Part shown: piece after piece, positions 1 through 64,000 of the stretch
Numbering within the stretch: the stretch's first letter is position 1
Layout: each line of letters begins with the position of its first letter
Source: Pseudomonas silvicola
GTDB lineage: Bacteria; Pseudomonadota; Gammaproteobacteria; Pseudomonadales; Pseudomonadaceae
Reading direction: 5' to 3'
Length of the DNA: 64,000 nt
NCBI RefSeq assembly: GCF_026651855.1
Contig: NZ_CP093280.1
Coordinates: 7,214,501 to 7,278,500, forward strand
Notes under the pieces: generated by a model
Told to the model about the DNA's origin: nothing
Database searches by the model: none
Seen by the model: only the letters and a program-made list of their open reading frames with translations
Translations under genes and position numbers: made by a program

Positions 1-1
1 C

Positions 2-529
2 TACATCTCCACGGTGTTTTCCCTGAGCTACGGCGTCGCCACCTTGGGTTACAGCCGTGAAAGCTTCCTGGGCATGCTGTGTTTCGCGGTACTGTTCATG
101 GCGCTGGCGACACCGATCTCCGCGGCCTTGAGCGACCGCTTCGGGCGCAAGCCGGTGCTGGTACTGGGCGGTGTGCTGGCCATTGTTTCGGGCTTCGCCA
201 TGGAGCCGTTGCTGACCCAGGGGTCGACCACCAGCGTGGCCCTGTTCCTGAGCATCGAATTGTTTCTGATGGGCTTTACCTTCGCCCCCATGGGCGCCCT
301 GCTGCCGGAACTGTTCCCCACGCGGGTGCGCTACACCGGGGCTTCGGCGGCCTATAACCTGGGCGGTATCGTCGGCGCGTCGGCCGCGCCGTTCGCGGCG
401 CAGAAGCTGGTGAGCCTGGGTGGGCTGAGCTGGGTGGGCGGGTATGTATCAGCGGCAGCACTGCTCAGCGTGCTGGCGGTGCTGTGCCTGAAAGAAACGC
501 GGGATGAGGATTTGAGCCTGGTGGACTGA
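2..529 (+). CDS. MFS metabolite:H+ symporter, C-terminal part (cut by window edge)
   Basis: The reading frame is open from base 2 and ends at TGA 527-529, so the 5' part lies outside the window. About 175 residues remain, forming the second half of a 12-helix major facilitator permease in the inner membrane. The loop signature DRFGRKPVLVLGG and a later PELFPTRVRYTGASAAYNL stretch are typical of the metabolite:H+ symporter subfamily (ShiA/ProP/YhjE-like), which imports organic acids or osmolytes. The substrate cannot be told from this half. It converges on purT, with a short hairpin between them. Confidence 0.85.
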   Translation, partial: YISTVFSLSYGVATLGYSRESFLGMLCFAVLFMALATPISAALSDRFGRKPVLVLGGVLAIVSGFAMEPLLTQGSTTSVALFLSIELFLMGFTFAPMGALLPELFPTRVRYTGASAAYNLGGIVGASAAPFAAQKLVSLGGLSWVGGYVSAAALLSVLAVLCLKETRDEDLSLVD

Positions 530-540
530 GGTTGCAAGCT

Positions 541-564
541 GCAAGCCAAGGATTCCTGGCTTGC
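541..564. terminator. Hairpin between convergent MFS gene and purT
   Basis: GCAAGCCA pairs with TGGCTTGC across a short loop, with GGA/TCC extending the stem. It lies between the two convergent stops, so it could terminate both transcripts. No strong T-tract follows, so strength is uncertain. Confidence 0.5.
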
Positions 565-574
565 AGCGCCACGC

Positions 575-1756
575 TTACAACTCGACGTTGACGGCTTGTG
601 CAGCGCGGGTCGCCTTGGAGCGGGCCGCCTCGATGGACTCGTCACGCGCCAGGGCCACGCCCATGCGGCGTTGGCCGGCCACTTCCGGCTTGCCGAACAG
701 GCGCAAGGCCGTGTCCGGCTCGCTCAGGGCCGCGCCCAGGTTGGCGAACGCGGTCTGGGTGGAGTTGCCTTCCACCAGGATCACCGCCGAAGCGGACGGG
801 CCGAACTGGCGCACCAGCGGAATCGGCAGGCCGAGGATGGCGCGGGCGTGCAGGGCGAACTGGGACAGGTCCTGGGAAATCAGGGTCACCAGGCCAGTGT
901 CGTGAGGGCGCGGCGAGACTTCGCTGAACCACACCTGGTCACCCTTCACGAACAGCTCGACGCCGAACAGGCCACGGCCACCCAGGGCCTCGGTCACAGC
1001 CTTGGCCACGCGCTCCGACTCGGCCAGGGCCACCGGGCTCATGGCCTGGGGCTGCCAGGACTCCTGATAATCGCCCTTCTCCTGGCGGTGGCCCACCGGG
1101 GCCAGGAAGGTGGTACCACCGACGTGGCGCACGGTCAGCAGGGTGATCTCGTAGTCGAAGTCGATGAAGCCTTCGATGATCACCCGGCCCTTGCCGGCAC
1201 GGCCGCCTTCCTGGGCGTAGTCCCAGGCCTTCTGCACGTCGTCGGCGCTCTTGATCAGGCTCTGGCCCTTGCCCGACGAGCTCATCACTGGCTTGACCAC
1301 GCACGGGAAACCCAGGTCCTGCACAGCGTTGCGGTACTCTTCGAAGGTGTCGGCGAAGTGGTACGGCGAGGTCGGCAGGTCCAACTCTTCGGCGGCCAGG
1401 CGGCGGATACCTTCACGGTTCATGGTCAACTGCGCGGCGCGGGCGGTCGGCACCACGGTAAAGCCTTCGGACTCCAGTTCCACCAGGGTAGCGGTGGCGA
1501 TGGCTTCGATTTCCGGCACGATGTAGTGCGGCTTCTCGGCCTCGATCACCGCACGCAGCGCGGCCCCATCGAGCATGTTGATCACATGGCTGCGGTGGGC
1601 GACCTGCATGGCCGGGGCATTGGCATAACGGTCGACGGCGATCACTTCAACGCCCAGGCGTTGCAGCTCGATCACGACTTCCTTGCCCAGCTCGCCGCAG
1701 CCACACAGCAGTACGCGCGTCGCGGTAGGCGACAGTGGAGTTCCGATACGGGTCAT
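575..1756 (-). CDS. purT: Formate-dependent GAR transformylase 2
   Basis: A 393-residue ATP-grasp enzyme that makes formyl-GAR from GAR, formate and ATP in de novo purine synthesis, in the cytosol. The length matches the E. coli enzyme (392). An N-terminal Rossmann-like segment GCGELGKE (residues 19-26) is followed by the ATP-grasp core with [12 protein letters not shown] and the metal-binding region [12 protein letters not shown], all characteristic of PurT. It stands alone on the minus strand. The purL gene for the next pathway step lies in the same window at 11479-15375. Confidence 0.97.
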
Positions 1757-1829
1757 TTCAGGTCCTTAAGGGGAACGGGTTATCGCAGGCCACCAGCTGC
1801 GGCCCACCGAAGCGGCCATTTTACATCAA

Positions 1830-2297
1830 TCAGCCGGCCGCCGTGGTGCGACGCGACCGCCAGGCCATGGCCAGCCACACGCAGGTGACCCCGGCGAACT
1901 TGGAGCCCAGGGCAGTGAGGACCACCGCCGGTGCCAGGGCACCGATCATGCCGAAGAAGATGAAGGTATCCAGCGGAATGCTCAGCGCCGAGCTGATCCA
2001 CAGGCGGTCGTGCAGTGGGCGCCTGGTGACGGTGAACACCAGCCAGTCGATCAGTTCGGACAGGCCGAACGCGGTGGCACTGGCCAGGGCGATGGCCGGG
2101 TCCGAGGTGACATAGGACAGCACCAGCGCCACCAGCATGGCGACGAAGGCGCCGTGGCCAAAGCGGGTCTGGACCATGTCGCGCAGAATGAACACCAACC
2201 CGCCCCAGGCCGACCAGATGACGTCCAGGTGCGGCGCGGCACTGAAGGCGAAGTTGATCAGCACGACGCTGGCAATGTAGGAAAGCAGGAAAAGCAT
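1830..2297 (-). CDS. VUT family (YhhQ-like) membrane transporter
   Basis: A 155-residue, strongly hydrophobic protein with about five or six membrane spans. The sequence FGLSELIDWLVF and the following TRRPL...SALSIPLDTFIFFG resemble the Vut_1/DUF165 family, whose YhhQ member imports queuosine precursors. Length fits the short members of the family. It lies 57 bp downstream of the DUF1289 gene in the same direction and is probably co-transcribed with it. I see no preQ1-type riboswitch in front of it, so the substrate is an inference from the family only. Confidence 0.75.
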   Translation of the reverse strand: MLFLLSYIASVVLINFAFSAAPHLDVIWSAWGGLVFILRDMVQTRFGHGAFVAMLVALVLSYVTSDPAIALASATAFGLSELIDWLVFTVTRRPLHDRLWISSALSIPLDTFIFFGMIGALAPAVVLTALGSKFAGVTCVWLAMAWRSRRTTAAG

Positions 2298-2354
2298 GGT
2301 GCCTCGGGGCGGATGCCATCAATGAACAGGGCCGGTCGCCCAGAAGAGCAAACA

Positions 2355-2555
2355 TCAGGCGCCGGCGACGAACATCATGCCGCCGGCCACGGCGCGCTCG
2401 TGGGATTTGACCAGCACTTCGCGGCGCTCGTCGTTGCTCATGCGCCCCCAGCGGGTGATCTCGGCCGCCGTGCGTTGGCAGCCAGTGCAGATATCGTCGT
2501 CATCCAGGGCACACACCTGCACACAGGGCGAGGCGACGGGGCGTTCTTGGGTCAT
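2355..2555 (-). CDS. DUF1289 small cysteine-rich protein
   Basis: A 66-residue protein with SPCVQVC followed by DDICTGCQRTAAEI and W-GRM, the conserved pattern of DUF1289, probably a small metal- or Fe-S-binding module of unknown role. Its ATG overlaps the TGA of the upstream gamma-carbonic anhydrase gene by one base (TGATG), so translation is likely coupled. Confidence 0.85.
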   Translation of the reverse strand: MTQERPVASPCVQVCALDDDDICTGCQRTAAEITRWGRMSNDERREVLVKSHERAVAGGMMFVAGA

Positions 2556-3079
2556 CAGTCTTCCTGGGGCTCAAGCTCCCGGGCGTAGCGCCGGGCATTG
2601 TGGACATAGTGGGCGGCGCTGCCTTCGAGCATCTTCTTCTGCGCCTCGGTCAGCTCGCGTACAACCTTGCCGGGCGAGCCCATCACCAACGAACCGTCGG
2701 GGATCTCCTTGCCTTCGGCGATCAGCGCGTTGGCGCCGATGATGCAGTACTTGCCGATCTTCGCGCCGTTGAGGATCACCGCGTTGATACCGATCAGGCT
2801 GTAATCGCCCACCGTGCAGCCATGCAACATGGCGTTATGGCCGATTGTAACACCGCGCCCCAGCGTCAGGGGCGAGCCCATGTCGGTGTGCATCACGGTA
2901 CCGTCCTGCACGTTGCTGTCAGGGCCGATGTCGATCAACTCGTTATCGCCACGCAACACGGCGCCGAACCACACGCTGGCGTTTTCCTGCAGGCGCACGC
3001 GGCCGATCAGGGTGGCAGTGGGGGCGGCCCAACTGTCGGGGTGCGTCTCGACACGGGCATCGCCCAGGCGGTATTTCAT
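2555..3079 (-). CDS. Gamma-carbonic anhydrase family hexapeptide protein
   Basis: A 174-residue left-handed beta-helix protein of the YrdA/PaaY/CaiE type. Hexapeptide repeats run through residues 15-140. HTDMG and GHNAMLHGC provide the spaced histidines used to bind metal at the trimer interface in this family. Members range from carbonic anhydrase to thioesterase-like activity, so the reaction is not certain. It heads a short minus-strand operon with DUF1289 and the VUT transporter. Confidence 0.88.
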
Positions 3080-3121
3080 CGGTGAGTCCTCAGGCAGGCA
3101 AGTGGCGGCTCGCGGGTCCGC

Positions 3122-3721
3122 TCAGGTTGAGGTGAAACGCTCAGGGGGCCGGTGCAGGCTGATGTCAGCGTCGTAGATCAAGTTGACCAACTCCACGATC
3201 ATGATCGCCGACAAGCCCCAGATCTTGTATTCACCAAAGCGATAGCTGGGCACATACCAACTGCGGCCCTGGTAATCGATACGGTGGGTATGTTCGCGCG
3301 GGTCCTGGCGGAAGAACGCCAGCGGCACGTTGAACACCGCGGCGATCTCGGCGTCATTGGCGCGGTATTCGACGAAGTCGGGAATGATGCCCACGAAAGG
3401 CGTGACCTTGAGGCCATGCTTGGACACCAGCGGGCTCAAGGGCCCCAGTACCTCGACCAGCCCTGGCGGCAAGCCAATCTCTTCCTCGGCCTCGCGCAGG
3501 GCAGTGAACACCAGGTCGGGGTCTTCGGGGTCGCGGCGCCCACCAGGGAACGCCACTTCGCCGCCGTGGGTGGAGAGGCCCTTGGCGCGCAGGGTCAGCA
3601 CCAGCTCTGGCTCGTCACTGCGGGTAATGGGCATCAGCACGGCAGCCTCGGGAAAACGACGATCGGTCTCCAGGGTCCGTGGCCTGTGGCTGCTCATCCG
3701 ACGCAGTAGCTCGTCCAGCAT
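3122..3721 (-). CDS. NUDIX hydrolase, CoA pyrophosphatase type
   Basis: A 199-residue NUDIX protein. The motif LRAKGLSTHGGEVAFPGG in front of the Nudix box (GGRRDPED...REAEEEIG) is the UPF0035-type signature of CoA pyrophosphatases (NUDT7/YeaB), which split CoA into 4'-phosphopantetheine and 3',5'-ADP. The frame is open 10 codons further upstream, but I chose the ATG at 3721 because a purine-rich AAGAGAGAGA site precedes it. It diverges from the next NUDIX gene. Confidence 0.88.
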   Translation of the reverse strand: MLDELLRRMSSHRPRTLETDRRFPEAAVLMPITRSDEPELVLTLRAKGLSTHGGEVAFPGGRRDPEDPDLVFTALREAEEEIGLPPGLVEVLGPLSPLVSKHGLKVTPFVGIIPDFVEYRANDAEIAAVFNVPLAFFRQDPREHTHRIDYQGRSWYVPSYRFGEYKIWGLSAIMIVELVNLIYDADISLHRPPERFTST

Positions 3722-3838
3722 GGTCTCTCTCTTTTCGATGCCCTGGGGCAATCATGCACCAAACTCGCGCCCTGCCCAACCCCCTTGCTCGGCGAGCCCG
3801 CTGGCGCCAAGATAGGCGCAGCGAACAGGAAGCCCGAG

Positions 3839-4390
3839 ATGAAATTCTGCAGCCAGTGCGGCAACCCGGTCAGCCAGCTCATCCCCCAGGGCGATAACCG
3901 CCTGCGGTACGTGTGCGGGCACTGTGAATTCGTTCACTACCAGAACCCCAATATAGTCGCCGGTTGCCTGCCCGTGTGGGGCGATCGCATCTTGCTGTGC
4001 CGGCGCGCCATCGAACCGCGCCGCGGCTACTGGACCCTGCCCGCCGGCTTCATGGAAAATGGCGAGACCCTGGAGCAGGCCGCCGCCCGCGAGACCGACG
4101 AAGAAGCGTGCGCACGCGTGCGCCAACTGGCGCTGTACACGCTGTTCGACTTGCCGCACATCAGCCAGGTACACGTGTTCTTCCGCGCCGAACTGGCCGA
4201 CCTGGATTTCGCCGTCGGCGAGGAGAGCCTGGAGGTCCGCCTGTTTGCCCAGCACGAGGTCCCTTGGGCGCAGCTGGCTTTTCCCACGGTAAGCCGTACC
4301 TTAGAATGCTACTTTGCCGACCGCCAGGGTCACGACTACCCGGTTCGCAATGAATATCTGCCGCCGCTGCACGGGCTGGCGCAGACCTGA
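3839..4390 (+). CDS. NUDIX hydrolase with N-terminal zinc ribbon
   Basis: A 183-residue protein. An N-terminal zinc ribbon (CSQCG near residue 4, CGHC near residue 27) is followed by a perfect Nudix box, G-x5-E-x7-REx2EE (GFMENGETLEQAAARETDEE). Zinc-ribbon NUDIX proteins include NADH/ADP-ribose pyrophosphatases, but the exact substrate is unknown. The ATG at 3839 is preceded by AGGA, so the open TTG frame further upstream is not needed. Confidence 0.88.
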   Translation: MKFCSQCGNPVSQLIPQGDNRLRYVCGHCEFVHYQNPNIVAGCLPVWGDRILLCRRAIEPRRGYWTLPAGFMENGETLEQAAARETDEEACARVRQLALYTLFDLPHISQVHVFFRAELADLDFAVGEESLEVRLFAQHEVPWAQLAFPTVSRTLECYFADRQGHDYPVRNEYLPPLHGLAQT

Positions 4391-4454
4391 ACCCGACCGT
4401 GTCACGCGGCACCGGCGCAAGCGGGGTGCGTTTACCTGCAGGATTGATCGTTAA

Positions 4455-5039
4455 ATGCGCTGGTTGCTTGCCCTCTTCTGTCTGTCGTTCGCCACCGTGT
4501 CCTCGGCTGCCTTCACCGTCACCATCGAGAAAAAGCCGGTGTCGCAACTGCCCGCCAACGTCATCGACCCCGTGCACGGGGTGACGCCCAGCGTGCCGAA
4601 GAATCTCGCCAACGCCGTGGTCGACAAGGTGCTGGTGATCAAGTCGACGCACCAGTTGCAACTGCTCAGTGAGGGCCAGCCGCTCAAGACCTACCGTGTG
4701 TCCCTGGGCAAACGCCCGCGCGGGCCGAAGGAGTACGAGGGTGACATGCGTACCCCCGAAGGCTTCTACTGGCTGGACTGGCGCAAGGTCAGCGACCGCT
4801 TCAACCTGGCCATCCACGTCTCCTACCCCAACACCACCGACGCGGCACGCGCCCGCAATGCCGGCGTCCCGGCGGGTGGCATGATCATGATCCACGGCAC
4901 CCCGGACAGCGAGGACTACCCCGAGTGGTATTTCAACAGCCTGGACTGGACCGACGGCTGCATCGCCATGAAAAACCAGGACATGCGCGAGCTGTGGAGC
5001 ATGGTCAAGGATGGCACCATGATTGAAATCCGACCTTGA
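4455..5039 (+). CDS. Secreted L,D-transpeptidase (YkuD) family protein
   Basis: A 194-residue protein with an N-terminal signal peptide (about residues 1-18, ending SSA). The YkuD catalytic domain spans roughly residues 58-193, with HGTPD and DWTDGCIAM supplying the catalytic His and Cys. Such enzymes cross-link or modify peptidoglycan, or attach lipoprotein, in the periplasm. It stands alone after the NUDIX gene, with its own 64-bp upstream gap. Confidence 0.88.
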   Translation: MRWLLALFCLSFATVSSAAFTVTIEKKPVSQLPANVIDPVHGVTPSVPKNLANAVVDKVLVIKSTHQLQLLSEGQPLKTYRVSLGKRPRGPKEYEGDMRTPEGFYWLDWRKVSDRFNLAIHVSYPNTTDAARARNAGVPAGGMIMIHGTPDSEDYPEWYFNSLDWTDGCIAMKNQDMRELWSMVKDGTMIEIRP

Positions 5040-5128
5040 GCCTGCACCGGCCAGCAGCCCCTTGAACAAAATGGAACGATAGTTCCAGATTCTTCCTACA
5101 GATTTCCTGGACGTATCCGAATTCGAAC

Positions 5129-5177
5129 GAGTGTGTAAATAGGTAAATTCTTCCCTATCGGATGTATTTACCCACTC
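5129..5177. promoter_or_regulatory. Imperfect inverted repeat in front of the TpsB gene
   Basis: Two 13-bp arms, GAGTGTGTAAATA (5129-5141) and TATTTACCCACTC (5165-5177), match at about 12 positions, with a second small stem ATAGG/CCTAT inside. It lies just upstream of the chosen TpsB start and in clearly AT-richer DNA than the neighbours. It may be an operator or a leader hairpin. I see no known regulator motif. Confidence 0.4.
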
Positions 5178-5191
5178 AGAAGAATAACAAG

Positions 5192-6817
5192 ATGCGTGCA
5201 CTCCTCCGCCTGTTGGCCTGCTGCACCCTCCTGGCCCCGGCCGCCTACGCCGACGAGACCCTGCGCTGGCTTGACCAGCAGCGGCGCGAGCGCGACGGCC
5301 TGGAACGCGAGGAACGCCTGCGCCAACTGCAGCGCCAGGTACAGGCCGTTCCCCAAGGGCGACCGCCAGAGGCTGACGACGGCAATGACCCATGCTGGCC
5401 TTTGCCTGGCGTTCGCCTGAGCGGCAACCGGCTGATCAGCGACGCCGTCTTGCGTCAGCGGCTGGCGCCTTACGTGCGCCCCTGCCTGAGCGTCGACGCC
5501 ATCCGTCACATGCTCGCCGCCATCACCCGGGCCTATGTGCAACGTGGCTACATCGCCGCCCGCGCCTACCCGGCCGCGCCGCCCACGGCGGGCGAACCAT
5601 TGGAGATAACGGTGGACGAGGGGTTCGTCGAGTCCATCGAGCTGAATGACGACAGCCTGCCGGTGTCGCTCAAGGGCGCTTTTCCCGACATGGTGGGCAG
5701 GCCCTTGCACCTGCCTGCCCTGGAACAGGGGCTGGACCAGCTCAACCGCCTGCGCAGCATCGACCTTCAAGCGCAGATCGCGCCGGGTGAACTGGAAGGT
5801 GGCTCGCGGATCCTGCTGGTGCAACGCGGGCACCACTCTCGCTGGGGCCTGGGCGTGCGGTACGGCAACGGTGGGGATGTTGTCACCGGCCGCCACGGCT
5901 TGAGCCTGGTGGCCAGCCACGACAACCCGCTGCACTTGAACGATGTGCTGCACGTCAGCCTGTTCCGCAGTGTCGGCGCCGCCCCCAACCATGCCAGCGG
6001 CGTGGGCCTGTATTACAGCGTTCCCCACGGTCCCTGGACGCTGGGTGCCAGCCTGGCGCGCAGCCAGCAGGTGGCTTTCGCGCCGGTCAGCCGTACGCGT
6101 AGCGAAGCCGTCGGTACCCGCGAAAGCCTGAGCCTGAACCGCACGGTGTGGCGTGACCAGCACACCCTGGTCGGCGCCAGCCTGCGCCTGACCCGCAAAA
6201 GCCAGGCGCGCTGGATCGCAGGCCGGCGCTATGCCCGCGTCGATGACCACCTGACCAGCGCCGGCCTGGACCTGAACGTGCTGTGGCTGGGCCGCGCCAC
6301 CTGGAGCGGGCAATTGGGCTACGACCACGGCCTGCCCTGGTTCAATGCCACCGCCAGCAGCCACCAACGCTGGCGCGCGGCGGTGATGCGCACCCGGCAA
6401 TGGCCTGCTCCGGGGCGCCTGTGGCGCTGGGACAGCAGCCTGGAGGCGCAATACAGCCCCAACCCCCTGCCCGCCAGTGAGCAGGCGCTGCTCAGCAGCC
6501 CCAACAGTGTGCGCGGCTTTCGCGACAGCAACATCGCCGCCAGCAGCGCCCTGGTGTGGCGCAACAGCCTGGGCGTGACGCTGCCGCTGGGCCGCGGCCT
6601 GGCCCTGACGCCCCAGGTGGGCCTGGACTACGGCCGCGGCTGGGGCACCTACACCCGCGATCACCAGTACCCCGCCCTCGCCGCCCTGAGCGGCGGCGCC
6701 AGCCTTGGCTGGCCGGGCGGTGAACTGAAACTCGAATATCGCCATGCCATGGTGATCAAGGACGGCCCTTCCTCAGAGCCGGGCTTCTGGAACACGGAGC
6801 TGAAACTGGACTTCTGA
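5192..6817 (+). CDS. TpsB outer-membrane transporter (ShlB/FhaC/HecB family)
   Basis: A 541-residue two-partner secretion pore. The signal peptide is at about residues 1-20 (MRALLRLLACC...AYA). A charged helix-rich segment is followed by POTRA domains (beginning near CWPLPGVRLSGN). The C-terminal half is a 16-strand-type beta barrel that contains VRGF, the FhaC-type loop motif, and ends in phenylalanine as outer-membrane proteins do. It exports the TpsA encoded 24 bp downstream. The frame is open from 5162, but the start at 5192 gives a clean signal peptide. FhaC itself is about 550 residues after processing. Confidence 0.93.
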   Translation: MRALLRLLACCTLLAPAAYADETLRWLDQQRRERDGLEREERLRQLQRQVQAVPQGRPPEADDGNDPCWPLPGVRLSGNRLISDAVLRQRLAPYVRPCLSVDAIRHMLAAITRAYVQRGYIAARAYPAAPPTAGEPLEITVDEGFVESIELNDDSLPVSLKGAFPDMVGRPLHLPALEQGLDQLNRLRSIDLQAQIAPGELEGGSRILLVQRGHHSRWGLGVRYGNGGDVVTGRHGLSLVASHDNPLHLNDVLHVSLFRSVGAAPNHASGVGLYYSVPHGPWTLGASLARSQQVAFAPVSRTRSEAVGTRESLSLNRTVWRDQHTLVGASLRLTRKSQARWIAGRRYARVDDHLTSAGLDLNVLWLGRATWSGQLGYDHGLPWFNATASSHQRWRAAVMRTRQWPAPGRLWRWDSSLEAQYSPNPLPASEQALLSSPNSVRGFRDSNIAASSALVWRNSLGVTLPLGRGLALTPQVGLDYGRGWGTYTRDHQYPALAALSGGASLGWPGGELKLEYRHAMVIKDGPSSEPGFWNTELKLDF

Positions 6818-6841
6818 CTCATCGACAAAAGAGATAACAAC

Positions 6842-9800
6842 GTGAATCAGCACACCTTTCGCTTTCCCCTCGACCCCTTGCGCTGGGCCATTGCCAGCGC
6901 GCTGCTGGGCTCCAGCCTGGCGGCCCTTGGCGACGGCGTCACGCCAGTGGCCGGGCCCGCGGGCATGCCCGTGGTCGTCGACCAACAAGGCATTCCCGCC
7001 GTGGACATCGTCATGCCCGACGCCCAGGGCACGTCCCACAACCGCTTCGGTGATTACAACGTCGATGCACAGGGCTTGATCATCAACAACGCCCTGCAGG
7101 GCGGCCAGTCGCAATTGGGCCCTGTAGTGGAGGCCAACCGGCATTTTCAGGGCCAGGCCGCCAGCGCCATCGTGTTCGAAGTGACGGGCATGAGCAGCTC
7201 GCGCATCAATGGCCCCCAGGAGATCTTCGGCCAGCGGGCCGACTACATCCTGGCCAACCCCAATGGCATCAGCGCCAACGGTGCCAGCTTCATCAACACC
7301 AACCGCGCCACCTTCCTGGTAGGCATTCCGGAACTGGAGGACGGCCGCATCGTGCGCCTGGCCGCCAGCCATGACCAGGCAGTCCTGGCGGTAGGTGAAG
7401 GCGGAATCACCAACCCCCAGGGGGCACTGGAGTTGATCACCCCGGTCATCGATGGCCGCGGCCTGCTGGCCAGCCGGGACGCACTGGACATCACCCTGGG
7501 GCACAACACCCTGGCTTATCCGGACCGGACGCTGCTGCACACCGCCGCGCCAACGGCGCCGCCTGTCGACGCCCACCTGCTGGGCGCCATGCGCGCCGGG
7601 CGTATCAGCATCGTCAGCACCACTGAAGGCGCCGGGGTAAAGATGCCCGCCAGCCACCTGGTGGGCCGCGAAGGGGTGGCCATCAAGGCACAGGGTGACG
7701 TGCACCTGGGCCAGGGCATCGTCAGCGCCGCCCAGGGCGATGTGCACCTGGACAGCAATGCCGACCTGCGCCTGACCGCCGTGCAGGTCAAAGGCGAAAA
7801 CATCGAGATCAGGGCCGGCAAGGCCTTGCGCCTGGATACCCGCGCCCGCGAGCAGGTGAGCCGCGACCACCAGCAGAAAGACCGCAAGGCCTGGTTCATA
7901 CCCACCGAGGAGTACTCCAGACGCACCACCACGACCACCCGCGAACACCTGGCCACCGACCTGCAAACTCCGGGCGACCTGAGCCTGGCGGCCGGCACTG
8001 CCCTGCACCTGAGCGGCGCCACCGGCAAGGCAGGCAAGACCCTGACCCTGGACAGCAAGGGCACCACCACCGTTGAAGCGGTAGTGGACCGCAAGGAGGT
8101 GTTCGAAACCGTGCGCCACCGCAAGCACCTGTGGCGCGGCGACAGCAACACCACCAATAGCAGCGAGACCCATCGCCCCAGCGTGCTGGAGGGAGCCGTG
8201 GTCAACGTCGACAGCGTCGGCGACGTAGTCATCGTTGGCAGCCGCCTGCACAGCCAGGGTGACGGCACGCTGCGCACCGCGGGCGGTGTCACGCTGGACA
8301 GCCAGGCGCTGACCGGTGGTCAGCAGAATGCCGACTACCGTGGCGACCTGGCCGGCGGGTTTTTCTTCGGCAAGACTGCCAGCGACAACACCACCAGGGT
8401 CAGCCAGAAAGGCAGTGAAATGCACTCGGCGTCCAACCTGCGCGTGGACGTGGTCGACAAGGCCGTGCTGATCGGTTCGCGCCTTGATGCCAAGGGCGAC
8501 GTCGTCGTCACCGCCCCCCAGGGCATCGAATTGCGCCCGGCCCTGGACACCGAGCAACACAACGGTCAGGCAAAGCAGCAAGGCTTTGCCGTGGCGGCTG
8601 GCGAAACCAAGCAGGCGGGCGACGGCAAGGACAGCAGCAAGCAGTATTACGCCGAGGTCGGCTACAAGGTTGAAAACACCAGAAGCGACCGTGCCACCAG
8701 CACGCCGGTAGCGCCTGAAATCAAGGGTGGCACGGTGAAGCTGAAGAGCGAAGGCACCGTGAAGCTGGTCGACGCCAAGGTTCATAGTGAGACCGCCACG
8801 CACATCGACGCACCGCACCAGCAACTGCTCGCCAGCCCGGCAACCAAGCGCGAAAGCCGCACCCTCACCACCAGCGAAGGCACCTTGCGCGTCACCGGCG
8901 GCATCGACCGGGCCGGCAGCAGCTTCGACGGCGGGTACGCGAAAGACACGCAAAGCCGGGATGAAGCCACCCACGACGGCACGGTCATGACCAGCAATGG
9001 CAGCCAGGCGCTCACAGGCGACACCTTCACCAGCGAAGGCTCGTCGGTGGCCAGCAAGGGCAAGACCAGCCTGGGCTTCAGGCAAGCCACGCATCTGGCC
9101 GTCAACGACAAGGTGACCACCGAAGAACACCGACACGCCACCCGTGCTTCCCTGGGCGCCAGCGCCGAATACACCGACATCACCCGCCCTATCGAGAAAG
9201 TGGTGAAAGGCGAGGACCAGAGCCGCTTCCAGAACCAGGCGGTGGAAGACAACCTTTACGCGCCCAGCCTGGGTGCCGACCTGATGGTGACCCACCTGCA
9301 ACGCGACAGCGTCAAGGCCGACGAGACCGCCAGGGTGTCGAGCCTTGGCGGCAGCGAAGTACAGGTCAATGTGCGCGATGCCCTGAAGGACGTCGGCACC
9401 CGTTACCAGGCCACCGAAGGCAAGGTGCTGATCACTGCCGGCAGCCATGACCAGGCCGCTGCCGCCAATCGTGCCCACGACAGCCTCAAGCGCCTGGACG
9501 TGGACGTTCGTGCCCGGCTGGACACCAACACGGGCTCCGACCTCAACGTCAAAGTGGTCGGCAGCGGTGGCTCCATCGACAAGCAGGGCCAACAGCACAC
9601 CGCCGTGCCGAGCCTGATCGAGGGCAAGGCCGGCATTCAGGTGCAGCTGGGCACCGACGGTCGCTACGAAGGCAGCCAGTTCAAGAGTGAAGCGGGCGAC
9701 ATCAGCCTCAAGGCCGGCGGCGCCGTGGCGCTCGAACAAGCGCGGGACCAGCAGACAACCCAGGAGACCACCGTCAACGGCTCATCCTGGGTCAAAGTGG

Positions 9801-11137
9801 GCAGTGGGCCGGAGACTGGAAAAAGCGGAGGTGGCAGCGTGATCGGCAAGTACACCACCGCCAGCACCGCCGACAGCCAGGGCCGTGGCGCGCACATCAG
9901 CACGCCCGGGGCGGTCAGCATCGAGGCCGGCAAGCAGGTGCTGATGCAGGGTAGCCAGGTCGGCAGCACGGAACAGAAGGTCGCCAGCCTTGATATCAAG
10001 GCCGGTGAGCGTGCCACGGTCGCCGCCAGTACCGACACCCACGAGGCCAGTGGCAGTCTCTACGGCGGTGGCCTGCAGTTGAGCATGGCCGGCAAGGCGC
10101 CATCTGGCGCCAAAGGTGGTGGCGTGGGCGGCAGCCTTGAGCTGGGCCGCACCCGCGAGCAAAGCACCACGGCCAGGGGCGCGCACTGGCAGGTGGCGGG
10201 CGCCACGCAGATCAGTGCCGGCGCCAGCGATGATCAAGCCATCGCGCTTGAGGGGCTGAAACTGGACGCCAAGCGCCTGAGCCTGGATGCCAGCAAGGGC
10301 GGCCTGGCGATCACCGCTGCCCAGTCCCAGGAAAAACGTGACAACCGTGGGGTCGGCGTGGGCCTGAGCGTCAACGGCGCTACCGCCACTGAGTCCACCA
10401 AAGGCAACAGTGCCATTCACGGTCGCGCCACCCTGGGCCTGGACAAGCTGGCCAGCACCACGTTTGACAACAGCCAGTTGCGGGTGGAACAGCTGCAACT
10501 CGACACCCGCCGGGATGCCCGGTTAAGCGGCGTGCAGGTGCAGGCCGACACCATCAGGGGCACCGTGGCGGGCGACCTGCTGGTGGAAAGCCGCCAGGAC
10601 CAGGTCAACGGCTACAAGGTTGATGTGGATGCGCGCCTCAACGCCGACCAGAACCCGCAGGGCCTGCTCAATGGTGCCAGTGCGCTGGCCGGGCCTGCCG
10701 CGGGCAAGATCTCGGGCAACGTCGCCAAGGGTATCCAGAAAGCCGACCCCGGCTTCGCCCCTACCCTGCACCTGGACGCCAGCAAGACCAGCCGCGACAC
10801 CGCAGGCGCCCAGAGCGTGCTAAACGGCCGGGATGGCATCGCCCTGAACGTCGAAGGCAGCACCCAACTCAACGGCGCACAGCTGAGCAGTGCACGTGGC
10901 CAGGTCGACCTGGGCGGCAGCACGGTGAACACCAGCAGTTTGAATGGTAGCGACCATGTATTCGGCATCGAGGGCAAACTGTCGATCGTGCCGGAGGAAA
11001 TGACCCAGAATCTGCTCAATGCCTTTACCGGCACACAGGACAGCAAAGACCGGACCTCAGACCTGGGGCTGATTCGCACCAAGGGGCATGACAGGGAGCA
11101 GACATTGCAAGGGGGAATAAAACACAAGGAGGGCTGA
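6842..11137 (+). CDS. TpsA exoprotein, filamentous-haemagglutinin/CdiA-like
   Basis: A 1431-residue surface or secreted protein with a GTG start preceded by AAAGAG. The TPS secretion domain is at roughly residues 30-300, with the landmark NPNGI (ILANPNGISANG) and SHNRFGDYNVD. The rest is haemagglutinin-type beta-helix repeat sequence rich in Gly, Ser, Asp and Thr. It is short for a CdiA (usually above 3000 residues). It has no VENN motif and no recognisable toxin domain: the last residues (TKGHDREQTLQGGIKHKEG) are polar and still look repeat-like. No immunity gene follows, because the next gene is convergent 25 bp away. It could be an adhesin, or a contact-inhibition protein that lost its tip. 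Confidence 0.9.
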   Translation: MNQHTFRFPLDPLRWAIASALLGSSLAALGDGVTPVAGPAGMPVVVDQQGIPAVDIVMPDAQGTSHNRFGDYNVDAQGLIINNALQGGQSQLGPVVEANRHFQGQAASAIVFEVTGMSSSRINGPQEIFGQRADYILANPNGISANGASFINTNRATFLVGIPELEDGRIVRLAASHDQAVLAVGEGGITNPQGALELITPVIDGRGLLASRDALDITLGHNTLAYPDRTLLHTAAPTAPPVDAHLLGAMRAGRISIVSTTEGAGVKMPASHLVGREGVAIKAQGDVHLGQGIVSAAQGDVHLDSNADLRLTAVQVKGENIEIRAGKALRLDTRAREQVSRDHQQKDRKAWFIPTEEYSRRTTTTTREHLATDLQTPGDLSLAAGTALHLSGATGKAGKTLTLDSKGTTTVEAVVDRKEVFETVRHRKHLWRGDSNTTNSSETHRPSVLEGAVVNVDSVGDVVIVGSRLHSQGDGTLRTAGGVTLDSQALTGGQQNADYRGDLAGGFFFGKTASDNTTRVSQKGSEMHSASNLRVDVVDKAVLIGSRLDAKGDVVVTAPQGIELRPALDTEQHNGQAKQQGFAVAAGETKQAGDGKDSSKQYYAEVGYKVENTRSDRATSTPVAPEIKGGTVKLKSEGTVKLVDAKVHSETATHIDAPHQQLLASPATKRESRTLTTSEGTLRVTGGIDRAGSSFDGGYAKDTQSRDEATHDGTVMTSNGSQALTGDTFTSEGSSVASKGKTSLGFRQATHLAVNDKVTTEEHRHATRASLGASAEYTDITRPIEKVVKGEDQSRFQNQAVEDNLYAPSLGADLMVTHLQRDSVKADETARVSSLGGSEVQVNVRDALKDVGTRYQATEGKVLITAGSHDQAAAANRAHDSLKRLDVDVRARLDTNTGSDLNVKVVGSGGSIDKQGQQHTAVPSLIEGKAGIQVQLGTDGRYEGSQFKSEAGDISLKAGGAVALEQARDQQTTQETTVNGSSWVKVGSGPETGKSGGGSVIGKYTTASTADSQGRGAHISTPGAVSIEAGKQVLMQGSQVGSTEQKVASLDIKAGERATVAASTDTHEASGSLYGGGLQLSMAGKAPSGAKGGGVGGSLELGRTREQSTTARGAHWQVAGATQISAGASDDQAIALEGLKLDAKRLSLDASKGGLAITAAQSQEKRDNRGVGVGLSVNGATATESTKGNSAIHGRATLGLDKLASTTFDNSQLRVEQLQLDTRRDARLSGVQVQADTIRGTVAGDLLVESRQDQVNGYKVDVDARLNADQNPQGLLNGASALAGPAAGKISGNVAKGIQKADPGFAPTLHLDASKTSRDTAGAQSVLNGRDGIALNVEGSTQLNGAQLSSARGQVDLGGSTVNTSSLNGSDHVFGIEGKLSIVPEEMTQNLLNAFTGTQDSKDRTSDLGLIRTKGHDREQTLQGGIKHKEG

Positions 11138-11162
11138 CCTGGCCTCAGCTACAACTGTGGGG

Positions 11163-11474
11163 TCAGATGTCGACGAGGCGCCAGACTTCGTAGGCGGGCG
11201 TTTCGTAGGGGTGGCTGCGCTTGAGCGCCGCCACCACCGTTTCGATGAGCTCGTCAGCTACCACCAGCTCGACCTTCCATTCCTCTACCCGCTCCAGTTG
11301 CCCGCTCTGCCCCAGGAACGGCGTTGCGCCGTCCATGGGGCGGAACTGGCCCTGGCCCAGGACCTGCCATGCGCACCTGTCGTAGTCGCCGATGCGGCCG
11401 CCACCGGCGGCAAACACGGCGTCCTTGACAGCCTCTACATGGCTGGGCGGGACGAAGAAGGCAAGCTTGTGCAA
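11163..11474 (-). CDS. YqfO/NIF3 insert-domain-like protein
   Basis: A 103-residue protein resembling the CutA-like inserted domain of YqfO/NIF3 proteins as a free-standing unit, ending in the typical HPYETPAYEVW stretch. Its function is unknown. It begins 4 bp after the purL stop on the same strand, so it is expected to be on the purL transcript. Confidence 0.85.
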   Translation of the reverse strand: MHKLAFFVPPSHVEAVKDAVFAAGGGRIGDYDRCAWQVLGQGQFRPMDGATPFLGQSGQLERVEEWKVELVVADELIETVVAALKRSHPYETPAYEVWRLVDI

Positions 11475-11478
11475 GGCC

Positions 11479-14400
11479 TCAGTTCACCCAGACGCGCGCG
11501 TTGCGGAACATGCGCATCCACGCCGCGTCTTCGTTCCAGTCATCCGGACGCCACGAGTTCTGCACGGCACGGAACACACGCTCAGGGTGCGGCATCATGA
11601 TGGTGACACGCCCGTCGCGGCTGGTCAGGCCCGTAATCCCGCGCGGCGAGCCGTTCGGGTTGGCCGGGTAGGCTTCGGTGACCTTGCCGTGGTTGTCGAC
11701 GAAGCGCAGTGCCACGCAACCGGATACATCGGCTTCGATCAGCGCCTGCTCGTTGGCGAACTCCGCATGGCCTTCGCCGTGGGCGATGGCGATCGGCATG
11801 CGCGAACCGGCCATGCCCTGCAGGAACACCGAGTTGGACTTCTGCACCTCGACCATCGCCACGCGCGCTTCGAACTGCTCGGAGCGGTTGCGCACGAAGT
11901 GTGGCCAGAACTCGGTGCCCGGGATCAACTCGTGCAGGTTGGACATCATCTGGCAACCGTTGCACACACCCAGGGTGAAGGTGTCGTTGCGTTCGAAGTA
12001 CTGCTGGAACGCATCACGGGCACGGGCGTTGAACAGCGCCGACTTGGCCCAGCCTTCACCGGCACCCAGCACGTCGCCGTAGCTGAAGCCACCACAGGCC
12101 ACCAGGCCCTTGAACTCGTTCAGGTCGACGCGGCCCGCGAGGATATCGCTCATGTGCACGTCGATGGCATTGAAGCCGGCGCGGTCGAACGCGGCAGCCA
12201 TTTCCACCTGGCCGTTGACGCCCTGCTCGCGCAGCACGGCGACCTGGGGGCGAACGCCTTTCTTGATGTACGGCGCGCTGATGTTGTCATTGACGTCGAA
12301 GCCCAGCTTGACGCTCAGGCCGGGGTTGTCTTCTTCCAGCAGGGCGTCGAACTCCTGGTCCGCGCACTCGGCGTTGTCGCGCAGGCGCTGGATCTGGTAG
12401 CTGGTCTCGGCCCACTGGCGCTGCAGCAGCCGACGGTCGCCCTCGAACAGCACATCGCCGTTGAAGCTGATGCTCACGTGGCCATTGTTCACTGGCTGGC
12501 CGATCACGGCCACGCAGTCACCCAGGCCGGCAGCGCTGAACTGCGCGAGGATGTCGGCGGTGGCGTCCTGGCGAACCTGGATCACGGCGCCCAGCTCTTC
12601 GTTGAAGAGGATGGCGTTGATCTCGTCCCGGCCATGGGCCAGGGTGTCCAGTTGCAGGTCCAGGCCACAGTGGCCGGCGAAGGCCATTTCCATCACGGTA
12701 GTCAGCAGGCCGCCATCGGAACGGTCGTGGTAGGCCAGCAGGTGGCCGTCGGCGTTCAGGCCCTGGATGACGGCGAAGAACGCCTTCAGGTCTTCCGGAT
12801 CGTCGACGTCCGGGGCAGCCTTGGCCAGCTTGGCGTGGGCCTGGGCCAGGATCGAGGCGCCCATGCGGTTCTGGCCACGGCCCAGGTCGATCAGCACCAG
12901 GTCGGTCAGGCCCTTGTCCATGCGCAGTTGCGGGGTCAGGGTCTTGCGGATATCGACCACCGGGGCGAAGCCGGTGATGATCAGCGACATCGGCGAGGTC
13001 ACGCTCTTCTCGGCGCCTTCGTCGCTCCAGCGGGTTTTCATGGACATGGAGTCCTTGCCCACTGGAATGGTCAGGCCCAGCTCAGGGCACAGTTCCATGC
13101 CCACGGCCTTGACCGCGTCGTACAGGCGCGCGTCTTCACCTGGGTGGCCGGCGGCGGACATCCAGTTGGCCGACAGCTTGATGTCGGAGATTTTCGCGAT
13201 GGACGAAGCGGCGATGTTGGTCAGGGTCTCACCCACCGCCATGCGCGCCGATGCCGGGGCATCGAGCAGCGCCAGCGGCGTGCGCTCGCCCATGGCCATG
13301 GCCTCACCGGTGTACACGTCGAAGCTGGTGGCGGTGACGGCGACGTCGGCCACCGGAACCTGCCACGGGCCGACCATCTGGTCGCGGTTGACCAGGCCGG
13401 TGATGGTGCGGTCGCCGATGGTGATCAGGAAGCTCTTGCTGGCCACGGCCGGGTGGTGCAGCACGCGCTCGATGGACTCGGCCAGGTCGAGCTGGGCCGG
13501 GTCGAAGGCATCGCCCAGCTCGCTTTCGCGCACGGCCGAACGGTGCATGCGCGGGGCCTTGCCCAGCAGCACTTCCAGTGGCATGTCCACGGCGTTGTTG
13601 CCGAAGTGGCTGTCGGTCACGGTCAGTTGCGGCTCGGCCGTGGCCTCGCCCACTACCGCGAACGGGCAGCGCTCGCGTTCGCAGATGGCCTGGAAACGCT
13701 CGAAGTCGGCAGCGTCGACGGCCAGCACGTAGCGTTCCTGGGATTCGTTGCTCCAGATTTCCAGCGGCGCCATGCCCGGTTCGTCGTTGGGCACGTTGCG
13801 CAGCTCGAAGCGGCCGCCACGGCCACCGTCGTTCACCAGTTCCGGGAAGGCGTTGGACAGACCGCCCGCGCCCACGTCGTGGATGAAGCTGATCGGGTTC
13901 TTGTCACCCAGCTGCCAGCAGCGGTCGATGACCTCCTGGCAGCGGCGTTCCATTTCCGGGTTTTCGCGCTGTACCGAGGCGAAGTCCAGGTCGGCCGAGC
14001 TGGTGCCGGTGGCCATGGAGGAAGCAGCGCCGCCGCCCAGGCCGATGAGCATGGCCGGGCCGCCGAGCACGATCAGCTTGGAGCCGACGGTGATCTCGCC
14101 TTTCTGCACGTGTTCGGCGCGGATGTTGCCCATGCCGCCTGCGAGCATGATCGGCTTGTGGTAACCGCGCACTTCTTCACCGTGCGGGGTGTCGATGGCC
14201 TGCTCGAAGGTACGGAAGTAGCCGGTCAGGGCCGGGCGCCCGAATTCGTTGTTGAACGCGGCACCGCCCAGCGGGCCGTCGATCATGATGTCCAGCGGGG
14301 TGACGATGCGCTCGGGTTTGCCGTAGGCCTTTTCCCAAGGCTGTTCGAAGCCCGGGATGTTCAGGTTCGATACGGTGAAACCGGTGAGACCGGCCTTGGG

Positions 14401-15375
14401 CTTGGCGCCACGGCCGGTAGCCCCTTCGTCGCGGATCTCGCCGCCGGAACCGGTGGACGCACCCGGGAACGGCGCGATGGCCGTCGGGTGGTTGTGGGTT
14501 TCCACCTTCATCAGGATGTGCACCGGCTCCTGCACCGCACCGTACTGGCGGGTCTCGGGGTTCGGGAAGAAACGGCCGGCCACGCTACCGACGATGACCG
14601 AGGCGTTGTCCTTGTAAGCCGACAACACGCCTTCGCTGTGCATCTGGTAGGTGTTCTTGATCATGCCGAACAGGCTTTTTTCCTGGCTCTGGCCGTCGAT
14701 GTCCCAACTGGCGTTGAAAATCTTGTGACGGCAGTGCTCGGAGTTGGCCTGAGCGAACATCATCAGTTCGATGTCATGGGGGTTGCGCCCCAGGCCATCG
14801 AAGCTCTTGACCAGGTAGTCGATCTCGTCTTCCGCCAGGGCCAGGCCCAGCTCGACGTTGGCCTTTTCCAGCGCGGCGCGGCCGCCGCCCAGCACGTCCA
14901 CCGCGGTCAGCGGCTTGGGCTCGGCGTGGCTGAACAGGCCGGCGGCCTCTTCCAACTTGCTCAGCACCACCTGGGTCATGCGGTCGTGCAGCAGGCCGGC
15001 GACCACGTGGGCCTCGTCGTCGCTGAACTGGCCGCTGACATAGAAGGCAATACCACGTTCCAGGCGCTGAACAGTGGCCAGGCCACAGTTATGGGCGATA
15101 TCGCTGGCCTTGCTCGACCATGGCGAAATGGTACCGAAGCGCGGCATGACCAGGAACAGGCGGCCGTTGGGCTCCTGTACCGGCACGCTCGGGCCGTACT
15201 TGAGAAGACGAGCAAGGACTTGCTGCTCGTCAGCGGACAGTTCACCGGACACTTCGGCGAAGTGGGCAAATTCAGCGTACAAGCCACTAACAGCGGGGAC
15301 TTTCTGGCTCAGTTGCTCGAGTAATTTACCGTGGCGAAAGGCAGAAAGGGCAGGAGCGCCGCGCAGGATCAACAT
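11479..15375 (-). CDS. purL: Phosphoribosylformylglycinamidine synthase
   Basis: A 1298-residue fused FGAM synthase that makes FGAM from FGAR, glutamine and ATP. The order is N-terminal PurS-like domain, linker, two ATP-binding AIRS-type halves (with [17 protein letters not shown] and the second half near [10 protein letters not shown]), then a class I glutamine amidotransferase domain with the nucleophile in GVCNGCQMM and a late HGEGHAEF. Length is normal for gammaproteobacteria. A YqfO-like gene follows in the same operon, and mltF diverges upstream. Confidence 0.98.
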
Positions 15376-15429
15376 CGTCGGGACAGCCTCAGGAAGGGGT
15401 GTGCTTAGAGGCCGTGCATTCTAGCCTAA

Positions 15430-17109
<1,680 letters not shown>

Positions 17110-17119
17110 CCTTGGCGCG

Positions 17120-17139
17120 GGAGCTGGCGGCCAGCTTCC
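17120..17139. terminator. Hairpin between convergent mltF and tadA
   Basis: GGAGCTGG pairs with CCAGCTTCC over a tiny loop in the 52-bp gap between the two convergent stop codons, so it is likely to act in both directions. No T-tract of note. Confidence 0.5.
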
Positions 17140-17161
17140 ACCCCCAACCTCTGCCCCTCCG

Positions 17162-17644
17162 CTAGCCCTTGGCCCTGCGCGCCTTGAAAAACTCGCTGAG
17201 CATCGCCCCGCATTCCTCGGCCAGTACCCCACCCTCGATCAGCACCCGATGGTTGAGAAACCCCTGGGTAAAGAACTGCCCCTGGCTCTGCGCCACCCCT
17301 GCCTTCGGCTCCAGGGCGCCATACACCACACGGCTGATCCGCGAATGCACGATCAGCCCCGCGCACATGCTGCACGGTTCCAGCGTCACATACAGGGTGC
17401 TACCCGGCAGGCGGTAATTGCTCACCGCCTGGGCCGCCGCGCGAATGGCAACCATCTCGGCATGGGCACTGGGGTCGCTGCCTGTGATCGGGCAGTTGAA
17501 CCCGCGCCCGATGATCTCGCCGCCGTGTACCAGCACCGCGCCTACCGGCACCTCGCCCATGGCGGCGCCCTGGGCCGCCAGGGCCAGGGCCTCGCGCATG
17601 AAGTGCTGGTCGCGGCTGCGGTCGATGATCTGTGGCTGACGCAT
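17162..17644 (-). CDS. tadA: tRNA adenosine(34) deaminase
   Basis: A 160-residue zinc deaminase that converts A34 to inosine in tRNA-Arg(ACG). The active site is HAEM (His ligand and Glu proton shuttle) plus PCSMC (two Cys ligands). The frame extends 24 codons upstream into the multicopper oxidase gene, but the ATG at 17644 has a good GAGGTGGTG site and starts 2 bp after the oxidase stop, so the two genes are probably co-translated. Confidence 0.95.
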   Translation of the reverse strand: MRQPQIIDRSRDQHFMREALALAAQGAAMGEVPVGAVLVHGGEIIGRGFNCPITGSDPSAHAEMVAIRAAAQAVSNYRLPGSTLYVTLEPCSMCAGLIVHSRISRVVYGALEPKAGVAQSQGQFFTQGFLNHRVLIEGGVLAEECGAMLSEFFKARRAKG

Positions 17645-17646
17645 CT

Positions 17647-19023
17647 TCACACCACCTCGATCGCGGCCATCAGGCCGGTTTCCATGTGGTCCACCACATG
17701 GCAATGAAACATCCACACCCCAGGGTTATCCGCCACCAGCGCCACCTGGGCGCGTTCATTGCGGCCCAGCAGGTAGGTATCGGTGAAATACGGCACCACC
17801 TTGCGGGTGCTGGACGCCAGCACCTTGAAGGTCATGCCGTGCAGGTGGATCGGGTGCTGGTACTGGCTCATGTTCTTCAATTCGAAAATATAGCTCTTGC
17901 CCAGCGCCAGCCGGGCGATGGGCCGGTCAGCGCAGGTCTTGTCAGTGATGTCCCAGGCCTGGCCGTTGATCTGCCAGAAGCTGGGCGGGCGGCCATTATC
18001 CCCTGCAACCGACACCGAGCCCACCCATTCGAAGTTGAAAAGCAGTTTTTCTGCACCCGCCACGTCCGGCTCGGCCACCGGGTTGGGCGGCAGCGCCCGA
18101 GGCCAGTCCCCACCGGGCTCGCTGCTGGCCACTGAACGCAAGGTGCCCAGGCGCATCGGGCCATCACGCACGGCAATCTCTTCCCCCGCCGCTGGCATCT
18201 TCACCGCCACGCACGCCCTCATGCCCGGCCCCAGCCAGTACTCCTTGCCGAAGTCGCGCGGCTCGATAGGGTTACCGTCCAGGGCATACAGGCGCAACTG
18301 GGCATTGCCGCGGAAATTCAGGCGATACGTGGCGGTATTGTCGACATTGAGCAGGCGCACCCGCACGATCTGCCCCGCGGGCAGGTCCACGGCACCCCGG
18401 GGCACGCCGTTGATCGTCGACAGGCGCCCCAGGGTGCCATTGCGTGCGGCTTCGCGGGGCACGGTGAAAGGCAGGAACATCCCTTGCTCGTCCACGTGCC
18501 AACTCTTCAGGCACAGGGTGGCTTCATGCCTGAAACCGCTGGGCTCACGCTCTTCGACGATCAATGGGCCCACCAGCCCGCGGCCCAACTGCTCGGCGCT
18601 GGCCACATGGGGGTGGTACCAGAAGCTGCCGGCATCGGGCACACGGAAACGGTAGTCGAAGTATTCGCCCGGCAACACCGGCAACTGGGAGACGTGGGGC
18701 ACGCCGTCCATTTCAAGCGGCAGGCGGATGCCATGCCAGTGAATCGTGGTCGGCACCGGCAACAGGTTGACGAAGCGCACGCGCAGCCAATCACCCTGGC
18801 GCACGCGCAACTCGGCACCCGGGGCCGAGCCACCGAAGGCCCAGGCCGGGGTCAGGGCACCGGCGACCAGTTCGACATCGAGGGGCGCGGCGATCAACTC
18901 GTATTCAGCCCCCGCCTGGTCGGCGCACTGCCCCAGCCAGTAACGTGCGCCCAGCCCCGCACTGATACCGACCACCCCCAGTCCGCTTAGGCCAGCAAGC
19001 ATTTGACGACGGGTAAGGGGCAT
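17647..19023 (-). CDS. Multicopper oxidase (metallo-oxidoreductase)
   Basis: A 458-residue three-cupredoxin oxidase. It starts with a twin-arginine-type signal (LTRRQMLAGL), so export through Tat to the periplasm is likely. All four copper motifs are intact: HWHG, WYHPH, HPIHLHGM and HCHVVDHMETGLM, giving the type 1 site and the trinuclear cluster. It probably oxidises metal ions or phenolics, but the substrate cannot be predicted. From memory the same family sits next to tadA and guaA in P. aeruginosa, so it is backbone. The start at 19023 was chosen over an open frame 13 codons upstream because it leads directly into the Tat signal. Confidence 0.9.
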   Translation of the reverse strand: MPLTRRQMLAGLSGLGVVGISAGLGARYWLGQCADQAGAEYELIAAPLDVELVAGALTPAWAFGGSAPGAELRVRQGDWLRVRFVNLLPVPTTIHWHGIRLPLEMDGVPHVSQLPVLPGEYFDYRFRVPDAGSFWYHPHVASAEQLGRGLVGPLIVEEREPSGFRHEATLCLKSWHVDEQGMFLPFTVPREAARNGTLGRLSTINGVPRGAVDLPAGQIVRVRLLNVDNTATYRLNFRGNAQLRLYALDGNPIEPRDFGKEYWLGPGMRACVAVKMPAAGEEIAVRDGPMRLGTLRSVASSEPGGDWPRALPPNPVAEPDVAGAEKLLFNFEWVGSVSVAGDNGRPPSFWQINGQAWDITDKTCADRPIARLALGKSYIFELKNMSQYQHPIHLHGMTFKVLASSTRKVVPYFTDTYLLGRNERAQVALVADNPGVWMFHCHVVDHMETGLMAAIEVV

Positions 19024-19198
19024 CACGAACACCTGGCCTGAAACAGAAAGGGTCCACACCATACACCTGGAACCGGTCCGATCAGCGCTGCGGAAACAGT
19101 TTGAAAAACTACGTGCCCTCTTCCGCCCTTTATAACTACCACCGCTCGCCCAAGGCGAGGTGCCAGTTTGTCGGCTTCTCTACATCAGGAGTAAGCCA

Positions 19199-22087
19199 AT
19201 GTCCCAATCCGTCGATACATCCGCTGCCCGCGCAGCGCTAAAAGCGATTGCCCAGTCCCTCCCGTCGCTGTGCCCAGACCTGCGCGAGGAAGCGCGCCGC
19301 TTCAGCCAATCGATTCTGGAAAAGCATGGGCAGGGCCATCTCGAACCCGACCATGTCTGGTTTCACCGCTGGAACAATGCCCAGAGCAGCCCCAGGACGT
19401 TTACCGGATGGGAGCACGTAGGCTGGCCCTACGAGTCACTGACTTTCCCGCAATTGATCATGCACCGGTTTTACCCCAGTGATCAGGATAACGCCGATAA
19501 CCTGCAGCAGATGGCCGGGTTCTACACCTCTGGCCCACACGGCGGGGTCTACGACGAAAAAACCGAGGTGCGGCTGATTCCCGCCGATGTCCTGAGAAGC
19601 TTCTGGAACATGGACTTCAAGTCCCATTACGCGACCCAGCTGGACGCGTTCTGGCAGGACAACGCCGCCAACTATCGTACGCTGGCAAAGGCCAATTACC
19701 TGGGCAAGGCACTCCAGGCGCTTGACGCCAAGCACCTGACCTTCAGCGAGTTCCAGGTGGTGGTGCATGCCGTCGCCGGCGACATTGCCTGGCCGGTCAC
19801 CCTGGACACCCTGACCAACGAAGGCACCCCAGAGACCCGGCACGGGCTGAAAGTCTGCGCGTTCGACATCGGCGGCCACGTGGCCACGGACATCCTGCGC
19901 ATCGTCGACCCCGACGGCTACCAATACCTGTATGTGCCCGGCGATGCCGTGGCCTTCCACGTGTTCGAAACCTCGCGAGACCTGTACTGGTGGGTCATGA
20001 ACGAAACCAACCAGGCGCAGAACCGGGCACGCTTCCTGACCCATTTCCCCAAGGCAGCACAAGGCGAGTCCAAGGACGATAGCCGAGGCGTCAACCATCT
20101 GCTGGACCTGCTGTTCTACGGCTGGGGCAACCATGCCAAGGCCGTCAATACCAACGAAAAGCCGCTGGCACTGGACGCCTTCACCTACCTGGCCGATGCC
20201 ATGCGCACGCGCATGTACGCCGACGCCGAGCACTGCCTGGTTTCCAACGCACAGATCCGCAAGCTGATGTGGATCGGTTACCTGGATACCTTTGGCAAGA
20301 CCTTCGGTGGCCTGGCGGCCGTCGACTGGCCGGTGACCTTGGCACTGGTGGGTGCAAGCCTGGCCGACATGGGGCTCAACATAGACCAGGCGGTGCATGC
20401 CCATAGCACCGCCGAACGCAAGGCAGGCGTAATCGGGGCTATCCTCAATGGCATCGATGTGCTGTTCAATGGTGCCTTCCTGGCCACGGAAGCCAGGGCG
20501 ATAGCCGGCGAGCTCAAACCGGTGGAAGCGGCGGTGTCGGCAGCAAAGGTCGAAGCCAGCCTGCCCACGCCATTTAAACCGGTGCCAAGGGAAACGCTTC
20601 TCAAGCCCTTTGAAACCAACGCCATCCTCAAGGGCGAAACCACCCTGGCGGTCGAAGGCAGGATGCGCGGCATACAGCTCAGTGACGAGGGCAATACCTG
20701 TGTCGAGATCGACGGGCTTGCCTACCAGGTACGCTTCGTCAAGGAAATGAATACCTGGGTCATCGTCGACCCGGCCAACCCCTTCTCGTTCTACAAGAAC
20801 GTGCCTGTGCGGCTGACGCCGGAGGGCAAATGGGAGCCGCTGGACCCCGGATCCCTGAAGGGCGGTGGCAAATTCTTCGGGAAACTGCCATGGGGAACGC
20901 CGACCCGGCGCGTGGCACCGGTCGCCCTGATTCCGGAGTACCCGTACGAAGTCCCCAAGGCATACCGCGCCACCCTCGAGAACCTGGTGCCGAACTCAAA
21001 GTACATCAGGAAGCTCATGGAAGGGTACAGCATGCTGGGCGACGAAGCTGAAGCTGCTGGTATCGCGAGTCATTTGCGCGAGAAACTGGTCGCCGATGCG
21101 CAGGCGTTCTTCACTACCGTCGAGCTTCCAGCGCGCCCGCGCATACCCGCCATCGAGGCAAACGCCAGCGAAAAGGAGATCATCACCCAGCTGCTTTCAC
21201 AATCCCCAGGCATCGTGATTGGCGAGGCGCACAGTTGTGTCGCGAGCAAGAAGTTCCTGATCGACAACATGGAGCTGTTGGCCAGCCAGGACGTACGCAC
21301 ACTTTACATGGAGCATCTGTTCACCGACTTCCATCAAGCCGACCTGGAAGCCCTGGCCCGCACGGGAGAGATGCCGGAAAACCTGAGCAAATACCTGAAG
21401 GAGCTGGACATTGGCCAGGGAACCGACCGCGCCCGCCGCTACACGTTCATGGCCGTGGTGCAGTCCGCGGCCAAGCATCACATACGAATCCAGGCCATTG
21501 ACTGCTTGCCCAGCTATTACATGGATGGGCTCCAATTGAAAGATATCGCGAACCCACGCGTCAAGATGATGAACTTCTACGCCAACAAAGTCATCCGGGC
21601 CGAACAAGGGATTCGCAACGGCGGCAACTGGGTCGCCTTGATGGGTAGCGCGCACGCCAACACCTTTGAGGGTGTCGCCGGCGTCGCCGAACTGGAAGGC
21701 GCCATCGGCCTGCGCATCCAGGACCCGGAAGCCGGGGGGTTTCGAGGCATCAAGCCCGACCCCGGCGCAGGCAGCACAGCGGGGGCGGAGGAGTTCTTCG
21801 TCAAAAGTGACCTGGTCTATTACGGCGGCAACGTCGACATCCCTTCAGTCGCCCCGACCTTCGAGGAACGCCTGCCGACCCCCGGCATGTTTGCAATCGA
21901 CTCCAGCACCATGGACATCGTGCACCGCAATCGCGAAGGCGTGTTGGTACGCACACGGATCCGTCGGGACGGCTCGCACTTCTACATCCAGCGGCCCCAA
22001 TGGACGTTCGTGCATGACCGGCGGTTCGATAGCATCCTCGAATTGACCACGGGCCTGAAGATGGTTGGCCTGAGGTGGACCCCCTGA
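19199..22087 (+). CDS. Large toxin-like protein: dermonecrotic-toxin-like N-terminus, C-terminal GxxH domain
   Basis: A 962-residue protein with AGGAG before the ATG. No signal peptide is visible. The N-terminal 400 residues resemble the dermonecrotic-toxin-like domain (DUF6543-type) common in large Pseudomonas toxins, including a hydrophobic WPVTLALVGASLADMG...AIL stretch (about residues 375-430) that could insert in a membrane. The C-terminal region (about residues 655-840) has GEAHS and GSAHANT, two GxxH motifs as in the ChaN/EreA/TIKI/TraB fold and the C2 domain of Pasteurella multocida toxin. The domain names come from memory of the families. Target and secretion route are unknown. No immunity gene is evident next to it. 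Confidence 0.7.
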   Translation: MSQSVDTSAARAALKAIAQSLPSLCPDLREEARRFSQSILEKHGQGHLEPDHVWFHRWNNAQSSPRTFTGWEHVGWPYESLTFPQLIMHRFYPSDQDNADNLQQMAGFYTSGPHGGVYDEKTEVRLIPADVLRSFWNMDFKSHYATQLDAFWQDNAANYRTLAKANYLGKALQALDAKHLTFSEFQVVVHAVAGDIAWPVTLDTLTNEGTPETRHGLKVCAFDIGGHVATDILRIVDPDGYQYLYVPGDAVAFHVFETSRDLYWWVMNETNQAQNRARFLTHFPKAAQGESKDDSRGVNHLLDLLFYGWGNHAKAVNTNEKPLALDAFTYLADAMRTRMYADAEHCLVSNAQIRKLMWIGYLDTFGKTFGGLAAVDWPVTLALVGASLADMGLNIDQAVHAHSTAERKAGVIGAILNGIDVLFNGAFLATEARAIAGELKPVEAAVSAAKVEASLPTPFKPVPRETLLKPFETNAILKGETTLAVEGRMRGIQLSDEGNTCVEIDGLAYQVRFVKEMNTWVIVDPANPFSFYKNVPVRLTPEGKWEPLDPGSLKGGGKFFGKLPWGTPTRRVAPVALIPEYPYEVPKAYRATLENLVPNSKYIRKLMEGYSMLGDEAEAAGIASHLREKLVADAQAFFTTVELPARPRIPAIEANASEKEIITQLLSQSPGIVIGEAHSCVASKKFLIDNMELLASQDVRTLYMEHLFTDFHQADLEALARTGEMPENLSKYLKELDIGQGTDRARRYTFMAVVQSAAKHHIRIQAIDCLPSYYMDGLQLKDIANPRVKMMNFYANKVIRAEQGIRNGGNWVALMGSAHANTFEGVAGVAELEGAIGLRIQDPEAGGFRGIKPDPGAGSTAGAEEFFVKSDLVYYGGNVDIPSVAPTFEERLPTPGMFAIDSSTMDIVHRNREGVLVRTRIRRDGSHFYIQRPQWTFVHDRRFDSILELTTGLKMVGLRWTP

Positions 22088-22094
22088 TAACACA

Positions 22095-22118
22095 CCGCGG
22101 GGGGCATGCCCCCCGCGG
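22095..22118. terminator. Perfect 24-bp GC palindrome after the toxin gene
   Basis: A perfect palindrome (CCGCGG at the outer ends, CATG in the centre) begins 7 bp after the toxin stop codon. It would fold into a very stable stem. It lacks a T-tract, so it may be a 3' stabiliser rather than a classical terminator. Confidence 0.55.
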
Positions 22119-22281
22119 CGTCCCGCGTTGCCTGCAAGCGATGCGGCAAACAGCCATTAGCACATCCGCCCTAATTGATCCCCAAGGTCCTTCGACATTA
22201 AATCCGGGCAAACCGAGGGCCGTATCGGCGCTCCCATCTGCCCGATTCACGGCGCTGCCAACCGTACCCAGGAAGGACCTT

Positions 22282-22569
22282 ATGAACCTACGCTGCACAA
22301 CCCTCGCCTTGACCTTGCTCGCCTCATCGACATTCGGCCTGGCCGGTTGCCAGGTGGTGAAGCCATCGGAAAATGACCTCAAGAGCCGTGCCCAGACCAG
22401 CATCGGCAAGCCGATTACCCGAATCTCGAACGTGCGCAACGACAGCAGCACGACCTATTTCACCGCCAACACAGCGAGCGCCGAATACTCATGCGAGCTG
22501 CCAAGCGGCCCGATGGTCGCGCTGGGTTCGATGGGCATGGGGATGGGCGCCCAATGCACCAAGCAATAA
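22282..22569 (+). CDS. Small lipoprotein, function unknown
   Basis: A 95-residue protein preceded by a strong AGGAAGGA site. The signal peptide ends in lipobox LAGC (Cys near residue 23), so the mature part is about 73 residues and membrane-anchored. I do not recognise the domain. It has a small glycine/methionine-rich stretch ([11 protein letters not shown]) at the C-terminus with a second cysteine. The longer open frame starting inside the toxin gene is not needed. Confidence 0.7.
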
Positions 22570-22687
22570 ACAACGGGCGTCGTGCCGCCATGTAGCACCT
22601 GCGCAACTGAGCGTCACACACCACCGATACCCACCCGGTGGGCCGCTGACGTACGCTGTTCCAAAACGGGCCCAGGGAGGGCACGCC

Positions 22688-23284
22688 ATGTCATGCCGGA
22701 TCATCATAGCCGACGACCACCCCATGTTTCGCCAGGCCATGGTCCATACCGTGCAGCGGCTGGTGCCCCAGGCGACCCTAGAACAGGCCGGCGACTTCGA
22801 CACCGTCCGCGCACAGGTGGTGGCTGGAGCGCCGGTCGATACATTGCTGCTCGACCTGCGCTTCCCCGGCCTGACCTGCATGAGCCATCTGGCAGACCTG
22901 CGGCAACAACTGCCACGCACCACGATCATCGTGGTGTCGATGGTGGACGACCCTGAGCTGATCGAACAGGTGATGAGCTGCGGCATCGATGGTTTCATTG
23001 GCAAGAACATTCCCCCCGGCGAATTCATCGAGGCGCTGCTGGCTATTCGTGCAGGTGAAATGTTGGTCAGATATGAACCATCGGGCCTGTTGCCGCTGGC
23101 CACCCCAGCGCTGACGAACCGCCAGCAAGCGGTATTGCGCCTGATCGCGCAGGGCAAGACCAACAAGGAAATCGCAAGGGCCCTGGATATTTCGCCCTTC
23201 ACCGTGCGCATTCATGTGTCATCGTTGTTGCGCAGCCTGAACGTGCCATCCCGGGCTGCGGCAGCGGTGAAATTCCTGAGCTAG
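22688..23284 (+). CDS. Response regulator, NarL/LuxR type
   Basis: A 198-residue regulator with AGGGAGG before the ATG. The receiver domain (residues 1-120) has the acidic pair in ADDHP, the phospho-acceptor in LLLDLRFPG, and the conserved Ser and Lys in VVSM and FIGKN. The C-terminal LuxR helix-turn-helix begins at [20 protein letters not shown]. No histidine kinase lies nearby, so it is an orphan. The neighbouring lipoprotein and flavin reductase could be targets, but nothing in the sequence shows this. Confidence 0.9.
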
Positions 23285-23432
23285 CCGCCCTGCCCTGTCC
23301 TGCATCGCGCTAACGTGCGTCATGCGCACTGCAACCTTGCACGTAACGGCATTTATCAATACTTGAGCAAAGAGCACCATGAGGCCATTGGCCGCGTGCC
23401 GGCCTTATTTTTCGTATTGAGGAACTGGTGTC

Positions 23433-24038
23433 TTGGCAACCATCGAAATCACCCCAAGAAGCATGTACTACGGCAGCTCCGTTGCCCTGCTGGTCACGCT
23501 CAATGAAGACGGTTCGGAAAACATCGCGCCCATGTCGTCAACCTGGTCACTGCGCAACCGGATTGTGCTGGGCATGGGTGCGGCTTCCAGGACCGTCGCC
23601 AACCTGCGACGCGTCCCCGAACTGACGATCAACCTTCCCAGCGCCTCCATGTGGCAACAGGTCGAAAGACTTTCAGGGCTGACGGGGATGCCCGAGGTAC
23701 CGGAACACAAGGCTGGGCAGTTTCGCTTCGAGCAGGACAAGTGGCATGCCGCGGAGCTCAACCGCACCGCGTCCATAGGCGTGCGCCCCGGCCGAATTAC
23801 CGAGTGCCCGATCCAGATGGAAGCCGTGGTGGAAAACACGATGCTGATCGATGAAGCGCCTGAAGGCTTCGTGGTCGTTGCCGCACGGGTCGAGGCCATG
23901 CACGTGCACGAACCTATCGCGTTGGCAGACGGCGCCGGGGTTGATCCCGACTCATGGGAGCCCCTGATTTTCAGCTTTCGAAGTTATCGCAGTGCGGAAC
24001 GGGAAGTGGGCCGGATGAGCAGAGGGGTTCGCAAATAA
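23433..24038 (+). CDS. Flavin reductase family (FMN-binding split-barrel) protein
   Basis: A 201-residue protein of the flavin reductase-like family (split barrel). It begins APMSSTWS after ENI, as in members that reduce or bind FMN. The start is TTG at 23433 preceded by GAGGA; I see no ATG in frame before residue 11. In two-component systems such proteins supply reduced flavin to a monooxygenase. An HpaB-like monooxygenase lies 30 kb away at 53790-55319, but a link is only a guess. Confidence 0.75.
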   Translation: MATIEITPRSMYYGSSVALLVTLNEDGSENIAPMSSTWSLRNRIVLGMGAASRTVANLRRVPELTINLPSASMWQQVERLSGLTGMPEVPEHKAGQFRFEQDKWHAAELNRTASIGVRPGRITECPIQMEAVVENTMLIDEAPEGFVVVAARVEAMHVHEPIALADGAGVDPDSWEPLIFSFRSYRSAEREVGRMSRGVRK

Positions 24039-24068
24039 TCCCAGCTTGGCCCGGCGTTCCACGGCCTT

Positions 24069-24154
24069 GTAGCAGCGGACCTGGCCGCGTCGGCAGTGAA
24101 TGCGGTATGCCTGACACTACGCGGCGCTTATGACGCGGCCAGGTCCGCTGCTAC
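24069..24154. repeat. Inverted pair of a 23-bp dispersed repeat (REP-like)
   Basis: Two perfect 23-bp arms at 24069-24091 and 24132-24154 contain GCGGCCAGGTCCGCTGC and face each other across 40 bp. A third 22-bp copy lies at 61808-61829. The arrangement is that of a bacterial REP/BIME element between genes. Confidence 0.75.
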
Positions 24155-24184
24155 AGAAACCGAACTACGAGTCACGTGGCGCCG

Positions 24185-24664
24185 TTAGATCACGCTGAAT
24201 GCCTGAACCACGTCGTTATCGAAAAAGATATCCAGGATAAGGCCCTGCCTGGCGGGTGTGCCACCGACGACGCTACCCGCGTCATTCAAGGCGCCTTGTG
24301 CCTTGAACACCTGCCCCTGGGCATCACTCAACGTCTGACCGACTTCCGGCGCCACATAGCCATGGGCCATGTTCAGATACTTCTCGACCCCCTCCTCACG
24401 CTTTTCATAGGTCCACTTGCTCTGCGCGCTCAAATCGGACCCGCCCCTTGTTGGTTTTCCAAACAGTTCCAGCACCTGAGCCTTGGTGGTTTTACCCGCA
24501 ATGAGCGTCGTGTTCAGGTAATCCATATCGTACTTTTTCGCGCCGACACCGAAGGGGTTCATATTGCCCATCAGATCGTTAGAGTTCGCACAGCCGGCCA
24601 ACACGCCAACCAACAGACACAACCCAACCCGGTTCCTGAACGTCTTTCCATGAATCGCGGACAT
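24185..24664 (-). CDS. Lipoprotein with SmpA/OmlA (BamE-like) domain
   Basis: A 159-residue lipoprotein with lipobox LAGC (Cys near residue 25). The segment LIAGKTTKAQVLELFGKP is the recognisable SmpA/OmlA-type motif, a fold used in outer-membrane assembly lipoproteins such as BamE. The C-terminal part does not match BamE in length, so it is a family relative, not BamE. It is the last chromosomal gene before the island's left end. Confidence 0.75.
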   Translation of the reverse strand: MSAIHGKTFRNRVGLCLLVGVLAGCANSNDLMGNMNPFGVGAKKYDMDYLNTTLIAGKTTKAQVLELFGKPTRGGSDLSAQSKWTYEKREEGVEKYLNMAHGYVAPEVGQTLSDAQGQVFKAQGALNDAGSVVGGTPARQGLILDIFFDNDVVQAFSVI

Positions 24665-24807
24665 GCTCTTACCTTGCCTGTACGTTTAGCAGAAATTTTT
24701 TTGTTATGACGGCTAGAGCTTAGAGAGAAGGAGGCTGGTTTAGCCATAGTGCAGGTGTGCTATAGCCTGATGCCGTTACTGCTGGAACACGACACCCGGA
24801 AACAAGA

Positions 24808-24829
24808 AAGCCCGCAATTACGCGGGCTT
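24808..24829 (-). terminator. Ancestral guaA-type terminator, left of island
   Basis: AGCCCGC pairs with GCGGGCT over a 6-base loop. Read on the minus strand, a T-containing tail follows. A nearly identical hairpin lies at 43737-43757 next to guaA. This left copy is probably the terminator that followed guaA before the island inserted. Confidence 0.7.
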
Positions 24830-24875
24830 CCGGGGTGTTTCTTGCCACTTGATGCCGGTTTATGCCGGACGCGGG

Positions 24876-24892
24876 ATCATTCCCACTCTATC
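24876..24892 (-). other. attL: left copy of the guaA 3' end
   Basis: ATCATTCCCACTCTATC matches the guaA 3' end at 43803-43819 in 16 of 17 positions. Read on the minus strand it still encodes the last guaA residues IEWE and the stop codon. It marks the left junction of the island. Upstream similarity to the right end extends to 24808. The 360-bp stretch 24665-25025 holds this site and the hairpin but no gene. Confidence 0.85.
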
Positions 24893-25025
24893 ATAATCAG
24901 TGAAAGAAAAATCATTAAAAACATGAGCTTAAAAACTGAAGTAGCGCTCAGTACCACGACCAATACCATACCCAACCGAGTGCGAGCTACGATATACTGC
25001 AGCGATCTGTGAGCACCATTTCGAT

Positions 25026-28000
25026 TCACTCAAATCGCTGCTCCCAACGATTATGCTCCTCAGACTCGCGCGCTCTGTTGTGCCGAATGGATTGCTCCAT
25101 TAGAGCGAGCTTGGCTTTCGCGCAGTCTCGGACCTCCAAAGCGGAATGGTGCAGCAACTCAGAGAAGGCATGCGCCCTCACCTCAAGAATATCAGCCAAG
25201 GAACCCGACCACCCGGATGGCCTAGCTCGGGCGTAAATGATATCTACAATTTGAGTCTTATCCTCCGCGGCATCTAATATCGTTTTGATGTGAGAACTCA
25301 ACTCAACACGACGAGGGTTCTCAATTAAGCCATCTTCCGGCTCTACTGCTAAATAAATACCAACCACACTACTTAGCTGCTTTAATTTATTTTGATCTGC
25401 GTTACACCAATCAATCAATTTTCCTATCGGAACCTTATTAAGCGAGGAAGTTTTCACACCGTAACCTCGGTCGCGAAAGATCATGTAGGCTAATACATCG
25501 TCATCTTCATCACCTCTAAAGACGCCAGAAAGAAAAAGTTCAGGAAAATTCTTGATCAGTACTGATGTAACATCAGTGATCTCAAAGCTGTATAGTCGAT
25601 AGTTAGTAACACCATCACAAATGAGCGATACTATTTCAGCGATTTCGGCCAATGGCGCAGAGATAGAGAGACAGTACTTAGCAATTCGCTTTAGACCATG
25701 AGATGAAATTTGACCGATTTCGTCTCTGTGCATAGCGAGCATTCTTAAAAAGACCTGCCTACCGAAAGCAAGCAAACTATCTGAAGGTATATAGCTACTG
25801 TCGTGATCTATAAAAAAACGCATCTCAAGTATCTGAACTACTGATATGAGGCCGCCATCCAACTCAATTAAAATACTTAAAAGTTCAACCAACATTTCAT
25901 CTGATATTTTTTCGTGCATTCTCCCTAGACTAATATGCACAAACCGCCAAGAGTCTACTATTCCAGACTTCGCTAGCTCTACCAGCTTAATTACACCCCA
26001 CGCTTCAAGAGGCGATGCACATAAAAGGTATACGGCGTGAGGAGCCAACTTACGCTCATATAAAATCGCCTCAATCATAGCACGAAACATACTTACATTT
26101 TGCTCGTGCATTTCATGGAGGAAGCCTACAAGGAGTATCGGCTGAACTTCCTCCAGCTCCGACTCTTCGACCTGCCTGATAAGTTTCTCGAACATTGCGT
26201 TTTTATCAACACTACCCCTCGCCAGCCCTTTTCCAAAGTGCCACAACGAATCAATATGGGTCCTCCACAATCTATCGCCCAGACGATCTATATAGCTTTG
26301 CTCCGCACTAGCGATTTCGCCAAGCATCATTAACTTTTCATGCATTGCTGCCGAAGCCGTTGAAAAATCTTGCGCATCAACTATCACATGAGTCCATGTA
26401 TTAGTTAGAGCATAGGCTTCAATTTCAGAAAAAGGGTCTGCTGGAGCAGAATTTTTTTCTAGCGTACGCAACCTCTCAAGTAATTTTGAGTCGTGTCTGT
26501 CGCTATCAAAATGAATTACGTTTTTTATAGCAACCCACATTTCCGGCCACGCTCCAGCCCTAGCATAGGTATTGACTATACGCTCCAATAGTTCAAAACA
26601 GCCAACCGAGGTCCATAGCCCGCGAAAATTTGAAGATAGTAATATCTTGACGTGATCATGTAATGAAGCGTGTTCCAAAACTAGATAACGCTCGAGCAAC
26701 TGAATAATTTGCTCGTACCAATCCGTTTGTTCAGCGTGATTTCCAGGAACCCAACCAGGCCCCCGTTTTCTTGCACCGAAATCGAAAGTACCCCATGAAC
26801 TCCAATGCCCGGTTTCTAAAGCTGAGTCTAGTAACCTGAAGGCAATTTGATGGAACCTGTGTTCTGATGACTGCAATAAACCTTCTATAACGGATCTACG
26901 CCTACTAGGTGATGCTTGAGTGCCAGATAAATACAGAGAAAACAACTGTTTGACCTGTGCAACTATACTATTATTGTTTTCTCTTTCACTCTCATCTTCG
27001 GCAAACTTCAAGAGCACGGCAACAGCTCTATCGAAGTATTCTTCCTCATAAGCCAAATGGCAAAGCAATCGAACAAACATTATAAAATTTGGATTTGATC
27101 TGGTTGCAAAGCCTGGTTGCATAGACGCACTTTCAAGACACGACAGTACGGTAGCGGGAAACACAGGAGCTATATAATTCAAGCAGTCAATCAAGTCTGA
27201 ATTGCATATAGATATATCCCCAAGTGGCGCGCCAGGGATAATCCAGCTCTCAGCAAGATCTTGCGCAGCCTTACAATCATGGAGATAACCAATACGATGT
27301 GCGCAGGACTTTAAAAGGCGTATATTTGCAGACTTGAATAATTCAGAGTTCACTTCCGAGATTGCTATATTTTCAAGCGCACTTTTGGCTAATCGATTAG
27401 CCAGCGCGTGAGGCAATATAGCACGCCAATCACCCCGCTTCTGAGCAAGTTGGCGACGCAGAAGTTCTGCTGCGTGGCGATAAAGTGTGCGGCGCTCAAT
27501 GCCGGATATTGAACTAATAACGCTAAGCTCATCATTGAGACCTCCATGTGAAATATCAAACGAATAAAATAAAGACAACGCTTCTGCGCTTTCGAATAGA
27601 ATCTCGCTTTTCCCTTTTCGCTGACTAAACAGCCTTTGAAAAAGCTCTTCATCCGAAAAGTTAGTTAGCGTTTCATCGATTTTTACCCTACTAGCAAGTG
27701 CAATGGCCACCCGAGCGTTGCCACCCGAGAACTCAGCTATTTTATCAGCGTTCCCGCGCGCCAAATCAGGAAAGCGCAGCTGTATTAGTTTCGAAACCGT
27801 AGACTCGCTCGAAGGCTCTATCTTTACAACCTCCGTTTCTTCTGGCTTGTCGTCAGAGATATCGTACTCAATAGTAAGTATTCGAAGCTTTGTTCCACTC
27901 GAAGAAACTGCCTTTTGAAGTTGTCTGTGAACATCAGCAGGACAGTTATCAAGAACAATATAAGATGCAATGTCATTTGCAATGAAATACCCAACGAGTT

Positions 28001-28853
28001 CTAGAGCAGAGGGCAGTAAGTCATCACCAAGGTCAGCATAAATCGCACTGGATTTAGGTAAAGGTTCACCGCCAAGATTTTCCTCGAATAATGCCTGCGC
28101 GAAACGTGTCTTGCCCACACCCGATAAGCCAATGATACGGACGGCGCTTCCTGGGGTGCGTAGCTTTTCCCGCGTACGGAGTAAACCGCTAAGTAGAGGC
28201 TGAGGCTCATCCGCAGCGGTATCAGCCAAAAATACACAAGGATGCTCGTCCGTCAAAAATTCATCGGCAATATCAACGGGCGTAGCTGCCCATCGGCCGA
28301 ATGGGCGCCATCCCGAAAGAGGTTTACCCAGTTTATATCTTACCCAAAGCGCGACTCCCGGGTACTGGCGCAGCCAAGTTGCTATCCGATCACGCCCATA
28401 AAAGTCCAGTATTAACTGATCTTTAGATGGTAAGGACGCTACTGCCTCTACCATTCCACTTAAACGTTCTGACAACATTTTATCAGAGCAATTATCTTTA
28501 CCGCTTACGATGATATAAGCCCCTCTCTGGTGGGCAATAGCAGCAATAACGGGCTTTAGTGAACCTTTATCAAGCATTTCCTTAGTGCAAGAAGCCTTAC
28601 CCATAGCATGTTTTTTAACTTGAAATCCAGTAACGCTACGAGGTACAAAATTTGGATACTTTAATTGCCTAGTTTCATTAACACTAACATCTAGTCCACC
28701 ATCAGCGGCTTCCTGAGCACCGCCCCATGTGACACACGAAGTTGCCAGACCAGCTTGTACCAGCTCGGCCTCGCATAAACGTCCGACAAGCTCTCGGAGG
28801 TCATCATCACCAAGTTCTGATATATCTTTGGCTTCAATCTCGAAAAATCTCAT
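25026..28853 (-). CDS. STAND/AVAST-like NTPase with N-terminal nuclease-like domain
   Basis: A 1275-residue protein with ATG at 28853 preceded by AGGAAG (an open GTG three codons upstream lies on top of that site). The N-terminal 170 residues hold GGLDVSV followed by GFQVKK, a D...QxK arrangement expected of a PD-(D/E)xK Mrr/Cap4-type nuclease. A P-loop NTPase follows, with Walker A GLSGVGKT (about residue 245) and Walker B-like YIVLDN (about residue 300), then about 800 residues of helical repeats as a probable sensor. This layout matches antiviral STAND (Avs) proteins, which recognise phage proteins and cut DNA. It stands alone on the minus strand, is AT-rich, and is the first gene inside attL. 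The exact Avs class cannot be assigned without a structural search. Confidence 0.75.
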   Translation of the reverse strand: MRFFEIEAKDISELGDDDLRELVGRLCEAELVQAGLATSCVTWGGAQEAADGGLDVSVNETRQLKYPNFVPRSVTGFQVKKHAMGKASCTKEMLDKGSLKPVIAAIAHQRGAYIIVSGKDNCSDKMLSERLSGMVEAVASLPSKDQLILDFYGRDRIATWLRQYPGVALWVRYKLGKPLSGWRPFGRWAATPVDIADEFLTDEHPCVFLADTAADEPQPLLSGLLRTREKLRTPGSAVRIIGLSGVGKTRFAQALFEENLGGEPLPKSSAIYADLGDDLLPSALELVGYFIANDIASYIVLDNCPADVHRQLQKAVSSSGTKLRILTIEYDISDDKPEETEVVKIEPSSESTVSKLIQLRFPDLARGNADKIAEFSGGNARVAIALASRVKIDETLTNFSDEELFQRLFSQRKGKSEILFESAEALSLFYSFDISHGGLNDELSVISSISGIERRTLYRHAAELLRRQLAQKRGDWRAILPHALANRLAKSALENIAISEVNSELFKSANIRLLKSCAHRIGYLHDCKAAQDLAESWIIPGAPLGDISICNSDLIDCLNYIAPVFPATVLSCLESASMQPGFATRSNPNFIMFVRLLCHLAYEEEYFDRAVAVLLKFAEDESERENNNSIVAQVKQLFSLYLSGTQASPSRRRSVIEGLLQSSEHRFHQIAFRLLDSALETGHWSSWGTFDFGARKRGPGWVPGNHAEQTDWYEQIIQLLERYLVLEHASLHDHVKILLSSNFRGLWTSVGCFELLERIVNTYARAGAWPEMWVAIKNVIHFDSDRHDSKLLERLRTLEKNSAPADPFSEIEAYALTNTWTHVIVDAQDFSTASAAMHEKLMMLGEIASAEQSYIDRLGDRLWRTHIDSLWHFGKGLARGSVDKNAMFEKLIRQVEESELEEVQPILLVGFLHEMHEQNVSMFRAMIEAILYERKLAPHAVYLLCASPLEAWGVIKLVELAKSGIVDSWRFVHISLGRMHEKISDEMLVELLSILIELDGGLISVVQILEMRFFIDHDSSYIPSDSLLAFGRQVFLRMLAMHRDEIGQISSHGLKRIAKYCLSISAPLAEIAEIVSLICDGVTNYRLYSFEITDVTSVLIKNFPELFLSGVFRGDEDDDVLAYMIFRDRGYGVKTSSLNKVPIGKLIDWCNADQNKLKQLSSVVGIYLAVEPEDGLIENPRRVELSSHIKTILDAAEDKTQIVDIIYARARPSGWSGSLADILEVRAHAFSELLHHSALEVRDCAKAKLALMEQSIRHNRARESEEHNRWEQRFE

Positions 28854-28970
28854 GTATCCCACTTCCTAAATATCACACAGCATCTGTGCGAACGCAGAGT
28901 CAAAATCATTAGCAAGCCAGGAAGCGATGAGTCCCGATAATTTGAAAATCATCCGGGCGTAGCTAAAGCG

Positions 28971-29021
28971 CCACAACGACCACAACGACCACAACGACCA
29001 CAACGACCACAACGACCACAA
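28971..29021. repeat. Tandem 9-bp minisatellite
   Basis: Five exact copies of CCACAACGA (28971-29015) plus a partial sixth. It sits in the 483-bp gap between the STAND and HEPN genes (28854-29336), where I see no convincing gene. One frame on the minus strand would read as Cys-Gly-Arg repeats inside a 102-codon ORF (28949-29257), another as Leu-Trp-Ser repeats. Confidence 0.9.
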
Positions 29022-29336
29022 GCATAGTGGCCTTTCGGCTTGGCAGGGAAAAATTGAGCGCAACGTTGACGAAAAACTAGAGTGCTATCGACTATGCATT
29101 CGACCGAATGCCGACAGCCCACCCGGTCATGCCGTTTAGGGATGGGCGAACGCTGAGCAGAGCGCGGTCCGAACATAGTACTAGGACGTAGTCGACCACT
29201 CCTTTGCGTCAGCTGCTGAGCGACCTTCGGCCCCAGCACAGGAGGCAGCATCCGCAAAGTATTTTCAAATGTGTAGAAACACTATAAAAGATACCTTAAG
29301 TTCCACGTTCCTAGGGCTACCGAGGTCACTATACCC

Positions 29337-31031
29337 ATGTTGATAACTACAGATGAAATAACTAAATTTAGCCTAGAAGCCGACACATACATCCTTAGCA
29401 ATGACCACAGAAAGCTAGAAGAACTTGTCACAAAAATCACAGAACAAGAATATGAGTTTGAGCACCAATATAATGAAGCACAGTACCTATACACGGCAGC
29501 TAACTGTTATTCAGTACTTTACGGTGCCAGAACAGTCACTTGGCATTCTGATGATCTGATGAAGGCTGTAATACTTTATAGGAGAGCTCTACACTGCCTT
29601 CCAAAAACAAACTGGATGGACAAGCCTGACATTATTGAATCGAGCAACCAACTGAGATCGATGATACTTACGAATCTGGCTAACAGCCTTTCATCACAAG
29701 GAAGGGCTTTTTGCTGTTTACCATTTTATGATGAAGCCATTGCTTTAAATCAAAAGCCTGAAGCAATTATTTCTAAAGCACGAAATCAGTTATTTCTCGG
29801 AGAATCACTGTTCGACAACGGCCATAGAGAATACCATTACTTCGTAGCAAACAACCTCATCAAGACCGCACAAAAAAATATTAATGCGTTATACCCCGAG
29901 CACAAAACAGACATTGAGAAAGGCGGGGATTTATATGAGTTCAGCCAGTGGTTCGAGCAAAGTTTTGATCAATCCAGTTTTGATTATTTTTCCGAAAAAA
30001 ATAGCACATTTAAAAACAGAAAAGAAAATCAGTATTTACAATGGTGCGCACAGCACAAACTATTTATAAACGACCTTAATGATGTTTGCGACTTCGAAAT
30101 ATGTTATCAAGACGTCATCTCTTTACCTTCTATTAGCAGGACTTTAAATACAACCCTGGCACTGCATGAAGAGTTAGCATATCATGGAAACTTCGATGAA
30201 ATAAAAAACGATTACTGCTATGCGCGGTATATTTACTTTTCCGCAACAAACATTCCTGCTGACGCACCACACATGTTCAACTCCAGTTATAATCAAGTGG
30301 ATGACATGTCTCACTCTATCAACAACCTAAAGACCAGTCATTACAAATCTTCATTTAGAACGCTATACTCTTTATTCGACAAAATAGCGTACATAGCCAG
30401 TCGCTTTTTTGACTTAAACGACATAAAAGATGATAGATCAATAAGCATAGACAATTTATTTAGAGACATCAAATCAAAAAACCGAAAAATAAAATGGGAA
30501 CCCAACGAAAAATTAAAAAATAGTGACAACCATTTTATCCATGCACTTTTTTACATACTCAAAGATATTCGAGACGTAACAGGTACTTCCTCTGTATCTA
30601 AATGGATCGATCCAGATGCTAGCGCTTTTTCAGAAATCAGGAACGCCATGGAGCATCGGTCTCTGAAGATAGTTGATGACTTTGGATACGAGTTAACTTA
30701 CTCATACTCCAGCTATCACGACGATGAACTTCAAAAATTAAAAATTCAGGCTTTCGAAATAAATAAGAAAATCGAGTCAGTTTCGGATGCTGCTGAAGCT
30801 CTCGCTTTAGAAGACAGGTTGAATCAATTCAAAAACACAATCTATGAAAAGGAGAAACTATCCACTCACTCATTGCTCATACCTATTACCCAATTTGACT
30901 CTCGACTTATGACCCTAATCAAACTAGCTAGGAATTCAATCATGTATCTATCTCTTGCCATTCACTTCGAAGAGAGAAAACGCCCAAACGACCAAATTTG
31001 GATTCCGATGGAATTACCTTTAAAAGATTAA
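29337..31031 (+). CDS. LA2681-like HEPN domain protein with helical N-terminus
   Basis: A 564-residue, AT-rich gene with GAGGT before the ATG. The N-terminal 230 residues look like TPR-type helical repeats (for example NLANSLSSQGRAFCCLPFYDEAI). The C-terminal part resembles the LA2681-like HEPN family: a long helical domain with EIRNAMEHR, the R-x4-H signature of HEPN RNases, at about residue 440. HEPN proteins commonly cut RNA in toxin or phage-defence systems. It sits between the STAND gene and the transfer region; no partner antitoxin is obvious. Confidence 0.7.
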   Translation: MLITTDEITKFSLEADTYILSNDHRKLEELVTKITEQEYEFEHQYNEAQYLYTAANCYSVLYGARTVTWHSDDLMKAVILYRRALHCLPKTNWMDKPDIIESSNQLRSMILTNLANSLSSQGRAFCCLPFYDEAIALNQKPEAIISKARNQLFLGESLFDNGHREYHYFVANNLIKTAQKNINALYPEHKTDIEKGGDLYEFSQWFEQSFDQSSFDYFSEKNSTFKNRKENQYLQWCAQHKLFINDLNDVCDFEICYQDVISLPSISRTLNTTLALHEELAYHGNFDEIKNDYCYARYIYFSATNIPADAPHMFNSSYNQVDDMSHSINNLKTSHYKSSFRTLYSLFDKIAYIASRFFDLNDIKDDRSISIDNLFRDIKSKNRKIKWEPNEKLKNSDNHFIHALFYILKDIRDVTGTSSVSKWIDPDASAFSEIRNAMEHRSLKIVDDFGYELTYSYSSYHDDELQKLKIQAFEINKKIESVSDAAEALALEDRLNQFKNTIYEKEKLSTHSLLIPITQFDSRLMTLIKLARNSIMYLSLAIHFEERKRPNDQIWIPMELPLKD

Positions 31032-31165
31032 CCTCCACAATATTTATTTTTGCCGCTACGAGAGTAGTTTTAGCAACATAATTAAAGCACTTTAACCTAA
31101 ACCATGCCCAATGGAACTAGCAAAATTTAACAACCATAGCATTAAATATTTTTTATTAATACAGG

Positions 31166-31312
31166 CTAAGCGCCTTCAATATTATCATGCATGCTCAACG
31201 CATTAACGAACTGCTGTAACAAAATAATTAGCTCTTCTGGATTGCCGTCAACCAATACTTCACGCAGTAATTCTTCCGCATATCTGGGGTCTGCCCGAAA
31301 CTGCTCTGACAT
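31166..31312 (-). CDS. Short antitoxin-like protein, possibly truncated
   Basis: A 48-residue reading frame, MSEQFRADPRYAEELLREVL... ending NIEGA. Its first 35 residues resemble the N-terminus of HigA-like addiction-module antitoxins, but the helix-turn-helix normally expected after residue 45 is missing. No toxin ORF is visible upstream. The rest of the 435-bp gap (31032-31466) shows nothing I can support. It may be a remnant. Confidence 0.4.
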   Translation of the reverse strand: MSEQFRADPRYAEELLREVLVDGNPEELIILLQQFVNALSMHDNIEGA

Positions 31313-31466
31313 AGCGTCGCTGCGTGCTCGAACTCTCATTCAATCCCGACCTTGCATACGAAAGAAAATTGATGCGGACCATTTCGTAGACAAGCAAACT
31401 AAGCCCCATTAAAAAAACGACAATACTTGCGACGGGTCTATATGCATTTGACAATCCATTTAAAAT

Positions 31467-31838
31467 CTACCTATGCGACTTAACAATTAATCCCATTTTT
31501 TCTGCTACGGCTTTTTGCAATTTGCGAAACTCTACCATCGTACTCTCGACGTTGGCGGCATTTGCCCCTTCTCCATGCTTCTCTGCAAGCCAGAGTTTCA
31601 ATAGGCCGGCAACCCGCCCAAGGTCGCCATTTACCTTGGCCAAATCGGCTACTGCCTTAAGGTCAACGACAGATCGGATGGGCGTGTTCAAACCAAGGGC
31701 GCGAAGATAGCCCGACCGAGACAATCTAGCTTCTTTTGCCTTATCGCTTATCACCGTCTTTTCCTCCTCAGTAACCCAAACCTCAATGGGCTTGCCGCGT
31801 CGGCGAGCCGTTGTTTTTTCTTTGGTGCCGCCTGTCAT
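31467..31838 (-). CDS. traJ: TraJ-like relaxosome accessory protein
   Basis: A 123-residue protein, the same length as IncP TraJ. The sequence PIEVWVTEEE, the SRSGYLRALGL stretch and DLGRVAGLLKLWLAE follow the IncP TraJ pattern: a ribbon-helix-helix-type oriT-binding protein that recruits the relaxase. I chose the ATG at 31838 because AGGAG sits just upstream; 28 extra codons are open before it and run into an IS. An IS5-family element now lies directly upstream, between this gene and oriT, and may have replaced its promoter. No traI follows. Confidence 0.8.
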   Translation of the reverse strand: MTGGTKEKTTARRRGKPIEVWVTEEEKTVISDKAKEARLSRSGYLRALGLNTPIRSVVDLKAVADLAKVNGDLGRVAGLLKLWLAEKHGEGANAANVESTMVEFRKLQKAVAEKMGLIVKSHR

Positions 31839-31873
31839 GGGCGCTCCTGTTGCTGCTGTGTTTTTGCTCTTAG

Positions 31874-33063
31874 GGAAATCCTGAAAAAGACTTCCTGATT
31901 TGGCAAAATCTCCGGACACCAATCGCCGAGCTTTTCAATGAAGCAAATGACCTTCGCCGATGCCGAGTACGCCGGTAAGCGCAAGCAGACCCGCAAGGAA
32001 TTGTTCCTGATCGAGATGGATCGGGTCGTACCCTGGAAGGGTTTGATTGCCCTGATCGAACCTCATTACCCGAAGGGCGAAGGGGGTCGTCCGGCCTATC
32101 CTTTGATGGCGATGCTGCGGGTTCATCTCATGCAGAACTGGTTCGGTTACAGCGATCCTGCGATGGAAGAAGCGCTGTACGAGACGACGATCTTGCGCCA
32201 GTTTTCCGGTCTGAGCCTGGAGCGGATCCCAGATGAAACTACCATCCTCAACTTCCGTCGCCTGCTGGAAAAGCGCGAGTTGGCCGCTGGTATTCTCGGC
32301 GTGATCAATGGCTATCTGGGCGACCGTGGCTTGTCGCTGCGACAAGGCACCATCGTCGATGCCACGCTGATTCATGCGCCCAGTTCGACCAAGAATAAGG
32401 ACGGCAAACGCGATCCTGAGATGCATCAAACCAAGAAAGGTAACCAGTATTACTTCGGTGCCAAAGCTCACATTGGTGTCGACGATGAGTCAGGGCTGGT
32501 GCACAGCGTGGTGGTCACTGCGGCCAACGTCGCGGACATAACCCAAGTCGACAAACTGCTACACGGTGCTGAGAACGTGGTCTGCGCCGATGCAGGCTAT
32601 ACCGGTGTCGAGAAGCGCGAAGAGCATGCGGTACGCCACGTCATCTGGCAGATTGCAACCCGGCGCAGTACCTACAAAAAACACGGTAAACGCAGCGCGC
32701 TGTACAAAGCGATGCGCAAGATCGAGAAAGCCAAGGCCCAGGTTCGCGCCAAGGTTGAGCATCCATTTCGAGTGATCAAGCGTCAGTTTGGTTATACGAA
32801 AGTGCGTTTCCGAGGATTGGTGAAAAACACTGCTCAGATGGTGATGCTGTTCGCCCTGTCGAACCTTTGGATGGCGCGTCGATATTTGCTCTCTAGCGCA
32901 GGAGAGGTGCGTCCGTAATGAGGGAAATAGCTGCTGCGAGGAGCGTTCAGCGGAAAAAATGGATGGAATAGGCGGCAGACTTGATCGGTTTTGAACGGCT
33001 GCCGTTTTTTGAAAGCACCTATGGCTCAGCAGTCGAAAAATAGCGGCCTACTTCAGACCATCC
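31874..33063 (+). mobile_element. IS5-family insertion sequence, 1190 bp
   Basis: The transposase gene is flanked by imperfect inverted ends: GGAAATCCTGAAAAAGAC on the left and GGATGGTCTGAAGTAGGC as the reverse complement of the right end. Both are bordered by the 4-bp direct repeat TTAG (31870-31873 and 33064-33067), which fits the YTAR target of IS5 elements, and the total length is close to that of IS5. Removing it places traJ about 40 bp from the oriT-like region. Confidence 0.85.
31938..32918 (+). CDS. IS5-family transposase
   Basis: A 326-residue DDE transposase. The N-terminal MKQMTFADAEY and GYSDPAMEEALYE segment is followed by the catalytic DATLI (first Asp), ADAGYTG (second Asp) and the Y(2)R(3)E-like region ending VEHPFRVIKRQFGYTK. 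The gene is intact, so the element may be active. It lies 64 bp inside the left terminal repeat. Confidence 0.95.
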   Translation: MKQMTFADAEYAGKRKQTRKELFLIEMDRVVPWKGLIALIEPHYPKGEGGRPAYPLMAMLRVHLMQNWFGYSDPAMEEALYETTILRQFSGLSLERIPDETTILNFRRLLEKRELAAGILGVINGYLGDRGLSLRQGTIVDATLIHAPSSTKNKDGKRDPEMHQTKKGNQYYFGAKAHIGVDDESGLVHSVVVTAANVADITQVDKLLHGAENVVCADAGYTGVEKREEHAVRHVIWQIATRRSTYKKHGKRSALYKAMRKIEKAKAQVRAKVEHPFRVIKRQFGYTKVRFRGLVKNTAQMVMLFALSNLWMARRYLLSSAGEVRP

Positions 33064-33085
33064 TTAGACGCGGTAGCGGCTGTGC

Positions 33086-33185
33086 GCCTCGCAGAGCAAG
33101 ATACGTTGAGCCGAAGGCGAATAAGTGGCAAGTGGTGGATGGGTACGGGCTTGCCCGTACCCGTACAACACACATCTTGCCGTCC
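33086..33185 (+). other. oriT, IncP/RP4-like origin of transfer
   Basis: The order of motifs matches RP4 oriT as I remember it: GCCTCGCAGAGCA, then CGTTGAGC, then GCGAATAAG, an inverted repeat (perfect 10-bp arms GGGTACGGGC at 33141-33150 and GCCCGTACCC at 33153-33162), and a nick-like CATCTTG/C with the expected cut between 33179 and 33180. RP4 has TATCCTG/C here and a different hairpin sequence. TraJ of IncP plasmids binds the hairpin, so an altered hairpin fits an element-encoded TraJ. It lies just right of the IS. Confidence 0.75.
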
Positions 33186-33240
33186 AATCCTGAGCGACTC
33201 TATGCAATTTGATCAATACCGTCAGCTTAAAAAAACAAAA

Positions 33241-33330
33241 TCGCTGACTTTCGCATTGAATCGCATACCTTCGCATTGAATCGCATACCTTCGCGTTGAG
33301 TCGCGCACCATCGCATAGATTCGCATTAAC
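33241..33330 (+). repeat. Nine phased 10-bp units, each beginning TCGC
   Basis: Starting at 33241, every tenth base begins a new TCGC for nine consecutive units. Units 2-3 and 4-5 are an exact 20-bp tandem duplication (TCGCATTGAA then TCGCATACCT). The later units keep TCGC and vary after it. The spacing equals about one helical turn, so a protein array on one DNA face is likely. It is 55 bp from the oriT nick and 200 bp before trbJ, followed by AT-rich DNA. In the 615-bp gap 32919-33533 this, the IS end, oriT and a small hairpin are all I can see. Confidence 0.85.
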
Positions 33331-33446
33331 TAATTAACTTACCACCCGCAACCAACAATACTTTTGTGACCTACCCCCATACGGGCCAGCAAGCAAACCA
33401 ATCTTTATTAACGGACATTTTGCGGACAACTCTCATCATCGGTAGC

Positions 33447-33464
33447 CGGATAGAAAACTATCCG
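33447..33464. promoter_or_regulatory. Perfect hairpin upstream of trbJ
   Basis: CGGATAG and CTATCCG flank an AAAA loop, 70 bp before the trbJ start. It may be a small operator or a terminator of leftward or rightward reading; no T-tract decides this. Confidence 0.4.
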
Positions 33465-33533
33465 CCTATTTAAAATTTCAGCATTAGGCGAGATAATCGA
33501 CGCCACGACAGCTGACATGACAAGGTATTCGAT

Positions 33534-34325
33534 ATGAAGCAGCGATCGACACACCGCGCCTACCCAACTCCCTACAAAATTGCTCGAAGTGCCATGTTGG
33601 GTATCACTATGACAGCGACAAGCCTCGCCGGTTTGGCTTTTTACTCTTCCTCTGCCTACGCGATATATTGCTCTAACTGCTCAACCTTCTATCAGCAGAT
33701 GTTCCAATATGCTGAGGAGGTCAATACCTCACTCAATACAGCCGAACAATTAAAAAACCAAATTCAGCAATATCAAAACATGGTTACACAGGGCATGAGC
33801 TTGCCCAACTCTATCTTTGGGAGTATCGCAACAGACCTGCAAAGCGTGGTTAGTATCTATAATCGATCACAGAGCCTAGGCAGAGAACTTCAGAACATCG
33901 ATACGCAGTTCAACGATAAATTCCCCGGCTTTCAGTCTTATCTGAACGGCACGACGAATTATACTGCTCTCACTACACAGGAGCGTTATCAGAATTGGTC
34001 AGAGCAAGGTCGTGACAATGTGAAATCAGCGCTCGAGGCAGCAAATCTAAACACGAGCAGTTTTGAATCTGAAGATACGAAATTGGCTAGCATGGTCGCT
34101 CGCTCTCAGTCGGCAGTCGGTCGTATGCAAGCGATCCAGGCAGGCAACGAAATAGCCTCACAGAATGTTCAGCAACTTCAAAAGCTGCGTGATCTTTTAG
34201 CTACACAGATCAATATGCAGGGTAACTATTTGGCGCTAGAGGACGACCGTAAGGACATCACTGAGGCAACCGAACAGAAGTTCAAGGAACAGCCTACTAT
34301 CCGCGGTGGCTCGAAGGGGTACTAA
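33534..34325 (+). CDS. trbJ: P-type conjugative transfer protein TrbJ (VirB5-like)
   Basis: A 263-residue exported protein. A long N-region is followed by a hydrophobic signal sequence (about residues 20-43, ending AYA), and the mature part is helical with coiled-coil character (QQMFQYAEEVNTSLNTAEQL). TrbJ is the VirB5-like component of the IncP mating-pair apparatus and probably sits at the pilus tip. It heads a plus-strand group of trbJ, a trbK-position gene, trbL and a small membrane protein, but trbB-trbI are absent from the island. Its C-terminal tail (TIRGGSKGY) recurs in the next gene. Confidence 0.85.
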   Translation: MKQRSTHRAYPTPYKIARSAMLGITMTATSLAGLAFYSSSAYAIYCSNCSTFYQQMFQYAEEVNTSLNTAEQLKNQIQQYQNMVTQGMSLPNSIFGSIATDLQSVVSIYNRSQSLGRELQNIDTQFNDKFPGFQSYLNGTTNYTALTTQERYQNWSEQGRDNVKSALEAANLNTSSFESEDTKLASMVARSQSAVGRMQAIQAGNEIASQNVQQLQKLRDLLATQINMQGNYLALEDDRKDITEATEQKFKEQPTIRGGSKGY

Positions 34326-34327
34326 AA

Positions 34328-34504
34328 ATGGGCATTTCAAAGTGGCTTATAGTTCTGATGTGTGCTGGTTCAGCTGTCGCCGCTTCAGTGACTACAATCA
34401 TAATCGGGAGTCACCAAGAATGCAGAGCAAGCGGTGATCAAAAAAATGCAGACTCAGACTTTAAAGATCAGCGGACTACCCGTGGTGGATCAAAGGGATA
34501 CTAA
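34328..34504 (+). CDS. Small membrane protein in trbK position (entry-exclusion candidate)
   Basis: A 58-residue protein with an N-terminal hydrophobic segment (MGISKWLIVLMCAGSAVAAS) and a polar tail containing one cysteine. It begins 2 bp after trbJ and ends 2 bp before trbL, the place where IncP plasmids carry trbK, the entry-exclusion lipoprotein. No clear lipobox is present. The tail FKDQRTTRGGSKGY is almost the same as the TrbJ tail FKEQPTIRGGSKGY although the DNA has diverged, so it may share a binding partner with TrbJ or come from a duplication. Homology with TrbK is not shown. Confidence 0.55.
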   Translation: MGISKWLIVLMCAGSAVAASVTTIIIGSHQECRASGDQKNADSDFKDQRTTRGGSKGY

Positions 34505-34506
34505 GT

Positions 34507-36108
34507 ATGGATCGTCGTCTCTTGTGGCTCCTCGCGTTCATGGGGATCTTCATCGCTAGTAATGCGCTGGCTGACACCAACCTTGCACAACCAGATACGT
34601 CAGTTGATGGCCTCTTGGACCTAATAATAAATCAGTCGGGTCAGTGGTCACAACGATTGTACGGCTATGCGACTACCCTGTTCTGGCTTTTGGCAACTAT
34701 TCAGCTAGTCTGGACATTTATGCCATTAGTTATGAAACAGGCTGATATAGGCGAGATTGCAGGCGAGCTGGTGCGCTTCATTTTGGTGACTGGCTTCTTT
34801 TTAGCAATATTGAAATATGCTGTGGAATGGGCTACAGCCATTGTCGACAGTTTTCGTGACGCGGGAGCTGCTGCGAGCGGGCTTGAACGGGCGTTGCAGC
34901 CCGGAGACGTCTTCGCAATGGCAGTGGAGTTTTCTCGCGCGATCTTGGCGAGCATTTCATTTTTTTCTCCCGGGCAAGCACTCGCAATTAGCTTAGCGGC
35001 TTTTTTAGTGCTGATTTGCTTTGCATTCATTGCAGCCTTCATGTTCGTGACGCTCGTTGAGTCCTACGTGGTCATTAACGCATCTGTGTTGTTCTTCGGT
35101 TTTGGTGGTTCTCAGTGGACACGGGAATATGCGATTGCTCCCATCCGTTTCGCGGTTGCGGTCGGCGCTAAGTTGTTCGTATTGACCCTGATTATCGGCC
35201 TGATTTTGCAAGCAAGCCGCGAGTGGTCAGCTGCGTACCAGAACAACGAAGCCTCCGTGATGACGATGGCGGGGCTAGCTTTGATTTGCGCCTATTTGAC
35301 GAAGACAATTCCAGACCTTGTCGGCGGCATGATTAGTGGTTCGTCAATGGGTGGTGGTTCGGCCATCGGAGGAATGGCAACGGCCGGAGCGGCGGGTGCT
35401 GCTGCCGCGATCGCCACCGTCGCCACGGCGGGGGTTGCAGCACCTGCTGTAGCCAGCGCACTTGGTGCTGCTAGTAGTGGCGCAGGTACTACCGCTGGCA
35501 GTGGGTTGGCGGGCGCGATCAACTCTAGTTTCGCCAATGCCGCAAGTTCAGCAGGCAGCGGAGCGTCAACGTTAACCGGTGGCGCCGCGCCCTCTGAGGT
35601 GGGTGCCAGCACTGGCGGCAGAACTACCAAGGGTCCAATACTATCGGCGTCAAAGACCAGCGGCGGCCCGCCTGACCCAGCCTCGTCTAGAGCTGATGCT
35701 GAAGCCGCAAAATTGTCTCAGCATGCAGCCAAACAAACCGGTAAGGCCGCACAAGTAAACGAGAACAACGGCCCACAGCAAGCGGCACCAAAAGGGGAAG
35801 CAGTCATGACTGGGGATGAAGTTATCCAGGCTGCTGGTGGGGCTGCAAAGGTGCTCGGCGTTATGGCGTCACTAGCCGTGCCAGGCATGGAGAATGCCCA
35901 CGCCTCATCTCTTGGTGCAGGCTCTACGTTAGCCGTTGCTGACGACAGCTCTTCAGCTCAGGCCAGAGGAACTGAATCGCCCAGTGGACCCGAAGACGCG
36001 GTATCCAACGTGATCCGCCCCGCCTCTGGCACCAGCGCGGCTCACGGAGGCATTGCTTCGCTCAATGTGCCCGGTACGACATCGAACAACGACCCTCTGG
36101 AGGAATAA
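34507..36108 (+). CDS. trbL: P-type conjugative transfer protein TrbL (VirB6-like)
   Basis: A 533-residue polytopic inner-membrane protein. A signal-like first helix is followed by six or so membrane spans between residues 50 and 290 (for example FILVTGFFLAILKYA and LVLICFAFIAAFMFV), then a long Gly/Ala/Ser-rich cytoplasmic or periplasmic tail. This is the normal layout of TrbL, the channel subunit equivalent to VirB6. In SGI1-type islands the corresponding channel subunit replaces that of the helper plasmid. Intact here, with a full-length tail. Confidence 0.85.
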   Translation: MDRRLLWLLAFMGIFIASNALADTNLAQPDTSVDGLLDLIINQSGQWSQRLYGYATTLFWLLATIQLVWTFMPLVMKQADIGEIAGELVRFILVTGFFLAILKYAVEWATAIVDSFRDAGAAASGLERALQPGDVFAMAVEFSRAILASISFFSPGQALAISLAAFLVLICFAFIAAFMFVTLVESYVVINASVLFFGFGGSQWTREYAIAPIRFAVAVGAKLFVLTLIIGLILQASREWSAAYQNNEASVMTMAGLALICAYLTKTIPDLVGGMISGSSMGGGSAIGGMATAGAAGAAAAIATVATAGVAAPAVASALGAASSGAGTTAGSGLAGAINSSFANAASSAGSGASTLTGGAAPSEVGASTGGRTTKGPILSASKTSGGPPDPASSRADAEAAKLSQHAAKQTGKAAQVNENNGPQQAAPKGEAVMTGDEVIQAAGGAAKVLGVMASLAVPGMENAHASSLGAGSTLAVADDSSSAQARGTESPSGPEDAVSNVIRPASGTSAAHGGIASLNVPGTTSNNDPLEE

Positions 36109-36110
36109 CC

Positions 36111-36419
36111 ATGACAGACATTCTGATATTCGCTGGGTTCTCAGCACTGGTCTTTACGCTCGGCATTGCCTTATGGGCGCTTGGCCAATGGCTGCGCAGC
36201 AAGGGCTATGGACCGCAGCTCGATAAGCTGGATCGCCAGTACACAGCGCTCCAGCTCAGGGTGAGCCCGCTGGCCCTATCGGCTTCATACCGTATGATTG
36301 CGGGAGCACATAGCATGAATCGCCTACCTCTGCTGGGAAGCAAAAGTAACGCAGCTCTGACAAAGCAGATTCTGATGGCGATGCGAGCCGAACAGCCTCC
36401 ACAAAAACAAAAAGGCTAA
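36111..36419 (+). CDS. Small membrane protein after trbL, unknown
   Basis: A 102-residue protein with GAGGA before its ATG, 2 bp after trbL, so part of the same transcript. One membrane span (about residues 5-27) is followed by a basic soluble tail. It does not look like TrbM or TrbN. A role with the TrbJ-TrbL group is suggested only by position. A strong terminator follows. Confidence 0.65.
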   Translation: MTDILIFAGFSALVFTLGIALWALGQWLRSKGYGPQLDKLDRQYTALQLRVSPLALSASYRMIAGAHSMNRLPLLGSKSNAALTKQILMAMRAEQPPQKQKG

Positions 36420-36450
36420 AACTCGCTGATCGCTAGCCCGGAGTATTACT

Positions 36451-36475
36451 AACCCCGCCACAGTGCGGGGTTTTG
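36451..36475 (+). terminator. Rho-independent terminator of the trbJ-trbL operon
   Basis: CCCCGC and GCGGGG pair over CACAGT, followed by TTTT. It stands 30 bp after the last gene of the group. Confidence 0.85.
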
Positions 36476-36598
36476 TATTTCTGTGGCAGCCCCGCTTAGT
36501 ACGCCCCTGATTTTTCCCATCCATCGCTTGCCTTGCCGGGCCTTATCATCGGATCCCGAATGGACCTGCGCTATCGTCGGCCATCCCCTTATCGGGCT

Positions 36599-36621
36599 GT
36601 AATACGCACGGACTTTGAACA
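36599..36621 (+). repeat. Dispersed island repeat, copy 1
   Basis: GTAATACGCACGGACTTTGA with three more matching bases recurs exactly at 39398-39420, and its first 17 bases again at 39507-39523. The gap 36420-36693 holds this repeat and the terminator but no supported gene. Confidence 0.8.
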
Positions 36622-36693
36622 CCTACCAGCCAGATGCCACATGGACGGGAAGCAACGGCAGCCGACCAAATGTAGGCCGCCACGCAATACCAC

Positions 36694-37146
36694 TCACTTT
36701 ATTGGGACGATCTCTGCCGTAATCTGCTGAACCCCGGACGGGCTGCCGCCTAAAGACAATTTCTCGGCGACTTTTTCGGCAGCGCCCCTAGTTTTATAAC
36801 CCTTGGCATCCCCTGGCTGATTCGAAGCTGCTATTCGCTTGCCGGTCTTGACTACGTATAGGCGCCTCGCTCCAAGCTTAAGCTCAAACCATACGATCCA
36901 ATCGCCGCCTGAGGCTTTTGAAGGATCAGGGATCGGCTCCCAAGACAATGATCCATCGTCGTGCTCGATGACTGCTATAGCAGAAGCGAGCGCACTAGCA
37001 CGTCGTTTCGCTGAAGCCCATGCTAGGGCAGCAGTCTCGTAACGCACCGTACTTTCCAAGCATGTGACCCAAACGCTTGGCGACGCATTTACAAGAAACC
37101 CTCCTTCGAGTCCACTTTCCAGTGCGTAACCAATTATCTTGCTCAT
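36694..37146 (-). CDS. Hypothetical island protein
   Basis: A 150-residue protein with AGAGGTG in front of the ATG. It is soluble and alanine-rich, with no signal peptide or membrane span. I do not recognise a domain. A WIVWFELKLGARRLYVVKTGKR strand-rich stretch lies in the middle. It could be a small nucleic-acid-binding or adaptor protein but nothing proves it. It follows the DUF262 gene in the same direction beyond a hairpin. Confidence 0.6.
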   Translation of the reverse strand: MSKIIGYALESGLEGGFLVNASPSVWVTCLESTVRYETAALAWASAKRRASALASAIAVIEHDDGSLSWEPIPDPSKASGGDWIVWFELKLGARRLYVVKTGKRIAASNQPGDAKGYKTRGAAEKVAEKLSLGGSPSGVQQITAEIVPIK

Positions 37147-37221
37147 CAGAACACCTCTAAAAGATTTTTTACCATCGCGCGCCCAATCAAGATTCTCAGC
37201 ATGGATTGATAGCTAAGATTT

Positions 37222-37244
37222 GGCCTCGCCGAGACGGCGAGGCC
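37222..37244 (-). terminator. Hairpin downstream of the DUF262-HNH gene
   Basis: GGCCTCGCC and GGCGAGGCC form a perfect 9-bp stem around GAGAC, 33 bp after the stop of the DUF262 gene. Only a weak T-containing tail is present on either strand. Confidence 0.6.
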
Positions 37245-37276
37245 CTTCTGGCCGCAGAAAACGCTAAGTTCTACTG

Positions 37277-38938
37277 TTAGTATGACCCGAGCAGCTTTGA
37301 ATTTAATGCAGACGCGATAGCATTAGACCGGCGCTCAATAAATGTGTCGTAGTCATCCGACGTCACACCATAGCTATCAACATCATGAATCAGATGACTT
37401 ATGAGCGTCTGCTGTATAGTTCCATTCTCCAATGAGAACGTCGAGATATATTCACTCGGTGCCTTTTTACTAATGCGATGCTTATTTGAATAACCGTCAA
37501 TCAATGTTATATTTGCCACCAGATTTGCATCCCTACCCGGCATGACAGTGGCCAGGTATCTGGTAGGAAAGAAATGGTGATAGTTACGGCTGCTCGCGAT
37601 TTTGAGATTGCTATTATCAAGTATCACGACACCATCGGTGTCAAAAGACTTTGGCTGATTAAATGCCAATAGACACAGTATCGACTTACAATAAGAGTTA
37701 CCAGATGAGAAATATGTGTTAGCTATGTCCTGACTTTGAACAAGAAGCTCTGACTGAAGATAGTCCGGCGTTTTTCCGGCTAATATCATATCCATCTTAT
37801 GGAAGTCTTCAGTGATCCCAGAGTCAGAAGACGACCCGTATCGCTCCGTTAACCCAACCCAATAAAAAAACTGCTCAAGCAGCCTAGCTTGTGAAGCTGT
37901 TGGTTTATGGTTCTTGGTTGCGTGGAAGTAGTATGTTAGAGGGATCAGCAATGCCGGATAGGGTAGGAGCTGAGAAACGGGAACCCTTATTTCCGTGCGA
38001 AGAAAATCTATTGCTGTAAAGAGAGAAGCACTCATAGGTGCCCAGCTCGCGATAAAGTCTTCTCGTTTAATCCCTAAAATGTCTCGTCCACGCACGGCGC
38101 GTGTCGTGATAGCCGCTACACACTGCATGATTAGAGATGGAGGTAGTGTTTCGTACTTGGCGGTCCTGAGACATGTTTTTTCGTCCTCAGAACCATCTCT
38201 CAAGATTTCGTAACGTTCTGCCAAATCGAAAGATTTACTTTCATCATAGGTTTTCGCGACCATTATTTCGAAAACGGTCAGGGCTTTTCCTCCGGTGTTA
38301 ATTCGGGAGAAAATCTCACAAGCCACTTCTATCGGATAATCACGAATGGTGATCGTAGGGAAATCATAATTTGTAAGGCTGTTTTTGTAAGACTCCATCA
38401 GTTCTAGCTGGGGCTTTGTGAACTCATCCATTAGATCAGTGAACTTGCAAGTTAATAGCCTGTGTACAGAGATGAGATTCGACTCTCCCTCAAGACGGGA
38501 TGTCTTGACTATAGACTCTTCACGCTCTAAATTTTCAGATAAATCAATGTAAATATCTTGATAATTTATTTCCTTGCCATCCTTGCTGATCCGAAGCCCC
38601 TTTCGAATAGCATAAAGTGAGGTTATTCGCTGCTGCCCATCCAGTATGTATTGGACATAATCTCCTTTTGGAGTATCCGGCAAAATGTGATTCCCCACTT
38701 CCTTGTAGCTTCTAAGCTCCTCACGAGTTTTCCAAAAGATAAAAGTCCCAATAGGAAAGCCTTTAAGAATTGAGTCAATCAGTTTCGCCGACTGCTCTTT
38801 CTCCCAAACAAACTCCCTCTGAAACATTGGAAGCTTGATCTGACCCGTATCAATTTCCAAAAAAAGAGATTCATATTTTTTGTTCTGGTTTTCTGGTTGA
38901 AACAATACCGTTGCTGGAGGAGAAATCGCTGTGTTCAC
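37277..38938 (-). CDS. DUF262-HNH (GmrSD-like) defence protein
   Basis: A 553-residue protein starting with GTG preceded by GGGAG. The N-terminal DUF262 domain has LPMFQREFVWE and the nucleotide-binding-type YILDGQQRITSLYAI (about residue 95), then FSRINTGGKALT. The C-terminal region RNYHHFFPTRYL...NITLID...NK resembles the DUF1524-type HNH nuclease. This fused layout is that of GmrSD-like type IV restriction and related anti-phage proteins that attack modified DNA. It is AT-rich compared with the backbone and stands alone. The phage or modification targeted cannot be read from the sequence. Confidence 0.8.
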   Translation of the reverse strand: MNTAISPPATVLFQPENQNKKYESLFLEIDTGQIKLPMFQREFVWEKEQSAKLIDSILKGFPIGTFIFWKTREELRSYKEVGNHILPDTPKGDYVQYILDGQQRITSLYAIRKGLRISKDGKEINYQDIYIDLSENLEREESIVKTSRLEGESNLISVHRLLTCKFTDLMDEFTKPQLELMESYKNSLTNYDFPTITIRDYPIEVACEIFSRINTGGKALTVFEIMVAKTYDESKSFDLAERYEILRDGSEDEKTCLRTAKYETLPPSLIMQCVAAITTRAVRGRDILGIKREDFIASWAPMSASLFTAIDFLRTEIRVPVSQLLPYPALLIPLTYYFHATKNHKPTASQARLLEQFFYWVGLTERYGSSSDSGITEDFHKMDMILAGKTPDYLQSELLVQSQDIANTYFSSGNSYCKSILCLLAFNQPKSFDTDGVVILDNSNLKIASSRNYHHFFPTRYLATVMPGRDANLVANITLIDGYSNKHRISKKAPSEYISTFSLENGTIQQTLISHLIHDVDSYGVTSDDYDTFIERRSNAIASALNSKLLGSY

Positions 38939-39546
38939 GTCGTAAAGCTCCCTGCTTGAAAATGCTGACAGTATCAGACCGCCATCATGAATGGTATGAG
39001 AGGTGAGCTGACCGCGATCCGCTCACCGATTGAGCTGGGAATCGAGGCCTGATCTGTCAAAGATCTTGTTGGAATCGGGCACCACGGGCGATGTCACGGT
39101 CAAGCAGAAATATCCCCCGTTGCGTCCACCGGTTGAACCCACAGCCGATTTTTCTCAGTCGCTTAGGGCAGCAAAGGATTGGCTTTTGCCAGTGGGGGCT
39201 AGCCAGGTTGCCGGTCGAATCCGACACAAGCGGCTCGTCAAGTCGAGCGCAACTTGCTGGCCAGTAGCAATGCTGATAGCTGGTCCGGTGGAGGGGAATT
39301 ATCTGGCTCAGTTAGCTCGTGGAAATTTTGCATCATTACCAGACGAGCTGGGTCAACACCATGGGCCGCACTCGGTAACGCTGAGACCTCTCCATTCGTA
39401 ATACGCACGGACTTTGAACAGCTAACCAGTGCTGCACCGCTGAAGCAAAAAAACTACAAATCTGTAGGGACGCCCCGCCACCAAGAGCCCGGAGGCTTCG
39501 CCATTAGTAATACGCACGGACTTGTCTCACTGTGCCTCCTTCCAGA
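38939..39546. other. Non-coding stretch with dispersed repeats
   Basis: A 608-bp gap between the DUF262 and Rep genes. Open frames here have no recognisable domain and no good ribosome site. The repeat GTAATACGCACGGACTT occurs at 39398 and again at 39507 (109 bp apart), each preceded by CCATT, and matches 36599-36621. It may be the remains of a lost gene or a protein-binding region for the element. Confidence 0.6.
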
Positions 39547-40953
39547 TTACAATGCTTCCGAAGGCAGTAGGCTTGAATCAGCCTCAACCGCTGGAGCGTC
39601 GGGCTTACCCGCGCGGTACCAACTTGCGCGGCTCATCCCGAGGGATTCCCAAGGCTTCCTCTGGCTCAATGACGTGCTTATATAAGTCTGGCGGTCTAGC
39701 GCGCCCGCTGCCCGTCTGCGGCTTTCCTCGCGCTTCCTGTGGCGTTCTGCGGCTTCGTCTGTGCTGATTACAGTCCTAAGCTGCCGCTGCTCGTCTGGTG
39801 TGATCCTGAACAGGTTAATCAGCGTGTCATTCTTGGGTGTGTACAGCGGGGCATAGTCCTTGCCCCCAAAGCTGACTTTCTCGCCTGCCTCGAACGCTTT
39901 GGCCTTGCTGAACAGGGTCATCAGCTCTTTGGAACGGCTGTTCCACTGTGGGTCTAACTCACGGGCCAGCGCGGATGCTTCGTGGTACATCTGTTTGCTG
40001 TTCGTTGCGCCGGACAACAACAGGAAGTTCAACCGCCAGAACAGGTGCTGCATTCGGCTGCCTTCGCTGACGCCGCCGCGCATGTCGGCCAGCTTGCGTA
40101 AGTCCTCCAGCCGATCCCACGCGAGCTGGCGGCCGGAGAATCCGCGTAGGGTGTTGGTCTTGCCGCCGGAAACCAGCTTGAAGGGCTTGCGCTGGATGCG
40201 TTCGGCCTGCTCTTGGCGTTGCTGCTCGATGGTCCATCGAGCGGTCGGCAAAAGCGCTTCGGCCATATACTCGAAGTTGTACCGCACCGGCTGACCGTCC
40301 GTGCCGGTCTGCACATGCACCACGCGGCAAATTTCGCCGCTCTTGCTGTTGACGGTTTCCACGGTGCGCAGGACGCGGCTTGCGTCCTTGGCCATCGGGT
40401 CGGCTCCCACATGCGACAAGCGATCAACAAGGTAGCGCTGGCAGGCGTTCCAGCGTGGCAATGCCTGACGCGGGATCGTACCATCTAAAAGCCACTTGGC
40501 TTGGATTCCACGGCCGCTGTAGATCAGCATGGACGGGGCGGGTATGCCTTCCTCCGCACAGAGGTACATCACAGAGCTGGCCAGGGCGTCGGGCGAGCGT
40601 CCGGCGAGTTCTGGAATGTTGTAGGTGTCGAGGTCAGCGAACAGCAGCCCCAAGCGCGAGAGGTTCACGACGCGCCGGTTAGGGCGAATGAACTCGGCCT
40701 GTGACATCCAAGTGTCGCGGGTCTTGTCTACCAGACCGAGGACGGTCGGCATGTCTGCCAGCAAATGGGACGACTGGCGCTTGTCGCCACGCACATCAAC
40801 AAGGAGGGAAAAAAAGCCGCTCCGGGTGCTGTCGTGGTACGTCTGCGCCTCTTCCTGAGAACTGAACAGCGCAAGCTGTGAACTTTGGAGTTGAGCGGAC
40901 GCCGGGCTTAGATGCGTCTGCGACGTGGACCCTACGGCGGGCCCCAACCGCAC
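39547..40953 (-). CDS. Primase-type replication protein of the island
   Basis: A 468-residue protein with a GTG start, 3 bp after the AlpA-like gene. The middle part looks like an archaeo-eukaryotic primase fold: FADLDTY (DxD-like metal site), YSGRGIQAKWL, and KDASRVLRTVETVNSK with conserved basic residues. The C-terminal 200 residues are helical. Such proteins replicate or prime plasmids and integrated elements after excision. The family assignment is from motifs only. Confidence 0.65.
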   Translation of the reverse strand: MRLGPAVGSTSQTHLSPASAQLQSSQLALFSSQEEAQTYHDSTRSGFFSLLVDVRGDKRQSSHLLADMPTVLGLVDKTRDTWMSQAEFIRPNRRVVNLSRLGLLFADLDTYNIPELAGRSPDALASSVMYLCAEEGIPAPSMLIYSGRGIQAKWLLDGTIPRQALPRWNACQRYLVDRLSHVGADPMAKDASRVLRTVETVNSKSGEICRVVHVQTGTDGQPVRYNFEYMAEALLPTARWTIEQQRQEQAERIQRKPFKLVSGGKTNTLRGFSGRQLAWDRLEDLRKLADMRGGVSEGSRMQHLFWRLNFLLLSGATNSKQMYHEASALARELDPQWNSRSKELMTLFSKAKAFEAGEKVSFGGKDYAPLYTPKNDTLINLFRITPDEQRQLRTVISTDEAAERHRKREESRRRAAGALDRQTYISTSLSQRKPWESLGMSRASWYRAGKPDAPAVEADSSLLPSEAL

Positions 40954-40956
40954 GAC

Positions 40957-41178
40957 TCAAGCCCCGATTCCGGGTCTGGGAGCTGGGCCTGCCCCCTTGC
41001 ATGCATCAATCCAGTCTTCGACTTCAGCCAAGTCCCAAACGACCTTGCGACTGCTGATAGCGATGCGCCGTGGGAATTTCCCCTTGCTTTCAAAGTTGTA
41101 AATTGTGCGCTCACACAGTGGGATCATCGCTAGAAGCGTTTTTTTGTCGATGAGAACTCTGTTAGTCGATACGTGCAT
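40957..41178 (-). CDS. AlpA-family regulator/excisionase-like protein
   Basis: A 73-residue winged-helix protein of the AlpA/MerR-like type (LLAMIPLCERTIYNFESKG, then FPRRI and WDLAEVEDWI). In integrative elements AlpA-type proteins switch on or direct integrase-mediated excision. It is translated just ahead of the Rep gene and diverges from the HTH protein gene 82 bp away. Confidence 0.85.
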   Translation of the reverse strand: MHVSTNRVLIDKKTLLAMIPLCERTIYNFESKGKFPRRIAISSRKVVWDLAEVEDWIDACKGAGPAPRPGIGA

Positions 41179-41260
41179 ACCTGGCCTCTATCAGTCACAA
41201 CAAATGTGTGCCTGATCGTGCCCCGCTATGCCGCTTGCTTCGATGGAATGATTGGCTAAA

Positions 41261-42226
41261 ATGGTTGACATGAAAAATACATCAACCATCGCTATCTGGG
41301 AGGGGTGCGACCCTACCGTCTCAAATGCCGTCACACGATTTATGGATTGCTGGGAGCCCTACTCCGCGTCTGCAAAGCGCTACCCTATCGTTCAACTGGT
41401 AGAGGAGCTCATCGACCCTGCTGTTGCGGCGTATACCGAAGCGCTTCCGTCGCGTTATCTAGGGCACGTACCAGGTGCCGGAACAGGTGTAGCATTTAGC
41501 GAGATCACCCAATTGGTGGGGCTCGACGCCATGGTCCGTTTACAGCGAAAATTGCTGCGAGCTTTTATCCTGACCGAAGACGGACAGTCCGAAACAGATC
41601 GGCGATTTATCGCAACACTCGAGACGCTGATCGAGCTCGTATGGGCGTGCCAGCGTAAGCAACCAGCGAAAAGAGATGTACGCGGTTTGAATGGTCAACG
41701 CTTAAGGGGCTTCTGTAGATTTTGCGGTACGCTCGCTGAGCTGGCTTCTTACGCCGACGGTGAGGGAGCGCGTGGGGCAGATGAACAACTACGGCTAAGC
41801 AACCTTTACTGCGCAGCTCACCGCCCCAAGGCGCCGAATGGCGAATGGAATCCCGCGTACAGGAAAGCGAAAAGGTCTGTAGGGCAGTTCGACCTGGAAT
41901 TGACCAGACTGAGTCGACAATGCGCCGTGCGAGGCATGGCACAAGCGAACTCAGGCGACGAACTGGTGGACAGCTACATCCTTCACTACATCCTCGGCCA
42001 AACGCTCCACGCGGCAGACGAAGCAGAGTTACGCAACCTAGCCCGCCAGATGGCGGACTCGAAACTTTCGGACAGAAAAAAGCAAATGCTGATGCTTCTG
42101 CAGCTGGATTTTAATCAGTCGGAGATTGCGCGCAGGCTGGGTATCGAACGCCAAGCAGTATCCAAAGCCATCGCCTCTATCCCAGAGGTATTTCGCCTGA
42201 AACCGCCAAAACAATCCGTCCGCTAA
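41261..42226 (+). CDS. Zinc-finger and HTH regulatory protein of the island
   Basis: About 321 residues from ATG 41261 (TTG 41252 and ATG 41270 are alternatives; the ribosome site is not clear). A CRFCG...LYCAAHRP cluster in the middle looks like a zinc finger. The C-terminal LSDRKKQMLMLLQLDFNQSE and following RLGIERQAVSKAI form a sigma-70 region 4/LuxR-like helix-turn-helix. It diverges from alpA, so it may control the switch. A TGGTTGA/TCAACCA inverted repeat overlaps its start (41262-41288) and could be an autoregulatory site. Genes of this kind are common near integrase and AlpA in related islands. Confidence 0.65.
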   Translation: MVDMKNTSTIAIWEGCDPTVSNAVTRFMDCWEPYSASAKRYPIVQLVEELIDPAVAAYTEALPSRYLGHVPGAGTGVAFSEITQLVGLDAMVRLQRKLLRAFILTEDGQSETDRRFIATLETLIELVWACQRKQPAKRDVRGLNGQRLRGFCRFCGTLAELASYADGEGARGADEQLRLSNLYCAAHRPKAPNGEWNPAYRKAKRSVGQFDLELTRLSRQCAVRGMAQANSGDELVDSYILHYILGQTLHAADEAELRNLARQMADSKLSDRKKQMLMLLQLDFNQSEIARRLGIERQAVSKAIASIPEVFRLKPPKQSVR

Positions 42227-42287
42227 ATCGACTTTATCGTCAACCGAAATGCGCAAAATCAACAACAGCCCAACCGCACCACTAACA

Positions 42288-43496
42288 TCACCCGGTTGCC
42301 CGTGGATTCTTCTGCGTCCACTCATCAATCATATCCGCCCAATCCTGCAACATCGCCCGGCGCTGATCTCGATACTCTGCCTTGTTGTAAACAGCCCGTA
42401 CGCCCTTCTGCTCATGCGCAAGGCACTTCTCAATCCAATCTGAGTTGTACCCCGCTTCGTGCAGGAGCGTGCTTGCTGTCCGCCTCAAATCATGCGGTCC
42501 GAACTTGCTCAGCGGCTTCCCTTCTTTTTCCGCAAGCCGATACGTCAGCGTCAGCACCTGATTGATCGTGGCGGTGCTCATTGGCAAGTCAGAATCGTAC
42601 CGGGAGGGAAGGACGTAATCCGAACCACCGGCGAAGGTCTTCAACGCAATGAAGAAATCCAGCGCCTGTCTGGATAAGAACACCAAATGAGAGTTGCGAC
42701 GCTTCATCCGTTCCTTCGGGATGGTCCACAGGGCCTCGCTGAAATTGATCTCGTCCCAGGTGGCGTTGGTCAGTTCACTTTTGCGCACCATGGTGAGCAA
42801 CAGCAGCTTCGCCGCAGCTCTCACGGATGAGGCGGTGCCGATACGGTCCATGTATTGGTACATCAGCGCGATTTCGTCGGGGCCTAAAGCACGATCACGC
42901 GGCTCGAATTTAGCAATGCTTGCGGGACGTACGAGGTCGGCGGGGTTCTCGACCTTCTGACCACGCTCAATTGCCCATCGGAAGACCTGCATCACAATTT
43001 CACGGGAGTGCACCGCCGTTGCCGGTGCACCACGTTCCACGATTGCATCGGTCAGTGCCCGCAGGTCCTCGTGGTTAATCTCAACCAGCTTTTGGTTGCC
43101 AAGCTTCGGCTTCAGCTCACGCTCGTAAACGGACCGGCGCATGTCACGGGTCGAGTCGGCCATTTGGTATCCGCGCAGCCATTTCTCTGCCCAAGCATCA
43201 AACGTCTCTGCTCCCTTGCTACGAGCCTTGTCACGGGCTTTCTCCTTGGCAGGCGACCTGCCAGCCAAAACCATCTTTTTCGCCTCACCAAGGCGCTCAC
43301 GCGCTTCCGCAAGCGTGATGCCGCCTACGCCATAGCGACCAAACGTGATCGTCTCTTGTCGGCCGTTGATGGAGTAGTTGTATCGAAAGGAGATTGACCC
43401 CGCCGCCGTGACGGCTACGTAGAGCCCATCCCGGTCATTCACCTTGTAGAGTTTTTCTTTCGATTTGAGATTACGCAGCTTGGTATCGGTCAGCAT
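42288..43496 (-). CDS. P4-type tyrosine integrase
   Basis: A 402-residue site-specific recombinase. The N-terminal DUF4102 arm-binding domain (LTDTKLRNLKSKEKLYKV) is followed by a core-binding domain and the catalytic domain: first Arg in TMVRKSELT, HDLRRT, LAHEQ, and the nucleophile Tyr in VRAVYNKAEY. Its gene ends 61 bp after the HTH gene (convergent) and starts 307 bp from guaA. It should recombine at the guaA 3' end, as the two att copies show. Confidence 0.95.
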   Translation of the reverse strand: MLTDTKLRNLKSKEKLYKVNDRDGLYVAVTAAGSISFRYNYSINGRQETITFGRYGVGGITLAEARERLGEAKKMVLAGRSPAKEKARDKARSKGAETFDAWAEKWLRGYQMADSTRDMRRSVYERELKPKLGNQKLVEINHEDLRALTDAIVERGAPATAVHSREIVMQVFRWAIERGQKVENPADLVRPASIAKFEPRDRALGPDEIALMYQYMDRIGTASSVRAAAKLLLLTMVRKSELTNATWDEINFSEALWTIPKERMKRRNSHLVFLSRQALDFFIALKTFAGGSDYVLPSRYDSDLPMSTATINQVLTLTYRLAEKEGKPLSKFGPHDLRRTASTLLHEAGYNSDWIEKCLAHEQKGVRAVYNKAEYRDQRRAMLQDWADMIDEWTQKNPRATG

Positions 43497-43520
43497 GGGG
43501 TTCGCGGATTCCGTTCAAAA

Positions 43521-43673
43521 AATACCATGCTCAGAAACGCACCAGAAATCCGAGTAAAACCCAATGAAACCGGGCGAATGGTGAGATTCGATACCATGCC
43601 ATCCTCGGCAGAGACAGCATGGTATCAAACACAGAGCATGGCATTTGGCTCAGTCAATGCCCCGTACCATGCC
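43521..43673. promoter_or_regulatory. Cluster of CCATGC sites by the integrase (putative arm-type sites)
   Basis: The motif ATACCATGC or its reverse occurs at 43522-43530, 43590-43599 (GATACCATGC), 43617-43626 (GCATGGTATC, a perfect inverted partner), 43636-43641 (GCATGG) and 43665-43672 (TACCATGC). They fill the space between the integrase start and attR, where integrase and excisionase arm sites are expected. In the 307-bp gap 43497-43803 these sites, the guaA terminator and attR are the only features seen. Confidence 0.6.
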
Positions 43674-43736
43674 ACATAAACAGGGTGCTTGGCGATGCAC
43701 AAAGCTGCCGGAGTTTGCCAGACCCAAAAAGCCAAA

Positions 43737-43757
43737 AGCCCGCAATTACGCGGGCTC
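43737..43757 (-). terminator. guaA terminator supplied by the island end
   Basis: AGCCCGC and GCGGGCT pair over GTAATT on the minus strand, with TTTTGGCTTTTT after. It is 46 bp past the guaA stop and lies in the island's own end, so the element restores guaA termination. Confidence 0.8.
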
Positions 43758-43802
43758 CAGGGCATTTCTTGCTAGTTGGTGCCGGACAATGCCGGACGTC
43801 CA

Positions 43803-43819
43803 ATCATTCCCACTCGATC
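43803..43819 (-). other. attR: guaA 3' end at the right junction
   Basis: ATCATTCCCACTCGATC covers the last codons and stop of intact guaA and differs from attL in one of 17 bases. The recombination crossover is expected here. Confidence 0.85.
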
Positions 43820-45381
43820 GTCGCAGGCGGCTTGCTCGACACGTCGTAAGTCACGCGCGAAATACCTTCGATCTCGTTGATGATACGGCCGCTCACAGTC
43901 TCCAGCAGCTCGTACGGCAGGTGGGCCCAACGGGCGGTCATGAAGTCGATGGTTTCCACCGCACGCAGGGCAACTACCCAGGCGTAACGACGGCCGTCAC
44001 CTACCACGCCTACCGATTTCACCGGTTGGAACACCACGAACGCCTGGCTGACCTTGTGGTACCAGTCGGCCTTGCGCAGTTCTTCGATGAAGATGTGGTC
44101 GGCGCGACGCAGCAGGTCGGCGTACTCTTTCTTCACTTCACCCAGGATACGCACGCCCAGGCCCGGGCCCGGGAATGGGTGGCGGTAGACCATGTCGTAC
44201 GGCAGGCCCAATTCCAGGCCAAGGCGACGAACCTCGTCCTTGAACAGTTCACGCAGCGGCTCGACCAGCTTGAGGTTCATTTCCTCAGGCAGGCCACCCA
44301 CGTTGTGGTGGGACTTGATCACGTGAGCCTTGCCGCTCTTGGCGCCAGCCGACTCGATGACATCGGGGTAGATGGTGCCCTGGGCCAGGTATTTGATGTT
44401 TTCCAGCTTGCAGGATTCGGCATCGAACACGTCGATGAAGGTACGGCCGATGATCTTGCGCTTCTTCTCCGGGTCGGCTTCACCGGCCAGGTTGTTCAGG
44501 AACTGGTCTTCGGCGTTGGCGCGGATCACCTTGACGCCCATGTTCTCGGCGAACATGGCCATCACTTGCTCGCCTTCGTGCAGGCGCAGCAGGCCGTTGT
44601 CGACGAACACGCAAGTCAGCTGGTCACCGATGGCCTTGTGCAGCAGGGCCGCGACCACCGAAGAGTCGACGCCGCCGGACAGGCCCAGCAGGACGTTGTC
44701 GGTGCCGACCTGGGCGCGGATGGTGGCGATGGCGTCTTCAGCGATCTTCGACGGCGTCCATAGGGCTTCGCAGCCGCAGATGTCGAGGATGAAACGCGAC
44801 AGGATGCGACCGCCCTGCTTGGTGTGGGTCACTTCCGGGTGGAACTGCACGCCGTAGTAGCCGCGGCTGTCGTCGACCATGCCGGCGATCGGGCAGCTCG
44901 GGGTGCTGGCCAGCACGTGGAAGCCTTCCGGGATCTTGGTGACCTTGTCACCGTGGCTCATCCACACGTCCAGGCCGAAGACGCCGTCGGCGTCGACGTG
45001 GTCTTCGATGCCGTCCAGGATGCGGCTCTTGCCGACCACGTCGACACGGGCGTAGCCGAACTCACGCAGCTCGGAGCCTTCGACCTTGCCGCCCAGCTGC
45101 TCGGCCATGGTCTGCATGCCGTAGCAGATGCCGAATACCGGCACGCCCAGGTCCCACACCGCTTGCGGTGCGCGCGGGCTGTTGGCTTCGTGCACGGACT
45201 CGGGGCCACCGGCCAGGATGATGCCGCGCGGGGCGAATTCGCGAATCGCTTCGTCGTCCATGTCGAAGGGGTGCAGCTCGCAGTACACACCGATTTCGCG
45301 CACGCGACGGGCGATCAGCTGGGTGTACTGGGAACCGAAGTCCAGAATCAGGATTCGGTGGGCGTGAATGTCGAGGGCCAT
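43804..45381 (-). CDS. guaA: GMP synthase (glutamine-hydrolysing)
   Basis: A 525-residue cytosolic enzyme that makes GMP from XMP, glutamine and ATP. The N-terminal glutamine amidotransferase has the nucleophile in GICYGMQTM and the His-Glu pair in [10 protein letters not shown]. The ATP-pyrophosphatase domain has the P-loop LSGGVDSSV. The C-terminal dimer domain ends IEWE. The gene is intact despite being the island's integration site, because attR regenerates its 3' end. It follows guaB in the same direction. Confidence 0.98.
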
Positions 45382-45415
45382 GACTATTTCTCGTCAGTGG
45401 TAATCGGAAACAACA

Positions 45416-45483
45416 CGGGGCTGCATTGAACAGCCCCGCCTTTAAATTCAGCAGGCGCCTGGGGCAATAGCCACGGGCGCCTG
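45416..45483 (-). terminator. Two hairpins between guaB and guaA
   Basis: CGGGGCTG/CAGCCCCG (45416-45423 and 45431-45438) and CAGGCGCC/GGCGCCTG (45452-45459 and 45476-45483) form two stems in the 106-bp gap. They may partly terminate or process the guaBA transcript, which would lower guaA relative to guaB. Confidence 0.5.
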
Positions 45484-45487
45484 GGCG

Positions 45488-47601
<2,114 letters not shown>

Positions 47602-47686
47602 GAAGGCAGGCCTGCGGGTAACGTAAATACGCGCAGCATAATGCCATGGGGGCGCAGGTCAAGCGCGCAGCCCCCAGTGCCGCTAT

Positions 47687-48076
47687 CTAGACTTGCACCG
47701 CATAGCCGAAATCGATGTCGCTGGCCGCGATACCGCCGCGCATGCCCCAGTTCTCGGCATCATGCTCGTCCAGCAGGATCAGCACTGCCCCCGGCTCGAT
47801 CGCCAGGGCCCGCGCCAGCCGCTCGACGATATCGGCGTACAACTTGCGCTTGGTGGCCGCTTTTCTCCCCTTGAACAGGGTAATGGTGATCTGCACATAA
47901 CCGTCCCGGTCACCGGGGGTGCGCAGGCAAGTGGCTGGCAGGTAATGGTAGCGAGCCTGCAGCTCTTCATCACTGACCCCAAATTGCTGCCTGAGGCTGG
48001 CATAGACCGCCTCGACCAAGGTCCGCTGCTCGGCCAGGGAGCGCTGGGTCGCATCTTCGATTCTGACGATAGGCAT
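47687..48076 (-). CDS. Tautomerase family protein
   Basis: A 129-residue member of the tautomerase superfamily with the catalytic Pro directly after the initiator Met (MPIVRIE). It is longer than the 60-residue 4-OT class and resembles the MSAD/cis-CaaD-type monomers of about 130 residues. It keto-enol isomerises or hydrates small acids. It is the last gene of the redox cluster, 10 bp after the PaiB-like gene, and could rearrange an oxidised intermediate. Confidence 0.8.
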   Translation of the reverse strand: MPIVRIEDATQRSLAEQRTLVEAVYASLRQQFGVSDEELQARYHYLPATCLRTPGDRDGYVQITITLFKGRKAATKRKLYADIVERLARALAIEPGAVLILLDEHDAENWGMRGGIAASDIDFGYAVQV

Positions 48077-48086
48077 GGTCTTCCCC

Positions 48087-48707
48087 TTATTCCCGGGCGC
48101 CGGAGGTATGGCGCAGAAGGTCTTCGAACAGTTGTCGGTGTTGCTCCAGATCGCCGCTCAAAAACCAGTCCAGAGCGGCATCTCGGTCTTTCTGCGCCTT
48201 GTTTTGCGACAGCTTGAAGCGCGCCTCGACCTCACTGGGCACCAACCGCAGCCCGACAATATGGGCAAGGTTGTTCTGCACCCGGGGGTCTGCCTCATCG
48301 ACGCGGTATCGGGAACCCTGGGCCCCCATTGCCTGGGCGGTGCGGCGCAGGATATCCAGGGCGTACCGATCGTCCTCCACCATCTGGACCTGGGCTTGCA
48401 TGTGCACCGCCAGGTAATTCCAGGTAGGCAGTTGCGCACTGCTGTAGCCTTCCGGGGGAATGTAGGCATTGGGCCCGACGAAAAAGATCTGTGCATTGAA
48501 CGTTTCCCCGGCGAACTGGGGGTTGCGGCGGTCGGCATGGCCGAACAGAGATTGGTCGTGGTCACGCAGCAAGGGGATGTAACTGCTGTGATGCTTGCCT
48601 GCCACTGATGAAGTGATCAACGCCAGCGGAAATGCATCGATGAAGCGGCCGATCAGGTCGGCATCGCTGGACCGATGTTCCTGATAATGAAACGGGCACA
48701 GGCTCAT
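48087..48707 (-). CDS. PaiB-like FMN-binding protein
   Basis: A 206-residue protein of the PaiB/FMN-binding negative transcriptional regulator family (split-barrel fold), starting MSLCPFHYQEH with the typical PTWNYLAVHMQAQ segment. Some members act as regulators of sporulation or proteases, others only bind FMN. Its ATG overlaps the stop of the upstream FAD oxidase by four bases (ATGA). It may be the flavin carrier or regulator of this operon. Confidence 0.85.
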   Translation of the reverse strand: MSLCPFHYQEHRSSDADLIGRFIDAFPLALITSSVAGKHHSSYIPLLRDHDQSLFGHADRRNPQFAGETFNAQIFFVGPNAYIPPEGYSSAQLPTWNYLAVHMQAQVQMVEDDRYALDILRRTAQAMGAQGSRYRVDEADPRVQNNLAHIVGLRLVPSEVEARFKLSQNKAQKDRDAALDWFLSGDLEQHRQLFEDLLRHTSGARE

Positions 48708-49987
48708 GAAATGATCTCGCGTGAAAAACTGGAGGGCTGGGCCATCGCCGCTTTCTTCTGGCGGCGGCGGTCGCGTTGGATAACCGAGTGCGCCAACCAG
48801 CGGACCAGCAGCGCACTGTTGAATGTGGCTTGCGGCAGTGTCGGCATGGGCTCACCCATCAGGTGGTCCACCAACCGCTGCGCCATCAGGCTCGACAAGG
48901 CGATACCGCGCCCATTGCAGCCGCTCCAACGGATGATGCGAGGGCCGTGCTGGCGTACCACGGGCATACCCGTGCGAGTCACGCCCACGTAACCGGCCCA
49001 TAGCTGCCCTGGTGTCCATGGGCCTGGGCCGAACAAGGCCTGCAAGCGCTCGCTCATCAGGCCTGCGGCCGCTGCTGCCCCGCCTGCGCCCGGCAGGATG
49101 AACGCCCCCGTTATCAAGCGGTTGCCCGTCAGGCGCCGGCAAAACCACATGTCCTTGCGGGCGTCGGAAAAGGGCAGGCAGGCGGTTTCGGGCGGCAGGT
49201 CCTCGCAGGTAAACGTCCCCAGGCCCAGCGCGATACGGCCGATGGGCCGCCGAGTCGCCTGGCTGGCACCCGTGCCATAGGCATTTGCAGCCAGGAGCAC
49301 GCGGCCGGCGCGGATGTCCCCTTGTGGGGTATGGACGGTGACCCCCTGCCCACGCACCGTGGTGTTCAACGCGCTGCACTGCTCGACGATACAGCCACCC
49401 AGCGCCATCACGGCGTCGGCCAACTGGTGCAGCAGGGCCAAAGGATCTACACCGCCCCCACCCTTGAACAGCAAGGCCTCGGGGTAATATCGCGTGCCTG
49501 CGAGTGCGCCCAGGCGCTGGCCCTCCACGCATTCAGCGTCAATGCCCAGCGCCTGCCATTGCCTGGCCAGGTGCCGAAGGCTGCCCAGGGGCGGTTGCGC
49601 AAAGGGCTGCAGCCAGCCCTGGCGCACCACCTGCGGGCCACCCCGGCTCAGGGCCTGCCGTGCGGCCTGTTGCAAGGCCCGCGCATACGGCCCGGCGGCG
49701 TCGCCCAGCAATGCGTTGAGTGTGTCGGGGCCATGCCGGGCCGGCACGGGCACGACAAAGCCTGAATTACGGCCACTGGCCCCTGCTCCCAACTCCCCCG
49801 CCTCCAATACCGTGACGCTGCACCCGCGGCGCAATGCATGCAGGGCAGCGCTGAGCCCGCCGATGCCGCCCCCCACGACCACCATGTCGCTGTGCGCAGG
49901 CAACGGGCCGGCGCCGCGCCCCCCAGGAACGCTGCCTTGCCACGCCGAGGGCGCGTCCAGCAAAGCCTGCAATGCGGCATCAACCAT
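48704..49987 (-). CDS. FAD-dependent oxidoreductase, DAO/glycine-oxidase type
   Basis: A 427-residue DAO-family protein. The dinucleotide-binding motif VVVGGGIGGLSAALHA is near residue 35, and an ASGRNSGF motif follows, as in FAD-linked amine or amino acid oxidases. The C-terminus has the FAD-closing WSGCNGRGIALSS. Such enzymes oxidise amines to imines with H2O2. The chosen start at 49987 overlaps the N-hydroxylase stop by 8 bases; the frame is open upstream but shadowed by that gene. Confidence 0.85.
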   Translation of the reverse strand: MVDAALQALLDAPSAWQGSVPGGRGAGPLPAHSDMVVVGGGIGGLSAALHALRRGCSVTVLEAGELGAGASGRNSGFVVPVPARHGPDTLNALLGDAAGPYARALQQAARQALSRGGPQVVRQGWLQPFAQPPLGSLRHLARQWQALGIDAECVEGQRLGALAGTRYYPEALLFKGGGGVDPLALLHQLADAVMALGGCIVEQCSALNTTVRGQGVTVHTPQGDIRAGRVLLAANAYGTGASQATRRPIGRIALGLGTFTCEDLPPETACLPFSDARKDMWFCRRLTGNRLITGAFILPGAGGAAAAAGLMSERLQALFGPGPWTPGQLWAGYVGVTRTGMPVVRQHGPRIIRWSGCNGRGIALSSLMAQRLVDHLMGEPMPTLPQATFNSALLVRWLAHSVIQRDRRRQKKAAMAQPSSFSREIIS

Positions 49988-51281
49988 GGCGCTGGCGCTC
50001 CGCTCCATGCTCGAATTGGCCCAACAGCGAGTCGACGATGGTCTGCGACCGGATCGCCAGCAAGCTGAACGACCCCGCATCGCCCATGCCATGGGAAGAC
50101 TCGCACAAGCCGTTGAGGTAGGTCGGGAGGCCGCCCTGCAGTTGCACCTGATAATCTCGGCCAATGGCCAGGGCGTCCCTGTCGCCTGCCACCCCGAGCA
50201 ACAGCGGCGGGCAGGGCTCCTGACGCTCGCCGTCGCCCAGGTCGAGAAAACCGGTGGCCAGTATCACCAGGTCAAACGCATCCTGCTGGACGGTGCCCTG
50301 CAGAAAGTGCCGCGCCTGTACCGTCACAGCGTCGGGCGTCGCCGCGCACTCGATGATTTCCTGGCAGGTATTGATCCGCAGGCGGTCCCCGCCCAGCAAC
50401 TGCTGCTCGTAACGGCGCAGGTAAAGCTGGTTGAGCACGTCGATATCGGCCGAGGAATAGTTGGTGGCCGCCAACTCGTTGCGCAGGCGTCGCTTGTTGG
50501 CGGGGCTGGCCTGATGGAAGGTGTCGACGAAGGCCGGAAAATACACTTCGTCGGAGAACGGGCTGGTGTCCTTCTGGCGAAAACCGAAGTTGCGGGTATA
50601 GCCCGTGACCTGGCTCACCCCGGGGTGCTGTTCGGCATGCAGGAGAATTTCCACCGCGCTCTGGCTGCCACCAATGACAGCGACACGGCAACGCGAGCCA
50701 GTGGCCGCCACTGCCGCCTCCAGCGCTGGCAGGTAATGGTTCAGGTGCTGCACGCGGGCGTCCCGCACATCGGCGAACGGCGCCGGTATATGGGGCGTAC
50801 GTCCTGGCGCCAGGACCAGGCTCCTGGCCCGGTACACCTGACCTTCGGCCGTGGTCACCCGATAATGGCGGGGTACCTGAGGCTGGGCTTCGACCAATTC
50901 CACCCGCTGCGCGGCGCGGCCGTAATCCACGCGGGAGGCGAAGAAACCGGCTACCCAACTGACGTACTGGGCGTATTCGAGCCGCAATGGGTAGTGCAAC
51001 GGCAGGTTCAAATGCTCGTACAGGCGCCCGTTCTCGAACAGAAAGTTGGTGAACGAATAGCGGCTGCGCGGATTGCGCGGCGTCACCAGGTCCCGCAACG
51101 GGTGGTTCTGGATATCGGACCCCGCCAGCAACATGTTCGGTTGCCAGGCGGCCCGCGGCCTGCGCTCGATAAACCGCACGCTCAAGTCCGGCGCCAGCTC
51201 TTCGAACGCTACCGCCAGGGCAATGTTAGCCGGGCCGAAACCGATACCCAGCACATCATGCAACGGGTCGCGACCGCTCAT
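49980..51281 (-). CDS. Ornithine/lysine-type N-hydroxylase (SidA/IucD/PvdA family)
   Basis: A 433-residue flavin-dependent N-monooxygenase. The FAD motif is GIGFGPANIALA near residue 11, the NADPH-binding motif is VIGGSQSA near residue 205, and the family-specific LVILATGF lies close to the end. It hydroxylates the side-chain amine of ornithine, lysine or a related diamine. Its ATG overlaps the aminotransferase stop by four bases. With the diaminobutyrate-type aminotransferase just upstream, diaminobutyrate or a relative is a possible substrate. There is no acyltransferase or NRPS to make a siderophore. Confidence 0.88.
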   Translation of the reverse strand: MSGRDPLHDVLGIGFGPANIALAVAFEELAPDLSVRFIERRPRAAWQPNMLLAGSDIQNHPLRDLVTPRNPRSRYSFTNFLFENGRLYEHLNLPLHYPLRLEYAQYVSWVAGFFASRVDYGRAAQRVELVEAQPQVPRHYRVTTAEGQVYRARSLVLAPGRTPHIPAPFADVRDARVQHLNHYLPALEAAVAATGSRCRVAVIGGSQSAVEILLHAEQHPGVSQVTGYTRNFGFRQKDTSPFSDEVYFPAFVDTFHQASPANKRRLRNELAATNYSSADIDVLNQLYLRRYEQQLLGGDRLRINTCQEIIECAATPDAVTVQARHFLQGTVQQDAFDLVILATGFLDLGDGERQEPCPPLLLGVAGDRDALAIGRDYQVQLQGGLPTYLNGLCESSHGMGDAGSFSLLAIRSQTIVDSLLGQFEHGAERQRHG

Positions 51282-52657
51282 GGCTGCACCTCGGCGAAAC
51301 CCGGTGCCGACAACGGCCGTGCGCGGGCCGGAGCACACGCGGCCAATGCTTGCTCAAAGCGCGCCAGCAACGTCTGGATTTCCAGCGCAGTGATCACCAG
51401 CGGCGGCAGGAAGCGCAGCACCGCATTGTTGCGCCCACCGCTTTCAATGATCAGCCCCGCCTGCAGGCAGGCCTTCTTGACGCTGGCGGCCAGTTGCGTG
51501 GCGCCGCGCGGGTGGCCAAGGGCATCGGGCTGCGCATCGGCATCCACCAGTTCCACGCCCAGCATCAGGCCGCGCCCACGCACATCGCCGATACAGGGGT
51601 ACCGGCTCTGGATGTCCAGCAAGCCCTCCTTGAGTTGCGCACCCACCTGGCGAACATGGGCCAGCAGGTTGGTCTGCTCGATGTACTCCAGCGTCGCCAG
51701 GCCGCTGACCAGGGCGATCTGGTTTCCGCGGAAGGTGCCTGCATGGGCGCCGGGTTTCCACTGGTCGTACTCGTCCCGGTACAACAGCAATGACAACGGA
51801 TAGCCGCCACCGATGGCTTTGGATACCACGATGGCATCGGGAACGATACCGGCGTGCTCGAACGCGAACATATCACCGGTACGACCGATCCCGGACTGCA
51901 CTTCATCGATGACCAGGGGTACGCCATGGCGCTCGGTGATCTCCCTGACCCCCTTGAGCCAAGGCGCACTGGCGGGAATGCAGCCCCCTTCGCCCTGAAC
52001 CGCCTCCAGCAGCACCAGCGCCGGTTTGCATACCCCGCTTTCCGGATCGCTGAGTGCCGTTTCCAGCATGGCCAGGCTCAGCCGCTCGGTTTCAAGTGCA
52101 TCCACCTGCGCACCGAAGGGGCTGCGGAAGGTATAGGGGTAAGGCAGAAACTGGATCTCGCCGGGCACTCCCGAAATGGCCTGGCGCGGGGCGACGTTGC
52201 CCATCATGCCGAGCGTGCCATGGGTCATGCCGTGGTAGGCGCCCTGGAACACCAGCACCGAACGGCGGCCGGTGGCGGTCTTGAACAGCTTCAGGGCGGC
52301 CTCCACCCCATCGGCGCCCGTGGGGCCGCAGAACTGCACCTTGGCCTGCGTGGCAAAAGCGCGAGGCAAGCACTGGAACAGTTTATCCACGAATGCCAGC
52401 CGCGCTGGCGTCGCCAGGTCCAGTGCCTGCTGCAACTGGCCCGACTGCAGAAATTCGATCACCCGCCGCTGGATGAAGGGATGGTTGTGGCCCAGGGCCA
52501 ATGCCCCGGCGCAGCACAGGCAATCGAGGTACTGACGCCCTTCGCTGTCGGTCACCTGGGCAAGTGCCCCATGGCTCAATACCCCCGGGAAGTTGCGCGA
52601 ATAGGTTCTGGCATTGGATTCACGCTCAATGAAACGCTCAAGTGGCTGCATGGTCAT
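51278..52657 (-). CDS. Class III aminotransferase, diaminobutyrate:2-oxoglutarate type
   Basis: A 459-residue PLP enzyme. FCGPTGADGVEAALKL, the IDEVQSGIGRTG segment and the Schiff-base Lys in VVSKAIGGGYP are typical of the DABA aminotransferase/EctB group (PvdH, Dat), which makes L-2,4-diaminobutyrate from aspartate semialdehyde. The frame is open 34 codons upstream, but MTMQPLERF is the family start. It lies 13 bp after the Rieske gene, overlaps the N-hydroxylase start, and so provides the likely amine for that enzyme. Confidence 0.85.
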   Translation of the reverse strand: MTMQPLERFIERESNARTYSRNFPGVLSHGALAQVTDSEGRQYLDCLCCAGALALGHNHPFIQRRVIEFLQSGQLQQALDLATPARLAFVDKLFQCLPRAFATQAKVQFCGPTGADGVEAALKLFKTATGRRSVLVFQGAYHGMTHGTLGMMGNVAPRQAISGVPGEIQFLPYPYTFRSPFGAQVDALETERLSLAMLETALSDPESGVCKPALVLLEAVQGEGGCIPASAPWLKGVREITERHGVPLVIDEVQSGIGRTGDMFAFEHAGIVPDAIVVSKAIGGGYPLSLLLYRDEYDQWKPGAHAGTFRGNQIALVSGLATLEYIEQTNLLAHVRQVGAQLKEGLLDIQSRYPCIGDVRGRGLMLGVELVDADAQPDALGHPRGATQLAASVKKACLQAGLIIESGGRNNAVLRFLPPLVITALEIQTLLARFEQALAACAPARARPLSAPGFAEVQP

Positions 52658-52670
52658 GGCTGGCTCCTGC

Positions 52671-53717
52671 TCACAGTGATACCGCGCGGATGGTCTGTTC
52701 AAGTTGCCCGGGGGCGCGCCGGGCCTCGCCCAGCTCGCGCAACCAACGCCGGTATTCAAAGCCCAGGCGGTCGCTGGTCACGTGCATCTCGGCCTTGGGG
52801 TCCAGGGGCAGGCGGGCGGGGCGTTGTGACTCGACGATATGGCGGTCCTGCTCGAACACGGTGTTCTGCCGCGCCAGGATCTGCTCAAGGGTCAACTCGG
52901 GGCCGAAGTTGATCGCCACGATCAGCCAAATGATGCAGGCCTTCTCGTCCACCGGGGTGGCATTGAAGAAGGTGCAGAAGCGCTCGACCTCACCGGTCTT
53001 CTTCTTGAAGTAGGCCGTGGTCGGGTTGAACACCGAATAGGTGTAGCGCGCAGTCACCGGGATGCCGCGGTGATCGCCGAAGGGTTGGAATACACTGATT
53101 TCCGATGAATGCAGGCCCCGCTCGTCCTGGCTGACGGTGTATTTCTTCAGCGGCTCCGGTGCGTCCGGCAAGCCGTTGAGGTGGGCGTGCACGAAAGGAA
53201 AATGCGAGGCATCGATGAAGTTTTCCAGCGCCCGCAGCGCATTGGCCTGGTAGTGATAAGGCCCGGCATAGACCTTGCGAAAACTGTCATCGTCCCACTG
53301 TGGCAGTTCGGGCAGTGGCCGTTCGGGCCGCACCAGGCTGGCCCAGACATAACCGTAACGCTCCTCGGCATAGTGCTTGAAGATCAGCCGGTCCGAAGCC
53401 GGGGCATGTCGGTCGGGGTGCGCCGGCACCAGGGTGCAGTCCCCCTGCCCGTCGTAGCGCCAGCCGTGATACGGGCATTCGATCTCGCCCTTCTTCACGC
53501 AGCCCAGCGAGAGCCGTGCGCCGCGGTGGCCGCAGTAGTCTTTCCAGGCATGAATGCCCCCGCTGCCGTCGCGCCACAACACCAGGTCTTCGCCCAGCAG
53601 CCTGACAGCCGTGGGCCGCTCGGCGCTGACATCTTCACTGCGCGCAACCACGTGCCATTGGTTTTCCAAGGCCTTGTAATCCAGCTCTTCGCGATTCCAT
53701 CCACTGTCGTAAAGCAT
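52671..53717 (-). CDS. Rieske-type oxygenase, alpha subunit
   Basis: A 348-residue Rieske non-haem iron oxygenase. The Rieske centre is CGHRGARLSLGC...CPYHGW (about residues 62-85). The mononuclear iron ligands lie in ENFIDASHFPFVH (Asp/His-x4-His). Monomeric oxygenases of this size include vanillate- and toluenesulfonate-type demethylases and aminopyrrolnitrin oxygenase. No reductase or ferredoxin gene is in the cluster, so a shared reductase must serve. I chose ATG 53717 because GGAG lies 6 bases before it; ATG 53729 is an alternative. Confidence 0.85.
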   Translation of the reverse strand: MLYDSGWNREELDYKALENQWHVVARSEDVSAERPTAVRLLGEDLVLWRDGSGGIHAWKDYCGHRGARLSLGCVKKGEIECPYHGWRYDGQGDCTLVPAHPDRHAPASDRLIFKHYAEERYGYVWASLVRPERPLPELPQWDDDSFRKVYAGPYHYQANALRALENFIDASHFPFVHAHLNGLPDAPEPLKKYTVSQDERGLHSSEISVFQPFGDHRGIPVTARYTYSVFNPTTAYFKKKTGEVERFCTFFNATPVDEKACIIWLIVAINFGPELTLEQILARQNTVFEQDRHIVESQRPARLPLDPKAEMHVTSDRLGFEYRRWLRELGEARRAPGQLEQTIRAVSL

Positions 53718-53789
53718 GTCCCGCTCCATTTTCAGTCTGAACCTGCCCGTGACAGCCTCTCGGGGGGCTGCCGGGACCAGCGTGGTGGC

Positions 53790-55319
53790 TTAACGGACTT
53801 CGTGTTGCGCGGGGTCGAAGCGCCAGCCCGAGCCCGGGGCCCAGCCCTGCTCGTTGTAATCGGCGAGGCAGCGATCGACCAGGTCGGTACACTGGGCCAG
53901 CACCCCGGCGCTTTCGCAGTGGCGCAGCATGTCCAGGCGCACCTGCTCATTGTTGCCGGCGTAGTTGTGCTCGTAGAGTTCGTGGCGACCGGCGAACTCA
54001 CTGCCCAAGGCGTCCCATAGCAACTTGACCAGCTTCATTCGCTCACCGGCGCTCTGGTCGGTGCCCTGGTAATAGAGGTCTATCAAGGGACGAACCTCCG
54101 GGTTGCCCATATCCAGCCAACTGGCGGTCTGCATGATGGGCGAGCCGCCCAGAATGGTGTTGAACACCGGTTTGAGCTGGCTCATCATCTGCGTGCCGAA
54201 GTAACGCACCGTCGCCGCGGCCTCCAGGCGTGGCACTACCGAACCATCGCGCCGGGTCTCGGGGTTCAGGCACAGGTTCTCGGTCAACGACCACATCAGG
54301 TTGCGCAACGCGACGATGTCCGCCAGGCGCGTGCGAATGCCACGGAACTGCGCCGAACCATTGGACTCCAGCACCTTGTTCAACAGCCCGCAGATGAAGT
54401 CCATCTTCACCGCCAACCGCGTGCCGGACTGCAGCGGGTAACGGTTGAGGAAACCGGACGCGGCGTAAAAGCTGCGCGCCCGCTCGATATCGCGGTAGAT
54501 CAGCACGTTTTCCCAAGGCACCAGTACGCCGTCGAAGATCAGCACCGAATCGTTTTCGTCGAAGCGGCTGGACAGCGGGTGGTCGAACGGGCTCAGCGAC
54601 GCCGCCTCGAATGAGCGGCGGCACATGATCTTGAGGTTGGGTGCGTTCATCGGCAGGATGAAGCACAAGGCGAAATCTTCCTCGGCCCCGGCCTGATAAT
54701 GGGTGGCGCTGTTCTGCGCGACAAAGGTGGCATTGGACAGCGCCGCGGTGGTGGCGACCATTTTCACGCCGCGCACGATGATGCCAGCGTCAGTCTCTTT
54801 TTCCACATGCAGATAAATGTCGCGCATGTCGGCGATCTGCCGTGCCCTGCCCACCGGTGGGTTGACCAGCACGTGGTTGAGGAACATGACCTTGCGCGCC
54901 GACTTTCTGTACCAGCTTTGCGCGTTGTCATGAAACGGCGCGTACAAGTCCGGGTCCGAGTGCAGGGTGGCGGTGAAACCTGCTTTATAATCCGGTGTGC
55001 GGCCCATGAAGCCGTAAGACAACCGTGACCAATGGGCGATGGCATCCCGAGCCTTGAGCAAGTCCTGCGCGGAACGCGAGGGCATGAAGTAGCGGTGGGT
55101 CCGGTAACCATCCGGGTCGATATCGGTCATCACCTCCTGGCTGGCAGGATCATGCAGGGCATCGTATAAGCGAGACAATGAATGCGCACTGTTACGAAAC
55201 GCCCGGTGTTCGCAAACATTCTCGACACGCTCACCATAGATATACACATGGCGACCGTCATCAAGGCTGTCCAGAAACTCTGAGCCCGTCATCATTTCAT
55301 TCGGGTGATTGTTGTCCAA
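53790..55319 (-). CDS. 4-hydroxyphenylacetate 3-hydroxylase (HpaB) family monooxygenase
   Basis: A 509-residue FADH2-dependent monooxygenase large subunit with the acyl-CoA dehydrogenase-like fold (MTGSEFLDSLDDGRHVYIYGE start; NPPVGRARQI and SPIMQTASWLD later). HpaB proteins usually hydroxylate phenols with a separate flavin reductase. I chose the TTG start at 55319 because AGGAGA lies 7 bases upstream; the first ATG, 8 codons later, has no ribosome site. It heads the minus-strand group, 72 bp before the Rieske gene. No dedicated HpaC reductase is adjacent. Confidence 0.85.
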   Translation of the reverse strand: MDNNHPNEMMTGSEFLDSLDDGRHVYIYGERVENVCEHRAFRNSAHSLSRLYDALHDPASQEVMTDIDPDGYRTHRYFMPSRSAQDLLKARDAIAHWSRLSYGFMGRTPDYKAGFTATLHSDPDLYAPFHDNAQSWYRKSARKVMFLNHVLVNPPVGRARQIADMRDIYLHVEKETDAGIIVRGVKMVATTAALSNATFVAQNSATHYQAGAEEDFALCFILPMNAPNLKIMCRRSFEAASLSPFDHPLSSRFDENDSVLIFDGVLVPWENVLIYRDIERARSFYAASGFLNRYPLQSGTRLAVKMDFICGLLNKVLESNGSAQFRGIRTRLADIVALRNLMWSLTENLCLNPETRRDGSVVPRLEAAATVRYFGTQMMSQLKPVFNTILGGSPIMQTASWLDMGNPEVRPLIDLYYQGTDQSAGERMKLVKLLWDALGSEFAGRHELYEHNYAGNNEQVRLDMLRHCESAGVLAQCTDLVDRCLADYNEQGWAPGSGWRFDPAQHEVR

Positions 55320-55444
55320 ACGCGTTCTCCTATTATCGTTATTGGCGAAGCTTGCGGTTTTCAGGCACGGCACAACCCGCCGCCCAACTCGGAAGTTGGA
55401 CGAACAGGCACAGGTCATCAGGGGCGCTCAGGCCCTGTACGGGT

Positions 55445-56197
55445 TCAGCTGAAGTAACGGATGATCAATGCCACGCCAGAGGCGAGCACGACAATATTGA
55501 TAAGTTTGAGGAATTGTTCACGAGACATCTTCAATGTCAGCCGGCGGCCTATGGCCGTGCCGAGCAACATGCCCGGGGCGAGAAACAGTGCCAGCCACAA
55601 CAGGCTGCTGTCCAGGTACACCCCTGCCAGGGCAAACAGCACCACCCGGGTCAGGGTACTCAAGCCGATGAGTGTGGTTTGCGTGATGCGCATGGCATTC
55701 TTGTCTTTGATCCGGCCGCTGAGATAAATGGCGTAAATGAAACCGCCGCTGCCGAACAAGGCGCTGAACACGCCACCCACCGAGCCGAAGGGAATGGCCG
55801 ATGCCGGAGAAAAGGTGCGGTCTGGCTTGAGCCCACTGAGTGAATACAGTGAGTAGCCCACCACGAAGATGCCCAGCGCCAGCAGCAGGATATCGGGCCT
55901 GGCCTTCAGCAGAATGGCCGCCCCGATCAGGCTGCCCACCACCATCAGCGGTACCAGCCGCCTGAGCTCACGCCAGTCGGCCTTGCGGCCATCACGGCTG
56001 ACATTGACCAGTGCGGCGCACAGGTCCATCAACGCGAGTAACGGAACGATCTTGGCGATGGGGATATACAGCACCAGCACAGGGCTGGCGATAAGAGCGG
56101 TACCAAATCCGGCGATGCCGAAAATGATATACGCACATAACAGTGCGGCGAAAATGATCGCATAGCCGGGCAACCCGACTGCAAACGCGTCGCTCAT
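55445..56197 (-). CDS. TSUP/TauE-SafE family membrane transporter
   Basis: A 250-residue protein with about seven or eight membrane spans, typical of the TSUP family (IIFGIAGFGTALIASPVL near residue 25 and FGSGGFIYAIYLSGR in the middle). Members export or import sulfite, sulfonates or other small organic anions. GGAG sits before its ATG. It is 125 bp ahead of the HpaB-like gene in the same direction and may move the substrate or product of the cluster. Confidence 0.85.
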   Translation of the reverse strand: MSDAFAVGLPGYAIIFAALLCAYIIFGIAGFGTALIASPVLVLYIPIAKIVPLLALMDLCAALVNVSRDGRKADWRELRRLVPLMVVGSLIGAAILLKARPDILLLALGIFVVGYSLYSLSGLKPDRTFSPASAIPFGSVGGVFSALFGSGGFIYAIYLSGRIKDKNAMRITQTTLIGLSTLTRVVLFALAGVYLDSSLLWLALFLAPGMLLGTAIGRRLTLKMSREQFLKLINIVVLASGVALIIRYFS

Positions 56198-56294
56198 TGC
56201 ATGACTCCATTCGTGTTGTTCTTGTTATCTGGCGTTCCTGCCGATTGACCGTACGCTAACCAAAAGTTTCATGCGCACCAATCATACCTTGGTA

Positions 56295-57350
56295 CTAATG
56301 GCCAAACGCCACTTCTGTATCGTTTTTAACATGTAACTGTTTCATTTGTGAGAGCCGACTGCGGGTTCGTACAATATCGGCGATATCACAATGATCAACC
56401 GCTTCATTCAACGGCAGCGTACTGATCATGAATACTTCGCAGCGCGTGTCATACAATACATCCACCAGGTTGAGAAAACGCTGTTGTGCCGCGGGCGACG
56501 CCGTGGAAATACGCGGAATGCCTTCGATGATCCAGCGCGGGTAGGTCTTGACCAGCACCAGGTAGTCCATGGTCGCCGTGGGGGCCTCGCAGATATCACT
56601 GAAACCAACATGAAGCACCCCTTGCGAGGCTGCCATCACCCGCAGCGGCCGGTGGTTGACCTTAAGTTCGACACGGCTGGCCGTGACCTCGGGCAGGCCC
56701 AGTTGGTGGCGTTGGGTAGCGTTGCCCGGAGAGACGAACGCGCCGAGCCCGAACGCATCGCCCTCGCCGCCCAAGCTGCGGTAGTCGACGCCCCCGGCGA
56801 TTGATACCACGTCCATGTGCGCTTCGATCAAGCGGATGGTCGGCAGAAAACGCTCATGGTAGAGGGGGTTGGGCAGCAAGCCTTCGGGCGGGTAGTTGGA
56901 GGTGGTCACCAGCGCGCACTGGCGCGCGAAGATCGCGCTGAACACCCGACTGATCAGCATCGCATCACCGATGTCATGCAAGTGGAACTCGTCGAAGCAC
57001 AGCAGCTTGCAGCCCTCGAGCATGTCATCCAGGGCGTCCTCCATGCTGCGCTCACTACTGGCATTGGCGAAGAGGCGCGCGTGCAACTCGCGGAAAAACT
57101 CATGAAAGTGGAAGCGCTTTTTTTCCGCGAGCGCCAGGCGGTCGAAGAAGGCATCCAGCAGAAAGCTTTTGCCCCTGCCCACGGGGCCCCATATATAAAG
57201 GCCCTTGGGTTTGCGCGAGGGCAGCAATGATGGGTGCATCACCCGCTCCGCCAGGTGGGCGAGGCGGTTGATGCACGCCCCCTGCTGTTCGTCCAACTGG
57301 TAACCGCGCGAGGCGGCCATGGCCTCGATGCTGGCGACGATAGGTTGCAT
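56295..57350 (-). CDS. zapE: AFG1/ZapE-like ATPase
   Basis: A 351-residue AFG1-like AAA+ ATPase. Walker A is GPVGRGKS near residue 56, Walker B is LLCFDEFHLHD near residue 115, and sensor-like TTSNYPPEGL follows. E. coli ZapE (375 residues) acts on Z-rings during division under low oxygen or stress. A second copy often exists in pseudomonads, so this could be a paralogue; the symbol rests on family resemblance. It diverges from xseA and lies 97 bp before the TSUP gene. Confidence 0.8.
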   Translation of the reverse strand: MQPIVASIEAMAASRGYQLDEQQGACINRLAHLAERVMHPSLLPSRKPKGLYIWGPVGRGKSFLLDAFFDRLALAEKKRFHFHEFFRELHARLFANASSERSMEDALDDMLEGCKLLCFDEFHLHDIGDAMLISRVFSAIFARQCALVTTSNYPPEGLLPNPLYHERFLPTIRLIEAHMDVVSIAGGVDYRSLGGEGDAFGLGAFVSPGNATQRHQLGLPEVTASRVELKVNHRPLRVMAASQGVLHVGFSDICEAPTATMDYLVLVKTYPRWIIEGIPRISTASPAAQQRFLNLVDVLYDTRCEVFMISTLPLNEAVDHCDIADIVRTRSRLSQMKQLHVKNDTEVAFGH

Positions 57351-57477
57351 ATGACGTTCCTTTGCCTTGTCTGCTCCAAGGCTGCGGATGTTAGCGAGAT
57401 TTTCCAGGTGTCGAAAGCAGGTGACCGAAGTGCGCGCGCCTATCGCGACATCGCCGCAATACCCTTATCATGCCCCC

Positions 57478-58857
57478 ATGAACAGAGACCCTTTCGCCGT
57501 ACTCGGCCTGGACCGCGAGGTCCTCACTGTCAGCCAGCTCAACGGCCGCGCGCGCGTGCTGCTGGAAGACGTCTTCAGCAGCATCTGGGTAGAGGGCGAG
57601 ATCTCCAACCTCGCTCGCCCGGCCTCGGGCCACGTGTATTTCACCCTCAAGGACAGCGGCGCCCAAGTACGTTGCGCGCTGTTCCGCCAGAACGCCCAGC
57701 GTGTGCGCCAGGCGCTCAAGGATGGCCTGGCGGTGAAAGTGCGCGGCAAGGTCTCGCTGTTCGAAGGCCGCGGCGACTACCAGCTGATTCTCGACACCGT
57801 GGAGCCTGCCGGTGACGGCGCCCTGCGCCTGGCCTTCGACGCTCTGAAGGAAAAGCTCAGCGCCGAAGGCCTGTTCAGTGCCGAGCGCAAGGTTGCCCTG
57901 CCCGCCCACCCCCGGCGCATCGGCATCGTCAGTTCGCCCACCGGCGCCGTGATTCGCGACATCATCAGTGTGTTCCGCCGCCGCGCGCCGCACGTCGAGC
58001 TGACCCTGATTCCTACCGCCGTGCAGGGCCGCGAGGCCATCAACCAGATCGTGCGGGGCATTCGCCTGGCCGATGCCGGCGGCTTCGACGCCATCATCCT
58101 GGCCCGTGGCGGTGGCTCGCTGGAAGACCTGTGGTGCTTCAACGAAGAGGCCGTGGCCCGGGCCATCGCCGCCTGCGTGACGCCGATCGTCAGCGCCGTG
58201 GGCCATGAAACCGACGTGTCCATCAGTGACTTCGTCGCCGACGTGCGCGCACCTACCCCCTCGGCCGCCGCCGAGCTGCTGGCGCCTGACAGCAGCGACC
58301 TGCAACGGCGCCTGGAAAGCCTGCAACGCCGCCTGCTGATGCGCATGCAGAACCGCCTGGCCCACGACCGCCTGCGCCTGGACGGCCTGACCAAACGCCT
58401 GCGCCACCCCGGTGAACGGCTGCGCCAGCAGGCCCAGCGCCTGGACGACCTGGACATGCGCCTGCGCCGTGCCTTCGAGCAGCGGCTGAACCTGCGCAAG
58501 CATCGCCTGGCCCAGCTGGAAACCCGCCTGGCTGGCCAGCATCCGGGGCGCACGCTGGCCCTGCTGCGCCAGCGCATCGACAGCCTGGCCGAACGCTTGC
58601 CCCGCGCCATGCGTGAGGGCCTCAAGGCCCGTCGCCTCCAGTTGCAGAACCAGATGCAGACCCTGCACATCGTCAGCCCGCTGGCGACCCTGAGTCGTGG
58701 TTACAGCATCCTGCTGGACGAGCGCGGCAACGCCATCCGCAGTGCCGGGCAGACCCGCACCGGCCAGCGCCTGACCGCCAGGCTGGGCGAAGGCGAACTG
58801 CAGGTACGTGTCGAAGACAACCACCTGACCCCGGTCACCCTGTCGCTATTGGATTGA
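57478..58857 (+). CDS. xseA: Exodeoxyribonuclease VII large subunit
   Basis: A 459-residue nuclease subunit that degrades single-stranded DNA with XseB. The OB-fold is at residues 10-105 (LTVSQLNGRARVLLED and VEGEISNLARPASGHVYFTLKD). The catalytic domain has ILARGGGSLEDLW and AVGHETDVSISDFVAD, followed by a long coiled-coil. The ATG at 57478 starts MNRDPFAVLG, the family N-terminus. The 37 codons open upstream overlap the divergent promoter region of zapE. Confidence 0.97.
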   Translation: MNRDPFAVLGLDREVLTVSQLNGRARVLLEDVFSSIWVEGEISNLARPASGHVYFTLKDSGAQVRCALFRQNAQRVRQALKDGLAVKVRGKVSLFEGRGDYQLILDTVEPAGDGALRLAFDALKEKLSAEGLFSAERKVALPAHPRRIGIVSSPTGAVIRDIISVFRRRAPHVELTLIPTAVQGREAINQIVRGIRLADAGGFDAIILARGGGSLEDLWCFNEEAVARAIAACVTPIVSAVGHETDVSISDFVADVRAPTPSAAAELLAPDSSDLQRRLESLQRRLLMRMQNRLAHDRLRLDGLTKRLRHPGERLRQQAQRLDDLDMRLRRAFEQRLNLRKHRLAQLETRLAGQHPGRTLALLRQRIDSLAERLPRAMREGLKARRLQLQNQMQTLHIVSPLATLSRGYSILLDERGNAIRSAGQTRTGQRLTARLGEGELQVRVEDNHLTPVTLSLLD

Positions 58858-58860
58858 GCC

Positions 58861-59685
58861 ATGCCCCGCTTGCTGCCCGCGTTGCTTTTGCTGTGCCTGG
58901 CCTTCAACGCCCAGGCTGACAGCTACATCACCCGCCTGCTGAACAAGCCCGTGCCGGGCGGCGTGGCCGTGATCGACCTGGGCACGGCGGCGCAAGCGCC
59001 CAAGGCGTTCTTCGACGGCAAGCCGGTGCTGGTGGTGCGCGAGCAACAGAACTGGCGCGCCATCGTCGGCCTGCCACTGACGCAGAAACCGGGCGCCGCC
59101 CGCATCACCACGGGCGACCAGCGCAGCCTGGGTTTCGTGGTAGGCAGCAAGCACTATCCCGAGCAGCACATCACCTTGAAGAACAACCGGCAAGTCAACC
59201 CCAACCCGGCGGACCTCAAGCGCTTCGAAGTCGAGTTGGCCGAGCAGTTGAAGGCCTACCGCAGCTTCAGCCCTGGCACGCCCAGCAACCTGTTGCTGGA
59301 CAAGCCGGTGAACGGCCCGCTGTCTAGCCGTTTCGGCGTGCGCCGCTTCTTCAACGGTGAAGAACGCAACCCTCATGCCGGACTGGACTTCGCCGTGCCG
59401 GCGGGCACGCCGATCAAGACCCCGGCGGCGGGCAAGGTCATTCTCATCGGCAACTACTTCTTCAACGGCAACACGGTCTTCGTCGACCATGGCCAGGGCT
59501 TCATCAGCATGTTCTGCCATATGTCGAAGATCGACGTAAAGGTCGGTCAGGACCTGGCCCGGGGCGCCGTGGTCGGGCGCGTGGGCATGACCGGCCGGGC
59601 GACGGGGCCGCACATGCACTGGAACGTCAGCCTCAACGACGCCCGGGTGGACCCCGCCATCTTCATCGGCGCGTTCCAGCCCTGA
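58861..59685 (+). CDS. M23 peptidoglycan DD-endopeptidase
   Basis: A 274-residue periplasmic protein with signal peptide (residues 1-19, ending AQA) and a C-terminal LytM/M23 zinc peptidase domain. The ligands lie in NPHAGLDF (His and Asp) and GPHMHWNV (two His). It cuts peptide cross-links in peptidoglycan. It begins 3 bp after xseA, so it is in the same transcript. The active-site set is complete, so it may be an enzyme and not a NlpD/EnvC-type activator. Confidence 0.9.
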   Translation: MPRLLPALLLLCLAFNAQADSYITRLLNKPVPGGVAVIDLGTAAQAPKAFFDGKPVLVVREQQNWRAIVGLPLTQKPGAARITTGDQRSLGFVVGSKHYPEQHITLKNNRQVNPNPADLKRFEVELAEQLKAYRSFSPGTPSNLLLDKPVNGPLSSRFGVRRFFNGEERNPHAGLDFAVPAGTPIKTPAAGKVILIGNYFFNGNTVFVDHGQGFISMFCHMSKIDVKVGQDLARGAVVGRVGMTGRATGPHMHWNVSLNDARVDPAIFIGAFQP

Positions 59686-59724
59686 CTTGCCGGTTACGCG
59701 CTACGGCCCGGATGGCCGCCTCCA

Positions 59725-59748
59725 CGCGATTGCGCGAGCACAATCGCG
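59725..59748 (+). terminator. Hairpin after the M23 peptidase gene
   Basis: CGCGATTG and CAATCGCG make a perfect 8-bp stem with an 8-base loop, 40 bp past the stop. T residues follow only after 8 bases, so termination is plausible but not strong. Confidence 0.55.
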
Positions 59749-59876
59749 CGAACAATCTTTACTCAAAATACGTATAGCAATAAGCAGAAATAACCACATA
59801 ATCGCCATAGCAGATAACTTATCTCAATTTTCTTCAAATGCTTGCCATCCCCTGCCGCAATGGTTAAGTTTGAAGC

Positions 59877-59954
59877 ATGAAAACTCTTCACACCCTCATT
59901 CTCCTTCGTCAACACCGCTGCCTAAGCCTGGTCAGTGCACGACTGCCAAGCTGA
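59877..59954 (+). CDS. leuA leader peptide (attenuation)
   Basis: A 25-residue reading frame beginning MKTLHTLILLRQHRCL contains seven leucine codons (CTT, CTC, CTA, CTG), four of them within positions 4-10. It lies 77 bp before leuA in a 346-bp gap (59686-60031), the place expected for a transcription attenuator that senses charged tRNA-Leu. T-rich runs (CCCTTTTCTC, CGTTTTC) follow the stop codon. I could not pick a definite terminator/antiterminator pair by eye; GGCCCTTTTCAAGGCC near 59995 is a weak candidate. Confidence 0.75.
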   Translation: MKTLHTLILLRQHRCLSLVSARLPS

Positions 59955-60031
59955 ATCGCGTCGCCTCGCCCTTTTCTCTCGTTTTCATTCGGCAGGCCCT
60001 TTTCAAGGCCGCATAACAAGGATTGCTCACC

Positions 60032-61702
60032 ATGACCATGCTCAAAGACCCGTCGTCCAAATACCGCGCCTTCGCTCAGGTGAACCTGCCTGACCGCACC
60101 TGGCCGAACCAGACCATCACGGCAGCGCCTATCTGGTGCAGCTCGGACCTGCGTGACGGCAACCAGTCGCTGATCGAGCCGATGGACTCGGCCAAGAAGC
60201 TGCGCTTCTGGAAGACCCTGGTCAGCGTGGGCGTGAAAGAGATCGAGGCCTCGTTCCCTTCGGCGTCGCAAACCGACTTCGACTTCGTTCGTACCCTCAT
60301 CGAAGACAACCACATCCCGGAAGACACCACCATTCAGGTGCTGACCCAGGCCCGTGAAGACCTGATCGCGCGCACCTTCGAGTCGCTCAAGGGCGCCAAG
60401 AAGGCCATCGTGCACCTGTACAACGCCACTTCGCCGTCCTTCCGCAAGATCGTCTTCAACCAGGACAAGCAGGGCGTGAAGGACATCGCGGTCAACGCCG
60501 CCAAGCTGTTCGTCAAGTACGCCGCCCAGCAGCCGGAAACCCAGTGGACGTTCCAGTACTCGCCGGAAACCTTCAGCGCCACTGAACTGGAGTTCGCCAA
60601 GGAAGTGTGCGACGCGGTGATCGAGGTGTGGAACCCGACGCCCGAGCACAAGATCATCCTCAACCTGCCGGCCACCGTGGAAGTCAGCACGCCGAACATC
60701 TACGCCGACCAGATCGAATGGTTCGGCCGCCATGTGTCGCGCCGTGACAGCGTGATCATCAGCCTGCACACCCACAACGACCGTGGCACCGGCGTGGCCG
60801 CCACCGAGCTGGGCCTGATGGCCGGCGCCGACCGCGTCGAAGGCTGCCTGTTCGGCAATGGCGAGCGCACCGGCAACGTCGACCTGGTGACCCTGGCCCT
60901 GAACCTCTATACCCAGGGCGTGAACCCCGAGCTGGACTTCTCGGACATCGACGGCGTGCGCAAAGTGGTCGAAGAGTGCAACCAGATCCCGGTTCACCCA
61001 CGCCACCCGTACGTGGGCGACCTGGTTCACACCGCGTTCTCCGGCTCGCACCAGGACGCCATCCGCAAGGGCTTCACCCAGCAGAAAGAAGGCACCCTGT
61101 GGGAAGTGCCGTACCTGCCGATCGACCCGGCCGACATCGGCCGCAGCTACGAGGCGGTGATCCGCGTCAACAGCCAGTCGGGCAAAGGGGGCATTACCTA
61201 CCTGCTGGAACAGGAATACGGCATCAGCCTGCCGCGCCGCATGCAGATCGAGTTCAGCCAGGTGGTGCAGGGTGAGACCGACCGCCTGGGCCTGGAAATG
61301 ACCGCCCAGCAGATCTACAGCCTGCTGCACAAGGAATACCTGCAAGCCAACACGCCGTACGCGCTGGTCAGCCACCGCCTGCAGGAAGAGAACGGCAGCA
61401 GCAAGGTCGACGTCGAAGTGCACAGCGACGGCGAGACCGTGCACTGGCGCGGCAAGGGCAACGGCGCCCTGGAAGCCCTGGCGTCGGCGATGCCGGTGGC
61501 CGTGGAGATCATGGACTACAACGAGCACGCCATTGGCGCGGGCACCCACGCCAAGGCGGCGGCCTACATCGAGTTGCGCGTGGCCGGTGGCCGGGCGGTG
61601 CACGGTGTGGGTGTGGACGAGAACATCACCACCGCCAGCTTCAAGGCACTGTTCAGCGCGCTGAACCGCTCGTTGAGCCAGCAGGAAGCCAAGGCTGCCT
61701 GA
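60032..61702 (+). CDS. leuA: 2-isopropylmalate synthase
   Basis: A 556-residue enzyme that condenses 2-ketoisovalerate with acetyl-CoA, the first step of leucine synthesis. The TIM-barrel contains [11 protein letters not shown] and HTHNDRGTG with the metal-binding residues. The C-terminal regulatory domain (leucine feedback) is present. The long (about 556 residues) form is typical of pseudomonads and differs from the 520-residue enterobacterial enzyme. ATG 60032 has AAGGA upstream; ATG 60038 is an alternative. The leader peptide at 59877 suggests attenuation by leucine. Confidence 0.97.
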
Positions 61703-61721
61703 GCCTTCGCCCTGCCCTGAG

Positions 61722-61749
61722 AAAACCGGCCCACGTGGCCGGTTTTTTT
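61722..61749 (+). terminator. Rho-independent terminator of leuA
   Basis: AAAACCGGCC and GGCCGGTTTT pair over CACGT, with seven T residues at the end. A textbook terminator 20 bp after the leuA stop. Confidence 0.95.
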
Positions 61750-61807
61750 GTCGCTGCTCATTGGCCGCCTGCGCCCGTGCGGCGCATCAAGGATGATGCG
61801 GCGCCGG

Positions 61808-61829
61808 GACGCGGCCAGGTCCGCTGCTA
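61808..61829 (+). repeat. Third copy of the dispersed 23-bp repeat
   Basis: Matches 22 bases of the arm at 24132-24154. It stands alone in the gap between leuA and the amidase. GCGGCGCATCA/TGATGCGGCGC just before it (61780-61804) makes its own stem, as in REP elements. Confidence 0.75.
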
Positions 61830-61839
61830 TGTGAGCGCG

Positions 61840-62631
61840 TCAGTGCAGGTCGAAGGTATCGGCATCCAGGTGTGCAGGGAAGCGAGTGCGGTAGGCGGCC
61901 AGTTCGCTGGCGCTGAGGGCGACGTGGAACACGCCATCGGCCTCCCCCGCGCTCAGCAGGCTCTCGCCCTGGAAGTCCAGCACCTGGCTGTCACCGGTGT
62001 AGGCGAAGCCCTTGCCGTCGGTGCCGACACGGTTCACCGCCGCCACGTAGCACAGGTTCTCGATGGCTCGCGCCGGTAGCAAGCGGTTCCAGTGCAGCCG
62101 GCGCGCCCCCGGCCAGTTGGCGGTGTACAGCAGCAAGTCGGTGTCCTGGGCATCACGGCTCCACACCGGAAAACGCAGGTCATAGCAAATCAGCGGCCGT
62201 ATGCGCCAGCCCTTGACCTCGAACTGCACCTGGCGCTCGCCCGGGGTGTAGTGCTTGTGCTCGCCGGCCATGCGGAACAGGTGGCGCTTGTCATAGTGCA
62301 GCAAGGTGCCATCGGGCCGCGCCCACAGCAGGCGGTTGCGATGGCTGCCGTCGGCGGCCTGGATGATCACCGAGCCGGTGACCACCGCGTTCAGGCGCGC
62401 CGCCTGGCCCAGCAGCCATTTGCTGGCAGGGCCGTTTTCCGGTTCACACAGGCTGGCCGATTCCATGGAAAAGCCGGTGGTGAACATCTCGGGCAGTATC
62501 ACCAGGTCGGCACCCCGAGCCTGCTCAAGCAGGGTATCGAAGTGCTCGAAATTGGCCGTGCGGTCATGCCAGGCCAGGGTGGTCTGCACCAGGGCGATGT
62601 TCAGGTTGTCCAGTTCACTCAGATCGCGCAT
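61840..62631 (-). CDS. Nitrilase-family omega-amidase (YafV-like)
   Basis: A 263-residue carbon-nitrogen hydrolase. The Glu-Lys-Cys triad lies in ILPEMFTTGF, YDKRHLF and LICYDLRFP. YafV-type enzymes hydrolyse 2-oxoglutaramate or 2-oxosuccinamate. It starts 13 bases before the end of the methionine aminotransferase gene, and the pair make up the glutamine transaminase/omega-amidase route used in methionine salvage. The chosen ATG 62631 leads into MRDLSELDNLNIALVQ; the longer frame upstream is inside the aminotransferase gene. Confidence 0.88.
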   Translation of the reverse strand: MRDLSELDNLNIALVQTTLAWHDRTANFEHFDTLLEQARGADLVILPEMFTTGFSMESASLCEPENGPASKWLLGQAARLNAVVTGSVIIQAADGSHRNRLLWARPDGTLLHYDKRHLFRMAGEHKHYTPGERQVQFEVKGWRIRPLICYDLRFPVWSRDAQDTDLLLYTANWPGARRLHWNRLLPARAIENLCYVAAVNRVGTDGKGFAYTGDSQVLDFQGESLLSAGEADGVFHVALSASELAAYRTRFPAHLDADTFDLH

Positions 62632-63767
62632 AACTTTATCGCCGCTTCCCGCAGCGTCTCCTCGCGTTTGGCGAAGCACAGGCGTACCAACCGTTGTTCG
62701 GGAATCGGTGCCTGGTAGAACACCGAAACCGGAATGGTCGCCACGCCGTGTTCGCGGGTCATCCATAGCGCCATGTCGACGTCGTTCAGGTCAGGGCGAA
62801 TCTGCGAGTAGTCCACCAACTGAAAGTAGGTGCCTGCCGTCCGGCTGAAGCTGAAACGCGAAGGCGCCAGCAGGTCGCAGAACAGATCGCGCTTGGCCTG
62901 GTAGAACGCCGGCAGTTCCTCCACATGCTCGGGGCAGGCGGCCATGAAATCGGCCAATGCCCATTGCAGCGGGGTGACACCACAGAAATTCACATACTGA
63001 TGGACCTTGCGCAGCTCGGCACTCAGGGCCGGCGGCGCGATCACGTAACCGGTCTTCCAACCGGTGACATGGTAGGTCTTGCCAAACGAGCTGACCACGA
63101 AAGCCTTGGAATAGAGCGCTTCGTGCGCCAGCACGCTGGCGTGTATGACCCCATCGTAGACCAGGTGTTCATAGACTTCATCACTGATCAGGTAGATATC
63201 GCGACCTTCGATCAGCTGTGCCAGCTGGTCCAGGTCGGCGCGGCTGATGAGTGCGCCGCTGGGGTTGTGCGGGCTGTTGAGGATAATCATCCGCGTGCGC
63301 GGGCTGAGGGCGTCCACCAGCTTCTGCCAGTCGATGGTAAACGTCCGGGCATCGAGCTGCACATGCACGCAGCGGCCGCCAGCCAACTCCACGGAGGGCT
63401 CGTAGCTGTCGTAGCAAGGATCGAAGACGATCACTTCGTCACCCGCGCGGATCACGGCGTGCACGGCGCAGAAGATGGCCTCAGTGGCACCCGGGGTAAT
63501 GGTGACTTCGGTGTCGGCGTCGACGATGGCGCCGTACTGGCGAGCGACCTTGGCGGCCACCTGTTCGCGCAGGGCCGGCAAGCCGGTCATGGGCGCATAC
63601 TGGTTGTGCCCCGCCTGAATGTGGCGCACCACGGCATCACGCAGGCCTTGAGGGCCGTCGTAGTCGGGGAAGCCTTGGGACAGGTTGAGCGCGCCGGTCT
63701 GGGTGGCGAGCTGGGACATGGTGGTGAAGATGGTCGTGCCGACATTCGGCAGTTTGCTGGTGATCAT
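62619..63767 (-). CDS. Methionine (glutamine-dependent) aminotransferase, YbdL-like
   Basis: A 382-residue class I PLP enzyme. NSPHNPSGA and the Schiff-base Lys in SSFGKTYHVTGWKTGY are typical of the kynurenine/glutamine transaminase K group that includes YbdL and MtnE-like enzymes. It transaminates 2-keto-4-methylthiobutyrate to methionine; the omega-amidase that overlaps it by 13 bases removes the oxo-glutaramate made from glutamine. Confidence 0.9.
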   Translation of the reverse strand: MITSKLPNVGTTIFTTMSQLATQTGALNLSQGFPDYDGPQGLRDAVVRHIQAGHNQYAPMTGLPALREQVAAKVARQYGAIVDADTEVTITPGATEAIFCAVHAVIRAGDEVIVFDPCYDSYEPSVELAGGRCVHVQLDARTFTIDWQKLVDALSPRTRMIILNSPHNPSGALISRADLDQLAQLIEGRDIYLISDEVYEHLVYDGVIHASVLAHEALYSKAFVVSSFGKTYHVTGWKTGYVIAPPALSAELRKVHQYVNFCGVTPLQWALADFMAACPEHVEELPAFYQAKRDLFCDLLAPSRFSFSRTAGTYFQLVDYSQIRPDLNDVDMALWMTREHGVATIPVSVFYQAPIPEQRLVRLCFAKREETLREAAIKLCAI

Positions 63768-63830
63768 CGGGCCTGACCCTGACAGCTGGGGAGCTTAGCA
63801 GGATAGCCCAGGGTGTTGCGCAGATACCAG

Positions 63831-63859
63831 TGTGGGACCGAGCTTGGCCCGGCCCCACA
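63831..63859 (-). terminator. Hairpin after der
   Basis: TGTGGGACCGAG and CCCGGCCCCACA pair, with two G-T pairs, over a 5-base loop 19 bp after the der stop. It lies between der and the aminotransferase gene on the same strand. Confidence 0.6.
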
Positions 63860-63878
63860 GGGTATCGCGACACCGGAG

Positions 63879-64000
63879 TCAGCGCTTGTCGCGGCGCTTT
63901 TTCTCGGCTTTCTTGTGGTGCGACATCAAGCGGCGCTTCTTGTTGACCTGGCGGTCTGTGAGCGTGTTCTTGTTGCCTTCGTACGGGTTGTCACTGCCCT
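63879..64000 (-). CDS. der: GTPase Der (EngA), C-terminal end only
   Basis: The last 40 codons of a minus-strand gene that runs beyond the right edge. The sequence NPYEGNKNTLTDRQVNKKRR and the lysine/arginine-rich tail ending RRDKR match the end of the double-G-domain ribosome assembly GTPase Der in pseudomonads. In P. aeruginosa, from memory, der lies next to the same aminotransferase gene. Confidence 0.85.
   Translation of the reverse strand, partial: GSDNPYEGNKNTLTDRQVNKKRRLMSHHKKAEKKRRDKR

Follow-up and report, generated by a model that had tools for sequence, protein, structure and literature searches.

Features of the guaA island

The window, a 64,000-nucleotide stretch of the Pseudomonas silvicola chromosome (contig NZ_CP093280.1), contains an island of about 19 kb at guaA. 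It was compared with 40 related genome loci fetched for this purpose, each labelled L plus a number; absences apply to the stretch examined at each locus. The island is bordered by an 82-bp imperfect direct repeat ending in ATCATTCCCACTC, with attR (43735..43815, + strand) at the guaA 3' end and attL (24807..24888, + strand) as the distal copy of that end; the two are 83% identical by blastn. The tyrosine integrase (42288..43496, − strand) is of the guaA-specific type; it matches an NCBIfam integrase model at an E-value of 1.3e-47, below the cut-off, and shares 87.8% identity with its counterpart in the GIsul2 copy of NC_022371. Repeat and integrase identity together indicate that a GIsul2-related enzyme integrated the island site-specifically at the 3' end of guaA. 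An alpA-like regulator (40957..41178, − strand; Pfam PF05930, E 1.1e-11) is accompanied by a 324-aa protein (41252..42226, + strand) with weak Pfam HTH matches below the cut-off, which is 68–77% identical in seven related loci and less so in others. Adjoining alpA is a conserved 468-aa protein (39547..40953, − strand; 78–90% identity in several related loci) with no match in Pfam or NCBIfam; a replication-type role is our guess, because a 78% relative is encoded just 5' of trbA in the complete operon of L023.

The cargo comprises a 1278-aa PD-Lambda-4_A-like defence protein (25026..28862, − strand; PADLOC PDLC03991, E 1.3e-295), a 564-aa protein of unknown function taken from the ORF list (29337..31031, + strand), for which there is no PADLOC match at E≤0.01 and one insignificant NCBIfam match, and a GmrSD_N-domain protein (37277..38938, − strand; Pfam E 1.7e-32, PADLOC PDC-M55C E 1.1e-50). 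The first and last support the phage-defence cargo proposed in an earlier sequence-only reading as a candidate. The product of orf150 (36694..37146, − strand), also unknown, is common to L008 and L039 at 84–86% identity.

Origin of transfer and TraJ

An IncP-like oriT lies at about 33063..33215 (+ strand), as the sequence-only reading had claimed. It was found by blastn in 33 of the 40 loci and, at 77–85% identity over about 115–125 bp, in the complete plasmids pEC743_4, pSN1216-29 and a P. viciae plasmid. The nick-like ATCTTGC at 33174-33180, with its break before the final C, is what we take to be the RP4-type nick core. The 123-residue TraJ-like protein of that reading is also present, though outside the span 33086..36419 in which it had been counted: traJ (31467..31838, − strand, 123 aa from its ATG) encodes a NikA-like relaxosome protein (Pfam, E 3.3e-19) that is 58% identical to pSN1216-29 TraJ over 98 residues and matches the TraJ model at E 6.4e-24, yet below the curated cut-off. 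A search of the window with pSN1216-29 TraK gave no match. Between traJ and oriT is an IS5-family insertion (31873..33062, + strand; transposase 31938-32918, NF033581 E 1.5e-106), flanked by a 4-bp duplication, CTTA, at 31869-31872 and 33063-33066. L039 is without the insertion, and the flanks run on uninterrupted there. The insertion begins 34 bp 5' of the traJ start and may impair traJ expression.

The trbJ-trbK-trbL-orf102 block

Downstream of oriT are four + strand genes. The VirB5-like trbJ (33534..34325; TIGR02780, E 1.3e-70) encodes a protein 66–67% identical to TrbJ of pSN1216-29 and just 27–38%, over parts, to that of R751. In the trbK position (34328..34504) is a gene for a 58-aa protein with an N-terminal hydrophobic anchor and a TrbJ-like tail; its match to TIGR04361 (TrbK_Ti) falls short of the cut-off at E 0.0016, and it is assigned by position, anchor and tail. 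Small anchored proteins between VirB5- and VirB6-like genes are likewise encoded as TrbK/Eex in IncP, IncN, IncW and Ti systems (PMC8923210; PMC11045733; all articles are cited here from excerpts). A strict lipobox occurs in none of 34 island-type TrbKs versus 13 of 23 plasmid or ICE TrbKs. The VirB6-like trbL (34507..36108; TIGR02783, E 5.3e-82) completes an intact trio, as had been reported; overlooked was a fourth gene, orf102 (36111..36419), for a small protein with a hydrophobic N-terminus. Its homologue in pSN1216-29, a 101-aa protein whose gene lies between trbL and trbF, is matched at 42% identity over 64% of those 101 residues. The order trbJ-trbK-trbL-orf102 is thus that of the pSN1216-29 plasmid family itself.

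The trbJ and trbL genes are under purifying selection: dN/dS is about 0.15 for trbJ (against L008 and L039) and 0.18–0.24 for trbL (against L039, L008 and L009; 0.20–0.24 against L008 and L039). For trbK it is 0.29–0.37 (against L008 and L039).

Absent transfer genes and recurrence of the gene set

The claim that relaxase, coupling protein, ATPase and all other trb genes are lacking held up. With proteins of pSN1216-29, the P. viciae plasmid, the IncP island and R751 as queries, tblastn of the window detected neither a relaxase (the TraI/MobP relaxase of IncP islands included) nor a coupling protein nor any further trb gene, and family profiles run on most island ORFs agree as to relaxase, coupling protein and other mating-pair formation genes. 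The architecture is supported as helper-dependent. A search for a helper in the window's own genome, one part of the search being without a positive control, found none.

Further islands with the trio and no other trb genes, the search for which had been suggested, are common: 24 of the 40 loci carry island markers and J/L-type genes and, over the stretch examined, show no relaxase and no further trb gene. Among these 24, oriT is present in 23, traJ in 21 and a trbK ORF in 23, the last exception being L042, where trbL too was not detected. Within the window's genus, TrbJ matches at E≤1e-30 occur in 20 of 398 sampled genomes, its own included. Extra tra or trb genes in close copies, named earlier as the mark of a decayed ICE, were encountered in part: 6 of the 40 loci, of the previously described IncP-island kind, encode a TraI relaxase, and 4 contain an operon in which most trb genes are present. 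Over the stretch examined, no island-marked locus has a further trb gene.

Absence of relaxase and coupling protein, an IS adjoining traJ and visible damage in some relatives (L032, L036 and L042) are what would be expected of the remains of an ICE or integrated plasmid that had decayed; however, 24 of 40 loci have this same set, with order and oriT conserved, and dN/dS of trbJ and trbL is well below 1, so that we consider such a remnant very improbable. Recurrence and low dN/dS support the view, also taken in the sequence-only reading, that the gene set did not arise by random decay.

Relationships with known islands and plasmids

The island is probably an integrative mobilizable element without a relaxase, of the GIsul2/IncP-island kind, and hence not the distinct class of satellite that had been suggested, both kinds having been described (PMC5704250). 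GIsul2 is a guaA island without relaxase that encodes TrbJ, TrbK and TrbL (PMC5704250; PMC9376610). The copy in L123 shares with the window the guaA-type integrase (87.8% identity), an AlpA regulator, trbJ-trbK-trbL with matching TrbJ/TrbK tails, and the absence of relaxase, coupling protein and other trb genes; an IncP-type helper and pore reshaping were already proposed for it (PMC5704250). Unlike that of the window, its trio is IncP-1-like, GIsul2 TrbJ having 66% identity with that of R751 and 26% with that of the window, whereas window TrbJ is 66% identical to pSN1216-29. GIsul2 also differs in having RepA/RepC and sul2/ars cargo (tblastn of its RepA/RepC against the island gave a best E-value of 0.024 over 37 residues), and window TraJ, orf102 and oriT were not found in it.

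The 'IncP island' has the same trio of genes plus a relaxase (review PMC5704250). Its representatives (Brucella, Burkholderia glumae and E. coli L124) resemble the window in guaA site, TraJ and pSN-type TrbJ-K-L; TrbJ identity to the window is 55–67% in the relaxase-bearing L030, L031, L035 and L037 and 43% in L040 and L041, and the L124 oriT is 83% identical, but the IncP island encodes its own TraI. The window has the corresponding IncP-type TraJ (below the model's curated cut-off) and oriT, but no match to TraK, a further IncP-island feature. By sequence relationship, the trbJ-trbK-trbL of guaA islands is drawn from two plasmid lineages.

Because oriT and TrbJ both point to the same small plasmids, we propose pSN1216-29-like, IncP-related conjugative plasmids, rather than RP4, as the closest helpers. 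Like the window, these plasmids (AP018710, locus L006) have oriT, TraJ and trbJ-K-L-orf101 in identical order; unlike it, they have a complete tra/trb set, plasmid replication and another tail type. They have been called self-transmissible (PMC6232296; PMC7296055); a plasmid database types them as mobilizable. The IncP helper of the sequence-only reading therefore stands as IncP-related and not as RP4-like, and the link of the window to IncP-1/RP4 appears distant, RP4 itself not being among the sequence collections compared. Taken as a whole, that reading was right about island, oriT and trio, and wrong about TraJ placement, the fourth gene and closeness to IncP-1/RP4.

A tail shared by TrbJ and TrbK

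Window TrbJ and TrbK both terminate in RGGSKGY. The codons of the TrbJ tail (34278..34322, + strand) end in KEQPTIRGGSKGY, and those of its copy in TrbK (34457..34501, + strand) in KDQRTTRGGSKGY; the pair has a tail score of 59, with the same codon at 5 of 11 identical non-M/W residues. Within one operon, TrbJ and TrbK carry versions of a single tail over their last ~15 residues, and tail type differs from operon to operon. Across 42 TrbJ clusters own pairs score 41.0 against 15.8 for crossed pairs (0 of 20000 permutations), and with seven more loci added (43 clusters) 40.9 against 15.7 (0 of 20000). The pSN-type family alone (n=39) gives 63.2 against 31.5 (0 of 20000), and the match is seen also in R751, Ti, GIsul2 and Campylobacter plasmids. 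The rule does not hold everywhere: Tn4371/rhizobial-type tails, 10 of the 42 clusters, do not match (own 15.3, crossed 15.6), and R388 and R46 match weakly (22 and 21). The own TrbK is best or joint best in just 20 of 42 clusters, in part because related tails resemble one another. Independently of this scoring, the NCBI TrbK_Ti model, scanned against 10 TrbJ proteins, matches two Ti-type TrbJs, over their C-terminal 40 and 43 residues (E 1.5e-8 and 7.2e-6). The excerpts consulted on TrbK/Eex exclusion and on these islands make no mention of a shared tail, and the signature is, on these comparisons, a new result.

In most pSN-type islands trbK starts 1–2 nt past the trbJ stop, so the tail codons overlap the ribosome-binding region, and the same codon is used at 322 of 588 identical tail residues (55% versus 39% expected; 14 of 14 in Campylobacter pCC42yr). 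The match might then have no protein function and be a by-product of ribosome-binding sites at the ends of the genes, or of duplicated or converted DNA. We regard this as distinctly improbable: the match survives Shine-Dalgarno control, holding with the last 4 residues masked (own 28.2, crossed 13.5) and at TrbJ-TrbK gaps of at least 9 nt (38.2 against 14.5, n=20); 45% of identical residues differ in codon; and TrbL ends do not match TrbJ tails (own 14.1, crossed 14.2, n=16).

Proposed role of the trio

In excerpts of published work, RP4 trbJ or trbK alone in a recipient guards it from the RP4 T4SS (PMC11045733); IncP TrbK has no identified donor-side partner, and it needs its C-terminus for exclusion (PMC8923210). 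VirB5 and VirB6 form the stalk, with VirB5 ending up as the pilus tip (PMC12624023). TrbK of pKPC_UVA01 was concluded to serve both donor and recipient, and it also excludes R751 and R46 (PMC8923210); a strict tail code would not predict the latter.

We favour, as the probable explanation of the whole, an island that rides pSN1216-29-like plasmids, with a TrbJ/TrbK tail tag and trbJ-K-L as an exclusion-type cassette. The island oriT would be nicked by the helper's relaxase and the DNA exported through the helper's coupling protein and channel, which island TrbJ and TrbL, with orf102, would join. On the VirB5-like tip the TrbJ tail would be a self tag, read or mimicked by TrbK in the recipient membrane, such that a recipient displaying the identical tail would block the incoming channel. 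A channel with island TrbJ would thus meet exclusion in cells whose TrbK is of the island type, but not in those holding only a helper of another tail type. The contrast with pSN1216-29 itself is weak, and escape from it is not predicted, because window TrbJ against pSN1216-29 TrbK scores 25 and the reverse pairing 28, against 29 for the pSN1216-29 own pair.

The trio might instead serve the resident cell, TrbJ and/or TrbK giving immunity against IncP-type plasmids or T4SS killing without channel remodelling. Protection by RP4 TrbJ or TrbK alone (PMC11045733), the standing of TrbK as an IncP exclusion protein (PMC8923210) and the candidate defence genes on the island all fit. Yet oriT and traJ are retained in 23 and 21 of the 24 islands, and island tails, set against TrbK tails from five plasmid-type operons, on average do not match; under the tail hypothesis their targets would be other islands and not those plasmids. 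TrbL, moreover, is kept under purifying selection, and we know of no exclusion role for it. We judge resident immunity unlikely. About equally doubtful is that island TrbJ and TrbL take the place of helper subunits in a way that serves pore quality, the range of recipients or competition against the helper and is unconnected with exclusion, trbK being a passenger owing to its place between the two genes: SGI1 offers a precedent (PMC5704250), and the stalk and pilus-tip positions of VirB5/VirB6 (PMC12624023) suit such a swap, but a trbK ORF is present in 23 of 24 islands and its tail tracks that of TrbJ. SGI1-like reshaping of an IncP pore by such islands was already proposed (PMC5704250); SGI1, with its IncC plasmids, is an analogue in mode of working, as it lacks a relaxase and brings replacement channel subunits (PMC5704250; PMC5389848), but differs in its unrelated genes, F-type channel, trmE site and IncC helper.

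Returning to the tail tag, we give about an even chance to a broader proposal: that in many MPF_T systems entry exclusion uses a self-recognition code that the VirB5-like tip protein carries in its C-terminal ~15 residues, with TrbK/Eex a membrane-tethered copy of that tail. On this proposal trbJ, trbK and trbL would move as a single exclusion-type cassette, and satellites would take them together because TrbK shows the TrbJ tail as a self-recognition tag and the trio is the smallest cassette changing the code of helper channel and carrier cell together.

Tail pairing may be how these plasmids recognise their own kind. The shared tail offers one explanation for the missing donor partner of TrbK (PMC8923210) and for recipient protection by TrbJ, which had been odd for a channel part (PMC11045733). 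If the proposal is true, exclusion specificity could be read and scored in genomes as a 15-residue tag, the uptake of this one trio by guaA islands from two plasmid lineages would have a reason, and sequence would supply a rule for predicting mutual exclusion among plasmids and satellites.

Island organization and known relatives

The island sits at the 3' end of guaA, with an 82-bp imperfect repeat (83%) at 24807-24888 and 43735-43815, and is ~19 kb long. Read from right to left, a tyrosine integrase gene comes first, next to genes for a 324-aa protein and an AlpA regulator; then follow those for a conserved 468-aa protein and a GmrSD_N protein, orf150, a plus-strand trbJ-trbK-trbL-orf102 block, oriT, an IS5-family insertion, traJ and a cargo region with a strong PD-Lambda-4_A match. 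Both guaA and the trb block have their closest named relatives in Pseudomonas, the probable host genus. TrbJ and TrbL score well above the curated model cut-offs; TrbK is suggested by the TrbK_Ti model at an E-value of 0.0016, below cut-off, and was placed by its trbK position and hydrophobic N-terminus. The oriT is intact, with ATCTTG/CC, and aligns with those of pEC743_4, pSN1216-29, a P. viciae plasmid and other islands. The segment delimited in the sequence-only reading contains oriT and the trb genes, but traJ lies outside it, split from oriT by the insertion, which is flanked by a CTTA duplication; in the related locus L039 the traJ-oriT flanks are continuous. That reading also overlooked orf102, a homologue of which lies between trbL and trbF in pSN1216-29. 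Elsewhere in the window, at 5162-11137, are large ORFs that by eye resemble a two-partner secretion transporter and a filamentous haemagglutinin-type exoprotein.

In the review PMC5704250, GIsul2 appears as a relaxase-less guaA island encoding TrbJ, TrbK and TrbL; drawing a parallel with SGI1, the review considers it likely that GIsul2 uses the relaxase of a helper and reshapes the helper's channel. The same review describes an IncP island with this trio plus a relaxase and TraJ/TraK, and IncP plasmids are again given as the likely GIsul2 helper in PMC9376610. The proposal that our island represents a distinct class of satellite is thus superseded: it is a variant of an already described island type, and the proposed remodelling of the helper channel is plausible and already in print. 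Its distinguishing features are a TraJ and an oriT of its own in the absence of a relaxase, a trio of another lineage, orf102 and different cargo. The TrbJ of a GIsul2 copy (L123) is 66% identical to that of R751 and 26% to that of the window, whereas its integrase is 87.8% identical to the window's; a window-type oriT was not found in this copy. Islands sharing one kind of integrase have therefore acquired the same three genes from two plasmid lineages, and this argues for the trio being a functional unit.

Candidate helper plasmids

Searched by tblastn against 72,556 plasmid records, the window TrbJ matches 842, of which 35 are at 60-80% identity; 29 of these 35 best matches belong to the pSN1216-29 and pMBUI2 type, with sizes of 32-43 kb and with hosts that are Enterobacterales, Pseudomonas, Xanthomonas or uncultured. 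A DNA search with oriT (210 records) returned the same plasmids at 78-80%; identity is 84.6% for pMBUI2 and for a P. viciae plasmid. The window TrbJ is 66% identical to that of pSN1216-29 and 27-38% identical, over parts, to that of R751, and on these TrbJ and oriT matches to pSN1216-29-like plasmids we reject RP4/IncP-1 as the nearest helper. The P. viciae plasmid (NZ_CP123772.1; L139/L140), which comes from the window's probable genus, is 55 kb long, with complete tra/trb genes and a database type of non-mobilizable; its TrbJ, annotated as hypothetical, is 23% identical to the window's.

Within the window's own genome the best TraI match (E-value 8.9e-4, 25% over 97 residues) is not a credible helper relaxase; TrbE was not found in one search run without a positive control, where an empty answer shows nothing. 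The 8.65 Mb genome has a second, stronger TrbL-family match at G000:C1:1546815-1547492, possibly another conjugative element. Two equal-scoring VirB6/TrbL-family matches (G000:C3:29401-29892 and 71841-72332) lie 42,440 bp apart on contig C3, which is perhaps a duplicated or concatenated plasmid contig; genome contamination is given as 8.04%.

Recurrence and selection

One scan of 84,980 species genomes gave 40 related loci, which were classified by searches for relaxase, coupling and trb genes, with queries drawn from four sources, and by guaA, integrase or alpA as island markers. Twenty-four carry island markers and lack, within the stretch examined, a relaxase, a coupling protein and any other trb gene; traJ is present in 21 of them and oriT in 23. 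A TraI relaxase is present in six loci (L030, L031, L035, L037, L040 and L041) and an operon with most trb genes in four (L023, L038, L044 and L047); the six without relaxase or island marker are short contigs, distant relatives or, for L013, have none within the 10 kb examined. Close TrbJ relatives (E≤1e-30) occur in 20 of 398 sampled genomes of the window's genus, its own genome counted. The trbJ-trbL stretch of locus L034 has matches in 75 of 5426 E. coli genomes, and these extend over at least 80% in 24; one matching genome (L124), which has genes for a relaxase and a kasugamycin acetyltransferase, is of the published IncP island type.

Among the 24 islands, trbJ is truncated in L042, where trbL was not detected, and is damaged in L032 and L036. 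Comparisons of the window with loci L039 and L008 give dN/dS values of 0.15 for trbJ, 0.20-0.24 for trbL, 0.29-0.37 for trbK, 0.03 for the integrase, and 0.61 and 0.17 for orf102. Given the recurrence in 24 of 40 loci and the low dN/dS of trbJ and trbL, damage is the exception, and origin of the gene set as a decayed ICE is very unlikely. Cut-off tblastn matches had suggested that the C-terminal half of TrbL is a hypervariable exclusion domain, which we discarded on full alignment (83-85% identity to L039 and L009).

A C-terminal tail common to TrbJ and TrbK in many operons

We rate highly a pairing between the last ~15 residues of TrbJ and the C-terminal end of TrbK from the same operon, a strong pattern in the sequences for which a mechanism can be proposed. 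The window proteins end in FKEQPTIRGGSKGY (TrbJ) and FKDQRTTRGGSKGY (TrbK), and the two ends vary jointly from operon to operon, as in L010 (FEARKNTRGGVKGY and FEARPNTRGGVKGY), L014 (FEARRNNWGPSEDF and FEARKNNWGPSEDF), L030 (FRSRENTRGPSEGF and FRSRPNTRGPSEGF) and L035 (FWGGTDTPGPSKGF and FWEGKDEPGPSKGF). Further TrbJ/TrbK examples are GIsul2 (TFRPSPADNY/EFKPSPKDDY), R751 (YRASPARTW/FKPSPKREW), the IncP plasmid pHNFP671 (TYTKSPAQSW/EFTKSPEKKW), the P. viciae plasmid (DGVRF/DGARF), a Ti plasmid (DIRGGQTMEPRW/DIRGGQEMKPRW) and a gonococcal plasmid (DILKHPYRRGQ/DVLKRPYKRKE), in whose record trbK is unannotated; a 141-bp trbK is named on the gonococcal plasmid in PMC2848598. In Campylobacter pCC42yr the last 16 residues of the two proteins are identical. 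No mention of the common tail was found in the open literature searched; most subscription papers fall outside that scope, so this is not proof of its being unpublished.

For statistics, TrbK was chosen automatically and blind to the tail, as the closest small ORF downstream of trbJ whose product has a hydrophobic N-terminus. This gave 115 pairs, including R46 and R388, which were entered by annotation; removal of L032 and L083 (TrbJ cut before the tail) left 113 pairs, which fall into 42 clusters when TrbJ cores are grouped at 80% identity, with one representative counted per cluster. The rule found no TrbK in 12 loci (L042, L045, L046, L051, L054, L057, L095, L106, L108, L111, L126 and L127); in L095 a matching tail lies in a different frame from the anchor. 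Also left out were L001-L004, L048 and L090 (own genome or window copies), L122, which has no trb genes, and L049, another copy of GIsul2 whose tails match. Scoring the last 16 TrbJ residues against the last 30 of TrbK by local BLOSUM62 alignment, own pairs (same operon) average 41.0 and crossed pairs (different operons) 15.8, a result reached in 0 of 20000 permutations. The own TrbK ranks first, alone or tied, in 20 of 42 clusters, and scores of at least 35 are seen in 24/42 own and 55/1722 crossed pairs. Adding L049, L136-L138, L140, L148 and L149 gives 120 pairs in 43 clusters with similar values (40.9 and 15.7; 0/20000). R751 and GIsul2, which are not representatives, have own-pair scores of 38 and 64.

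In control comparisons, own and crossed scores are 11.3 and 11.6 for TrbJ[-64:-48] against the TrbK tail, and 11.2 and 11.6 for the TrbJ tail against the first 30 TrbK residues; they are slightly raised for TrbJ[-32:-16] (15.3 and 13.8; 5/5000 permutations) and for the reversed TrbJ tail (15.2 and 14.1; 80/5000). In the 24 clusters picked for own scores of at least 35, TrbJ/TrbK identity is 75-92% at positions -1 to -7 and -9, 58% at -8, and near background from about -16; the height of this profile is selected by that choice, so its informative part is the fall at -15/-16. A ribosome-binding artefact is countered by three controls: with the last four residues masked, own pairs score 28.2 and crossed pairs 13.5; with TrbJ-TrbK gaps of at least 9 nt (n = 20) the values are 38.2 and 14.5; and with the TrbL tail in place of the TrbK tail (n = 16) they are 14.1 and 14.2. 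The independently made NCBI TrbK_Ti model matches residues 215-254 of a Ti TrbJ (E-value 1.5e-8) and 224-266 of the L089 TrbJ (7.2e-6), these being two of ten TrbJ proteins scanned.

The pattern is not a general rule, as ten clusters with TrbJ tails of what we take to be the Tn4371/rhizobial type have no tail match (15.3 and 15.6). In operons of this type (L050, L053, L059-L063, L065, L087, L088, L091-L094, L096, L097, L099, L100, L102-L105, L107, L109, L110, L113 and L115) the end of the small downstream gene product is unlike the TrbJ tail: either exclusion follows another logic here or the gene is a different one. Plasmid pKS77 (L121) has two tandem trbK-like ORFs between trbJ and trbL, and a TrbJ-like tail in the second alone (2451-2666, unannotated, score 47), which is outside the statistics because the rule took the first, non-matching ORF. 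In the 3.6 kb examined of Xanthomonas perforans plasmid pLH3.4 (L120), traI is followed directly by trbJ and trbK; this may be a mobilizable plasmid in reduced form that carries the same exclusion pair. A strict lipobox is found in 0 of 34 island-type TrbKs (the window's is at 34328-34504) and in 13 of 23 plasmid/ICE TrbKs; island-type TrbKs thus seem to be anchored by a transmembrane helix and not by lipid.

Evolution of the tails

When 39 TrbJ cores are placed on a tree without their tails, the WGPSEDF and RGG[VA]KGY tail types need six changes each, of which well-supported branches force at least three and at least four, respectively. TrbJ and TrbK have the same tail label in 33 of 39 cases; five of the others are near-matches and one, L044, is a real mismatch. 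In the close-core neighbours L010/L037 and L028/L071 the tail and TrbK differ together. Because the end of trbJ lies next to trbK, a single recombination event can exchange the two together, which explains joint switching but not the likeness of the two tails. Identical residues use the same codon in 322 of 588 cases, against 39% expected. This comparison argues against gene conversion as the whole cause, leaving a modest excess of same codons unexplained, and suggests that the match is mostly at the protein level with some DNA-level relatedness.

A possible role in exclusion

In the stalk, VirB5 is seated on VirB6, and it goes on to become the pilus tip (PMC12624023). TrbK acts in the recipient and needs its C-terminus, with no known donor partner in IncP (PMC8923210). 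Either RP4 trbJ or trbK alone in the recipient protects against the RP4 T4SS, and such protection is given by RP4, not by R388 or R6K (PMC11045733). We found no credible match by sequence to a VirB5 homologue among solved structures.

Within the TrbJ family of the window and pSN1216-29-like plasmids, the TrbJs of 33 island-type rows score 67.6 with their own TrbK and 17.8 with the TrbKs of five plasmid-type operons, where six rows (L058, L071, L072, L074, L076 and L078) were examined with 1.5 kb of flank only, others (e.g. L013, L018, L024, L030, L035 and L041) have no island markers in the stretch examined and owe their status to TrbJ similarity, and L007, among the five, has no annotated relaxase. 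Own pairs of the five score 42.2. The window TrbJ scores 25 with the pSN1216-29 TrbK, and the pSN1216-29 own pair 29; this contrast is weak, and escape from pSN1216-29 is therefore not claimed. The pKPC_UVA01 TrbK also excludes R751 and R46 (PMC8923210), and such broad exclusion counts against a strict tail code.

We propose that TrbK may be an anchored mimic of the tail at the pilus tip, and that island trbJ, trbK and trbL would jointly change the tag on the channel and on the cell that carries the island. If the tail is indeed the recognised element, this would account both for the need for the TrbK C-terminus and for the protection given by RP4 TrbJ and TrbK.
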